Source of the DNA: an uncultured Erysipelotrichaceae bacterium
GTDB lineage: Bacteria > Bacillota_I > Bacilli_A > Erysipelotrichales > Erysipelotrichaceae
Direction: 5' to 3'
Length of the DNA stretch: 39,700 bases
Assembly (NCBI GenBank): GCA_902786245.1
Contig: CADABS010000022.1
Span: forward strand, 1-39,700
Shown here: one piece after another, positions 1-39,700 of the stretch
How positions within the stretch are numbered: position 1 is the stretch's first letter
How the letters are laid out: every line of letters starts with the position of its first letter
Position numbers and translations under genes: made by a program
Notes under the pieces: model-generated
Told to the model about the DNA's origin: nothing
Database searches by the model: none
The model's input: the letters and a program-made list of their open reading frames with translations, nothing else

Positions 1-201
1 TTCTTCAGTCGGCATGTTCACAATATCTTCCGGACGGATCGTATACTGCCTGAAACATCCGATCATGTTCAGCAGAGCAGCCAGGATATCATTTCGGTCC
101 AGCAGTTCCTTCGTCACCTTGTCGTACTTCTGATGGGTATGTTTTTCCGTGTCCTTTTCCTTCATCGTGAATTGCATATTTCTTTTATCCGCAAGAGCCA
201 T
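1..201 (-). CDS. N-terminal fragment of an unidentified protein, possibly Rpn/PD-(D/E)XK-like
   Basis: The first 67 codons of a minus-strand gene run off the left edge of the window. The ATG at 201 has a strong AGGAGG about nine bases upstream, so the start is firm. The fragment is basic and charged at its N-terminus (MALADKRNMQF), then has a helical stretch around KVTKELLDRNDILAALLN. Proteins of the Rpn family (recombination-promoting nucleases, PD-(D/E)XK fold) often begin with a similar 'add domain, be absent/leave' helical segment before the nuclease core, but no catalytic motif is visible here. The family guess is weak; the existence of the gene is well supported. Confidence 0.6.
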   Translation of the reverse strand, partial: MALADKRNMQFTMKEKDTEKHTHQKYDKVTKELLDRNDILAALLNMIGCFRQYTIRPEDIVNMPTEE

Positions 202-285
202 ATAAGATATCCTCCTGCTGTATATATTCCCGGCGAATCGATGAAATACGCAGTCCCGGATCATTTTTTTCGGAAAATGATGAAT

Positions 286-345
286 ACAGGTCTTTCCGTT
301 CGACCTGTGCATATTCATTATACGATATTTCGAATTGATTTGATA
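286..345 (-). promoter_or_regulatory. Promoter candidate and leader hairpin of the truncated left-end gene
   Basis: Reading leftwards, a perfect -10 TATAAT occupies 322-317, with a poor -35 (TATCAA at 345-340) 17 bases upstream. Just downstream an inverted repeat ACAGGTC/GACCTGT (arms 286-292 and 302-308, nine-base loop) would sit in the transcript leader. The -10 is convincing and the -35 is not. The hairpin could be an operator or a leader structure. Confidence 0.4.
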
Positions 346-346
346 C

Positions 347-387
347 AGAAAAAGATGAGGCACATCGCATTGATTCTGTGTCTCATC
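347..387 (-). terminator. Terminator of the ABC exporter operon
   Basis: On the minus strand an 11-bp stem with one G-U pair (arms 387-377 and 364-354, twelve-base loop) is followed by a run of five T at 353-349. It lies 15 bases past the stop codon of the exporter gene that ends at 402. Confidence 0.8.
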
Positions 388-401
388 ATATGCACTGCAG
401 A

Positions 402-2192
402 TCAGGAGAACTGGCTTGCGTACAGTTTGTAGTAGAAACCTTTCATCGCCATCAGTTCATCATGGGTACCCTGTTCCACGACATCCCCGTTATTGACGAC
501 AAGAATATTATCCGCATTCTGAATCGTACTGAGCCGGTGGGCGATGACAAAGCTTGTCCTGCCCTTCATCAGAGAACGGATTGCTTTCTGTACCTGCCGT
601 TCGGTATTAGTATCGACATTGGAAGTCGCCTCATCGAGAATGAGCATATTCGTGTTGTAAAGCATTGCCCGGGCAATGGTCAGAAGCTGTTTCTGTCCCT
701 TGGAAATATTGCCGCCATCCTCGGAAATGACCGTATGGTAGCCCTGGGGCAGACGCATGATATATTCATGGATCCTTGCGGCTTTGGCAGCTTCGATGAC
801 CTCTTCCATCGTCGCCCCTTCCTTGCCATAGGCGATATTATCGAAAATCGTTCCCTCAAACAGCCATGTATCCTGCAGAACCATCGCATAGTTCTTGCGC
901 AGGCTCTTCATCGTATAGCTGTGATAATCTTTATCATCGACCATGATCCTGCCTTCATCAGGATCATAGAAGCGCATGAGCAGATTGATGATCGTTGTCT
1001 TGCCGGCACCGGTCGGTCCGACGATGGCAACGGTCTGTCCCGGCTCTGCTTCAAAACTGAGATCATGCAGAACGGTCTTCTCCGGCAGATAGCCGAAGGA
1101 TACATGATCCGCTGCGACTTCGCCCCGGCAGGAAGCGAGTTCCTGGGCACCGTAGATGTCCGCAGCTTCTTCCGGCTGATCCAGCAGATGGAAAACGCGT
1201 TCGCTGGCCGCAAGAGCACTGAAGATCTCATTGATGATATTGGAAATCTCATTAATCGGTCCGGAGAATTTCCGGCTGTAGAGCACAAAGGTCGAAATCT
1301 GGGCAAGGCCGACAATGCCCTTCATGTACAGGATCGCACCGCCCATGCCGATCGCCGCCAGACCGAAATTCGAGATCATGCCGATGGTCGGTCCCATCCG
1401 CATACCCATGCCGTCCGCATTCTTATATGCCTCGGCAGCGCGGTGATTGATGCCGCTGAAACGCTGGGAAATATCATCTTCCCTTGCATATGCGAGAATG
1501 GTTTTCTGACCGCTGAACATCTCCTCGGCAAAGCCGTTCATGATACCGTAGGAACGGCTTCTTTCCGCATACAGGGGACGGGTGATCTTTCCCATTCTTC
1601 TGGTGAACCAGATCGATACGGGAATCGTAAAGACCATGCACAGCACCAGGGGAATGGAAATCGTACACATGATGACAAAGCTTCCCGCCACAGTGATTGT
1701 ACTGGTCAGAATATGAATGACATCGGTCGAGAGGCTGGTTGAAACGACATCGATATCATAGGAAACACGGCTGATGATATCGCCGGCCTGGTTTCTGTCA
1801 AAATAGCTGACCGGCAGCTTCATGAGCTTGTTGAATACATCCCTGCGCATGTTTTCAGCTGTGCGCCGGCCGACCCGGGTCATGCCGATACTGACCAGGA
1901 AGGTCAGAACATTCGATCCGGCATATGCGATCAGCATCCATACCGTATAATGCATGACCATATCCATGTCCACCATGCCGATGCCTTTGTTGTATCCTTC
2001 TTCGGCGATGCCGATTGCCTTGCCGGCAAACCGGGGTCCGAGAAGATTTCCGATATTGCTTAAAACGGCGCATCCCAGGAAGAAAAGGATCAGCCACCGG
2101 TACTGCATCAGATACCGCAGAATACGGAGCAGCGTGCCTTTGGCATCCTTCGGTTTTTCTTTTTTACCGCCGCGGTCTCCACGTCCAGGCAT
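402..2192 (-). CDS. Heterodimeric ABC exporter, subunit with the consensus Walker B
   Basis: This 596-residue half-transporter has an N-terminal six-helix export domain (about residues 25-330) and a C-terminal ATPase domain. The ATPase shows Walker A GPTGAGKT (about 388-395), Walker B LILDEATS with the catalytic Glu, and switch histidine IAHRLST. Its signature is ISKGQKQ instead of LSGGQ. The preceding gene shows the opposite pattern, so the two should pair with one active and one degenerate ATP site, as known for TM287/288-type exporters. AGGAGGTGG precedes the ATG at 2192, and only 11 bases separate it from the upstream subunit. It exports an unidentified drug, lipid or peptide; control by the MarR gene at the head of the operon suggests a toxic compound. 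Confidence 0.93.
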   Translation of the reverse strand: MPGRGDRGGKKEKPKDAKGTLLRILRYLMQYRWLILFFLGCAVLSNIGNLLGPRFAGKAIGIAEEGYNKGIGMVDMDMVMHYTVWMLIAYAGSNVLTFLVSIGMTRVGRRTAENMRRDVFNKLMKLPVSYFDRNQAGDIISRVSYDIDVVSTSLSTDVIHILTSTITVAGSFVIMCTISIPLVLCMVFTIPVSIWFTRRMGKITRPLYAERSRSYGIMNGFAEEMFSGQKTILAYAREDDISQRFSGINHRAAEAYKNADGMGMRMGPTIGMISNFGLAAIGMGGAILYMKGIVGLAQISTFVLYSRKFSGPINEISNIINEIFSALAASERVFHLLDQPEEAADIYGAQELASCRGEVAADHVSFGYLPEKTVLHDLSFEAEPGQTVAIVGPTGAGKTTIINLLMRFYDPDEGRIMVDDKDYHSYTMKSLRKNYAMVLQDTWLFEGTIFDNIAYGKEGATMEEVIEAAKAARIHEYIMRLPQGYHTVISEDGGNISKGQKQLLTIARAMLYNTNMLILDEATSNVDTNTERQVQKAIRSLMKGRTSFVIAHRLSTIQNADNILVVNNGDVVEQGTHDELMAMKGFYYKLYASQFS

Positions 2193-2203
2193 GTCTCCAC
2201 CTC

Positions 2204-3952
2204 CTATTCCGCCAGCGCACCCATCTGGACTTCATAGGTCTCACGATAGGCTTCGCATGTTTTCAGCAGTGTCTCATGATCGCCGTAGCCGATGCATCTG
2301 CCGTTATCCAGCACCAGAATCTTCTTCATATTCATGACGCTGGATACGCGCTGGGCAATCATGATCAGAGTCGTATCCGGATGCTTTTCGGCAATGGCTC
2401 TGCGCATTGCGGCATCCGTCTTGTAGTCAAGGGCAGAGGAACTGTCATCCAGAACAAGGATTTCCGGCTTTGCGGCCAGGGCTCTTGCGACAAAGATGCG
2501 CTGTTTCTGTCCGCCGGAAAGATTTGCGCCTTTGATGGATGCCTGATAGTCCAGACCTTCATCCAGACTGTCGACAAATTCCGCTGCCATAGCAGTTTCA
2601 ACACCGCTGCGGATATGTTCATCTTCCAGTTTCCTTCCGAAGTCGATATTCTCTTTCAGGCTGTCCTGGAAGATCAGATCATTCTGGAATACCGTTCCGA
2701 ACATCGAACGCAGTTCATCTTTGTCATAGGACTGCACATTCTTTCCCCCGACATAGATATTTCCTTCATCTGCCCGGTAGAAACGCATGAGCAGATTGAT
2801 GATGGTCGTCTTGCCGCAGCCGGTCGGACCGATGATACCGAGCGTATCGCCTTTATGCATGGAGAAGGAAATGTCATCCAGTGCCTTCCTCCGTTCTTCC
2901 CCGGCGAAATCTTCTTTATTGCCGCTGCCTTTGCCGTAGCTGAAGCTGACATGGTCGAACCGGATCAGCTCATCCACCGCATCCTCCGATTCGATTCTGG
3001 TATTGTCTTCTTCCGCAGCCTTCAGCACCAGTCCGATTCTTCCGGCACTGGCACTGGCTTTGGACATGGTCATAAAGATACGGTTGAGACCCATGACACC
3101 CATGGCAATCATATTGAAATAGGTCAGGAATGCGAGAATGACACCCGGTTTGATATATCCCTGATTGACCCGGTACGCACCATACAGAACGACAAAGGAA
3201 AGGCCGCAGTTGAGAAACAGCTGCATCAGCGGACCGGGAATAGCCATGATTGTCGCCGCCTTGATATCGGTTGCGGTCATCTCGGCATTGGCACCGGCAA
3301 ACCGCTTCATTTCATAATCTTCCTTGGACAGTGCCTTGACGACCCGGATCCCGGTGATGTTCTCCCGCATGATCCGGACGATGGCATCCAGTTTCTGCTG
3401 TACCTTCGTATACATCGGGATACCTTTGCGGGATACAAACAGAACGATGACGATCAGCACCGGCAGCATCACAAACAGCACCATGGCAAGTTCAAAGTCC
3501 ATCATTGCGGCGACAATGACACCGCCTATTAACATCATCGGTGCCCTGACGCACAGCGACTGCATCTGCTGTACGGCGCTCTGGACATTGTAGCTGTCCG
3601 AAGTCATCCGCGAGATCAGTGAAGGAAGACCGAGTTCATCGAACTGAGGTCCGCTCAGATTGATCGTTTTCTCAAAGAGATCCTGACGGATTTCATAGCT
3701 GACGTTATGGGCATTGTCGACCGTCCGCTTATTGGCCATGACATTGAGGGTACGGCACAGCACTGCCGTCAGAAACATGAATGAGCCCCACAGCAGAACA
3801 TCTTTCAGACTGCCGAGAGGAACGATATCATCGATGATATGTTCAAGAATATACGGCAGAAGCAGTTCCGTGACCGTACCGAGCAGCTTGATGAAGATGG
3901 CCAGAAAGATCAGCGGAAGGTGTTTTTTCATATATCTGAAGATCAGTTCCAT
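2204..3952 (-). CDS. Heterodimeric ABC exporter, subunit with the degenerate Walker B
   Basis: This 582-residue half-transporter has a membrane domain over about residues 10-310 and an ATPase domain after it. Walker A is GPTGCGKT (about 373-380) and the signature is a canonical LSGGQKQR (about 475). The Walker B reads VLDDSSSALD, so the catalytic Glu is Asp, and the switch histidine is Gln (IAQRVSS). These changes mark the non-hydrolysing half of a heterodimeric exporter. Its intact signature completes the active site of the partner encoded just downstream. The start ATG at 3952 follows GGGAGGA inside the last codons of the MarR gene, and the two reading frames nearly touch, so translation is probably coupled. 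Confidence 0.93.
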   Translation of the reverse strand: MELIFRYMKKHLPLIFLAIFIKLLGTVTELLLPYILEHIIDDIVPLGSLKDVLLWGSFMFLTAVLCRTLNVMANKRTVDNAHNVSYEIRQDLFEKTINLSGPQFDELGLPSLISRMTSDSYNVQSAVQQMQSLCVRAPMMLIGGVIVAAMMDFELAMVLFVMLPVLIVIVLFVSRKGIPMYTKVQQKLDAIVRIMRENITGIRVVKALSKEDYEMKRFAGANAEMTATDIKAATIMAIPGPLMQLFLNCGLSFVVLYGAYRVNQGYIKPGVILAFLTYFNMIAMGVMGLNRIFMTMSKASASAGRIGLVLKAAEEDNTRIESEDAVDELIRFDHVSFSYGKGSGNKEDFAGEERRKALDDISFSMHKGDTLGIIGPTGCGKTTIINLLMRFYRADEGNIYVGGKNVQSYDKDELRSMFGTVFQNDLIFQDSLKENIDFGRKLEDEHIRSGVETAMAAEFVDSLDEGLDYQASIKGANLSGGQKQRIFVARALAAKPEILVLDDSSSALDYKTDAAMRRAIAEKHPDTTLIMIAQRVSSVMNMKKILVLDNGRCIGYGDHETLLKTCEAYRETYEVQMGALAE

Positions 3953-3953
3953 T

Positions 3954-4364
3954 TCATTCCTCCCGGTTCATCTTTTCCAGCAGCTTCCGCAGCTGCATGC
4001 GTTCTTCTCTGTTCAGTTTTGCAAAGAGAATATCATCTTTGACAGCACTGTAGGATGATATGCTCTTTTCCCCTTCCTCCGTCAGCCTGATGACTGTCTG
4101 ACGGCGGTCAGCTTCATTCTTCTCTTTCTGGATCAGGCCTTTGTCTTCCAGCTTTTTCAGCAGTTCGGAAAGACTTCCGGCTTTGATCTGCAGATATTCC
4201 AGAAGATCTTTCTGGGTGACATTTTCATTCTCGTTGAGAATGCGCATGACCTTCTGCTGGGAGTAATCCGTTCCGCTGATCCTGTGCATCTGTCTGGCTG
4301 TATGAAAGTACAGCGCAGTCAGGGAATCATCTCTTGTATATTTCAGTTTTCTTTTTGCATTCAT
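3954..4364 (-). CDS. MarR-family transcriptional regulator
   Basis: This 136-residue winged-helix protein has the usual MarR size. A DNA-recognition helix region lies at about residues 50-75 (TQKDLLEYLQIKAGSLSELL), followed by the wing with the DRR motif (EADRRQTVIRL, about 85-97). It heads an operon with two ABC exporter subunits, a common arrangement in Bacillota where the regulator represses its own operon until a ligand releases it. A perfect 6-bp-arm palindrome lies eight bases before the start codon, below a strong promoter, which supports autorepression. The start at 4364 has AAGGAAA upstream. The ligand cannot be told from the sequence. Confidence 0.93.
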   Translation of the reverse strand: MNAKRKLKYTRDDSLTALYFHTARQMHRISGTDYSQQKVMRILNENENVTQKDLLEYLQIKAGSLSELLKKLEDKGLIQKEKNEADRRQTVIRLTEEGEKSISSYSAVKDDILFAKLNREERMQLRKLLEKMNREE

Positions 4365-4372
4365 GTCATTTC

Positions 4373-4417
4373 CTTAGGTGCCTAAGAATTATATGTGCAT
4401 GTGCCTTTTCTGTGCAA
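4373..4417 (-). promoter_or_regulatory. Promoter and MarR-type operator of the exporter operon
   Basis: Reading leftwards: -35 TTGCAC (4417-4412), an 18-base spacer, a perfect -10 TATAAT (4393-4388), then the palindrome CTTAGGTGCCTAAG (4373-4386). The palindrome covers the expected transcription start and part of the ribosome binding site. Its TTAGG/CCTAA half-sites resemble operators described for MarR regulators of ABC exporter operons in Gram-positive bacteria. Binding here would block initiation. Confidence 0.8.
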
Positions 4418-4428
4418 GTACTCTGACT

Positions 4429-4456
4429 GAAAAAACAGCCTTCCGCAGAAAGCTGT
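4429..4456 (-). terminator. Terminator after the RraA-like gene
   Basis: On the minus strand a 9-bp stem with one G-U pair and a TGCG loop (4456-4435) is followed by TTTTTTC. It closes the transcript of the carrier/aldolase operon and lies directly upstream of the marR promoter, separating the two units. Confidence 0.85.
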
Positions 4457-4462
4457 CTGATA

Positions 4463-5101
4463 CTACTTCATTCTGGATTCGATCAGTCTGTCAAAGCCGT
4501 AGATTTCCAGGGTCGTCTTTCCCTCATGCAGAGCCTGCAGGATCTTCTGTTCCTTGTCATATTTGGCCAGGGCTTTTTCAATGACTTCATCCTCTTTCTC
4601 CTGTGGGATGACCACGACGCCGTCGCCGTCCGCAAAGATCAGATCGCCCGGACATACCTGCACACCGCCGGCATTGACCGGCACATTGATCTTTGCCAGG
4701 GTTTCCTTGACCGTTCCGGCCGGACAGGTACCGCGGCTGTAAACCGGGAATTTCAGTGCCTTGATATCTTCCCGGTCGCGGCAGGTGCCGTCAATGATCA
4801 CACCGGCAATGCCTCTGACGCTGCAGGCAGTTGCCATGATATCGCCGAAATGTCCGCCGCCGGTATATCCGCCGCAGTCAAATACGAGCACATCGCCTTT
4901 CCCGGCTGCGTAGATACCCTGGTGCAGAGCAAGATTATCACCCGGAGCGCATCTGACCGTAACCGCTCTGCCGATCATGTGCAGCGCTGTATCCAGCGGC
5001 GTAATGCCGGAATCCATGACGCCACCCTCAGGATTGTTATCCGCGACATTGCCGGTCGGAAGCTTCGATAATTCTTTTACCAATTCATCTGTCAGTTTCA
5101 T
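4463..5101 (-). CDS. RraA-family aldolase/decarboxylase-like protein
   Basis: This 212-residue protein belongs to the RraA / 4-hydroxy-4-methyl-2-oxoglutarate aldolase fold. The family core is present: a glycine-rich FDCGGYTGGGHFGD, then RGIAGVIIDGTCRD with the Arg-Asp pair that binds substrate and metal in the aldolases. This suggests a divalent-metal aldolase or oxaloacetate decarboxylase acting on a short dicarboxylic or 2-oxo acid rather than an RNase E inhibitor. The ATG at 5101 is preceded by AGGAGG; a longer upstream reading frame is ignored because it runs into the transporter gene. It is probably co-transcribed with the GltS-type carrier ten bases upstream, so the carrier may import its substrate or a precursor. 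Confidence 0.88.
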   Translation of the reverse strand: MKLTDELVKELSKLPTGNVADNNPEGGVMDSGITPLDTALHMIGRAVTVRCAPGDNLALHQGIYAAGKGDVLVFDCGGYTGGGHFGDIMATACSVRGIAGVIIDGTCRDREDIKALKFPVYSRGTCPAGTVKETLAKINVPVNAGGVQVCPGDLIFADGDGVVVIPQEKEDEVIEKALAKYDKEQKILQALHEGKTTLEIYGFDRLIESRMK

Positions 5102-5111
5102 GGTTTCCTCC

Positions 5112-6287
5112 TTATTTGAACAGGTTGATGAAGAATGTAATGATGATCGGGTTGCAGATATTGATGAAGATGACGGTAACGACCGGAAGCACGAACCACG
5201 CAGTCGGTGCCGGTCCGTTCTTTTCAATAACCGCCGCCATATTCGCAACCGCATTCGGTGTCTGACCGAGGCCGACGCCGCAGTGTCCCGCCGCCATGAC
5301 GGCCGCATCATAATCTCTGCCCATGGTATTGAACGTTACCAGTCCTGCCCACAGCATCATGACAATTGCCTGGGCGAGCAGAATGACGATCATCGGCAGC
5401 GCCAGGTCGATCAGCTTGGCAATGTTCAGCGACATCAGTGCCATGGAGAGGAACAGATTGAGCGATGTATTGGAAATCACATCGATTTCATGCATGCGCA
5501 GATCGATGCCGCGGGCATCTGCGATATTGCGGATCAGAGCACCGCCGAACAGACATCCGACATAATACGGGAAACTCAGACCTGTCAGCTTCAGCAGCAT
5601 CGAGATATAGGAACCGATGAAGGCAGCCAGCAGGATCAGCAGTACGCTGTTGAAGAAGCTGTTCTGTTCCAGAGGATGGGACTGCTTCTCTTCTTTCTCC
5701 ATGCTTTCGCCGGTACTTTTCAGATTGTATTTCTTGATCAGGAATTCTGCGACCGGGCCGCCGGTGATACTGCCCAGCAGCAGTCCGAAGGTAGCCGCCG
5801 CAACGCCGATGGCCGTTCCGCCTTCCGCACCCAGACTCTCCAGCGTCGGACCGAACGATGCGCCTGATCCGACACCGCCGGACATCGAAATCGAACCCAT
5901 GGCGATGCCGAGAAGCTTATTCAGGCCGAATACGGAACACAGTCCGACACCGACCAGATTCTGGATGATCAGGAAGAATACAGCGCCGACTGCCAGCTTT
6001 GCGCCGAGCTTTCCGCTTTTCTTCAGGATCGCCCAGCTGCAGGTGAAACCTGTACCGGTAAAGAATATGTTCATGAAGAAGTCCTGCAGAGAAGCATTCA
6101 TTTCCACTTCAAACGCACCTGTCTGGTGTCCTGCGAAGATGAGAATGCTGCAGATCAGGCCGCCGATGACCGGTGCCGGAATGAAATACTTTCTGAAGAA
6201 TGATACTTTGCTTTTGATCCATCTGCCGAGCATATAGACAAGAACCGCAAGTCCTGTCGTCTGAATCAGATCCAGTGAAATTGTCAT
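5112..6287 (-). CDS. gltS: GltS-family sodium/glutamate-type symporter
   Basis: This 391-residue integral membrane protein has about ten hydrophobic segments in two inverted halves. Each half holds a glycine-rich re-entrant loop typical of GltS carriers: SMSGGVGSGASFGPTLE near the middle and GHCGVGLGQTPNAVANM near the C-terminus. Family members move glutamate with sodium, but the aldolase encoded next to it suggests a different or additional dicarboxylate. The ATG at 6287 with AAGGAGA upstream is preferred over an in-frame start nine codons earlier, because the extra residues are polar and lack a ribosome binding site. It is transcribed away from a LysR gene, which likely controls it. Confidence 0.9.
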   Translation of the reverse strand: MTISLDLIQTTGLAVLVYMLGRWIKSKVSFFRKYFIPAPVIGGLICSILIFAGHQTGAFEVEMNASLQDFFMNIFFTGTGFTCSWAILKKSGKLGAKLAVGAVFFLIIQNLVGVGLCSVFGLNKLLGIAMGSISMSGGVGSGASFGPTLESLGAEGGTAIGVAAATFGLLLGSITGGPVAEFLIKKYNLKSTGESMEKEEKQSHPLEQNSFFNSVLLILLAAFIGSYISMLLKLTGLSFPYYVGCLFGGALIRNIADARGIDLRMHEIDVISNTSLNLFLSMALMSLNIAKLIDLALPMIVILLAQAIVMMLWAGLVTFNTMGRDYDAAVMAAGHCGVGLGQTPNAVANMAAVIEKNGPAPTAWFVLPVVTVIFINICNPIIITFFINLFK

Positions 6288-6317
6288 TTTGTCTCTCCTT
6301 TCAGACTGTTCCATCTG

Positions 6318-6397
6318 TTGACAATTCCAATATATCTGCGGTTAATATATTTGTATAACGAATAAAACAGATATAATATATCTGTATTTCAGATATT
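6318..6397. promoter_or_regulatory. Divergent regulatory region between gltS and the LysR gene
   Basis: The region holds a perfect 8-bp-arm palindrome, ACAGATAT-AAT-ATATCTGT (6367-6385), plus single half-sites ATATCTG (6332-6338) and CAGATAT (6390-6396). The array fits multi-site binding by a LysR tetramer. On the plus strand TTGACA (6318-6323) with a TTAATA 18 bases later, or TATAAT (6372-6377) inside the palindrome, could serve the regulator gene; the second choice would give direct autorepression. The minus-strand promoter for gltS is not clear. Confidence 0.65.
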
Positions 6398-6408
6398 AGG
6401 AGAGAACT

Positions 6409-7338
6409 ATGAATTATGATCAGGTGCAGACGTTTTTAGCCGTTGTCGCCTACGGAACGATCAGCGGGGCAGCGGATTATCTCTATGTTTCCCAATCCAC
6501 TGTCAGTTCCCGTCTTCAGCAGCTGGAGGAAGAACTCGGGGTGCGTCTGGTCCTGCGGGAAAAAGGACACCGGACCGTCGAAATGACATCGCACGGCGAA
6601 GCCTTCATCAACATTGCCAATCAATGGATCGCCCTGCATAAGGAAACGCAGTCGATCTGCTCTCTGCCGGATATCCAGAAGCTTTCCGTTGCCAGCGTCG
6701 ATGCGGTAAACAACTATACGTTCACGAAACTGTTCAATGATTATGTACAGAAATATCCCAATACCCGGCTTGAGATACGGACGCATCATTCCAATGAGAT
6801 ACACCGCCTGGTCGAAAACAGGACTGCCGATATCGGCTTTGTCTTCAGTTCAGCAAACTATCCGGATCTGATCAGCACCCCGGTCTACCGCGAACTGATG
6901 TATCTGATGTGCCATAAAGACAGTCCGTATCATGAGGATATCCGCTGTGAAGAACTCAGTGCCGGTGATGAGATCTATCTGAACTGGGGTCCGGATTACC
7001 AGCGCTGGCACGATTCCCACTGGAGTCCTTCCGAAATGCCTCTGATCACGGTCAATACCGGATCGATGCTGCAGCACTATCTCCATGTCCCGGGAAGATG
7101 GGCGGTGGCACCCCGTTCTGTCATCAATGCCATTCACGATACCGAAAACATCACCTGCTGCCGGATTGCGGACGGTCCCCCGCCGCGGATCTGCTATAAG
7201 CTGAAAAACAGATATCCGAACATCAACCGGATCGATGCCATCCGGAAATTCGAAGAAGAACTGGAACGCTGTATCACCGAAGAAGACAGCATCTGTACCT
7301 ATGAGGAATGGATGCGCAGCTCTGACATCCAGAAATAA
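6409..7338 (+). CDS. LysR-family transcriptional regulator
   Basis: This 309-residue protein has the N-terminal LysR winged helix (about residues 1-60; GAADYLYVSQSTVSSRLQQLE) and a substrate-binding domain from about 90 onward. The start at 6409 follows TTAGGAGA. LysR proteins usually control the divergent neighbour, here the GltS-type carrier and the RraA-type aldolase, with a metabolite of that pathway as co-inducer. The spaced ATATCTG half-sites in the intergenic region support this. The inducer is unknown, presumably a small carboxylic acid. Confidence 0.93.
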   Translation: MNYDQVQTFLAVVAYGTISGAADYLYVSQSTVSSRLQQLEEELGVRLVLREKGHRTVEMTSHGEAFINIANQWIALHKETQSICSLPDIQKLSVASVDAVNNYTFTKLFNDYVQKYPNTRLEIRTHHSNEIHRLVENRTADIGFVFSSANYPDLISTPVYRELMYLMCHKDSPYHEDIRCEELSAGDEIYLNWGPDYQRWHDSHWSPSEMPLITVNTGSMLQHYLHVPGRWAVAPRSVINAIHDTENITCCRIADGPPPRICYKLKNRYPNINRIDAIRKFEEELERCITEEDSICTYEEWMRSSDIQK

Positions 7339-7377
7339 ACTGTTTATCTGCCGCTCAGATATGATAGGATGCATATG

Positions 7378-7899
7378 ATGAAAAACAGAAAGACAACCAA
7401 AAAAGAATATATTTCGAATTTCGAGAAAGATAAAAAAGGCATGTACCGCTATACCGGAAAGATGTATGCGGCGCCGGAAAACTGGCAGAAGAAAAAGATT
7501 CAGCTCATGGGTCTGCTGGGAATCGGACTGATCCTGCAGATCATCGCCGGATGTTCCCGCTCCGGAGCCATGAAGAACACCTTCTATGTCATTCTTCCCT
7601 ACGGCGGATGCATCGGCATGTCCCTGTACTGCCTGTATCACCTGTATGAACTGTATGCGGAGGGCGATGCCTTCAAGGATTATATTTATGAACGGCATGC
7701 ACTGGTCATGGGCAGAGATCTGATGATCCTGTATATCTTCTGTATGGTCACCGCTGTCGGAGCGATGCTGTACGGTATCCGGCAGGCTGAGAATATCCTT
7801 CCGGAAATACCGCTGATGCTCACCGAGATCGCCGCTGCATTCTGCACGGCTTTCGCCATCAGGACCGTGAAAACTTTTCAATGGTTTCAGAAATCGTGA
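7378..7899 (+). CDS. Small multi-pass membrane protein of unknown function
   Basis: This protein has 173 residues. A basic N-terminus (MKNRKTTKKEY) is followed by about four hydrophobic segments, around GLLGIGLILQIIAG, FYVILPYGGCIGMSLYCLY, LMILYIFCMVTAVGAMLYGI and the C-terminal IPLMLTEIAAAFCTAF. I do not recognise the family. AGGA at 7366-7369 favours the ATG at 7378 (eight-base spacing); ATGs at 7369 and 7375 in the same frame are possible. It begins about 40 bases after the LysR stop codon with no terminator between them, so they are probably co-transcribed. A terminator follows. Confidence 0.75.
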   Translation: MKNRKTTKKEYISNFEKDKKGMYRYTGKMYAAPENWQKKKIQLMGLLGIGLILQIIAGCSRSGAMKNTFYVILPYGGCIGMSLYCLYHLYELYAEGDAFKDYIYERHALVMGRDLMILYIFCMVTAVGAMLYGIRQAENILPEIPLMLTEIAAAFCTAFAIRTVKTFQWFQKS

Positions 7900-7934
7900 A
7901 ATAAATTTCAGATAAATGCTTGAATTTCTCCAAG

Positions 7935-7961
7935 AAACCGGATTTTATTTTCCGGTTTTTT
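7935..7961 (+). terminator. Terminator after the LysR/membrane protein unit
   Basis: AAACCGGA (7935-7942) pairs with TCCGGTTT (7951-7958) and is followed by further T. It separates this unit from the oligopeptide importer operon. Confidence 0.85.
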
Positions 7962-8121
7962 CATGTTTTTCCTGTATAAATGATAAAATTAATCTACATT
8001 GGCGTTTTTTCTATGCTCTTATAAATCCATTATGGAATATAGGTATTATATTTCATTTCCATGATGGAGATTGTCATCGTATAAGATGCAGAAAAGCGCT
8101 GATGAAACTGGAGGGAAAAAA

Positions 8122-10422
8122 ATGAAGTTCAATTACAGCAACATCTCCAAACTGCTGGCCGGTTCCCTGGCTGCAGCCATGCTCGTCGGCTGCTCGGGAT
8201 CCACACCTGCAGGCGGAGATACCGGCAGTGATGAAGAAAACACACCGCTGGTGTACTCGACAAACCATTTCAATGGCAAATTCTCACCGTTCTTCTCTGA
8301 AACAGCTTATGACACAGATGTCTATTCAATGACAGCGATGTCCCTGCTGACCAGCGACCGTCAGGGTGCCATCATCATGAACGGTATTGAAGGCGAGACA
8401 ATTGCCTACAACGGAACAGACTACACATACTATGGACCGGCTGATCTGAAGATCACGGAAAACAGCGACGGAACAGTCGACTACGACTTCAAGCTGAGAG
8501 ACGATCTCGTATTCTCCGACGGTGAAAAGGTTACTGCCGATGACGTCATCTTCTCCATGTATGTTCTGGCTGACCCGACTTATGACGGAAGTTCTTCCTT
8601 CTTCGCACTGCCGATCGTCGGCATGGACGAATACAGAAGCGGTATGGCAAGCCTTTCCGCCCTGCTCGTTGCGGCCGGTGAAGACAACACAGATTTCACT
8701 CTGTGGGATGAAGATACACAGAAGAAGTTCTGGGAAGAACTCAAGCCTGCCGGAGAGAAGTTCGTACAGGACATTCTCGACTACCTGGTAGCTGCCGGAT
8801 ATAACGAAGAAAGTGATGACATCTCCGTTAAGATGGCAAACTGGGGCTTCGAAGTACCGGAAGGCGCATCCAATTTCGATGTCTTCATGGCAATGCTCGC
8901 AGCATATGACTATGATCTCAACAGCATGACTTCCACTGAAGCTGCCGGCGATGCATTCTCTGATATCATGCCGACATACGGCGATTACGCAAAGGGCGTC
9001 CAGACAGGTGAATCTGCTTCCAGCATCAAGGGAATCACGAAAGTTTCCGATACAGAAATCAATGTCAAGCTTTCCACGGTTGACGCTACAGCAATCTATC
9101 AGTTGGGTGTAACGATTGCTCCGCTGCACTACTATGGCGAAACAGCGAAGTATGACTATGACAACAACAAGTTCGGTTTCGACAAGGGCGATCTGAGCCA
9201 TGTCAAGTCCGTTACGACAAAACCGATGGGCGCCGGACCTTACAAGTTCGTCAAGTATGAAAACGGCGTTGTCTACTTCGAAGCAAATGAAAGCTACTTC
9301 AAAGGTGCTCCGAAGACAAAGTATGTCAACTTCATCGAAGCAAATGAACCTGAATTCATTTCCGGTGTTGTCACAGGTACAGCTGACATTTCCATGCCTT
9401 CCTTCAGCGGAGACAAGGTCAAGGAAATCGAACAGTCCAATTCCAACGGCGAACTGACAGGCGACAAACTGACAACAGTTACAAACGATACACTGGGCTA
9501 TGGCTACATCGGTATCGGTGCTGACCAGGTCAACGTTGACGGCAAGCGCGATTCTGCTGAATCCAAGGCTCTGCGTAAGGCATTCGCTACTCTGTTCTCT
9601 GTATACAGAAACGTTGCGATCGACTCCTACTACGGCGAGCGTGCTTCTGTTATCAACTATCCGATCTCCAATACTTCCTGGGCTGCTCCGCAGGCTACAG
9701 ATCCTGACTATGCAGTAGCGTTCTCCAAGAAGGTTGACGGTTCTGAAATCTATACATCTGACATGGATGAAGAAGCAAGATATGCAGCAGCCAAGGCTGC
9801 GGCTCTTGAATACTTCGCAGCAGCAGGATGCACTGTTGAAGACGGCAAGGTAACTGCAGCACCTGCAGGTGTTCCGACAAACAAAGAAGGACAGATCGAA
9901 TATGAAGTCGGTATCGGCGGATCCGGTGCAGGCGACCATCCTTCCTTCATGATCCTGACACTGGCCAAGGAAGCTCTGGCTGAGATGAATGTCAACCTGA
10001 TCGTTTCCGACTACAGCGACTGGTCTGAAATGCAGAACAAGCAGAAGTCCCGTCAGCTGCCGATGTGGTGTATGGCATGGAGCGCAACTGTCGATCCTGA
10101 CATGTATCAGATCTACTACTCCGACGTTGCAAACGGCGGCAAGAACCCGGGCGGTTCCAACGCTTCCGCATATGCAATCCAGGACGCTGATCTTGACGCA
10201 CTGATTATGGAGGCACGTAAGTCTCTGGATCAGAACTACCGCAAGACTCTGTACAAGGCAGCTCTGGACATCGTTGTTGACTGGGCAGTCGAAGTACCTG
10301 TTTACCAGAGACAGGACTGCACGATCTTCAGCACAGAGCGTGTAAACATGGATACAGTTACACCGGATATCACAACGTTCTACGGCTGGATGTCTGAAAT
10401 CGAAAATATTGAACTGAACTAA
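8122..10422 (+). CDS. oppA: Oversized oligopeptide-type ABC binding lipoprotein (SBP family 5)
   Basis: This 766-residue extracellular lipoprotein has a signal peptide with lipobox LVGC, so Cys becomes the lipidated N-terminus, followed by a flexible Gly/Ser/Thr-rich linker. The body shows family-5 solute-binding features: a start like PLVYSTNHFNGKFSPFF, DFKLRDDLVFSDGEKVTADD, and GAGPYKFVKYENG. Typical members have 500-600 residues; extra sequence seems to lie between about 180 and 310 (acidic, with the FDVFMAMLAAYDYD region). GGAGGG precedes the ATG at 8122. The 222-base upstream gap is A+T-rich with several possible -10 boxes and no clear choice. Codon use is strongly biased, which fits high expression. 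A weak terminator downstream would let this product outnumber the permeases. The ligand is likely peptide, but not shown. Confidence 0.92.
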   Translation: MKFNYSNISKLLAGSLAAAMLVGCSGSTPAGGDTGSDEENTPLVYSTNHFNGKFSPFFSETAYDTDVYSMTAMSLLTSDRQGAIIMNGIEGETIAYNGTDYTYYGPADLKITENSDGTVDYDFKLRDDLVFSDGEKVTADDVIFSMYVLADPTYDGSSSFFALPIVGMDEYRSGMASLSALLVAAGEDNTDFTLWDEDTQKKFWEELKPAGEKFVQDILDYLVAAGYNEESDDISVKMANWGFEVPEGASNFDVFMAMLAAYDYDLNSMTSTEAAGDAFSDIMPTYGDYAKGVQTGESASSIKGITKVSDTEINVKLSTVDATAIYQLGVTIAPLHYYGETAKYDYDNNKFGFDKGDLSHVKSVTTKPMGAGPYKFVKYENGVVYFEANESYFKGAPKTKYVNFIEANEPEFISGVVTGTADISMPSFSGDKVKEIEQSNSNGELTGDKLTTVTNDTLGYGYIGIGADQVNVDGKRDSAESKALRKAFATLFSVYRNVAIDSYYGERASVINYPISNTSWAAPQATDPDYAVAFSKKVDGSEIYTSDMDEEARYAAAKAAALEYFAAAGCTVEDGKVTAAPAGVPTNKEGQIEYEVGIGGSGAGDHPSFMILTLAKEALAEMNVNLIVSDYSDWSEMQNKQKSRQLPMWCMAWSATVDPDMYQIYYSDVANGGKNPGGSNASAYAIQDADLDALIMEARKSLDQNYRKTLYKAALDIVVDWAVEVPVYQRQDCTIFSTERVNMDTVTPDITTFYGWMSEIENIELN

Positions 10423-10442
10423 GCGTTCTGCTTCATAGAAAG

Positions 10443-10485
10443 GAATGCGGAGGGACGTGAGGAACTTCGCATTCTTTTCTTTCTT
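10443..10485 (+). terminator. Partial terminator between binding protein and permease genes
   Basis: GAATGCG (10443-10449) pairs with CGCATTC (10468-10474) around an 18-base loop and is followed by TTTTCTTTCTT. The long loop suggests incomplete termination. This would produce more binding protein than membrane components from one transcript, which is common in importer operons. Confidence 0.6.
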
Positions 10486-10529
10486 AACTGCTGTTTCAAT
10501 ACAAACGTCCCTGAAAGGAGGCATTACAT

Positions 10530-11516
10530 ATGCGCAAGTATATAATCAAACGTTTGATTATCTCGGCCATCCTGCTGGTTTTCGTTGCATTTATCATTTA
10601 CATCCTGATGCGGAGTCTGCCGACTTCCTACATCGAAAGCCTTGCTCTGCAGAAATCGCAGCTGCCGAATTCGAAGAGCTATGAGGAATGGCTGGAACAG
10701 CTCTCCGCCGCCTATGGCATGGACCAGGACATCATACCCGGCTTCATCACCTGGTGCGGGAATGCCCTGCGCGGCAATTTCGGAGACAGCTGGTATTTTA
10801 CAGTTCCTGTAATTGATAAATTCAATGAAGTCGTCTGGCTTTCATTCATCGTCGGTCTGATCACGATGATTCTCGAACTCGGCATTTCGATTCCGCTGGG
10901 AATCCTGGCCGCGAGAAAACAGTACAGCAAGACGGACTACGCCATTTCCGTTCTGGCTCTGTCCGGCATATCCCTGCCGACTTTCTTCTTTGCATCGCTG
11001 ATCAAACTGGTATTCTGCGTCAAGCTCGGCTGGTTCGACCTGTACGGACTTGTCGGCAGAAACCACGCCCAGCTCAGCGCTGCCGGACAGTTCTGGGATA
11101 AGGCACAGCACCTCGTACTGCCGATTGTAACTCTGACTGTTATTTCGATCGGCGGACTGATGCGCTATACCCGCACGAACATGCTGGAAGTGCTGAATGC
11201 TGATTATATCCGTACCGCCAGAGCCAAGGGTCTGAGCGAAAAGAAAGTCATTTACAAACATGCATTCCGCAATACCCTGATCCCGCTGGTAACGATCGTC
11301 GGCGGATCTCTGCCGGGTCTGTTCTCCGGTGCACTGATCACGGAAACGCTCTTCCAGATCCCGGGCATCGGCTACACGAGCTATCAGGCCATGGTGCAGG
11401 GTGATATTCCCTTCTCCATGTTCTATCTGGTATTCCTGGCAGTACTGACGCTGCTGGGCAATCTGATCACCGATATTCTGTACGCAGTGGTCGATCCGCG
11501 CGTACGGATTGCGTAG
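10530..11516 (+). CDS. oppB: Oligopeptide-type ABC importer permease, OppB/DppB family
   Basis: This 328-residue inner permease has an N-terminal helix (KRLIISAILLVFVAFIIYILM), then an external segment, then five helices. The cytoplasmic EAA loop that docks on the ATPase is visible near the C-terminal third (ADYIRTARAKGLSEKKVIYKH). The C-terminus ILYAVVDPRVRIA is the normal OppB ending. AAAGGAGG precedes the ATG at 10530. It forms the pore with the OppC-type protein encoded 14 bases downstream. Confidence 0.94.
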   Translation: MRKYIIKRLIISAILLVFVAFIIYILMRSLPTSYIESLALQKSQLPNSKSYEEWLEQLSAAYGMDQDIIPGFITWCGNALRGNFGDSWYFTVPVIDKFNEVVWLSFIVGLITMILELGISIPLGILAARKQYSKTDYAISVLALSGISLPTFFFASLIKLVFCVKLGWFDLYGLVGRNHAQLSAAGQFWDKAQHLVLPIVTLTVISIGGLMRYTRTNMLEVLNADYIRTARAKGLSEKKVIYKHAFRNTLIPLVTIVGGSLPGLFSGALITETLFQIPGIGYTSYQAMVQGDIPFSMFYLVFLAVLTLLGNLITDILYAVVDPRVRIA

Positions 11517-11530
11517 GAAGGAGGAAGAAC

Positions 11531-13069
11531 ATGGCTGAAGAAAACAAGAAAAACGAAAACGGCACACCCCAGTATTCGCTGAATGATGACCGCCGTGTCA
11601 AGGTTCTCTCCCCCGGTGCACTTGTCCGCAGACGTTTCCTGCGCAACCGGATCGCCGTTGTCGGTCTGGTGACGCTGATCCTGATGTTCCTGTTCTCCTT
11701 TGTCGGCGGATGGATTTCTCCGTATAAGGAAGACCAGCTGTTCTACCGCATCGACATGCAGTCCAAGCAGTTTGCAGCAGTTGCGGAAAACAAGGATTTC
11801 CAGTATACGGCAAAGGATGACAGATTCACTTCCATCCTGCATGCCCAGATGTTTCTGGCGATTTCCAAAAACAATCCGGAATTTGCCTTCCAGGGAACCA
11901 CTTATACTGTCAATAAAGAAGGCGAAGACTTCTATACCTGCCTGCTCAATGGCGAAGAAATCGGCTTTGCGGCAAAAGAAATCATGAGTTCTGCCATAGA
12001 AGGAAAAACGCTTTCCTATGAAGAACTCAGCGCTTTGCTGAAGGCGTATACAAACAAAGAAGATAAATATACATTGAACGGTCAGGAATATACGATCGAT
12101 GAAGACGGCGGCGTATTCGAAAACGGCAAAGACTATGCCTATATCAGCCGCTATATCGTCCGGCCGCTGATGGCGGATGTCTTCCTGAGCAGAGCGTTCA
12201 AAGAAGAACTGATCGAAGCGATCATGACCGGTGATGATGCCTTTGTATTCAAGGGAGCAGACGGCACCGATTATGAATATGCAATTGCATTTGAACCGAA
12301 GTCGAATTCCTGGTCGATCAACCAGCAGAAGGAGACAAAGGTATTCGATACCTATTCTCCTCCTTCAAAGGAACACTGGCTCGGCACAGATAAGAACGGC
12401 ATGGATATGCTGACACGTCTGATGTACGGCGGCCGCGTATCCCTGACGATCGGCTTTATCGTCGAACTGATTTCCACGATCCTCGGCATGATCCTGGGCG
12501 GTCTGGCCGGATATTTCGGCAAATGGGTGGACATGCTTGTCATGCGTGTTGTCGACGTATTCTACTGCATTCCTTCCACACCGCTGATCATCATTCTCGG
12601 TGCAGCGATGGATGCCCTCCATGTCGATCCGCAGATCCGTATGATCTACCTGATGCTGATCCTCGGATTCCTGGGCTGGCCGGGCATTGCCCATATGGTC
12701 AGAGGACAGATCCTGTCCCTGCGTGAACAGGAATTCATGACCGCTGCCGAAGCGACCGGTCTCTCTGTCAGGAGAAGAATCATGCAGCACCTGATCCCGA
12801 ATGTCATCCCGCAGCTGATCGTATCCGTTACGATGGGTCTGGGCGGAACAATTCTGACGGAAGCGACTCTGTCCTTCCTGGGACTCGGTGTCAAGTTCCC
12901 GTTTGCCTCCTGGGGCAATATCATCAACGACGTAAACAACACCTTCGTACTGACCAACTACTGGTTCGTATGGATTCCGGCCGGAACTCTGCTGCTGCTG
13001 ACGGTTCTGGCATTCAACCTGGTCGGCGACGGTCTGCGCGATGCCTTTGACCCGCGTATGAAGCGATAG
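11531..13069 (+). CDS. oppC: OppC/DppC-family permease with a large extracytoplasmic insertion
   Basis: At 512 residues this is about 200 longer than the usual OppC. The first membrane helix lies at about 40-61 (RIAVVGLVTLILMFLF). A soluble region of about 220 residues follows, then the typical permease core from about 285, with the EAA loop EFMTAAEATGLSVRRRIMQH and the C-terminal LVGDGLRDAFDPRMKR. Topology places the extra region outside the cell, beside the binding protein. It seems to hold three tandem units of about 55 residues (about 96-150, 151-210, 211-262), each a helix followed by a hairpin such as FAFQGTTYTVNKEG, YTLNGQEYTIDEDGG and FVFKGADGTDYEYA. AAGGAGG precedes the ATG. Confidence 0.92.
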   Translation: MAEENKKNENGTPQYSLNDDRRVKVLSPGALVRRRFLRNRIAVVGLVTLILMFLFSFVGGWISPYKEDQLFYRIDMQSKQFAAVAENKDFQYTAKDDRFTSILHAQMFLAISKNNPEFAFQGTTYTVNKEGEDFYTCLLNGEEIGFAAKEIMSSAIEGKTLSYEELSALLKAYTNKEDKYTLNGQEYTIDEDGGVFENGKDYAYISRYIVRPLMADVFLSRAFKEELIEAIMTGDDAFVFKGADGTDYEYAIAFEPKSNSWSINQQKETKVFDTYSPPSKEHWLGTDKNGMDMLTRLMYGGRVSLTIGFIVELISTILGMILGGLAGYFGKWVDMLVMRVVDVFYCIPSTPLIIILGAAMDALHVDPQIRMIYLMLILGFLGWPGIAHMVRGQILSLREQEFMTAAEATGLSVRRRIMQHLIPNVIPQLIVSVTMGLGGTILTEATLSFLGLGVKFPFASWGNIINDVNNTFVLTNYWFVWIPAGTLLLLTVLAFNLVGDGLRDAFDPRMKR

Positions 13070-13084
13070 GAAGGAGAGAAAAAC

Positions 13085-14236
13085 ATGGCAAAGAAAAATG
13101 ACGGTTATCTCTCCGCAAAAGAGGCGCGCCGGATCTCCCGAGAGAACCGCAGAATCACTAACGAATACGAAAAGAGACATAAAAGAAAAAACGTGCCTGA
13201 GTCGGAATACCTGACCAAGATGCATGACCCGAACAATGCAGTTGAATTTGACAATCTGCATACATACTTCTTCACCGATGCCGGTACGGTCAAAGCCGTT
13301 GACGGTGTATCCTTCGATATCCCCCAGGGCAAGACCGTCGGTGTCGTCGGTGAATCCGGCTGCGGCAAATCCGTAACCTCCCTCTCCTTCATGCGTCTGC
13401 TGCAGAGACCGCAGGGACAGACCGTGGAAGGCGAGATCCGTCTGAACCTCGGCGACAAGGCATACGATGTCACCAAGGTACCGGATGAAGTCATGCAGGA
13501 CCTGCGCGGAAACTATGTTTCCATGATCTTCCAGGAACCGATGACAGCGCTGAACCCGGTATTCCGGATCGGCGATCAGATCAATGAAGTCATTGAACTG
13601 CATAACGAAGAAGGAAGAACACCGGAACAGATCAAGGAAAGAACGATTGAAATGCTCGAGCTTGTCGGTATCGCCAACTCCAAGGGCGTCTATGACATGT
13701 TCCCGCATGAACTCTCCGGCGGTATGCGCCAGCGTGTCATGATCGCCATGGCTCTGGCCTGCAACCCGAGAGTCATCATCGCAGACGAGCCGACGACGGC
13801 TCTGGACGTTACGATCCAGGCCCAGATCCTCGATCTGCTCAGAAATCTGAAAGACCGGATCAATTCATCGATCATGTTCATCACCCACGACCTCGGCGTC
13901 ATTGCCGAAATGGCAGACTATGTCGTTGTCATGTATGCCGGCCGAGTCGTTGAAAAGGGAACCGCTGCGGATATCTTCCATCATCCCAGCCATCCGTATA
14001 CGATCGGTCTGATGGCTTCCAAGCCGGTTGTCGGCAAGAAAGTCGATAAACTGTATTCGATTCCAGGCAAAGTTCCGAACCCCATCAACATGCCCAACTA
14101 CTGCTATTTCAAGGACCGCTGCGACAAGTGCATCAAGCGCTGCGACGGCGCGTATCCGGACATGGTCCAGCTGAGCGATACGCACTTCGTATCCTGCTAC
14201 AGATACTATCCGGAAGAAGGGAAGGAGGAAGAATAA
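13085..14236 (+). CDS. oppD: Oligopeptide-type importer ATPase, OppD/DppD family
   Basis: This 383-residue ATPase has Walker A GESGCGKS (89-96), signature LSGGMRQR (about 210) and Walker B VIIADEPTTALD (about 229-240). The C-terminal oligopeptide-transporter extension carries four close cysteines (CYFKDRCDKCIKRC), a spacing known in OppD/DppD proteins with a possible iron-sulfur cluster. The first 50 residues are a very basic extension (RRISRENRRITNEYEKRHKR) absent from most homologues, perhaps for membrane or RNA contact. AAGGAGAG precedes the ATG at 13085, and its stop codon overlaps the next start. Confidence 0.94.
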   Translation: MAKKNDGYLSAKEARRISRENRRITNEYEKRHKRKNVPESEYLTKMHDPNNAVEFDNLHTYFFTDAGTVKAVDGVSFDIPQGKTVGVVGESGCGKSVTSLSFMRLLQRPQGQTVEGEIRLNLGDKAYDVTKVPDEVMQDLRGNYVSMIFQEPMTALNPVFRIGDQINEVIELHNEEGRTPEQIKERTIEMLELVGIANSKGVYDMFPHELSGGMRQRVMIAMALACNPRVIIADEPTTALDVTIQAQILDLLRNLKDRINSSIMFITHDLGVIAEMADYVVVMYAGRVVEKGTAADIFHHPSHPYTIGLMASKPVVGKKVDKLYSIPGKVPNPINMPNYCYFKDRCDKCIKRCDGAYPDMVQLSDTHFVSCYRYYPEEGKEEE

Positions 14237-15273
14237 TGGCGGATAAACAGGATCTTACGATCGATACATCCTATACGCCGGTGGAATATGACCCGCAGTA
14301 TATTCTGATGGTCAACAACCTGAAAAAGTACTTCCCGATCAAAGGCGGCATGCTGCAGAAGACGGTCGGCTATGTCAAAGCTGTCGACGGCATCACCTTC
14401 AACCTCAAGCGCGGCACGACCATGGGACTGGTCGGTGAATCCGGCTGCGGCAAGACGACAACCGGAAGAACGATTCTGCGTCTGAGCGGTGAAAAGACTG
14501 CCGGTCAGGTACTGTTCAACGGCCAGGAAGTCTATGACTTCAGTTCAAAGGAATTGCGCCAGAAACGGACGGAAATGCAGATCATCTTCCAGGATCCGTT
14601 CTCCTCTCTGCAGCCGCGTATGCCGATCGGCGAAATCATCGGCGAAGCGGTCAGAGAACACAACATCGTACCGCCGGATCAGTTTGACGATTATATCGAT
14701 GAAATCATGGATGAATGCGGACTGCAGCCCTTCCAGAAAGACCGCTACCCGCATGAATTCTCGGGCGGACAGAGACAGCGTATCTGCATTGCCAGAGCCC
14801 TGGCACTGAATCCCGAATTCGTCGTCTGCGATGAACCGGTGTCCGCGCTGGACGTCTCGATCCAGGCCCAGATCATCAACCTGCTGAAAGATCTGCAGAA
14901 AAAGCACAACCTGACCTATCTGTTCATCTCCCATGACCTGTCCGTCGTCGAACATATCTCCGATACGGTCGGTGTCATGTATCTGGGCAACCTGGTCGAA
15001 TACGGTCCGACCGAGAGAATCTTCTCGAACCCTCTGCATCCGTATACAAAAGCACTGCTTTCGGCAGTACCGATTCCCGATCCCGATTCCAAGATGAACC
15101 GGATCGTACTGGAAGGATCCATTCCTTCTCCGGCCAACCCGCCGAAGGGATGCAAATTCCATACCCGCTGTTCGGAATGCATGGCCTGCTGCAAAACCGA
15201 TGCGCCGGCGATGGTCGAAGTGGAACCTGATCACTACGTCGTCTGCCACCTGTATCAGGGTAACGCCAAGTGA
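14236..15273 (+). CDS. oppF: Oligopeptide-type importer ATPase, OppF/DppF family
   Basis: This 345-residue partner ATPase has Walker A GESGCGKTT (about 67), signature FSGGQRQR (Leu replaced by Phe, about 175) and Walker B FVVCDEPVSALD (about 196-207). The C-terminal region again has clustered cysteines (CKFHTRCSECMACC). The ATG at 14236 shares its A with the TAA of the preceding gene and follows GGAGGAAG, so the two are translationally coupled. An earlier in-frame start within the upstream gene is not needed. Together with OppD it drives uptake through OppBC. Confidence 0.94.
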   Translation: MADKQDLTIDTSYTPVEYDPQYILMVNNLKKYFPIKGGMLQKTVGYVKAVDGITFNLKRGTTMGLVGESGCGKTTTGRTILRLSGEKTAGQVLFNGQEVYDFSSKELRQKRTEMQIIFQDPFSSLQPRMPIGEIIGEAVREHNIVPPDQFDDYIDEIMDECGLQPFQKDRYPHEFSGGQRQRICIARALALNPEFVVCDEPVSALDVSIQAQIINLLKDLQKKHNLTYLFISHDLSVVEHISDTVGVMYLGNLVEYGPTERIFSNPLHPYTKALLSAVPIPDPDSKMNRIVLEGSIPSPANPPKGCKFHTRCSECMACCKTDAPAMVEVEPDHYVVCHLYQGNAK

Positions 15274-15557
15274 GAAAACAGATTGACGAAGAAGATGACG
15301 GCCGTGTCATCGCGGACATGGGAACCGTGCATAAGCGCAGTTTCCTGCTTCCTGAGGCAATGACCGACCGCTCCAGAAACGAAAAACCGGAATATCTGAT
15401 TCCGAATCAGAAACAGACCGCCGGCGATGATCTGACCAGAGAAGAAAGCAGATGGTACATCCTCGGTGCGCTGAAAGCCGGTTTCCTGATCTGGCTGGCC
15501 TATGCCGTCGGATTCGGACTGTTTCTGTTGCTGATTACACTTCTGTTCCGTCACTGA
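15270..15557 (+). CDS. Small single-pass membrane protein at the end of the importer operon
   Basis: This 95-residue protein has a charged N-terminal two-thirds (about residues 1-60, rich in Asp, Glu, Arg and Lys) and one C-terminal membrane helix (AFLIWLAYAVGFGLFLLL-like segment, about 68-92). I do not recognise the family. Translation would begin at GTG, whose last bases overlap the TGA stop of the ATPase gene (GTGA), a sign of coupling; the ribosome binding site is poor on its own. Position as the last gene before a strong terminator suggests an accessory subunit or modulator of the importer. Confidence 0.75.
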   Translation: MRKQIDEEDDGRVIADMGTVHKRSFLLPEAMTDRSRNEKPEYLIPNQKQTAGDDLTREESRWYILGALKAGFLIWLAYAVGFGLFLLLITLLFRH

Positions 15558-15576
15558 AGGACCTTCGGGTCCTTTT
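15557..15576 (+). terminator. Terminator of the oligopeptide importer operon
   Basis: A perfect 7-bp stem, AAGGACC and GGTCCTT, with a stable TTCG tetraloop is followed by T. It lies directly after the small membrane protein and directly before the end of the convergent CdaR-type gene. The T-run exists only on the plus strand. Confidence 0.88.
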
Positions 15577-16632
15577 TCATTCCAGTTTCAGGGCGATATC
15601 CAGTACTTCCGCATCGGCGAAGGCACGCGGATCCAGCCCTGTTTTTGTATGGATCCTGTCCAGCTGGTACTGCAGCGTATTCTTATGGATATAGAGCTGC
15701 TGTGCGGTTTCTTTCAATGACATATTGTTTCCGTAATAGGCTTTCAGCACTTCCCTGTCTTTATCATTCAGCTTCTCTGTCGTCCGCTGAAGATATGCCT
15801 GCTTTTCCCGCTCGGGAATACGGGAAAGAATCAGTTCGAGATACAGACTGTCAAATTCAATGATCTGCTCATCAGAACCCCTGAAAGCAATCCCTGCATC
15901 ACGGTAGGATTCACTGGCACGGCTGAGCCGGCAGGCACTGCCCACCGCTGCTCTGACTTTCATGCCTTTCAGTTCCTGCAGGATCTGTTTCTGTTCCTGC
16001 CAGGCACTCTCCTGCAGGATCAGAATGTACTGATCCGGGTATTCATAGGCATAGAAACCGTTCTGAAATCTGCCGAGAATATTCTCAACACGGCTTTCGG
16101 TACGGGACAGATTGGATGTATTCTCCCGGTCTGTGCTGCGGATGCGGATGACTCTGTACAGATCCTGAAAATCCAGTCCCCGTTCTTCGAGGAAGCCGAT
16201 CAGATGGCTGTGGGAGATGCTCTGTCCATGCACAAGGGCCCGGACGATATAGGCAAATTCCGCCTTCCGCATTTCCCGGGAAGTATCCAGATCTCTCTCC
16301 CGCAGGATCAGACGCATGATGCGCACTGCCAGACGGGCATAGATCCTGACCTTGTCCGGATCGCCGGTAATGCCGATGACCCCGATCGTTTCGCCATGAT
16401 ACGTAAACGGAATGTTTACACCCTTCCAGGTTCCGTCATACATCTGTTCATCTGCCACTTCCAGCGTTTCCTGCGACCGGGCTGCCATATAGCCAGCCTC
16501 ATGGAAATCACCGATTCTCTTTTCATTGGTTGACGCAATAATCACGCCGGATGTCGAAATATAGTTGATGTCATAGCCGCATACATCTTTGACCGCACTG
16601 ACGATCTGCTGGGCTGTATCCTGATTGATCAT
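15577..16632 (-). CDS. cdaR: CdaR-family sugar diacid/glycerate regulator
   Basis: This 351-residue protein opens with the diacid-recognition domain (about residues 3-130; ISTSGVIIASTNEKRIGDFHE and IPFTYHGETIGVIGITGD). It ends with the PucR-type helix-turn-helix (about 290-345; LKETAQQLYIHKNTLQYQLDRI). In E. coli CdaR activates genes for galactarate, glucarate and glycerate use. Here it is divergent from glycerate kinase and a GntP-family permease, so the same role is very likely, with glycerate or a sugar acid as effector. The start at 16632 has only a modest AGAGGA upstream. Confidence 0.9.
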   Translation of the reverse strand: MINQDTAQQIVSAVKDVCGYDINYISTSGVIIASTNEKRIGDFHEAGYMAARSQETLEVADEQMYDGTWKGVNIPFTYHGETIGVIGITGDPDKVRIYARLAVRIMRLILRERDLDTSREMRKAEFAYIVRALVHGQSISHSHLIGFLEERGLDFQDLYRVIRIRSTDRENTSNLSRTESRVENILGRFQNGFYAYEYPDQYILILQESAWQEQKQILQELKGMKVRAAVGSACRLSRASESYRDAGIAFRGSDEQIIEFDSLYLELILSRIPEREKQAYLQRTTEKLNDKDREVLKAYYGNNMSLKETAQQLYIHKNTLQYQLDRIHTKTGLDPRAFADAEVLDIALKLE

Positions 16633-16654
16633 AAATATGTCCTCTATACCAATT

Positions 16655-16722
16655 ATTATACGTATTCTTTTATATTATTCATTCCCCGGAACATGTTTTT
16701 TTACGCATTTATCGACTACAAT
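16655..16722. promoter_or_regulatory. Divergent promoter region between the cdaR-like gene and glycerate kinase
   Basis: Leftwards, a perfect -10 TATAAT lies at 16660-16655 for the regulator. Rightwards, TACAAT (16717-16722) is a plausible -10 for the kinase; the -35 at the right distance (TGTTTT) is poor, as expected for an activator-dependent promoter. No clear CdaR site could be picked out. Confidence 0.4.
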
Positions 16723-16750
16723 GAAATCACGATAAAGGAGAACAACTCTG

Positions 16751-17890
16751 ATGAAAGCAGTAATCGCAATTGACTCATTAAAAGGCAGTCTCTCCTCTCT
16801 GGAGGCAGGAGACGCCATCCGCGAAGGCATTCTGAAAGCAATCCCTGATGCGGAAGTAATTGTGCGTCCGCTGGCAGACGGCGGCGAAGGAACCGTTGAA
16901 GCACTGACCATCGGCATGGGCGGACAGATCCAGACCGTGACGGTCACCGGACCGATGGGAACACCGGTCGAAGCCCAGTACGGCATCCTGCATGACGGCA
17001 AGACAGCTGTCATTGAAATGTCTGCGGCAGCCGGTATTACGCTGGTGGAAACAAAGGATCTGAATCCGATGAATGCGACAACCTTCGGCGTCGGTGAAAT
17101 GATTATGGATGCCATTCACAAAGGATGCCGGCACTTCATCGTCGGTATCGGCGGCAGCGCAACCAATGACGGCGGCGTGGGCATGCTGCAGGCACTCGGC
17201 TACGGTATGCTTGACACCAATGGCAATCAGGTCGCCTATGGTGCCAAAGGACTGGAAAATCTGACCAGCATTACCGATGACACCGTTACACCCCTGCTGA
17301 AAGAATGCGACTTCAGGATTGCCTGCGACGTCACCAATCCCCTGTGCGGTGAAAACGGATGCAGTGCCATCTACGGACCGCAGAAAGGTGCCGATCCTTC
17401 CATGATCATGGTCATGGACAAATGGCTGAAGAAATACGCAGAACTGGCGCATGAAAAATATGAACATGCAGACCGTACCTATCCCGGTACCGGTGCAGCC
17501 GGCGGCATGGGCTTTGCATTCCTGACATTCACCAATGCCGTTCTTGAATCAGGTATTTCCATCGTTCTGAAGGAAACCCGTCTGGAAGAATATGTCAGAG
17601 ATGCCGATATCGTCGTCACCGGCGAAGGCAGACTGGATGCCCAGACCGTCATGGGCAAAGCACCGGTCGGTGTTGCGGATATCGCAAAGAAATACAATAA
17701 GCCGGTCATTGCCTTCAGCGGTGTCGTCACCGAAGATGCCGTTGCCTGCAACGAACACGGCATTGATGCCTTCTTCCCGATTCTGCGCAGAGTACAGACC
17801 GTTGCCGAGGCAATGGATCCTGCCGCAGCCCGTCAGAACATGATCGATACATCCGAACAGGTATTCCGTCTGATTAAAACAGTGAGGTAA
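16751..17890 (+). CDS. garK: Glycerate 2-kinase (GarK/GlxK family)
   Basis: This 379-residue cytosolic kinase phosphorylates D-glycerate with ATP, feeding lower glycolysis. It is full length for the family. Family signatures are IAIDSLKGSLSSLEAGDAI at the N-terminus, PLADGGEGTVEAL (about 38-50), FIVGIGGSATNDGGVGMLQA (about 131-150), GTGAAGGMGFAF and VTGEGRLDAQTVMGKAP. AAAGGAG precedes the ATG at 16751. The GntP-type permease gene begins ten bases after it. The pyruvate kinase gene further right acts on a downstream step of the same route. Confidence 0.95.
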   Translation: MKAVIAIDSLKGSLSSLEAGDAIREGILKAIPDAEVIVRPLADGGEGTVEALTIGMGGQIQTVTVTGPMGTPVEAQYGILHDGKTAVIEMSAAAGITLVETKDLNPMNATTFGVGEMIMDAIHKGCRHFIVGIGGSATNDGGVGMLQALGYGMLDTNGNQVAYGAKGLENLTSITDDTVTPLLKECDFRIACDVTNPLCGENGCSAIYGPQKGADPSMIMVMDKWLKKYAELAHEKYEHADRTYPGTGAAGGMGFAFLTFTNAVLESGISIVLKETRLEEYVRDADIVVTGEGRLDAQTVMGKAPVGVADIAKKYNKPVIAFSGVVTEDAVACNEHGIDAFFPILRRVQTVAEAMDPAAARQNMIDTSEQVFRLIKTVR

Positions 17891-17900
17891 ATTTACAACA

Positions 17901-19163
17901 ATGGAAGCTCAATTCTCTACACTTGGCGCGATTATCGGCCTTGTCATTGCAATCGTCCTGATTATCCGCAAAATACAGCCAGCTTACTGTCTCATTCTCG
18001 GCGCTCTTGTCGGCGGCATTGTCGGCGGAGGCGGTCTTGACGCTACCGTCAGCACCATGGTATCCGGCGCTGCGTCCATGATGTCCAGTATTCTCAGAAT
18101 CCTTACCAGCGGCATTCTGGCCGGCGCACTGATCAAAACAGGGTCGGCCCAGAAAATCGCTGAAACCATTGTCGATAAGCTCGGTGAAAAAAGAGCTGTC
18201 ATGGCTATCGCCATTGCGACAATGATCATCTGCGCCGTCGGTGTCTTCATCGACATCTCGGTCATTACCGTAGCCCCGATTGCTCTGGCTATCGGCGAAA
18301 AGGCAGGTCTGTCCAAGAGCAGCATCCTGCTGGCCATGATCGGCGGTGGCAAAGCCGGCAACATCATCTCCCCGAACCCGAATACGATCGCTGTATCCGA
18401 GGCATTCAGCCAGGACCTGACAGCGGTCATGATGAAAAATGCAATTCCGGCCGTCTGTGCACTGATCGCTGCAGTACTGCTTTCTTCCGCCCTGGCAAAG
18501 AAGACAGATACTCCAATCACGGCAGAAGATCTCGAAAAAGCAAATGAAAAGGACCTGCCTTCATTCTTAACGGCAATCCTGGGTCCGCTGTGCGTCATTG
18601 TCATGCTTGCTCTGCGTCCCATCGCAGGCATCACGATCGATCCGCTGATCGCTCTGCCGCTCGGCGGTATCATCTGCACCCTGGCAACGGGCAACGCAAA
18701 GAATCTCGTATCCTATACGGAATTCGGTCTGTCCAAGGTCATCGGTGTTTCGATCCTGCTGATCGGTACGGGAACGATTGCCGGCATCATCAAGGCATCT
18801 GCTCTGCAGTATGATGTCATCAATGTTCTGGAAGCCATGCATATGCCTGCCTTCATTCTCGCACCTCTGTCCGGTATCCTGATGGCTGCCGCTACTGCTT
18901 CTACAACAGCCGGCGCAACCGTCGCTGCCCAGACATTCGCTCCGGCGCTGCTTTCCTCCGGTGTATCCGGACTTGCGGCTGCCGCAATGATCCATGCCGG
19001 CGCAACCGTTCTTGACTCCCTGCCCCACGGTTCGTTCTTCCACGCAACCGGCGGCTCCGTCAATCTGACGATTGCCCAGCGCATGAAACTGATTCCCTAT
19101 GAGGCACTGATCGGTCTGACAAGTACCGTCATATCCATCATTCTCTTCCTCATAGCAGGATAA
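17901..19163 (+). CDS. GntP-family sugar acid permease, probable glycerate uptake
   Basis: This 420-residue membrane protein has about twelve hydrophobic segments. GntP-family features include ILRILTSGILAGALIKTGSA near the N-terminus, the conserved GGGKAGNIISPNPNT region (about 150) and HAGATVLDSLPHGSFFH near the C-terminus. Family members are proton symporters for gluconate and related acids. Co-transcription with glycerate kinase and the divergent CdaR-type regulator points to glycerate or a related acid as substrate; this is inference. The start at 17901 has only GAGG 13 bases upstream, so translation may depend on coupling to the kinase gene. Confidence 0.9.
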   Translation: MEAQFSTLGAIIGLVIAIVLIIRKIQPAYCLILGALVGGIVGGGGLDATVSTMVSGAASMMSSILRILTSGILAGALIKTGSAQKIAETIVDKLGEKRAVMAIAIATMIICAVGVFIDISVITVAPIALAIGEKAGLSKSSILLAMIGGGKAGNIISPNPNTIAVSEAFSQDLTAVMMKNAIPAVCALIAAVLLSSALAKKTDTPITAEDLEKANEKDLPSFLTAILGPLCVIVMLALRPIAGITIDPLIALPLGGIICTLATGNAKNLVSYTEFGLSKVIGVSILLIGTGTIAGIIKASALQYDVINVLEAMHMPAFILAPLSGILMAAATASTTAGATVAAQTFAPALLSSGVSGLAAAAMIHAGATVLDSLPHGSFFHATGGSVNLTIAQRMKLIPYEALIGLTSTVISIILFLIAG

Positions 19164-19174
19164 ATATGAAATTC

Positions 19175-19200
19175 AAGCGGTCTTCACGGACCGCTTTCTG
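19175..19200 (+). terminator. Terminator of the glycerate operon
   Basis: AAGCGGTC (19175-19182) pairs with GACCGCTT (19189-19196) and is followed by the short TCTGTT. The T-run is weak, so some readthrough into the RidA gene is possible. Confidence 0.65.
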
Positions 19201-19237
19201 TTACCATAGAATCATCACAGTAAGGAGAATATCATCA

Positions 19238-19612
19238 ATGAAACAGATCAATGCAGAAAAAGCTCCCAAGGCCATCGGCCCGTATTCCCATGGCTATGTA
19301 TCCAACGGCATTTTATTCACTTCCGGACAGCTCGGTGCCCACGCGGACGGAACTCCTCTTGGAAAAACGATCGAAGAACAGGCCGAGCAGGCATGTGTCA
19401 ATGTCGGCATCATTCTTGAAGCAGCCGGTACAGATTACAGCCATGTGCTCAAAACAACCTGCTTCCTGGCGGATATGAACGACTTTGCGGCATTCAACGC
19501 TGTCTATGAGAAGTATTTCGTATCCAGACCTGCCCGCAGCTGCGTTGCCGTAAAGACCCTTCCGGCCGGTGCACTGTGCGAAATTGAAGCCATTGCCGAA
19601 GTAAAAGAGTAA
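19238..19612 (+). CDS. ridA: RidA-family enamine/imine deaminase
   Basis: This 124-residue cytosolic protein of the YjgF/YER057c/UK114 family hydrolyses reactive 2-aminoacrylate-type intermediates released by PLP enzymes. Family motifs are present: KAIGPYSHGYVSNGILFTSG at the N-terminus, the central VGIILEAAGTDYSHVLKTTC, and the C-terminal RPARSCVAVKTLPAGALCEIE with the substrate-binding Arg and the Glu. AAGGAG precedes the ATG at 19238; an earlier in-frame start would lie inside the preceding terminator. It stands between the glycerate operon and an XRE gene with its own promoter, so it is probably a single-gene unit. Confidence 0.95.
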   Translation: MKQINAEKAPKAIGPYSHGYVSNGILFTSGQLGAHADGTPLGKTIEEQAEQACVNVGIILEAAGTDYSHVLKTTCFLADMNDFAAFNAVYEKYFVSRPARSCVAVKTLPAGALCEIEAIAEVKE

Positions 19613-19616
19613 GTTC

Positions 19617-19666
19617 TTGGACTTGTATGCAGGCATGTTCTATACTTGTTACAAAGAAGTAACAAG
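19617..19666 (+). promoter_or_regulatory. Promoter and self-operator candidate of the XRE gene
   Basis: -35 TTGGAC (19617-19622), an 18-base spacer and -10 TATACT (19641-19646) form a good SigA promoter. An inverted repeat CTTGTTAC-N6-GTAACAAG with perfect 8-bp arms (19645-19666) overlaps the end of the -10, covers the transcription start and reaches the ribosome binding site. This geometry predicts autorepression by the XRE protein. Confidence 0.8.
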
Positions 19667-19674
19667 GAGATATC

Positions 19675-20010
19675 ATGTCATTTACAGGTCAAAGAGTCAG
19701 ATCGAGAAGAATAGAACTCGGTATGACACAGGACGCGCTGGCCAAGGCCGCCGGCTACCACTCCCGCAGCACGATCAACAAAATCGAATCCGGAGAAAGA
19801 AATCTTTCCTTCCCGCGCATTGCCGAACTGGCAGAAGCACTGGATGTCACACCGGACTATCTGCTTGGCGTAGAAAGCCTTCCGATCGATTCCATGGAGG
19901 CAAAGGTCGGAACAGCAATCGTCAATGCCTGCGGAGATCTCAAAAAGAAAGAAATCAAGGAGCTTGTCCGGTACGCAAAAGAACGCGGTCTGGGAAGGAA
20001 GAACCGCTGA
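19675..20010 (+). CDS. XRE-family DNA-binding regulator
   Basis: This 111-residue protein has a Cro/CI-type helix-turn-helix over about residues 5-62 (MTQDALAKAAGYHSRSTINK, then SFPRIAELAEALDVTPDYLL) and a short helical C-terminus, perhaps for dimerisation. CAAGGAGATATC precedes the ATG at 19675. No toxin, phage or conjugation gene is adjacent, so it is probably a free-standing regulator. Its most likely target from the sequence is its own promoter, where a perfect inverted repeat overlaps the start site. Other targets cannot be told. Confidence 0.9.
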   Translation: MSFTGQRVRSRRIELGMTQDALAKAAGYHSRSTINKIESGERNLSFPRIAELAEALDVTPDYLLGVESLPIDSMEAKVGTAIVNACGDLKKKEIKELVRYAKERGLGRKNR

Positions 20011-20015
20011 AACTG

Positions 20016-20041
20016 ACAGGAGGTTATCCTCCTGTTTTTTT
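20016..20041 (+). terminator. Terminator after the XRE gene
   Basis: ACAGGAGG (20016-20023), a TTAT loop and CCTCCTGT (20028-20035) form a perfect 8-bp stem followed by seven T. Confidence 0.92.
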
Positions 20042-20050
20042 ACGACAGTC

Positions 20051-20064
20051 TGAAAACGCTGTCA
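20051..20064 (+). promoter_or_regulatory. CcpA cre site upstream of pyruvate kinase
   Basis: TGAAAACGCTGTCA matches the consensus TGWNANCGNTNWCA at every position. It lies about 57 bases upstream of the likely pyk -10 (TATAAT at 20121-20126), near -75 relative to transcription. In Bacillota, cre sites in that position usually activate, as for acetate kinase in Bacillus subtilis. The -35 of this promoter is poor, consistent with dependence on an activator. Confidence 0.75.
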
Positions 20065-20170
20065 TATGAATAATCCATGGATTTTGCCGATTATGCCATG
20101 TATATATTGAAAATAGCATCTATAATATATGCGGTCACTTTATCAGCAATACCGAAAGGAGTATATAAAT

Positions 20171-21586
20171 ATGCGTAAAACAAAAATCGTCTGTACGATC
20201 GGTCCGGCCAGTGAGTCGGAAGAAACACTGAAGCAGCTGTGTCTGAGCGGCATGAATGTCGCCCGTCTGAATTTCTCCCATGGCACCCATGCGGAACATC
20301 TGGAAAGAATCAACCGGATCAAAAAGGTCAGAAAAGAACTGAACATGCCGATTGCGATCATGCTTGATACAAAAGGCCCGGAATTCCGGATCGGCACATT
20401 TGAGAATCATAAAATCATGCTGGAAGAAGGTGCGTCATTCACCTTCACGACCGAAGAGATCACCGGCAATGAACACATCGTCTCCGTCAGCTATAAGAAC
20501 CTGGCCAATGAACTGCAGCCGGGTGACAGAATTCTGCTGAACAATGCCCTGCTCGAATTCGAAGTTCTTTCCACCGACGGAACAGCTATTGAAACGAAAG
20601 TACTCGCCGGCGGCGAACTCTCCGACCGCAAATCCATGAGCTTCCCGGGCAAGCACCTGCAGCAGGTATATCTCTCGGAACAGGATAAATCCGATATCGC
20701 ATTCGGTGTCGAAAATGATATTGATTTCATCGCCTGCTCCTTTGTATCGGTCCGTCAGGATCTGATCGATGTGCACAATCTACTGAAGTCTTTGGGCAAA
20801 GACGATACGGTTGAACTGATTGCCAAGATCGAAAATCAGTCCGGCTATGACAATATTGATGAAATCTGCAAGGAATGCGACGGCATCATGGTTGCCAGAG
20901 GCGACATGGGTGTCGAAGTGCCGTTCGAAAAACTGCCGGCCATACAGAAAGATCTGATTTCCAGATGCCGTATGATCGGCAAGCGCGTCATCACCGCAAC
21001 GGAAATGCTGGAATCGATGATTCACAATCCCCGTCCGACCAGAGCAGAGGCTTCTGACGTAGCCAACGCCGTCTATGACGGAACCAGTGCGGTCATGCTT
21101 TCCGGCGAAACCGCAGCCGGTGCCTATCCGGTACTGGCAGTCCAGGCTATGGCCAAGATCGCGGAATACGCAGAAAGCTCCATCAACTACCAGAAGCGCT
21201 TCTACAGAAATGACTTTGAAATCGCTACGGATATGGACGCAATCTCACATGCAACCTGCACGATGGCAATGGATGTCAAGGCAAAGACAATCGTCGCCTG
21301 CACCATGTCCGGCACCGTCGCAAAGATGGTTTCCAGATTCCGTTCACCAGTCGATATCATCGGTCTGACAACCAGTGAAAAGACATGGCGTTCCCTGGCA
21401 TTGTCCTGGGGTGTTACGCCGAAGATGTGCGAAGTCGTTCCTTCTACGGATGTCCTCTTCTATATGGCAAGAAAGAGCGCCGTCGAGACAATGAATCTGT
21501 CCGAAGGCGATAAAATCGTCATCACCGGCGGCGGTACAACCGGTCAGTCTGGCAATACAAACCTGATCAAAGTCGATACGATCTGA
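20171..21586 (+). CDS. pyk: Pyruvate kinase
   Basis: This 471-residue glycolytic enzyme converts phosphoenolpyruvate and ADP to pyruvate and ATP. It shows the N-terminal KTKIVCTIGPASES, the substrate loop MLDTKGPEFRIG, the small B domain (about 70-165), the active-site lysine in LIAKIENQSGYDNIDEI, the metal/substrate region GIMVARGDMGVEVP, and ITATEMLESMI. It lacks the extra C-terminal phosphohistidine-like domain of Bacillus pyruvate kinases (about 585 residues), so it is the compact form. AAAGGAG precedes the ATG at 20171, and the few codons upstream in the same frame lack a site. It stands alone, with a cre upstream and a terminator after. Confidence 0.97.
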   Translation: MRKTKIVCTIGPASESEETLKQLCLSGMNVARLNFSHGTHAEHLERINRIKKVRKELNMPIAIMLDTKGPEFRIGTFENHKIMLEEGASFTFTTEEITGNEHIVSVSYKNLANELQPGDRILLNNALLEFEVLSTDGTAIETKVLAGGELSDRKSMSFPGKHLQQVYLSEQDKSDIAFGVENDIDFIACSFVSVRQDLIDVHNLLKSLGKDDTVELIAKIENQSGYDNIDEICKECDGIMVARGDMGVEVPFEKLPAIQKDLISRCRMIGKRVITATEMLESMIHNPRPTRAEASDVANAVYDGTSAVMLSGETAAGAYPVLAVQAMAKIAEYAESSINYQKRFYRNDFEIATDMDAISHATCTMAMDVKAKTIVACTMSGTVAKMVSRFRSPVDIIGLTTSEKTWRSLALSWGVTPKMCEVVPSTDVLFYMARKSAVETMNLSEGDKIVITGGGTTGQSGNTNLIKVDTI

Positions 21587-21595
21587 TAATAAAGC

Positions 21596-21626
21596 AAACC
21601 TCTGCGGGAAAAATGCAGAGGTTTTT
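21596..21626 (+). terminator. Terminator after pyruvate kinase
   Basis: A perfect 10-bp stem (arms 21596-21605 and 21615-21624; AAACCTCTGC and GCAGAGGTTT) is followed by TTTTTC. Confidence 0.93.
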
Positions 21627-21649
21627 CGTTGTACGTTGTACCGTATCTT

Positions 21650-21691
21650 AGGCTCTCCTCTGATCAATCAATGATCAAAACCAGGAGACCT
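21650..21691. repeat. Imperfect inverted repeat between two convergent genes
   Basis: AGGCTCTCCT at the left pairs with AGGAGACCT at the right with one bulge and one wobble. Inside lies a second repeat, TGATCA-N5-TGATCA. The nested structure sits between the pyk terminator and the end of the AlbA_2 gene. It lacks a good T-run on the minus strand, so its role as terminator for that gene is uncertain. Confidence 0.45.
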
Positions 21692-21724
21692 TTAAAATGA
21701 TAATGGACTCGGTTTCAATCGCTG

Positions 21725-22999
21725 CTATCCGAGAGGTTTATATTTCGGCATCCGGCAGTATCTGGTGCCTCTGCCGCTGCCCATAACACGCAGACAGCCG
21801 CTGTTCTTCAGTGAATTGACAGTCCGGATTGCCTTGTCTCTGCTCCAGCCGAGCTCCAGCGCAATCTCGCTGCTTGAAAGCAATAACCCGCTGTCCAGCA
21901 GATCGATTACTTTTTTCCCATCAGTCGTTACAGAATAATCATCCGCAATGACCGGCAGAATCACGGTAATGGAGTGATCTGTTATATGAAACTGCGGTTT
22001 GACTGTATATGCTTCATATGCCTCTTTGATCCTCCGGATACCCGTGCCGAACATTTCAATGTAATGCATTCTGAAAAATACATTCCCGATGACCGGATTC
22101 CGCAGAACCGAAATCATGCCGTTCAGATATTCTTCTTCTGTGATCCCGCCGGGCAGTCCGCCGGGAGAAGACACTTCGATCCGGTCTGCCCACATGGAGA
22201 TCCGGATATGGGAACGGATATCCCATGTTCTGTGGACAAGCGCATTGGCAATTGCTTCCCGGAATGCTTTCTGCGGTATGATTTCAATCTGCTTTCTCTC
22301 AAATCCTTCTATCCTCTCATATTGATAATATCTGAGGAACATCGCTGCAGCTTCGTCATACTGCTTCAGTATCGACATATTTGAAAATGTCTGTCTCTCA
22401 AGAATCTCATCGATGGAGTTTCCAAAACGGGCAATATCAATTCCGCAGAACGAATTCCGGTCCGCAAACAGCTCACCGGCAATATTGATCTGCCCGTCCT
22501 GTGTATAGAATCCGAGTGTTCTGAGCATATCATCCGAACATTTCCGGACACCGAGTTTCTCAACCAGTTTTTCTTCCAGACATTTGAATGTATATCTGTT
22601 CTGACTCCCCGGAAGTTCTTCATAATACATGTTGCTGCCTTCCAGAGTCAGTCTTTTCAGTTCAAGCTGGTCGGCTTCAATGGTGGAAGAATCATTTCTT
22701 TTATATGCCTTTCCTCTGTACAGATACGGTTTGTATCTTCCTTCACTGACCCTCAGCGTAATAACATTGTGTTTCCGATTGATGCTGAGGGTATAGTCAG
22801 GGACAGGATGAATACTGTCATTGATCCTGTTTTCTATATCGAGGCAGGCACTCTCGGGTTCTTCGATACCGCCAATCGTACCGTCATCATTGATGCCGAA
22901 TTTTATGATTCCATTTCCGTAATTCGCATATGCACTGACCGTTTTCAGAAATGTACTGGTGATTTCAGCTTTGAATTCCAGGCAACGGCTTCCCCTCAT
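21725..22999 (-). CDS. AlbA_2/HATPase_c_4 ATP-binding protein, putative regulator
   Basis: This 424-residue protein has an N-terminal Schlafen AlbA_2 domain (about 1-110; LEFKAEITSTFLKTVSAYAN, then IIKFGINDDGTIGG). A GHKL-like ATPase part follows (about 250-345; AFREAIANALVHRTW, DRIEVSSPGGLPGGIT, EMFGTGIRRI). A C-terminal winged helix lies at about 360-424 (SSSEIALELGWSRDKAIRTV). Proteins of this layout are often annotated as transcriptional regulators, but their function is mostly unknown. The ATG at 22999 follows AAGGGGTGA; an upstream in-frame start would overlap the promoter. A long inverted repeat across the -35 may be its own operator. Confidence 0.88.
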   Translation of the reverse strand: MRGSRCLEFKAEITSTFLKTVSAYANYGNGIIKFGINDDGTIGGIEEPESACLDIENRINDSIHPVPDYTLSINRKHNVITLRVSEGRYKPYLYRGKAYKRNDSSTIEADQLELKRLTLEGSNMYYEELPGSQNRYTFKCLEEKLVEKLGVRKCSDDMLRTLGFYTQDGQINIAGELFADRNSFCGIDIARFGNSIDEILERQTFSNMSILKQYDEAAAMFLRYYQYERIEGFERKQIEIIPQKAFREAIANALVHRTWDIRSHIRISMWADRIEVSSPGGLPGGITEEEYLNGMISVLRNPVIGNVFFRMHYIEMFGTGIRRIKEAYEAYTVKPQFHITDHSITVILPVIADDYSVTTDGKKVIDLLDSGLLLSSSEIALELGWSRDKAIRTVNSLKNSGCLRVMGSGRGTRYCRMPKYKPLG

Positions 23000-23026
23000 G
23001 GTGCTCACCCCTTTCTTTCTGAAATC

Positions 23027-23085
23027 ATTATAGGAATGGCACAGCAAAAGTGCAACGCAAACGTTTTCGTTGCATTTGCGTTGCA
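23027..23085 (-). promoter_or_regulatory. Promoter and operator candidate of the AlbA_2 gene
   Basis: Leftwards: -35 TTGCAC (23055-23050), exactly 17 bases, then a perfect -10 TATAAT (23032-23027). Two 11-bp arms, TGCAACGCAAA (23051-23061) and TTTGCGTTGCA (23075-23085), form a perfect inverted repeat that overlaps the -35. A further CGTTGCA copy lies between them (23068-23074). This looks like a multi-site operator. Confidence 0.8.
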
Positions 23086-23132
23086 TTCATTTATGTGTTA
23101 TTAGAGTTTTAATGCAATGGAAAATTTCCCTG

Positions 23133-23834
23133 TCACCCGAGGAAATGTTCCAGTGTATCCCTGTCGGTATCCGGCAGGATCTTTTTGAGATGACGCAGAA
23201 GTCTCTGTTTTGATTCTTCCGGGGTGTATTTATAAACCCTGTTCGTAAACTTCTTCCCGAAGAATTCCTCCGGTGTTGCGTACCTGGCAATGCCCCAGCC
23301 ATAGAAGTTTCCGTTCTTATCGACTTCGTATTCAAAATCGGTTGTTGTGATATAGCCCATCATCTGCAGCTTTGTGATCAGTGTATCGAATCCCTTGCGG
23401 GGCTGCCACTGATCCGGACCGTCTTTCTTCGGCTTGATATAGCCTCCGACTGCCTTGGCATCCTTGGAAAGGATCGAATGTCTGGACGCGATCAGCTCAT
23501 ACAGATACTGTTCATTGTAATTGCTGAGTCCTTCATCCACTCTGGCATCATAGTCATATCCGTCCCGCCGATAATTGGCAAAATCAGGAAACCATTTCGA
23601 AGAGATAAAGGCTGCCTTCTTCCCAAAGAACTTGCCGTAGGCACAGCGCAGTTCCTGGATGACCGGTCCCTTCCATTCCCAGACGCCCGGTTCTTTGGAA
23701 AAATAGGTTTCCGGTGCACAGTTTTCTTCAATGGAAAATCCCGGTATTTCATTCGCAAAGAACGGCAGAATGCCAAGTTCTTCCACGGCCTGTTTCAGGT
23801 CTTCTTTTGTCCGTATATAAAAGTCTGCCATCAT
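23133..23834 (-). CDS. AlkZ-related protein of unknown activity
   Basis: This 233-residue soluble protein resembles proteins annotated as AlkZ-related, distant relatives of the winged-helix YcaQ/AlkZ DNA glycosylases. The basis is the N-terminal pattern LPFFANEIPGFSIEENCAPE followed by WEWKGPVI; I am recalling the family from memory. The glycosylase catalytic QxQ motif is not visible, so DNA repair activity is unproven. It contains a basic segment (KPKKDGPDQWQPRKG) and a C-terminal helix rich in Arg and Lys. The start ATG at 23834 overlaps the TGA of the kptA gene (ATGATG), so the two are translationally coupled and perhaps act together. Confidence 0.6.
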   Translation of the reverse strand: MMADFYIRTKEDLKQAVEELGILPFFANEIPGFSIEENCAPETYFSKEPGVWEWKGPVIQELRCAYGKFFGKKAAFISSKWFPDFANYRRDGYDYDARVDEGLSNYNEQYLYELIASRHSILSKDAKAVGGYIKPKKDGPDQWQPRKGFDTLITKLQMMGYITTTDFEYEVDKNGNFYGWGIARYATPEEFFGKKFTNRVYKYTPEESKQRLLRHLKKILPDTDRDTLEHFLG

Positions 23835-24367
23835 TTTTCCCTCTTCAGATATTTTACAGGCACTTCCTTTGTCAGATATACACCGTTTACGGAAAGAAAG
23901 AATGTATATCCGTCTTTTGCCATTCCTGCCGCATCAATGATATAGACAGCCGGTTTCCCGTGTCTCTGTCCGACTTTGACCGCGGTACCGTAATCCTGTG
24001 AAAGATGTACATACAGCCGTGATTTCGGGATCAGTCCCTGTTTCTCAATGGATGACGTAAACTTCTCTCCCGTCCCGTGATACAGAAGTTCCGGAGGTGT
24101 GCATTCCTGCAGTTCGACATCCACCGGTATGGAATGGCCCTGGTTGGCTCTGATCTTTGTATGATCTTCATTGAAGGAATAGCGCTGTTTCTGATCCTGC
24201 GCGACGATCCTTTCCAGATCATCCATCGTGATATGTTTTGTCTGATTGATTCCATGGATCAATTGTTCCGTATCCGCCCAGCCGTGCTCATCCAGCGTTA
24301 TGCCGATGGCTTCCGGCTTATGGCGCAGAATCAATGAAATGAATTTACTGATTTCCGTGTCTGACAT
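23831..24367 (-). CDS. kptA: RNA 2'-phosphotransferase KptA (Tpt1 family)
   Basis: This 178-residue enzyme uses NAD+ to remove an internal 2'-phosphate from RNA, forming ADP-ribose 1'',2''-cyclic phosphate; family members also ADP-ribosylate nucleic acid ends. All expected motifs are present: SLILRHKPEAIG (catalytic Arg-His), IRANQGHSI, LLYHGTGEKF and YVHLSQDYGTAVKVGQRHGKPAVY split over two blocks, giving the Arg-His-Arg-Arg set. AAGGAG precedes the ATG at 24367. Bacteria lack the tRNA splicing that needs this enzyme in fungi, so its substrate is unclear. Coupling to an AlkZ-related gene is notable. Confidence 0.95.
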   Translation of the reverse strand: MSDTEISKFISLILRHKPEAIGITLDEHGWADTEQLIHGINQTKHITMDDLERIVAQDQKQRYSFNEDHTKIRANQGHSIPVDVELQECTPPELLYHGTGEKFTSSIEKQGLIPKSRLYVHLSQDYGTAVKVGQRHGKPAVYIIDAAGMAKDGYTFFLSVNGVYLTKEVPVKYLKREK

Positions 24368-24504
24368 ACATATCTCCTTACAGCGGCAGATCAATGCTGA
24401 AACAGCTGACGCTGTCCCGGATTGTTTCTGTCAGCTCATATCCCTCTCTTCTTTCCATTTTACATATTATGAATCATCTATGCAGAAGATAAAACAGATC
24501 TATG

Positions 24505-24534
24505 AAAAAGACCCGTGCTCCATTGAGTACGGGT
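24505..24534 (-). terminator. Terminator after the TelA gene
   Basis: A 10-bp stem with one G-U pair (ACCCGTGCTC at 24511-24520, loop CATT, GAGTACGGGT at 24525-24534). On the minus strand it is followed by CTTTTTC. It lies ten bases past the telA stop codon, so kptA must be read from its own start point within 24368-24504. Confidence 0.88.
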
Positions 24535-24544
24535 TTTGCTTTAC

Positions 24545-25765
24545 TTATTTCTTTGTGACGTCCTTTGTCGTATTGATCTGCAGCAGTTTGTCTGTCAGCT
24601 GGTTCTCAATGCGTCTGAGTTCAAGCTCAGCAGCTTCTCTCTTCTGTCTGCCGTCCTTCTGGATCTCAAGAACTTCATCCAGTGTCGCGATCAGCTGTTC
24701 ATTTGTATGCTGGAGCGTTTCGATATCGACGATGCCGCGTTCGCTTTCCTTGGCTGTTTCGACCGTTGCCTGATGCAGTGTCTCGGCATTCTTCTTGAGC
24801 AGCTCGTTTGTCATGTTCGTGACTTCGCGCTCTGCTTCCATGGCTTCCTTGGAATGCTGGATACCCAGGGACAGAACGATCTGGTTCTTCCACAGCGGGA
24901 TCGTATTGACGATCGTGGACTGGATCTTCTCTGTCATCAGAGTATCGTTGTTCTGTACCAGACGGATCTGCGGAGCCATCTGAATGGATACCTGTCTTGT
25001 CAGTTCCAGGTCATACAGTTTCTTTTCGAAGCGTACGCATGCCTGTTCCAGGTCATTGGCCTTCTGCGCATCTTCCGGCAGTCCGGAAGCCTTTGCCTTT
25101 TCGATCAGCTTCGGCAGATCTTCTTCTCTGACCTTCTGCAGCTTCTTGCGGCCGGCCAGGATGTACATCGACAGTTCCTTTGTGTTCTGGGCATTGCGCT
25201 CATACAGTTCATCCAGCAGAGCGATGTCCTTTAACAGTGTGATCTGATGGTCTTCCAGAATGGCAGAGATCTTGTCGACATTGGCTTCGACCTTGTCATA
25301 CTTTGCCTTGTATTCCGTGACCTTGTTCTTGCCTTTGGAGAACATGCCGCTGAACAGGCCCTTCTTCTCTTCTTCCTCATTGGTTGTTCTGAGTTCAACC
25401 ACCAGGCTGCTCAGCAGTCCGCCGATCTCGCCGAGATCCTTTGTGCGTACATTCTGCAGCGCTGTGTTGGAGAAATCCGTTACCTTCTTCTGAGCGGCTG
25501 CGCCGTACTGCAGAATGGTATTGGACTCTGTGATATCGATCTTTTCCGAGAAATCATTGATCGTTCTGCGCTCTGCTTCACTCAGCTGCAGCTGTTCAAG
25601 CGGATCTGTCGTCCTGGCTTCTTCTTCCTTCTTGCCCTCGAGTTCAGCCAGTTTTGCGGAATTTTCCGCCTGCAGTTCATCCGGTGTCAGCGTCAGTGTA
25701 ATTGTCGGTTCTTCCTGAACCTGTGCCTGTGTTTCAGCCTGTACATTATTGTTTGATTCTGTCAT
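24545..25765 (-). CDS. telA: TelA/KlaA-family protein (toxic anion resistance family)
   Basis: This 406-residue, highly charged, largely helical cytosolic protein belongs to the TelA family (Bacillus YaaN/YceH). The N-terminus is Gln/Glu/Thr-rich and disordered. Family features follow: KVEANVDKISAILEDHQITL, DIALLDELYERN, VSIQMAPQIRLVQNND and VNTIPLWKNQIVLSLGI. The C-terminal third is coiled coil. Homologues are linked to tellurite resistance and envelope stress, mechanism unknown. GAGGAAGG precedes the ATG at 25765. TelA genes are usually paired with xpaC; here the nearest XpaC-like gene is about 11.6 kb away, and the immediate upstream gene is a nucleotidase-like protein. Confidence 0.92.
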   Translation of the reverse strand: MTESNNNVQAETQAQVQEEPTITLTLTPDELQAENSAKLAELEGKKEEEARTTDPLEQLQLSEAERRTINDFSEKIDITESNTILQYGAAAQKKVTDFSNTALQNVRTKDLGEIGGLLSSLVVELRTTNEEEEKKGLFSGMFSKGKNKVTEYKAKYDKVEANVDKISAILEDHQITLLKDIALLDELYERNAQNTKELSMYILAGRKKLQKVREEDLPKLIEKAKASGLPEDAQKANDLEQACVRFEKKLYDLELTRQVSIQMAPQIRLVQNNDTLMTEKIQSTIVNTIPLWKNQIVLSLGIQHSKEAMEAEREVTNMTNELLKKNAETLHQATVETAKESERGIVDIETLQHTNEQLIATLDEVLEIQKDGRQKREAAELELRRIENQLTDKLLQINTTKDVTKK

Positions 25766-25802
25766 TATTTCTACCTTCCTCAATTATGATTTATACGCAC
25801 CT

Positions 25803-25832
25803 AGTATAGCATGAACTGACTGTCTTCAGTTC
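25803..25832 (-). promoter_or_regulatory. Extended -10 promoter and inverted repeat before telA
   Basis: Leftwards an extended -10, TGC-TATACT (25811-25803), lies 37 bases before the telA start. The inverted repeat GAACTGA-N6-TCAGTTC (25813-25832) overlaps the stop codon of the preceding gene and lies in the -35 to -10 spacer. No T-run follows, so an operator is more likely than a terminator. Confidence 0.55.
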
Positions 25833-27706
25833 TTTTCTTTCTTCGGTTTGAGATTCAGCAGCCAGATCAGCAGACGCAGTCCGATGATGGCACCGAGCAC
25901 CGCCGCCGCTGTTTTCCCGTATTCGCGCAGACCGTAGCTGGAAGTATTCCGGAAGAAGCGGATCAGATCAAAGGAAGTATCTGCTTTTCTGGAAAAACTC
26001 CTGTCAAAATCGTCTTTCGCGATTTCCGGCACATTGTTCTGATTCCGTTCTCTTTCCTTCAGATAATCGGCCAGAACGGTCCAGGGTTTCTTCAGGGCAC
26101 CGTTATCATCCGCCAGCCGGTACTGGCTGAAGTCGCCGAGCGTAAAGCCATTGGCAGTACGGGCGGTCACACGCAGATCGCCGCCGGTCGAATCCGCCGC
26201 TGCTTTAAGTCTTCTCAGAATAGATTCCGTCGTAATGACCGGATAGAGTTTGTCTTTTTCGATCGGGGTATAGTACTGCCGGGTCGAGGCGACATATACT
26301 TCTTCGACTCTGTTCAGTTCCCCGCGCTGATCGGAATATACATAATACATATTTCCGAAGTACATCTGGTGTTCTTCTTCGTCCGCAAACATACTGCGGT
26401 CGATTTCACAGGCATCGAGCAGGTCCGAACCCCGCAGATAGACTCTCAGCAGCGGTTCTCCGACGATGCCGAATTCATCCATGCCGTACCCGGCTGCGTG
26501 ATAGATGTCTTCGATCGTGATATTGCCTTTGACGATCCGGCCGGTGACCATTTCTCGGGAAATAATCGAAAGTACCGGATGATTGTCGTATTCTTCCCGC
26601 TCATATGCTTCGCACAGCGATGCCGCAAGCAGTTCCGCCATGGCATTGTTGGAAAGAGAGTCCGTGTCCCGGATATCCGTAAACGTTTTCCGGGAAGAAG
26701 CGATGACCTGACCGTTCGTATAGCCATAGCGGTTCATCATATTCGCCTGCACATTTGCGGCCAGCGAATTGACTTTCTCCCGGATTTCCGGATTTTCGCC
26801 GTATACATCCGGATCGAGTTCATAGAGTCTGTAATCCGTAATCTGCTTGTCCTTCGGTGTGATTTCCATCATACCGAGATACCTGCCGCCTTCTCCTGCC
26901 GAGATGACCGCAGTCTGTTCAACATATGTCACTTCCTCTGCCGGCAGAATGCTGTGTCCGGCAAGCAGTACGTCAATGCCTTTATGTTTCTGGATCAGTT
27001 TCTGTATCTTTTCGAAATTATCGCTGTGATACAGACAGATGATCAGATCGCATCCCTCCAGACCTTCCAGACAGGAAGATACTGCTTCATCTTCATCGGT
27101 TCCCGGACGCAGATCCGTATCGGTCAGACCGAACACACCGATCCTGAATCCGCCTCTTTCGATGATCTTGTACGCTTTGCCGCCTTTGGCAGAGAATACC
27201 GCTTCCGCACCGGTATCGTCATTGAAATCCGGATTGGCACACAGCAGTGTCGGAATCTCTTCCGGAGATGCCTCAACCATCGCCTTGAACATATCCATGC
27301 CATAGGTGAATTCTCTTTCACCCAATGCGGCAGCGTCATATCCCATCATGCCCATCAGCGTCAGCGCCGGTGCTTCTTTTGCATACAGACTGTCATACAC
27401 GGAACCGGTACTGAAATCGCCGCCATCCAGCAGGATTGCATTGTCCGTCCGGTATGTATCGATGGCACTTGCGACTCTGGCAAAGCCGCCGAAAGTCTTG
27501 GTGAGGACTTCCGTCTCCACCGTGCCGTCTTCTTTCTGCGTTTCCTTTGTCACTTCCGTCTTATAGCCGCTGATCGCAGCCTGCAATGACTGCGTAAACA
27601 GGATCTTTACGGAACCGTCTGCTATATCATCCGTCCCTTCTGCTCTGACGGGCATAAACCCCGTCAGTAACAGCAGAGACAGAATAAAAACATGTCTTTT
27701 CTTCAT
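25826..27706 (-). CDS. Membrane-anchored 5'-nucleotidase-family protein, probably inactive
   Basis: This 626-residue exported protein has a signal peptide (cleavage near VRAEG) and a C-terminal membrane helix with basic tail (AVLGAIIGLRLLIWLLNL). Between them lies the 5'-nucleotidase/UshA layout: a metallophosphatase domain (about 30-270) and a C-terminal nucleotidase domain (about 340-540). Several metal ligands are gone. The first motif (family TNDxH) reads TQSLQ, with Ser40 and Gln42 in place of Asp and His. The GNHE motif reads GEREF (129-133). GHxH reads GHSI (250-253). GGD (Asp97) and His227 remain. It is therefore a likely pseudoenzyme or uses another chemistry. GAGGAA precedes the ATG at 27706. 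Confidence 0.88.
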   Translation of the reverse strand: MKKRHVFILSLLLLTGFMPVRAEGTDDIADGSVKILFTQSLQAAISGYKTEVTKETQKEDGTVETEVLTKTFGGFARVASAIDTYRTDNAILLDGGDFSTGSVYDSLYAKEAPALTLMGMMGYDAAALGEREFTYGMDMFKAMVEASPEEIPTLLCANPDFNDDTGAEAVFSAKGGKAYKIIERGGFRIGVFGLTDTDLRPGTDEDEAVSSCLEGLEGCDLIICLYHSDNFEKIQKLIQKHKGIDVLLAGHSILPAEEVTYVEQTAVISAGEGGRYLGMMEITPKDKQITDYRLYELDPDVYGENPEIREKVNSLAANVQANMMNRYGYTNGQVIASSRKTFTDIRDTDSLSNNAMAELLAASLCEAYEREEYDNHPVLSIISREMVTGRIVKGNITIEDIYHAAGYGMDEFGIVGEPLLRVYLRGSDLLDACEIDRSMFADEEEHQMYFGNMYYVYSDQRGELNRVEEVYVASTRQYYTPIEKDKLYPVITTESILRRLKAAADSTGGDLRVTARTANGFTLGDFSQYRLADDNGALKKPWTVLADYLKERERNQNNVPEIAKDDFDRSFSRKADTSFDLIRFFRNTSSYGLREYGKTAAAVLGAIIGLRLLIWLLNLKPKKEKN

Positions 27707-27740
27707 CTCTTGTTTCCTCGCTAATAAGTATAGCAGATGC

Positions 27741-27776
27741 ACAATAAAACAGAGAATCTGTTTCAGGATTCTCTGT
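27741..27776 (-). terminator. Terminator of the sugar importer/glycosidase operon
   Basis: On the minus strand ACAGAGAATC and GATTCTCTGT (arms 27776-27767 and 27758-27749, eight-base loop) form a perfect 10-bp stem followed by TTTATTG. It includes the stop codon of the glycosidase gene and isolates the nucleotidase-like gene, although its T-run is interrupted. Confidence 0.82.
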
Positions 27777-29226
27777 TCCGGAAGTATGTCCGCAGGAAAT
27801 AGGACGGCGTGCAGCTCCATGCATGGCAGAAGCTGTGCACGATCAGGCCGCCGTAGGGAGAGGCAAGCGGGTCTTTCGGGTCATACAGTTCCCAGAATGT
27901 ATCCGCGCCTTTTTCAATCATGCCGTCCCAGTATGCATGCATTTTTTCATAGGCTTTTTCTTTCTGACCGGTATCGATCAGAGCCTGGATGTAATGATGG
28001 ACCGCATAGGGCGACACCATACCTTCCGCTTCCGGCATCTTTTCGATGTGCTCCAGAACGGATGCGCCAAGACGCGGGCTGACTGCACCGGCAAGGATGA
28101 TCCAGATCTGCGACATATATGAGACCTGACGTGACGGGCCGCTGACAAATACCCCTTTGGATTCATCATACAACCGCAGAACCGCCTGTTTCTTCAGCTG
28201 TATCTCACGTTCGAATTCCTCTGCCGGAAGACCCAGCTGCCGGCGTATCTTCACCAGATCGCTCAAACCGTATATGTAAACACCCTGTCCGGCTGCCTGT
28301 TTGTCCAGACGCAGATTCCAGTCGATGAATACATTGCCTGCTTTTTCTGTATCCAGCAGATGATTCTCGTCAAAGCATGTCTTCAGCAGAAGTGCCTGTC
28401 TGGTGCAGACCGGTTCCAGTTCCCGCAGCGTCTCTTCATCGCGGCTGGCACAGTAGTAGTCCCAGAGCGTATTGATGAAGAACAGCGTATAGTCGAACAT
28501 CGTCTGGTCATCGCATTTCGGCTGAGGATACAGGAAGATATTATTGGACAGACGTCCGCCTTCCAGGGTGCTTCCGGCAAAGAGATAGAGACATCTTTTC
28601 ACCAGGTCATAGTTCCGGTAGGTAACATAATCGGTCAGGGCTTCCAGACGCAGGTCGCCCAGCCAGAGCCTCCGGTCGCGCTTGGGTCCGTCTTCAAAGA
28701 CCTCCTGCATGCATTCATGGAGCGTCCGGACGGATACTTCATCCAGCTTCCTGTCTTTTTCATTCAGAGATGCCGGCATCAGCTGACTGTCATCCGCACT
28801 GGATACGGTATCTGCCTTCAGTGATCTGATGGTGACGGCATAGTTATTGGAAACGCTGAGGATACGGATCCGGACATAGCGGAATGCATATCTTCTTTCC
28901 AGCCGGCAGGTACAGGGAAGATCATCAATATGAATGGTCTCCGACTGGACCCAGCTTCTGGAAATCCAGCCATGGTATTCTTCCGGATCATAGTCCAGTT
29001 CTTCCCGGATCTCCGCAAACTGTATGGAAAACAGCAGCGGTGCATCGGGATGTCTGCCCTCGGTACCGAATTCGATATCCAGGTACCCGACGCAGTGGCG
29101 GCCGAAGTCGAAGATACATTCGCCGCCGTCTTTCATCGGCGTTTCATTTCCTGCCAGAAGAACCGCCTGATGATGCAGAACCGGCTTCAGCTGTTCTGCC
29201 TTTGTCAGAAAGATTTCATTGGTCAT
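27763..29226 (-). CDS. GH78-like glycosidase (alpha-L-rhamnosidase-like), intracellular
   Basis: This 487-residue protein has no signal peptide. An N-terminal beta-rich part (about 1-150) is followed by an alpha/alpha-barrel catalytic domain. GH78 hallmarks are EDGPKRDRRLWLGDLR (about 178-193, aligning with the family's D-P-R-rich acid motif) and the C-terminal FWELYDPKDP...HSFCHAWSCTPSYFL region. It is shorter than most GH78 enzymes, which carry extra beta domains. The substrate would be a small rhamnoside or related glycoside delivered by the importer, since the gene closes that operon. The start at 29226 has GGAG five bases upstream. Specificity cannot be fixed from sequence alone. Confidence 0.82.
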   Translation of the reverse strand: MTNEIFLTKAEQLKPVLHHQAVLLAGNETPMKDGGECIFDFGRHCVGYLDIEFGTEGRHPDAPLLFSIQFAEIREELDYDPEEYHGWISRSWVQSETIHIDDLPCTCRLERRYAFRYVRIRILSVSNNYAVTIRSLKADTVSSADDSQLMPASLNEKDRKLDEVSVRTLHECMQEVFEDGPKRDRRLWLGDLRLEALTDYVTYRNYDLVKRCLYLFAGSTLEGGRLSNNIFLYPQPKCDDQTMFDYTLFFINTLWDYYCASRDEETLRELEPVCTRQALLLKTCFDENHLLDTEKAGNVFIDWNLRLDKQAAGQGVYIYGLSDLVKIRRQLGLPAEEFEREIQLKKQAVLRLYDESKGVFVSGPSRQVSYMSQIWIILAGAVSPRLGASVLEHIEKMPEAEGMVSPYAVHHYIQALIDTGQKEKAYEKMHAYWDGMIEKGADTFWELYDPKDPLASPYGGLIVHSFCHAWSCTPSYFLRTYFRNRES

Positions 29227-29243
29227 AGACTCCGGTCCCCGTT

Positions 29244-30197
29244 TCAGTGTCTGAAGATCTGTTTCAGTCTGCCTTCATTGTTCAGATAGATCAGGAAGGA
29301 TACCATCAGGACAGCAGAGATGATCTGCTGGTAGGAAGATGATACATTCAGACGGACATAGATCAGGGAGATGACAGCCATGGACAGAGCCCCGAGCAGA
29401 TAGCCGAGCTTGTCATTGGTGAACCGGCCGATGAATCCGCCGACGAACATCGGCAGGAATGCCAGAAACATGACGGATATCGAACCGAAATTCAATGCCA
29501 TTGTGATCGAACCGTTATTGGTTGCGGAAATGAATCCCTGGGCACCCATCAGCCCGCCGGCGATGACATAGCACAGGACCGCATTCTTCACCTCATTGAT
29601 ACCGGTGCTGACCGATACCTTCTGACCGCTCAGAAGCGCCTTGTACTCATAGCCGAAGCGGGTATGGTCATAGACGATGACCATAAACACAAGCGCTGTC
29701 AGAATGACAAGAAGATAATTCGGGATCGTACCGAATCCGAGAATCTCCGCATTGCCGGCCAGGGTCACGCCGTGTCCGCCGGTCAGCGTGAAGGCAAAGC
29801 CTTCATAGAACAGCGCCACCGCCAGAGATACGATAATCGGCGGAAGCTTGACGGTGACATACAGCAGTCCGGACAGAAGTCCGAGCAGACAGCCGAAGAA
29901 GACGGAAAGAACCAGCATCGCCAGCGGACCGGCACCTGTCTTCAGAGTGATCATGGAACTGATCACGGAAGAAAGCAGGGCGATCGATCCGATGGAGAAG
30001 TCGAATCTTCCGGAATTCAGGTTGATCGACAGGGCAAACGTCACCAATACGGTATTGGCTGCCGCCCGGACAAAGGTCGTCCAGCTCAGCAGGGAATCAA
30101 ACAGGACAATACCCTGTGCGCTGCTGATCAGCAGACATGCCGCAAATACAATCACCGGTATGGCAAGCGTACCTGCCAGTTTCTTTCCGTTTTTCAT
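29244..30197 (-). CDS. Sugar ABC importer permease, RbsC family (second permease)
   Basis: This 317-residue membrane protein has about nine hydrophobic segments. RbsC-type features are ALSINLNSGRFDFSIGSIAL (about 57-76), where family members read NLSVGS-like, and the internal TRFGYEYKALLSGQ coupling segment. AGGTGG precedes the ATG at 30197. A second, distinct permease lies upstream in the operon, so the channel is probably a heterodimer, unlike classic RbsC homodimers. It is followed 17 bases later by the glycosidase gene. Confidence 0.9.
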   Translation of the reverse strand: MKNGKKLAGTLAIPVIVFAACLLISSAQGIVLFDSLLSWTTFVRAAANTVLVTFALSINLNSGRFDFSIGSIALLSSVISSMITLKTGAGPLAMLVLSVFFGCLLGLLSGLLYVTVKLPPIIVSLAVALFYEGFAFTLTGGHGVTLAGNAEILGFGTIPNYLLVILTALVFMVIVYDHTRFGYEYKALLSGQKVSVSTGINEVKNAVLCYVIAGGLMGAQGFISATNNGSITMALNFGSISVMFLAFLPMFVGGFIGRFTNDKLGYLLGALSMAVISLIYVRLNVSSSYQQIISAVLMVSFLIYLNNEGRLKQIFRH

Positions 30198-30220
30198 AAG
30201 CCACCTCGCAGTTTAAAGTC

Positions 30221-31417
30221 TTATTTCTGAATTTCCTCGAATGAATATGCCGCAACGAATTTTGCGAAATCGTCATAGGATGCACCGATCAGTGTATCCA
30301 GCATTTCCTTGGTATATGCAGGTTCTGTTGTGGAAGAATCGACTTCATAGTATTTCTTTGCGTCTTCGGCATTGTCCGCAACCCAGTAGCCCTGCGACAG
30401 AGCCAGTGCGTTTCCGTCATTGTCTCTGACCGGCTTGCCGTATACTGCGGACAGGGTTGCCGCAAAGACCGGTCCGATCGAAGCTGAGAACTTGCCTGCC
30501 AGATAATTCAGTGTTCCTTTTTCCATCAGGCCGACGGAATCTGCTGTATAGCAGTCGATATCACCGAGCATCTTTCCTTCCGGCTTGAATCCGGCGAATG
30601 CCACCTGACCGGAGCCTACTGCCAGCAGAACTTCTACATTGGGATCATTGGCAACAGCTGTCAGTTTTCCATACCATGCGTCATCAAAGTCATAGCCTGC
30701 AACGACACCGTTGACCTCAACACTGCCGATCTTGCCGGGATTGACATTGCCGCCTTCGCCCATGATCTTTCCGACGATGGCCATGCCTTCTGCGCCTTCA
30801 TATGTACCCTTGCCTGCTTCGCACATCGCTGCCAGCATACCGGCTGCCCGGTAGATATGCATTTCCGTGTAGTATACGGAAGCGCCTGTGAACATGCCGA
30901 ACTTTGTATATCCCTGATCCAGGAAGTGCTTTGCCATGTCATAGCCGGCCTGGTATTCTGCCGCAAGATCCGGTCCGATGGCACCGACATAGTGCGCATA
31001 GCCCTTGTATTTTTCATACTGTTCATCGGTCAGTGTTCCGGTTGCGACGGCGTAGTAGATGCCCTCGGATTCGCATTTTTCAATCTGGGCAGGTCTGTCT
31101 GCGGAAGCGAAGGAAATGATCGCTTGGCAGTTGTTGGCAATGAAGTTGTCGATTGCACTCTGCTCGGCAGAGGCATCTTTTAGTTCATCGGAATACATGA
31201 ATTCGACGTTGTAGACAGACTGGATGTACTTTTCGTAGTATGCCTTGAACGCAAGCGCTTCGGCACTGGTCGTATCGGAGACAAGCACTCCGATTTTAAC
31301 GGTCTTCTGTGACGGATCATCGGAAGAACCGCCTCCCGATTCCTGTGAACATGCGGTCAGTGTGAAGACCATCAGAAGTGATAAACACAATGCAAAGAAT
31401 TTCTTAACTGATTTCAT
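30221..31417 (-). CDS. Sugar ABC importer binding lipoprotein
   Basis: This 398-residue extracellular lipoprotein has a signal peptide with lipobox LTAC and a short Gly/Ser/Asp linker, then a two-lobed periplasmic-binding-protein fold (KIGVLVSDTTSAEALAFKA, QAIISFASADRPAQIEKCE). A tail conserved in many sugar-binding proteins is not obvious. AAGGAGGGAACG precedes the ATG at 31417. It lies between the two permease genes. Aromatic residues in the presumed cleft (VGAIGPD, TGASVYYTEMHIY, QGYWVADN) fit a carbohydrate ligand, which fits the glycosidase in the operon. Confidence 0.9.
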   Translation of the reverse strand: MKSVKKFFALCLSLLMVFTLTACSQESGGGSSDDPSQKTVKIGVLVSDTTSAEALAFKAYYEKYIQSVYNVEFMYSDELKDASAEQSAIDNFIANNCQAIISFASADRPAQIEKCESEGIYYAVATGTLTDEQYEKYKGYAHYVGAIGPDLAAEYQAGYDMAKHFLDQGYTKFGMFTGASVYYTEMHIYRAAGMLAAMCEAGKGTYEGAEGMAIVGKIMGEGGNVNPGKIGSVEVNGVVAGYDFDDAWYGKLTAVANDPNVEVLLAVGSGQVAFAGFKPEGKMLGDIDCYTADSVGLMEKGTLNYLAGKFSASIGPVFAATLSAVYGKPVRDNDGNALALSQGYWVADNAEDAKKYYEVDSSTTEPAYTKEMLDTLIGASYDDFAKFVAAYSFEEIQK

Positions 31418-31447
31418 CGTTCCCTCCTTATTCTTTTTTGTGTCTGA

Positions 31448-32404
31448 TTATCTTGGCAGTATTGTTTTTCTGTTATTCAGCATGGAAACAAATACCACGA
31501 GTATGAATATTGCGGCTTTGACCATCTGTCCGATGCCGGAGTTCAGGTTCAGCATTAACATGATTTGCGACAGCAGGGTCATGGACAGAGCACCGATGGC
31601 AGCGGAATAGATCCTGGATCTTGCCCCGCCGGATACCGGCATGCCGCCGAAGACGATCGATATGATGACATCCATACCGATACTGCCGGCTGTATTTCTC
31701 GATAATGTCGGGGCATAGGTAATTGTCAGGAATGCCCCCAGACCTACTCCCAGACCCGCCATGACGAAGCCGATGACGGACAGTTTCTTTGCGTTCAGTC
31801 CGCTCAGCTGTGCACACAGCGGATTGCCGCCGACGAATTTCTCCTGCCGTCCGAGTTTCATGAAATTGAATGTCAGTACGCACAGACCGAAGAACAGCAG
31901 GAACACCAGCAGCTTGAATCCCACCGTATTCAGCTTCGAAACCGCTTCGGCCGGAATCTGGATGACATCGCCGGTGCCGTTGGCCTTGATCAGTACCAGC
32001 ACCAGCGCATTCAGCAGGGAAAGCATGGCAATGGTTGTGACAAATACCGGCAGATTGAATACCGATGCGAGAAGCGAACTGGTCAGCGAGATCAGTACGG
32101 CACAGCCGACGCATACCCCCAGCATCACCGCCACCGATCCGGTCCGGTTATAGGCCATGGCCCCGACCAAGGCGCTGACGCACATCGATGCGCCCAGGGA
32201 AATATCGAAGGCACCGAGGGTATAGATATACACTGCACCGGTCGCCACGACCATCGTGATGATGGATTGGTTGAGTATGTTCTTCATGCTGTAGGGAATA
32301 TTGATGTCCTTGATCAAAGCGAAGACAAGAAACAGGATCCCGAGCAGGATCATGCCTGCCAGCGGCGCGGCACTGAGAAGTTTTTCTCTGAGTTCTTTTT
32401 TCAT
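31448..32404 (-). CDS. Sugar ABC importer permease, RbsC family (first permease)
   Basis: This 318-residue permease has about nine membrane segments. The family pattern AVYIYTLGAFDISLGASMCV (about 57-76) resembles the conserved GGIDLSVGS region of RbsC proteins; FVGGNPLCAQLSGLNAKKL is the cytoplasmic coupling segment. AGGAG precedes the ATG at 32404, and only eight bases separate it from the ATPase gene upstream. It pairs with the second RbsC-type permease in the operon. Confidence 0.9.
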   Translation of the reverse strand: MKKELREKLLSAAPLAGMILLGILFLVFALIKDINIPYSMKNILNQSIITMVVATGAVYIYTLGAFDISLGASMCVSALVGAMAYNRTGSVAVMLGVCVGCAVLISLTSSLLASVFNLPVFVTTIAMLSLLNALVLVLIKANGTGDVIQIPAEAVSKLNTVGFKLLVFLLFFGLCVLTFNFMKLGRQEKFVGGNPLCAQLSGLNAKKLSVIGFVMAGLGVGLGAFLTITYAPTLSRNTAGSIGMDVIISIVFGGMPVSGGARSRIYSAAIGALSMTLLSQIMLMLNLNSGIGQMVKAAIFILVVFVSMLNNRKTILPR

Positions 32405-32412
32405 ATGCGCTC

Positions 32413-33903
32413 CTAGATCATATATTCAATGACATCTGCCTCAGACAGCTGCCTGCTGCGGAACAGTTCCTTCTGCAGTTTTCCGTCTTTCATGACCAGC
32501 AACCGGTCGGACATGCCGATCAGCTCCGTCATTTCCTCGGAAATCAGGATGATCGATTTTCCTTCCTGCTTCATCCGGTACATCAGCTGATACATCGCCT
32601 GCTTGACACCGATATCGACGCCTCTGGTCGGACAGTCGAGAATCAGGATCGATGAATCCCGTCCGGTCCATTTTCCGAAGGCGGCTTTCTGCTTGTTGCC
32701 GCCAGAGAGGGTGCTGACATACTGGTTTCTGTCATTGCACTTGATCCGCAGGTTTTTGATCTGCGCATCGACATAGCTGTTTTCTCTGGAAGGCAGAATG
32801 AATGCGTTATGCACGGCAATCTTATCCAGTCCGGCAATTGCGATATTGTCTTTGATCGATGCCTCCAGGCACAGCGATTCCGTATCCCTGTCCTTGGCGA
32901 CATAGCCGATGCCTTCCTTCATGGCTTCTGCTTCATTGCGGATCTGTCTGCCATGGACCGTAAAGCTGCCGCTTTCCGCTTTCTCGTTTCCAAAGAGAAC
33001 TTTGCCCAGGGTATGCATGCCGCAGTGCGACAGTCCGCCGATGCCGAGGATCTCTCCGGCATGGAGTTCAAACGAGAAGTCAGAAAGCTGATCGGTATGA
33101 TTGAGATGCTCTGCCGCAAGAACGACTTCCGAAGATACTTCCCCGTCATAGTCATCGCGGTAGTAGCTGCCCTGCAGTTCTCTTCCGATCATCGCTGCCT
33201 TGATGGCGCCTTCCTCAAATTCTTCATGTTCGAATGTCCGGATGATCTTTCCGTCCCGCAGTACCGTCAGACGGTCGCATTTCTCCATGATTTCATCGAG
33301 ATCATGGGAGATGAAGATGACCGTTTTTCCTTCCTTCCGCATGGTATTCATGATGCCGTAGATAATATCTCTGCCCTTCTGTGACAGAGCAGTCGTTGTT
33401 TCATCGACAACCAGCACTTCCGGATCCTTTGCCATGACCCGGGCGATTTCCAGCAGCTTCCGGTCCTGGAAGTCCAGCATCCCGGTCATCATTTCCGCTC
33501 TGATATGGCCTGCCCCGATCGCGTCCAGAGCTGCCTGCGCATCCCGGTTCATCTTCTTCCGGTTCACGAACAGTCCGGACACATACTCCTGCGTCTCTCC
33601 CAGGAAGATATTCTCGGCTGCGCTGATGCCCGGTACCGTACCGTTTTCCTGCACGATCATGCCGACACCGCGCTTCAGTGCATCATTCATGGAAACCGGA
33701 TGCCAGGGTTCTCCTTTGAAGAACATTTCTCCGCTGCTGCATGTCTGCATCCCCGCATAGATCGATGTCGCCGTTGATTTTCCCGATCCGTTTTCACCGA
33801 TCAGTCCGAGCACTTCACCGCTCTGTGCACTGAAAGATACGTCGTTCAGGGCAATTGTCGGCCCGAAACTTTTATGCATATTTCTGATTTCAAGCATTTC
33901 CAT
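32413..33903 (-). CDS. Sugar ABC importer ATPase, RbsA-like tandem ATPase
   Basis: This 496-residue protein has two ATPase domains. Domain 1: Walker A GENGSGKS (about 40), degenerate signature LDFQDRK, intact Walker B VLVVDETTTALS. Domain 2: no usable Walker A (GLSHCGMHTLGK), intact signature LSGGNKQK, and Walker B LILDCPTRGVD in which Cys424 replaces the catalytic Glu. Only the composite site of Walker motifs 1 and signature 2 can be active. Loss of Walker A in the second half is normal for RbsA; the Cys is not. The ATG at 33903 follows GAGGGTG; ATG 33897 is an alternative. It heads a five-gene operon controlled by the divergent AraC protein. Confidence 0.92.
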   Translation of the reverse strand: MEMLEIRNMHKSFGPTIALNDVSFSAQSGEVLGLIGENGSGKSTATSIYAGMQTCSSGEMFFKGEPWHPVSMNDALKRGVGMIVQENGTVPGISAAENIFLGETQEYVSGLFVNRKKMNRDAQAALDAIGAGHIRAEMMTGMLDFQDRKLLEIARVMAKDPEVLVVDETTTALSQKGRDIIYGIMNTMRKEGKTVIFISHDLDEIMEKCDRLTVLRDGKIIRTFEHEEFEEGAIKAAMIGRELQGSYYRDDYDGEVSSEVVLAAEHLNHTDQLSDFSFELHAGEILGIGGLSHCGMHTLGKVLFGNEKAESGSFTVHGRQIRNEAEAMKEGIGYVAKDRDTESLCLEASIKDNIAIAGLDKIAVHNAFILPSRENSYVDAQIKNLRIKCNDRNQYVSTLSGGNKQKAAFGKWTGRDSSILILDCPTRGVDIGVKQAMYQLMYRMKQEGKSIILISEEMTELIGMSDRLLVMKDGKLQKELFRSRQLSEADVIEYMI

Positions 33904-33927
33904 AAGCACCCTCAGATTGATTACATC

Positions 33928-34009
33928 TTTATACTAGCAAGGATAAAAATATTAAAAATTGTAAATTGTTACCGCTTACATTGACTGCATTTGATGAAAA
34001 TATTAAATT
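33928..34009. promoter_or_regulatory. Divergent control region: cre and paired direct repeats
   Basis: A perfect cre, TGTTACCGCTTACA (33967-33980), fits TGWNANCGNTNWCA at all positions. It is flanked by two copies of AAAATATTAAA (33946-33956 and 33997-34007) spaced 51 bases, five helical turns. Leftwards a weak promoter, TTTAAT-N17-TATAAA (33956-33928), serves the importer operon. Rightwards TTGACT-N17-TAAATT (33981-34009) serves the AraC gene. One repeat covers each promoter element, which suits AraC sites that activate the operon and restrain the regulator. CcpA would repress. Confidence 0.7.
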
Positions 34010-34048
34010 AATTATAGATTATTGACTTTATTTAATATTGAGGTGAAT

Positions 34049-35104
34049 ATGAACGAGAAAGAGCTGCTGCAGGAATTATATGCACTGAATGAATCGGAAC
34101 GGTTCTACCGCTCCTACCAGCAGGCAAAAAAAGATCCGGCTTCCTTCAGCCGGTTTCTGCATTCCCTGGATATCCGGGAATGCGTACAGAAACATATTCT
34201 GATTCCGGAGTTCAAGGAAACCATGCCTCCGTCCATGCGCGATGAATATTTCTATTCCGATACGGAAGCAGGCATGGTCGTGCAGAAGCACAACTGCTAC
34301 TCACCGGATTTCGAGCATTTCCATACGTATTTTGAAGCATTCTATGTCTATGACGGCACCTGCGATCATGCATTGGGCGGAAAAAAAGAAACCATGCATA
34401 TCGGTGATTTCTGCATTATTCCGCCGGGCGTCTCGCACCGGATCTCCGTGCAGAACCAGAGTATTGTCATCGTCATGATCCTCTCTGCCCAGGTCATCGA
34501 GAATACCTTCCGGAATCCGACGTTTTATAAGAACAATCTTCTTTCGGAATTCTTTCTCAAGCATCTGCGCTTTTCCAGCGAAGATGACAGTCTTGTGTTC
34601 CATACCGGCAATGACCAGGATCTCAGGAATATACTGATCCAGATGATGCTGGAGAGCAGAAACAAATACCAGGAATACGATGCCATCCTCTCTGCATATT
34701 TCTCTCTGTTTTTCGGCAAGCTGCTGCGCCATTATGAACATACGATCGACGCACCTGACCAGGACAGCCGCAGAAATGCGGCAGCGGCCGATATTGTCGC
34801 CTATATCCATGAACACCATACGGATATCACTCTGCCGCAGCTGGCGGAAAAATACCATTACACCCCGGAATACACATCCCGCTATATCAAAGAAGTCACG
34901 GGCCGTACATTCTCCCAGATCCTGATCGATGCCCGCATGAAACATGCAGTATCACTGCTGCAGTCGACCGGTCTGCCGGTTTCGGAAGTCGCCTACCAGG
35001 TCGGCTATGAGAATACGGAGAATTTCATCCGCAGGTTCAAGAAGACATACAATAAAACACCGGACCGCTACCGCAGGGAACTGCTCATGCGTCTGATCCG
35101 GTGA
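34049..35104 (+). CDS. AraC-family transcriptional regulator
   Basis: This 351-residue protein has an N-terminal cupin-type sensing domain (about 85-160; PDFEHFHTYFEAFYVYDG, GDFCIIPPGVSHRI). It ends with two helix-turn-helix motifs (about 250-350; DITLPQLAEKYHYTPEYTSR and LPVSEVAYQVGYENTENFIR). AGGTG precedes the ATG at 34049; a longer in-frame start is unlikely because it would use a region with promoter-like sequence. It is divergent from the sugar importer operon and should respond to the imported sugar or glycoside. The repeated AAAATATTAAA element in between is a good candidate site. Confidence 0.93.
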   Translation: MNEKELLQELYALNESERFYRSYQQAKKDPASFSRFLHSLDIRECVQKHILIPEFKETMPPSMRDEYFYSDTEAGMVVQKHNCYSPDFEHFHTYFEAFYVYDGTCDHALGGKKETMHIGDFCIIPPGVSHRISVQNQSIVIVMILSAQVIENTFRNPTFYKNNLLSEFFLKHLRFSSEDDSLVFHTGNDQDLRNILIQMMLESRNKYQEYDAILSAYFSLFFGKLLRHYEHTIDAPDQDSRRNAAAADIVAYIHEHHTDITLPQLAEKYHYTPEYTSRYIKEVTGRTFSQILIDARMKHAVSLLQSTGLPVSEVAYQVGYENTENFIRRFKKTYNKTPDRYRRELLMRLIR

Positions 35105-35127
35105 ACTGCAGTCTGCAGTAAGCAGAA

Positions 35128-35195
35128 AAAAACACATCCGGTCATGATATGATCCCGCCAAAGTAGACATCATCATACAGATCAGATGTGTTTTA
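35128..35195. terminator. Bidirectional terminator between the AraC and AAA+ genes
   Basis: AAAACACATC (35129-35138) and GATGTGTTTT (35185-35194) form a 10-bp stem around a 46-base loop that can fold further. Both strands have T-runs after the stem, so it could stop convergent transcription from both sides. The long loop lowers confidence. Confidence 0.55.
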
Positions 35196-35199
35196 TTAT

Positions 35200-37362
35200 T
35201 CAGTGATTGCCTGCCATTTTGAGCAGATCATCCAGGGTCGGAGACTTCTTTTCCTCTTTCGGCTTGATCTTGACGGTAAAGTCAAAGTCTTCCAGCAGAA
35301 GTGCGCTCATATCCGCTTCCGGATCCTTGACCAGACGCTCGGACTGACGCAGAATCGCATCTTCGACGACGTTTCTTGCCAGACGTCCGTTGCCTGCCTC
35401 TGCCGCATTGATCGACTGTACTTCATTGAAGTAAGCTTCGAGCTTCTCATTGACTGCTTCGTCAATGACATAGCCCTTGGACTTCGCCTGCAGCGCTGCG
35501 ATCTTGCGGAGTTCTTCGCCGGTATAATCCGGGAAGTGGATCAGATTCGGGAATCTGGATTTCAGACCGCTGTTGGATTCCAGGAAGGAAGCCATTTCCT
35601 TCGAGTATCCGGCCAGGATGACGATCAGGTCATCACGGTTGTCTTCCATTGCCTTGACCAGTGTATCGATTGCCTCCAGACCGAAGGAATCATCTTTTCC
35701 TCTGTAGAGGGAATAAGCTTCATCGATGAACAGAACGCCGCCGATGGCCGATTTGATGACCGACATCGTTAACGGTGCCGTCTGGCCGACATACTGGGCG
35801 ACAAGATCTGCTCTGGTCACTTCCACCAGCTGGCCCTGGGACAGAGCGCCGATGGCTTTCATATAGCGGGAAATCAGACGGGCAATCGTCGTTTTGCCGG
35901 TACCCGGATTTCCGGTAAAGATCATATGCTTGGAGACTTCTGCCGTCTTCATGCCCTGTTCGCGTCTTCTCTGCTGCATTGCGATATGCGACTGCAGGGA
36001 ACGGATATAGTTCTTGACCATATCCAGACCGACGATCTCATCGAGTTCCGCATTGACCGCATCGATTTCCTCCTGCGAGTTCTTCGAACGGGACAGACGG
36101 ACTTCCATATGATCGCAGGCTGCCATCGGCACATCATTGACGACTTTCAGAACGACCGGATCATTGTCATTTCTGGCTTCCTTCAGTGCCATCTCACTCA
36201 GGGATACATAGAAATCATAGAACTGTGCCGTAATGGAATAGGCACCCTGGGTCTTGTCGAAATGGCGGAATACCCAGTCTTTGATTTCTTCCGGAACGGT
36301 CAGACTGATCTTCAGGTTTTCTCTGACTCTGGACGCAAGCGAAGCGGACTGGTTTTCGATGATCGCTTTGACGCTTTCCTCATCAAGCTGTTTCAGGGTT
36401 ACGGTATCGAGCACATGATACATGAAATCGGCACCGAAATAGTCCTGTACCTTGGAAGGCTTCTGGGACGTGATGAATACGAGATACTTGCCTTCGGCGG
36501 AAAGCGAATCCACGCTCTCTTTGACAAGTCCGGTCTGGTTTTCGACCAGGACGCCTTTGGTCAGTACATATCTCTTGTTCAGTACGACTCTGCCATCTGT
36601 CGCAAGGCTGTCGACCATGCGCAGGAATGCCGGGAATCCGTTTTCGAAATGCTCGAAGCAGATGATGGAACCTTCCCCGGTCAGTGCTTCATACAGATCC
36701 TGCAGGAAGATGGATTCCTGTGCACCGCTGGTGTATCTGCTCATATCGATGGTATAGACCGCATCGCTGGCAAATACTTTCTTTTCGTACAGAGAACGGG
36801 CCATCTGGGTGACTGCTTCATGGCGTCCCGATCCGCTCGGGCCGCTGATCAGAATGACATTCTTCGGCTTGCCGGATTCCGTACCCATGACATAGGGGCG
36901 GCGGAAAGCAATGATCATCTGACGCAGTGCGTCTTTCTGACCCATGATTTTGGAAATCAGGACGTTGTATACTTCTTCAAACAGGTTTTCGGATACCGTG
37001 GCAGGTTCATGGAATTCTTCCTTCGGGAAGATATTCTCCTGGGTTCCGTAGTCCCGCTTAATGTCTTTTTCCAGCTGTTCCATATCCATCAGAGACGGAT
37101 CGATACTGTGATCAAGATCTTTCATCTGCGAAGAAAGCTCTTCGAGATCTTTCTGCTGTTTCTTAAGGATCTTGTTGAGTTCCTCCATGGCAAGATCAGC
37201 GCTCTTCATCGTGTTTCTGCGCTCTTTTTCCTGCTTTTCATTCGCATTGATCACCAGTTCGATTTCCTGGGATGCGTCAGTGGACTCATAGGTACGGTTT
37301 TTATTCAGCACCTCATTCCAGAGGCGTTCTTTTTCTTCTCTTCTGCGGTCATCCCTTGACAT
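35200..37362 (-). CDS. Two-module AAA+ ATPase with a degenerate first module and CbbX/SpoVK-like second module
   Basis: This 720-residue cytosolic protein has a charged coiled-coil N-terminus (about 40-105). Module 1 (about 130-400) resembles Clp-type AAA+ but has GPSGSGRH (Arg in place of the Walker A Lys, about 171-178) and ICFEHFEN in place of Walker B, so it is probably inactive. Module 2 (about 440-690) is CbbX/SpoVK-like and intact: GNPGTGKTT (about 484), VLFIDEAYS (about 541), LAGY sensor and SGLKSRFPN with an arginine finger (about 600). GGGGGA precedes the ATG at 37362, which starts one base after the stop of the XpaC-like gene. It likely remodels a partner encoded beside it. Function unknown. 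Confidence 0.88.
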   Translation of the reverse strand: MSRDDRRREEKERLWNEVLNKNRTYESTDASQEIELVINANEKQEKERRNTMKSADLAMEELNKILKKQQKDLEELSSQMKDLDHSIDPSLMDMEQLEKDIKRDYGTQENIFPKEEFHEPATVSENLFEEVYNVLISKIMGQKDALRQMIIAFRRPYVMGTESGKPKNVILISGPSGSGRHEAVTQMARSLYEKKVFASDAVYTIDMSRYTSGAQESIFLQDLYEALTGEGSIICFEHFENGFPAFLRMVDSLATDGRVVLNKRYVLTKGVLVENQTGLVKESVDSLSAEGKYLVFITSQKPSKVQDYFGADFMYHVLDTVTLKQLDEESVKAIIENQSASLASRVRENLKISLTVPEEIKDWVFRHFDKTQGAYSITAQFYDFYVSLSEMALKEARNDNDPVVLKVVNDVPMAACDHMEVRLSRSKNSQEEIDAVNAELDEIVGLDMVKNYIRSLQSHIAMQQRRREQGMKTAEVSKHMIFTGNPGTGKTTIARLISRYMKAIGALSQGQLVEVTRADLVAQYVGQTAPLTMSVIKSAIGGVLFIDEAYSLYRGKDDSFGLEAIDTLVKAMEDNRDDLIVILAGYSKEMASFLESNSGLKSRFPNLIHFPDYTGEELRKIAALQAKSKGYVIDEAVNEKLEAYFNEVQSINAAEAGNGRLARNVVEDAILRQSERLVKDPEADMSALLLEDFDFTVKIKPKEEKKSPTLDDLLKMAGNH

Positions 37363-37363
37363 C

Positions 37364-38359
37364 TTACATTCCCCCGTTTCTTGTGGACATCTGTCCGTCG
37401 GAAGTCAGTCCGTCTTTCTGCAGAACTGCCTCCAGAGTCGAAATATCCGCCGAGAGATTGATGAAGTCCTGATCGGTCAGACTGGAGATGATCGTCTTCA
37501 TCGCATCATTGATCAGCGAGATCGTACGGTTCAGCTTCTGCTTTGTCTCTTCATATGCCGGATCGGTCTGGGCTGCCTGCAGATTGTCATACTGCGTCAG
37601 GATCCTGACCAGGATCGGCAGATAGTAGTCATACAGTTTCTTCAGCTTATCGGCAGATCCCGGGAATCTGTCCTGCAGAATCTGGATCTGCTTCAGAAGC
37701 GCGCATGTCTCATAGAGACCGTTGGAAATATTCTCATCCGGAATGTCATCATTCAGCTGGTTGATCTGATTCATGAAATCTTCCGCTGTCTTCTGTCTCG
37801 GTGCTTCCTGCTGCTTCGGCGCTTCTTCTTTGCGCTGCGCTGTTTCCGTCGCCGTGACATCGATGACTTCATCCGCCCGGTTCTGTCTGGACATATTCAG
37901 CAGCTCCGAGAGGATTTCATTATAGGAATCCGGATATCTGCGGCCGAAATCATTCAGCGAGCAGATATAGGTATTGTCCCGGTATACATCCAGGCTGGCC
38001 AGGGATGCATATCTCTGTCCGTGAATGCGCAGATCGATATTGGAACCAATCGGCAGCGAGCGTCTGGTTCTGTACCAGCTGCGCAGGTAGACATTGATCT
38101 TCGCCATGTCCGCAGCGGAATACTTGGAAGAAGAACCGGCCCGGTAGTAATTGCCGGTACGGCTGTATCCGCTGTTATAGCCCTGTGTGCGTCCTTCTTC
38201 GCGCTTTGAAGCGCCGACTGCCGCAAACATGACCGCCATGACGACGGCGAGAATCATCAGTAAAGGAATAAATGCCCCGACGCCTCCTGAAAACATCAGG
38301 AAAATCAGGATCCACCATATATAGTTATTGCCGTTTCCGCGGCCGCGATATCTGCTCAT
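37364..38359 (-). CDS. Membrane-anchored protein with XpaC-like C-terminal domain
   Basis: This 331-residue protein has a basic N-terminus (SRYRGRGNG), two adjacent membrane helices (about 12-50), a Gly/Ser/Tyr-rich linker, a small folded part (about 85-150; YRTRRSLPIGSNIDLRIHGQ) and a Gln/Lys/Pro-rich hinge. The C-terminal helical domain (about 215-325) resembles XpaC (5-bromo-4-chloroindolyl phosphate hydrolysis family): LKKLYDYYLPILVRILTQYD and LSADISTLEAVLQKDGL. XpaC is usually paired with TelA; here TelA is elsewhere in the window. AAGGTGG precedes the ATG at 38359. It overlaps no gene but abuts the AAA+ ATPase gene, suggesting a complex. Confidence 0.75.
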   Translation of the reverse strand: MSRYRGRGNGNNYIWWILIFLMFSGGVGAFIPLLMILAVVMAVMFAAVGASKREEGRTQGYNSGYSRTGNYYRAGSSSKYSAADMAKINVYLRSWYRTRRSLPIGSNIDLRIHGQRYASLASLDVYRDNTYICSLNDFGRRYPDSYNEILSELLNMSRQNRADEVIDVTATETAQRKEEAPKQQEAPRQKTAEDFMNQINQLNDDIPDENISNGLYETCALLKQIQILQDRFPGSADKLKKLYDYYLPILVRILTQYDNLQAAQTDPAYEETKQKLNRTISLINDAMKTIISSLTDQDFINLSADISTLEAVLQKDGLTSDGQMSTRNGGM

Positions 38360-38385
38360 TTGCACCACCTTCGTAATCAAAGAAG

Positions 38386-38394
38386 ATTATAGCA
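38386..38394 (-). promoter_or_regulatory. Extended -10 promoter of the XpaC-like/AAA+ operon
   Basis: Leftwards, TGC-TATAAT (38394-38386) is a perfect extended -10. No good -35 is present at 17 bases, which an extended -10 can tolerate. It lies 27 bases before the XpaC-like start codon, so the two-gene unit has its own promoter after the terminator at 38436-38461. Confidence 0.7.
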
Positions 38395-38435
38395 TACTCC
38401 TGCTTTTCATTGTACAGGTACAGAAACAGCGCATA

Positions 38436-38461
38436 AGAAAAAGGAACCCGCAGGTTCCCTT
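38436..38461 (-). terminator. Terminator after the gene of unknown function
   Basis: Leftwards, GGGAACC-TGCG-GGTTCC (about 9 bp counting a G-U and two A-T pairs) is followed by TTTTTC. It ends the transcript of the gene that stops at 38466, five bases away. Confidence 0.85.
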
Positions 38462-38465
38462 GTGA

Positions 38466-39320
38466 TTATGCATCGGCAGGTCCTTCTTCCGCAGGAGTTT
38501 CTTCCGGCATTGTGCCGTCTGTTCTCCACATCTCGGAATAGCTCAGGAAGGTGATTTCATCCGCATTGAGCTTGGCCTGGTTTCTCTGTCTCTTGACATT
38601 GCCTTCATGGACGGATGTCAGGATGTTCTTGTTGACCATGTACTGTACATACAGAACCTTTTTCAGCAGGAACCAGTTGATGACATATTCATAAATCGCA
38701 TCGGATCTGTCTTCCAGTGCAGCCAGGGCTGCCGGTGCGTTTTCCTTGAGTTCATTCGCTGCTTTGATGGCGGCTGCCTTGAGCTCGTCATAGTTTCTGA
38801 AGAAATGGCTGTCAAGCTTTCTCTGCAGAGCGCCGGCCCGCTGTGTGAACAGACCGTCGAATGCACGCATGATCAGGCTCGGATCCGAGAGACTGACTGC
38901 GACGATTTCATTCTTGCAGTCAATGAATTCGCTGCCCGGTTCTGTCATGCAGTAGTACAGACCCTTCGCTTTGATGAATCCGTAATCCGCTGTCGGTTCG
39001 ATCAGAAGAGCTCTGTCTTCGCCTTCTTTGGAAATATAGATAATGTAAGGGTAGATCAGCGGTTTGCCGGCCAGCTTGAACACGTCTTTATAGCGGATGA
39101 TCTGATTCGAGATTGCATCCTTGTTCACTTCGCTGCGCAGACCGATGCAAATTTTAGTTTCCGGTTCTTTTTCAAGAATTGCAGTTAAGGTGTCACGGAG
39201 AGCAGGATCAATTACAACGTCTTCCATGTTAAGGTAATCTTCCAGATATCCGTTGAATACACAATCCTCACCGCCCCTGCGGTTGTCTGTTTTCTGATCA
39301 AGAATGCTGCAGATAGCCAT
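38466..39320 (-). CDS. Soluble protein of unknown function, upstream of the XpaC-like/AAA+ pair
   Basis: This 284-residue protein lacks a signal peptide or membrane helix. I do not recognise it. Visible parts are an acidic N-terminus with cysteines (CSILDQK, GGEDCVFNGYLEDYL), an alpha/beta part (about 40-165; PLIYPYIIYISKEG, ALLIEPTADYGF), and a helical C-terminal half (about 170-260) with a highly acidic Pro/Glu tail (PEETPAEEGPAD). GGAGG precedes the ATG at 39320. It is separated from the XpaC-like gene by a terminator and a promoter, so the two are adjacent and same-strand but not strictly co-transcribed. Shared function is inferred from order only. Confidence 0.85.
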   Translation of the reverse strand: MAICSILDQKTDNRRGGEDCVFNGYLEDYLNMEDVVIDPALRDTLTAILEKEPETKICIGLRSEVNKDAISNQIIRYKDVFKLAGKPLIYPYIIYISKEGEDRALLIEPTADYGFIKAKGLYYCMTEPGSEFIDCKNEIVAVSLSDPSLIMRAFDGLFTQRAGALQRKLDSHFFRNYDELKAAAIKAANELKENAPAALAALEDRSDAIYEYVINWFLLKKVLYVQYMVNKNILTSVHEGNVKRQRNQAKLNADEITFLSYSEMWRTDGTMPEETPAEEGPADA

Positions 39321-39365
39321 TGAGTAAATCCTCCGGTGAATTGCTATAACTCACAAACTGATACA

Positions 39366-39395
39366 ATTATAGACAGGTAAATTGAAAAAAAACAA
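39366..39395 (-). promoter_or_regulatory. Promoter of the right-end gene of unknown function
   Basis: Leftwards, -35 TTGTTT (39395-39390), an 18-base spacer and a perfect -10 TATAAT (39371-39366) lie 46 bases before the start codon at 39320. Confidence 0.7.
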
Positions 39396-39700
39396 CTAAA
39401 AAACTCACTTGTGAAATCGTTGTCAAATTAGTCGAAAATGCATATTTTATCGGATGTTATTGAACTTTTCATCCGGAGTGATGCATGTGCATTCCGCAGG
39501 CATGTTCTGCATGCATATCATGCATTTTTAAACCTGTCTGATTTACGGTTCAGGCACACCGGTCCGTTCCGTTTTCTGCCGTTAAAAAAATACGGTCAGC
39601 GACCAATGTCATTAAGTTAAGCTTGTGCTGAACGGATGACGAACACACTCATACTTGAAAACAGTATGGGTGTTTTTTTCTGACTTTTTTTACGTAAAAG
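39396..39700. other. Non-coding right end, possible mobile-element border
   Basis: About 300 bases hold no convincing gene. A cluster of TGCAT-containing words (about 39480-39526) gives several overlapping small palindromes. A segment around 39591-39621 (CGGTCAGCGACC, then ATGTCATTAAGTTAAG) recalls sequences I associate with the edges of insertion sequences in gut Bacillota, but no transposase or terminal repeat is visible. A 60-codon reading frame here lacks a ribosome binding site. Confidence 0.35.
39645..39679 (+). terminator. Strong terminator without a recognisable gene
   Basis: ACACTCATACT (39645-39655) pairs with AGTATGGGTGT (39663-39673) over 11 bp with one G-U pair, followed by seven T. 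It points rightwards, yet no plus-strand gene precedes it in the last 4.5 kb. A short RNA ending here, or the remains of a lost gene, could explain it. Confidence 0.85.

Follow-up and report, generated by a model that had tools for sequence, protein, structure and literature searches.

The 5'-nucleotidases of the UshA/CD73 type (2z1a, 3ivd, human CD73) are the closest described counterparts of the protein analyzed here, which resembles them in both domains and in its overall fold but differs from them in six of nine active-site positions, in the loss of the Arg388 position, and in the presence of a C-terminal transmembrane anchor. A metallophosphoesterase fold serves as a scaffold in VPS29 of the retromer, which is a single-domain, eukaryotic, cytoplasmic protein; the likeness, drawn by description only, lies in a phosphoesterase fold that is retained for a structural role within a complex. 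Another described system is the TelA/XpaC pair of Bacillota, in which telA and an xpaC-like gene are found in one cluster, as is the case here, whereas the cluster analyzed also contains an AAA+ ATPase gene, the gene of a conserved protein termed c4, and the nucleotidase-like gene. In Clostridia loci, TelA occurs with a distant XpaC-like protein, and there was no nucleotidase-like hit. PMC3498285 lists XpaC and YaaN (TelA) among the members of the Bacillus sigma-W regulon, and a raised sensitivity to nisin and tellurite of a mutant in the Listeria telA homologue is recounted in PMC12791056. A narrow search of the literature, covering the titles and the beginnings of the abstracts of openly licensed papers, retrieved no report of a bacterial pseudoenzyme of the UshA/CD73 family.

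The gene is located at positions 25826 to 27706 on the minus strand of the window, i.e., the whole stretch of 39,700 nucleotides that was analyzed, and encodes 626 amino acids. Its annotation as a pseudo-5'-nucleotidase gene is based on the uninterrupted open frame, Pfam, a structural model, and fold matches, and its codon use is coding-like. Residues 1 to 22 (27641 to 27706, minus strand) form a signal-peptide-like N terminus; inspection by eye showed it to be hydrophobic with VRA-E at its end, and the model contains a helix at residues 2 to 15. A putative membrane-anchor helix, seen in the secondary structure of the model and in the hydrophobic sequence, comprises residues 590 to 625 (25832 to 25939, minus strand), and the basic tail KPKKEKN follows the hydrophobic C-terminal stretch. 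Among the Pfam models, only that of the substrate-binding C-terminal domain matched (5_nucleotid_C, PF02872; 32.2 bits, above the cut-off), and Metallophos (PF00149) had no match in this protein even at an E value of 10. The AlphaFold2 model has a mean pLDDT of 88.9 and a pTM of 0.82. Its best structure matches are 5'-nucleotidases, among them 2z1a (Z of 32.5, 469 residues, 4.1 Å) and CD73 (9hjg_A; Z of 30.8, 466 residues, 3.5 Å), in each case with both domains aligned; CD73 was also on top in a sequence search of solved structures (E value of 1.7e-11). The model, the structure matches, and PF02872 are thus in agreement on the two-domain fold composed of a metallophosphoesterase and a 5'-nucleotidase C-terminal domain. 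The same fold was obtained for a homologue that retains none of the nine active-site residues (L020; model pLDDT of 86.3).

To score the active site, nine metal or catalytic positions were compared in the alignment with the family pattern, namely, D-x-H, D, GNHEFD, H, and GHx(H/N/Q); their roles in metal binding or catalysis are those that we assume from UshA and CD73. The window protein departs from this pattern, since three positions are kept (D97, H227, and H251) and six are changed, with S40 for D, Q42 for H, E130 for N, R131 for H, T134 for D, and I253 for H/N/Q. As shown by the alignment and the nine-site table, TQSLQ (residues 38 to 42; 27581 to 27595; this and the following coordinates are on the minus strand) replaces T-x-D-x-H, so that both metal ligands, at S40 and Q42, are changed, whereas D97 in LLDGGD (27416 to 27418), which we take to be the position of the bridging metal ligand, is kept. 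Similarly, GEREFT (residues 129 to 134; 27305 to 27322) replaces GNHEFD through N130E, H131R, and D134T; H227 in YHS (27026 to 27028) is kept; and GHSI (residues 250 to 253; 26948 to 26959) is changed at I253 and retains H251, which aligns with a His that is invariant among the intact relatives. Of the seven positions that we assign as metal ligands from UshA and CD73, four are changed in the window protein; presumably, one metal site is destroyed and the other has three of its four ligands, the fourth being Glu instead of Asn.

Several of these features had been put forward in a preliminary description of this DNA. The statement that frame, signal peptide, both domains, and anchor are intact over 626 residues agrees with the open frame, the signal-like N terminus, and the two predicted domains, and the altered TQSLQ and GEREF motifs had been read correctly. 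As to the third motif, described as GHSI for GHxH, the alteration stands, but it concerns the last position only and the first His is kept. Conservation of four residues in close relatives had been proposed as a check: Q42 and E130 are present in all four nearest relatives (L005-L008), whereas the position of S40 is occupied by Asn and that of I253 by Val. The four relatives also share R131.

To determine how widespread these changes are, 272 genomes of the family were searched, and 28 contained a homologue at an E value of 1e-20; 22 of these are from the window's genus, of which 70 genomes were examined. With an intact member as query, a search at the level of the order (315 genomes) retrieved the same 28 homologues. 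A class-level search of 395 genomes gave six genomes with a homologue at an E value of 1e-40, two from the set of 28 and four outside it, and a peptide-pattern scan of genome contigs with the window protein detected no further homologues. The nine-site scores are bimodal: 9 of the 28 homologues have all nine residues, 19 have between zero and three, and none lies between. The intact set comprises three proteins of the window's genus (L009, L010, and L018) and all six from other genera, whereas all 19 inactive members are from the window's genus. In accordance, the Metallophos model matches nine of the 28 homologues, and these are the nine intact ones. Intact members have the same length, a signal-like N terminus, and a C-terminal anchor, and differ from the window protein in that the nine sites are present in every one of them. 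The difference extends to the substrate domain, where residues 385 to 388 of the window protein, with E385 and T388 (26543 to 26554, minus strand), align with G-x-x-R of the intact members; position 388 is Arg in 9/9 intact and 0/19 inactive members.

The open frame is full-length in each of the 19 inactive members, which are thus full-length enzyme homologues with missing catalytic residues, as is characteristic of pseudoenzymes. The nearest relative of the window copy is only 39% identical, and 18 residues are invariant across all 28 members. F192, D428, C433, and Y478 are fixed in the 19 inactive members and variable in the intact ones; C433 (26408 to 26410, minus strand), for example, is Cys in 19/19 inactive and 1/9 intact members. 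Because the genus contains 18 more homologues with scores between zero and three, and because the window's genome has three canonical nucleotidase-like paralogues that are all intact, the changes in the window are not due to chance or to an assembly error. A sequencing error was rejected on the same grounds, the loss being common to 19 species with full frames.

These data are probably best explained by a pseudoenzyme common to the whole clade, which would derive from an active ecto-nucleotidase encoded at this same locus and would now be a non-catalytic surface part of a TelA/XpaC envelope-stress module. The main rival to this reading is metal binding at the surviving site, according to which the window protein is a repurposed single-metal protein that uses D97, E130, H227, and H251 for the sensing of a metal or ligand or for a new, weaker hydrolase activity. 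The window protein has all four residues, as do its four nearest relatives (L005-L008), and Glu is able to act as a metal ligand. However, the position of the catalytic His is occupied by Arg, and the D134 and Arg388 positions are lost. Moreover, such a site cannot explain the clade, since D97 and H251 are each lost in 13 of the 19 inactive members, and we consider this alternative unlikely.

In a maximum-likelihood tree calculated with the nine columns masked, the 19 inactive proteins form one clade (98/95) that is nested among intact enzymes. A separate second loss in L023 and L029 was weakly rejected (p-AU of 0.039) and the setting apart of five members was strongly rejected (p-AU of 0.0003), the groupings in both cases having been chosen post hoc, with the tree already seen. 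A single origin of the loss is likely as judged from this phylogeny. In a quick TelA tree (42 rows), the 19 species did not come out as a single group; this tree gave four changes, with several open forks. As TelA does not group these species, one loss, a few losses, or gene transfer are all possible histories.

The gene is followed directly by telA (24545 to 25783, minus strand; PF05816, 411.8 bits), whose start codon lies 43 bases beyond the stop codon of the nucleotidase-like gene. The conserved cluster includes three more genes on the minus strand, namely, that of an AAA+ ATPase with a C-terminal SpoVK/CbbX/EccA-like module (35200 to 37362), an xpaC-like gene termed c3 (37364 to 38380; PF10112, 20.3 bits, below the cut-off of 29.8), and c4 (38466 to 39320), which encodes a 284-amino-acid protein noted for its conservation in the cluster and without a match in Pfam, NCBIfam, or PADLOC. 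The AAA+ protein apparently consists of two modules, a ClpB-like one at residues 19 to 211 and the SpoVK/CbbX/EccA-like one at residues 436 to 690. The abstract of PMC10659427 presents SpoVK as an AAA+ chaperone and activator of MurG; a function of the cluster's AAA protein in the envelope would be in line with this. A known anti-phage system was considered and rejected, as PADLOC had no match to the window protein, TelA, the XpaC-like protein, or c4, and its matches to the AAA protein were weak.

The linkage to telA is kept across species, as would be expected for a member of a TelA/XpaC module. Of the 22 gene-bearing genomes of the genus, 18 have telA directly downstream on the same strand, within about 110 bases; the exceptions are G080, in which an open reading frame lies between, G036, in which telA is 23 kb away, and G043 and G048, in which telA is on another contig. 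The most common order is c4-xpaC-AAA-(nucleotidase-like)-telA, and it was found with intact and inactive versions alike. In the 28 loci fetched, analyzed with a simple gene caller, xpaC-like genes were detected in 15, AAA+ genes in 15, and c4 in 10. The intact L010 and L009 also adjoin telA, as the inactive forms do. Since telA is also linked to the intact genes of G014 and G049, and xpaC and AAA are present as well in G014, the conversion of the enzyme apparently took place at this locus. In the G014 locus, a gene between the AAA and nucleotidase-like genes (L038:6526-7605) encodes a protein that looks secreted and contains a phage-tail lysozyme domain (PF18013).

The nucleotidase-like gene is missing from 48 of the 70 same-genus genomes and TelA has a match in 63 of the 70; therefore, the module does not need this gene. 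Among the gene-less loci, 20 of the 48 were inspected. Five (G064, G063, G044, G058, and G057) encode, just upstream of telA, a protein resembling the one with the phage-tail lysozyme domain in G014, in two (G047 and G018) the AAA gene adjoins telA, and the others have different genes or were unresolved by the caller.

We then analyzed selection on the inactive clade. Five pairs of its members from genomes other than that of the window gave NG86 dN/dS values of 0.059, 0.116, 0.174, 0.141, and 0.174, at dS between 0.44 and 1.48, and the values are rough for the three pairs with dS above 0.9. Among the intact members, two pairs were usable (0.122 and 0.135) and a third was saturated. The dN/dS comparison proposed in the preliminary description, run on close pairs of the inactive clade, thus indicates purifying selection (0.06 to 0.17), i.e., these five pairs are kept by selection, and a pseudogene was rejected for the clade. 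Compared with TelA, the inactive members diverge faster than the intact ones, with a median distance ratio of 4.0 (171 pairs) versus 1.5 to 2.7 (3 pairs). At the nine sites, the mean pair identity in the inactive set is 0.21, versus 0.58 at 70 other columns (p of 5e-5; 79 columns invariant in the intact set, 16 of the 19 inactive rows used). On this alignment, the cleft is evidently released from constraint and much of the remaining protein is held. The earlier proposal that selection keeps the fold without the chemistry is supported by the confident model, the matches to 5'-nucleotidases, the low dN/dS of the pairs, and the changed sites that are held in the nearest relatives.

The faster divergence than TelA, together with the surface-anchored architecture, would also be expected if the protein served in surface binding or adhesion unrelated to the telA cluster, or if phages or host immunity targeted it as a rapidly changing surface protein. 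Against this stand the telA linkage in 18 of 22 genomes, the lack of added adhesion domains in Pfam, and dN/dS values well below 1, and we regard such a role as rather improbable. Of the binding or adhesion role suggested initially, the adhesion part found nothing specific in its favor, and the gene neighborhood points instead to an envelope-stress module. That the gene is decaying, an enzyme without activity that is heading for loss, would agree with its evolution faster than that of TelA, the drift at the nine sites, and its absence from 48 of 70 genomes, but is highly improbable and, for the clade as a whole, unlikely in view of the 19 full-length frames, the dN/dS of 0.06 to 0.17, the 18 invariant residues, and the coding-like codon use of the window copy.

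According to the pseudoenzyme reading, an active ecto-nucleotidase would have turned, most likely once, into a protein that serves through its fold and surface instead of by catalysis. It may form the extracytoplasmic part of a TelA/XpaC/AAA+ envelope-stress module, either as a ligand receptor or as a scaffold for a partner protein, and the newly fixed residues around positions 426 to 490 would be the likeliest contact face. TelA and XpaC are candidate partners on the basis of gene order. A more specific version is tentative and has rather less in its favor: an in-place conversion, within one genus of gut Erysipelotrichaceae, of an active ecto-5'-nucleotidase into the extracytoplasmic receptor or scaffold of a TelA-XpaC-AAA+ (SpoVK/EccA-like) envelope-stress system, in which the cleft would be free to vary and the newly fixed F192, D428, C433, and Y478 would form the partner interface. 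Related species carry either an intact or an inactive form of this surface enzyme at a single locus and constitute a natural series, in which the fate of an active site after the loss of catalysis can be read directly, and the poorly understood TelA/XpaC system gains a candidate extracellular part.

In the window, the cluster is split by a block (27763 to 35104) of AraC-type, sugar-ABC-transporter-like, and rhamnosidase genes, located between the AAA and nucleotidase-like genes. This block, with its GH78-type rhamnosidase, looks like an insertion, the AAA and nucleotidase-like genes being neighbors or near neighbors in most relatives. The genes of the rhamnosidase and the nucleotidase-like protein are separated by a terminator-like hairpin (27747 to 27779, minus strand; fold z-score of -3.5), which the consensus scan did not list as a hit. 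On the other side, beside telA, a KptA/Tpt1-type RNA 2'-phosphotransferase, an AlkZ-related protein, and a Schlafen AlbA_2 protein are encoded in a row (21725 to 24394).

Follow-up and report, generated by a model that had tools for sequence, protein, structure and literature searches.

An XpaC-like membrane protein gene adjoins the gene of a chimeric AAA+ protein that is inherited with TelA in Erysipelotrichales

Genes at the locus

The window, which is the whole stretch of DNA that was analysed, is one complete contig (39.7 kb) out of the 102 in its assembly, and the named relatives nearest to it are rumen Erysipelotrichaceae ('Solobacterium' MAGs and Lactimicrobium massiliense). The three same-strand open reading frames reported in the sequence-only reading were confirmed, namely U (39320-38466), an XpaC-like gene (38359-37364) and an AAA+ gene (37362-35200). 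These genes, a TelA gene downstream and the other features of the locus are listed below.

38466..39320, minus strand: U, 284 aa, a conserved family; a neighbour, outside the set
38440..38461, minus strand: terminator-like hairpin and T-run in the interval that separates U from the XpaC gene
37364..38359, minus strand: XpaC-like membrane protein, 331 aa counted from ATG
38189..38323, minus strand: membrane helices predicted at the N-terminus of the XpaC-like protein, aa 13-57 (AlphaFold model and sequence)
37871..38116, minus strand: XpaC-like protein, ordered extra alpha/beta domain at aa 82-163 (AlphaFold pLDDT about 90)
37415..37792, minus strand: XpaC (PF10112) helical domain (about aa 190-315)
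35200..37362, minus strand: AAA+ protein, 720 aa, with an N-terminal coiled region, a ClpB/ClpC-type module predicted to be dead and a CbbX/SpoVK-type module predicted to be active
36103..37029, minus strand: AAA module 1 (aa 112-420), ClpB/ClpC/Hsp104 NBD2-type, degenerate
35287..36057, minus strand: AAA module 2 (aa 436-692), CbbX/SpoVK/EccA-type with AAA_lid_6
27763..35104, no single strand: variable cargo between AAA and TelA, comprising a rhamnosidase (GH78), a sugar ABC transporter and a divergent AraC regulator
25826..27820, minus strand: 5'-nucleotidase-like protein with a signal-like N-terminus and a C-terminal membrane helix, encoded immediately before TelA
24545..25783, minus strand: TelA (PF05816), 412 aa ORF, downstream of AAA

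A single base separates the stop codon of the XpaC-like gene (37366-37364) from the ATG of the AAA+ gene (from 37362), as had been noticed earlier. The mechanical ORF call starts the XpaC-like gene at a TTG (38380); judging from the sequence, the start is most likely the ATG at 38359, which lies behind GGTGG as a possible ribosome-binding site. On the 5' side of the gene we read TGCTATAAT, an extended -10-like element, which is preceded by the hairpin with a T-run that follows U. Because of this arrangement, U is probably a separate transcript. In the window's genus, addAB, U and XpaC-AAA form three adjoining loci.

The TelA protein matched PF05816 over profile positions 1-331 of 332 (E 2.7e-123; 411.8 bits against a cut-off of 30). 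Its gene lies 9.4 kb downstream of AAA on the same strand with variable cargo between, and since an opposite-strand gene also intervenes over this distance, AAA and TelA of the window are not one transcript. The distance from AAA module 1 to TelA ranged from 1.2 to 14.9 kb within the genus, and the contents of the gap differed between genomes; the rhamnosidase/ABC/AraC block was absent or different in relatives and was therefore regarded as cargo rather than part of the system. The 5'-nucleotidase-like gene lies 42 bp before TelA; L180 and L190, from two further genomes of the genus, have the two genes arranged likewise, and the product is at most an accessory. Directly behind TelA on the same strand (21725-24394) are genes for a KptA/Tpt1 RNA 2'-phosphotransferase, an AlkZ-related protein and a Schlafen/AlbA_2 protein. 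The genus also has a shorter TelA paralogue of about 312 aa (G000:C7:32241-32924, L265), seen in more than 20 genomes, whose match to the TelA profile is limited to about positions 2-240.

Domains of the AAA+ and XpaC-like proteins

An AAA profile of 28 members was searched against PDB sequences with hmmsearch. Module 2 matched the CbbX structure 3syk (E 9e-81) and EccA1 (E 3e-78), and it matched the SpoVK family TIGR02881 with an E value of 4.8e-90, in strong agreement with the CbbX/SpoVK-type motor proposed in the sequence-only reading. That description had missed the ClpB/ClpC type of module 1, which matched the NBD2 of Hsp104, ClpC and ClpB with E values down to 5e-18 and, together with the ClpB D2-small domain, did so over the whole domain. 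The AAA+ protein missed the equivalog cut-offs of SpoVK (301 of 423 bits), CbbX (240 of 459) and EccA (247 of 467), and none of the curated families scanned covered its full length. No protein in the ten genomes tested exceeded the SpoVK cut-off. In nine of these genomes this AAA+ protein was the only strong CbbX/SpoVK-type protein, and G058 had an additional tandem CbbX protein. PADLOC returned generic AAA matches only.

Alignment of residues across 28 relatives revealed that the Walker A motif of module 1 reads GPSGSGRH, with the P-loop lysine absent in most members, and that its Walker B motif is FEH, as in the window protein, or FEN, with the acids lost. The pore-loop segment is missing and the arginine-finger position is not an arginine, so module 1 does not qualify as an Hsp100/Clp unfoldase by its P-loop lysine, Walker B acids, GYVG pore loop or arginine finger. 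Module 2 contains Walker A (GNPGTGKTT), Walker B (FIDEAY), a pore loop (YVGQTA), an arginine finger (SRF) and sensor 2 (GNGRxxRN), all in invariant or nearly invariant columns, and with AAA_lid_6 it possesses every feature by which a CbbX-type module was recognised. Because module 1 has lost its catalytic and pore residues and module 2 keeps its motifs, the alignment showed the AAA+ protein to be a pseudo-Hsp100/CbbX chimera, in which a ClpB/ClpC-type module, predicted to be catalytically dead, is fused to a predicted intact CbbX/SpoVK-type module. This is an unusual AAA+ architecture.

The chimera resembles CbbX (the red-type Rubisco activase), SpoVK and EccA in the lid_6, Walker A/B, arginine finger and sensor 2 of module 2, but it falls below each of their equivalog cut-offs and carries the fused Hsp100-type module, and its pore loop is YVGQTA whereas that of CbbX is YIGHTA. 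No Rubisco or ESX genes were seen in the loci read. Unlike ClpB, ClpC and Hsp104, it has a single module of this type, lacking the catalytic and pore residues, and not a two-domain Hsp100. A remote homologue in Anaerovibrio (L070 9761-12562 and L071 9692-12490) measures 932-933 aa and combines two CbbX modules with one that is pseudo-Hsp100-like; two small membrane proteins are encoded behind it, and it has no XpaC or TelA neighbour. Loci of Butyrivibrio and others with CbbX only were set aside, as they had no strong module 1 and a phmmer scan found no XpaC-like gene.

The XpaC-like protein of the window matched PF10112 at an E value of 5e-4 and 20.5 bits, under the gathering cut-off of 29.8, and 24 of 34 aligned relatives matched this family at E<=0.01 (best E 2.6e-16). 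The XpaC-like domain assigned earlier is thus weak in the window protein by itself and is upheld through its relatives. The AlphaFold model had a mean pLDDT of 74.5 and matched no PDB structure, and neither PADLOC nor PHROGs returned a match to this protein or to U. Other genera encode a long XpaC upstream of AAA. Some of their loci have another XpaC gene on the downstream side, and the short product of this second gene does not have the extra alpha/beta domain. In most genera outside the window's genus, a small charged protein with no Pfam match, x175 (L062 9456-9983; L166, L172 and others), is placed between the long XpaC and AAA; x175 is absent from the window's genus.

Gene order and inheritance in Erysipelotrichales

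Gene order was surveyed in 244 Erysipelotrichales genomes of 72 genera, among which strong AAA module 1 was found in 124, TelA in 137 and XpaC in 131. AAA was accompanied by TelA in 122 of its 124 genomes (Fisher p 1.6e-49, uncorrected for shared ancestry) and by XpaC likewise in 122 of 124 (Fisher p 1e-55, uncorrected for shared ancestry). XpaC and TelA occurred together in 126 of the 244 genomes, and only 16 genomes had one without the other. The XpaC and AAA genes lay -80 to +25 bp apart in about 90 locus records, a count that includes some genomes twice; this adjacency is not chance, and it bears out the earlier proposal that an XpaC-like membrane protein is partnered with a CbbX/SpoVK-type motor. 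All 57 same-contig AAA-TelA pairs were co-oriented, with TelA downstream by 1.0-14.9 kb.

TelA came directly after AAA in six loci (L038, L041, L152, L158, L160 and L174) and after AAA-XpaC in others (L061-L066, L072, L167, L169 and L172). In relatives TelA was followed by x178 and then by a TPM-domain protein, and the order AAA-XpaC-TelA-x178-TPM was consecutive in four sampled genera (g9, g47, g54 and g60). Counted per genus, XpaC was adjacent in 16 of the 24 genera with AAA and TelA was downstream in 13. In six AAA genera (g18, g20, g39, g40, g43 and g51) the AAA locus read stood alone with XpaC/TelA elsewhere in the genome, and a second g43 genome does have TelA downstream of AAA. The lone-AAA genomes that were inspected keep TelA elsewhere, four of them as XpaC-TelA-x178-TPM (L255-L258). 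The AAA tree indicated mostly vertical inheritance, and XpaC adjacency was clustered by clade (4 changes, against 8.2 in shuffles). By its gene order and distribution, the AAA gene was shown to be coupled to that of a predicted membrane-anchored XpaC-like protein and inherited with TelA.

In a class-wide sample of 296 genomes from 165 genera, module 1 was confined to Erysipelotrichales, and the XpaC-TelA pairs of the class outside this order (L247 and L248) had no adjoining AAA. Since XpaC-TelA pairs elsewhere in the class occur without AAA, the motor looks like an addition, and because AAA was found only in this order within the class sample, XpaC/TelA must work elsewhere without it. These results suggest that in Erysipelotrichales a dedicated molecular motor serves XpaC and the coiled-coil protein TelA, two 'tellurite resistance' proteins that are little understood.

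The survey did not bear out the inclusion of the 284-residue protein U, which the sequence-only reading had counted as the third member; of that three-gene set the XpaC-AAA pairing was conserved, and TelA was the partner that had been overlooked. U occurred in 132 of the 244 genomes, 43 of them without AAA, and within the family its association with AAA was weak (Fisher p 0.006). It lay directly upstream of XpaC in 50 of the 81 genomes in which both were located, and away from XpaC its steadier neighbour was a divergent AddB-AddA pair. U was rejected as a member on account of these AAA-less genomes, the frequent addAB neighbours and the terminator-like hairpin before XpaC. Neighbour sets sharing only one of the genes, taken beforehand as evidence against the set, were thus found for U and not for XpaC with AAA.

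The AlphaFold model of U was confident (pLDDT 89) and gave no Foldseek match at E<=0.001. With VIA-align the best Z was 7, to helical bundles, and the N-terminal half reached a Z of about 5 to nucleases of the Can2/Cdn1/VC1899 type, ranges that may reflect only a common arrangement; a conserved D-(D/E)xK pattern, as expected of the PD-(D/E)XK nuclease fold, was not seen in the family alignment. The U family is conserved and single-copy in Erysipelotrichaceae and often lies beside divergent addAB (L207, L208, L212, L214, L219, L221-L223 and L226), with an exonuclease III-like gene also beside it in L207. Perhaps U is a DNA-repair-linked protein of some kind.

A candidate membrane-tethered remodelase and its alternatives

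Pairs of a membrane XpaC-like protein and TelA in fixed order are also found in B. subtilis (xpaC-yaaN) and Listeria (lmo1966-lmo1967), but the locus described here has a longer XpaC with the extra alpha/beta domain and a dedicated AAA+ motor, and in the window TelA lies 9.4 kb from the XpaC-AAA pair. The xpaC-yaaN operon belongs to the core sigma-W regulon of B. subtilis (PMC3498285), and in E. faecium xpaC rises when liaR is mutated (PMC10269926). In work cited by PMC12791056, mutation of lmo1967 (TelA) in Listeria raised susceptibility to nisin 4-fold and to tellurite 2-fold; PMC12791056 calls the mechanism of TelA unknown. Because these XpaC/TelA relatives of Bacillus, Listeria and Enterococcus belong to envelope-stress regulons, the candidate envelope-stress role proposed earlier is supported (PMC3498285, PMC10269926, PMC12791056). 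Our literature searches found no description of XpaC-TelA with a dedicated AAA+ motor, of which there may be an earlier mention, and no text joining TelA with CbbX and tellurite.

On balance, we favor the view that the locus is the Erysipelotrichales form of the XpaC-TelA envelope-stress module with its own AAA+ motor, which would be a membrane-tethered remodelase acting on XpaC/TelA assemblies. We infer the tethering, the clients and the stress role of the motor. XpaC would sit in the membrane and anchor the motor by way of its additional alpha/beta domain, the dead Hsp100 module of the motor, or both. In CbbX relatives, threading remodels clients; the CbbX module, whose characterised relatives are hexameric threading ATPases, would pull on XpaC, whose helical domain had earlier been named a candidate client, and/or on TelA, and sub-membrane XpaC/TelA assemblies may be recycled or remodelled under envelope stress caused by cationic peptides, wall antibiotics or oxyanions. 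U would have no part in this mechanism. TelA and XpaC occur widely among Gram-positive bacteria and have been linked to tolerance of agents that act on the envelope, nisin among them. A lineage that pairs them with a dedicated ATPase offers a direct handle, as a motor mutant locked with ATP can hold on to its substrate and so reveal what the two proteins assemble into.

TerD was absent from all ten genomes tested, including that of the window, and so was PspA/Vipp1 (PF04012; bacterial ESCRT-III), for which the ten included G000 and which was present in 9 of 14 control genomes. Therefore, the set is not accounted for by the classical Ter or Psp machinery. By analogy only, with no homology claimed, a proposed AAA+ motor on a membrane-associated helical/coiled-coil assembly recalls Vps4 and ESCRT-III. 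A membrane-remodelling cycle in which the pseudo-Hsp100/CbbX motor disassembles a TelA/XpaC sub-membrane scaffold is a speculative and rather unlikely extension of this analogy; if true, scaffold and motor in these PspA-lacking bacteria would fill a role comparable to that which ESCRT-III and Vps4 have elsewhere.

The AAA+ protein might instead be a SpoVK/CbbX-like housekeeping remodelase with a client elsewhere, for example an enzyme of metabolism or a protein involved in sporulation or division, in which case XpaC would be only a tether and TelA an independent neighbour. The closest relatives of module 2, SpoVK (E 4.8e-90) and CbbX, and the separation of AAA from TelA and XpaC in some genera fit this explanation, but TelA tracks AAA in 122 of 124 genomes, always downstream where they share a contig, and all three equivalog cut-offs were missed, and we consider it improbable. 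Less probable still is a Ter-like system that excludes phage or xenobiotics. In such a system, a sub-membrane TelA structure would block entry and AAA would arm or disarm it. Ter systems have reportedly been worked on by Anantharaman and colleagues (2012). TelA has been described (PMC7824862) as a sub-membrane component of Ter systems, where it may keep out phage or xenobiotics, and the variable cargo in the TelA-AAA gap and the KptA, AlkZ-related and Schlafen genes behind the window TelA are in keeping with such a role; against it stand the absence of TerD from the ten genomes, the lack of PADLOC matches beyond generic AAA ones, and the near-universal vertical presence in whole genera, unlike patchy defence islands. 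It is very unlikely that the protein is a Clp-like unfoldase that feeds a protease through its Hsp100-type module with XpaC as an adaptor for membrane proteins. Module 1 matches the NBD2 structures of ClpB, ClpC and ClpE (E down to 5e-18), which would fit such an unfoldase, but the Walker lysine, the acids of Walker B, the pore loop and the arginine finger are all missing from it, and CbbX and EccA1, the nearest structural relatives of the active module, are to our knowledge not protease partners.

A second, remote XpaC-like helical protein of 186 aa, which matched the profile at E 4e-9 but had no PF10112 call, was observed at L113 932-3162 (G000:C70), where its same-strand neighbours are an ECF sigma factor-like gene and a membrane anti-sigma-like gene.
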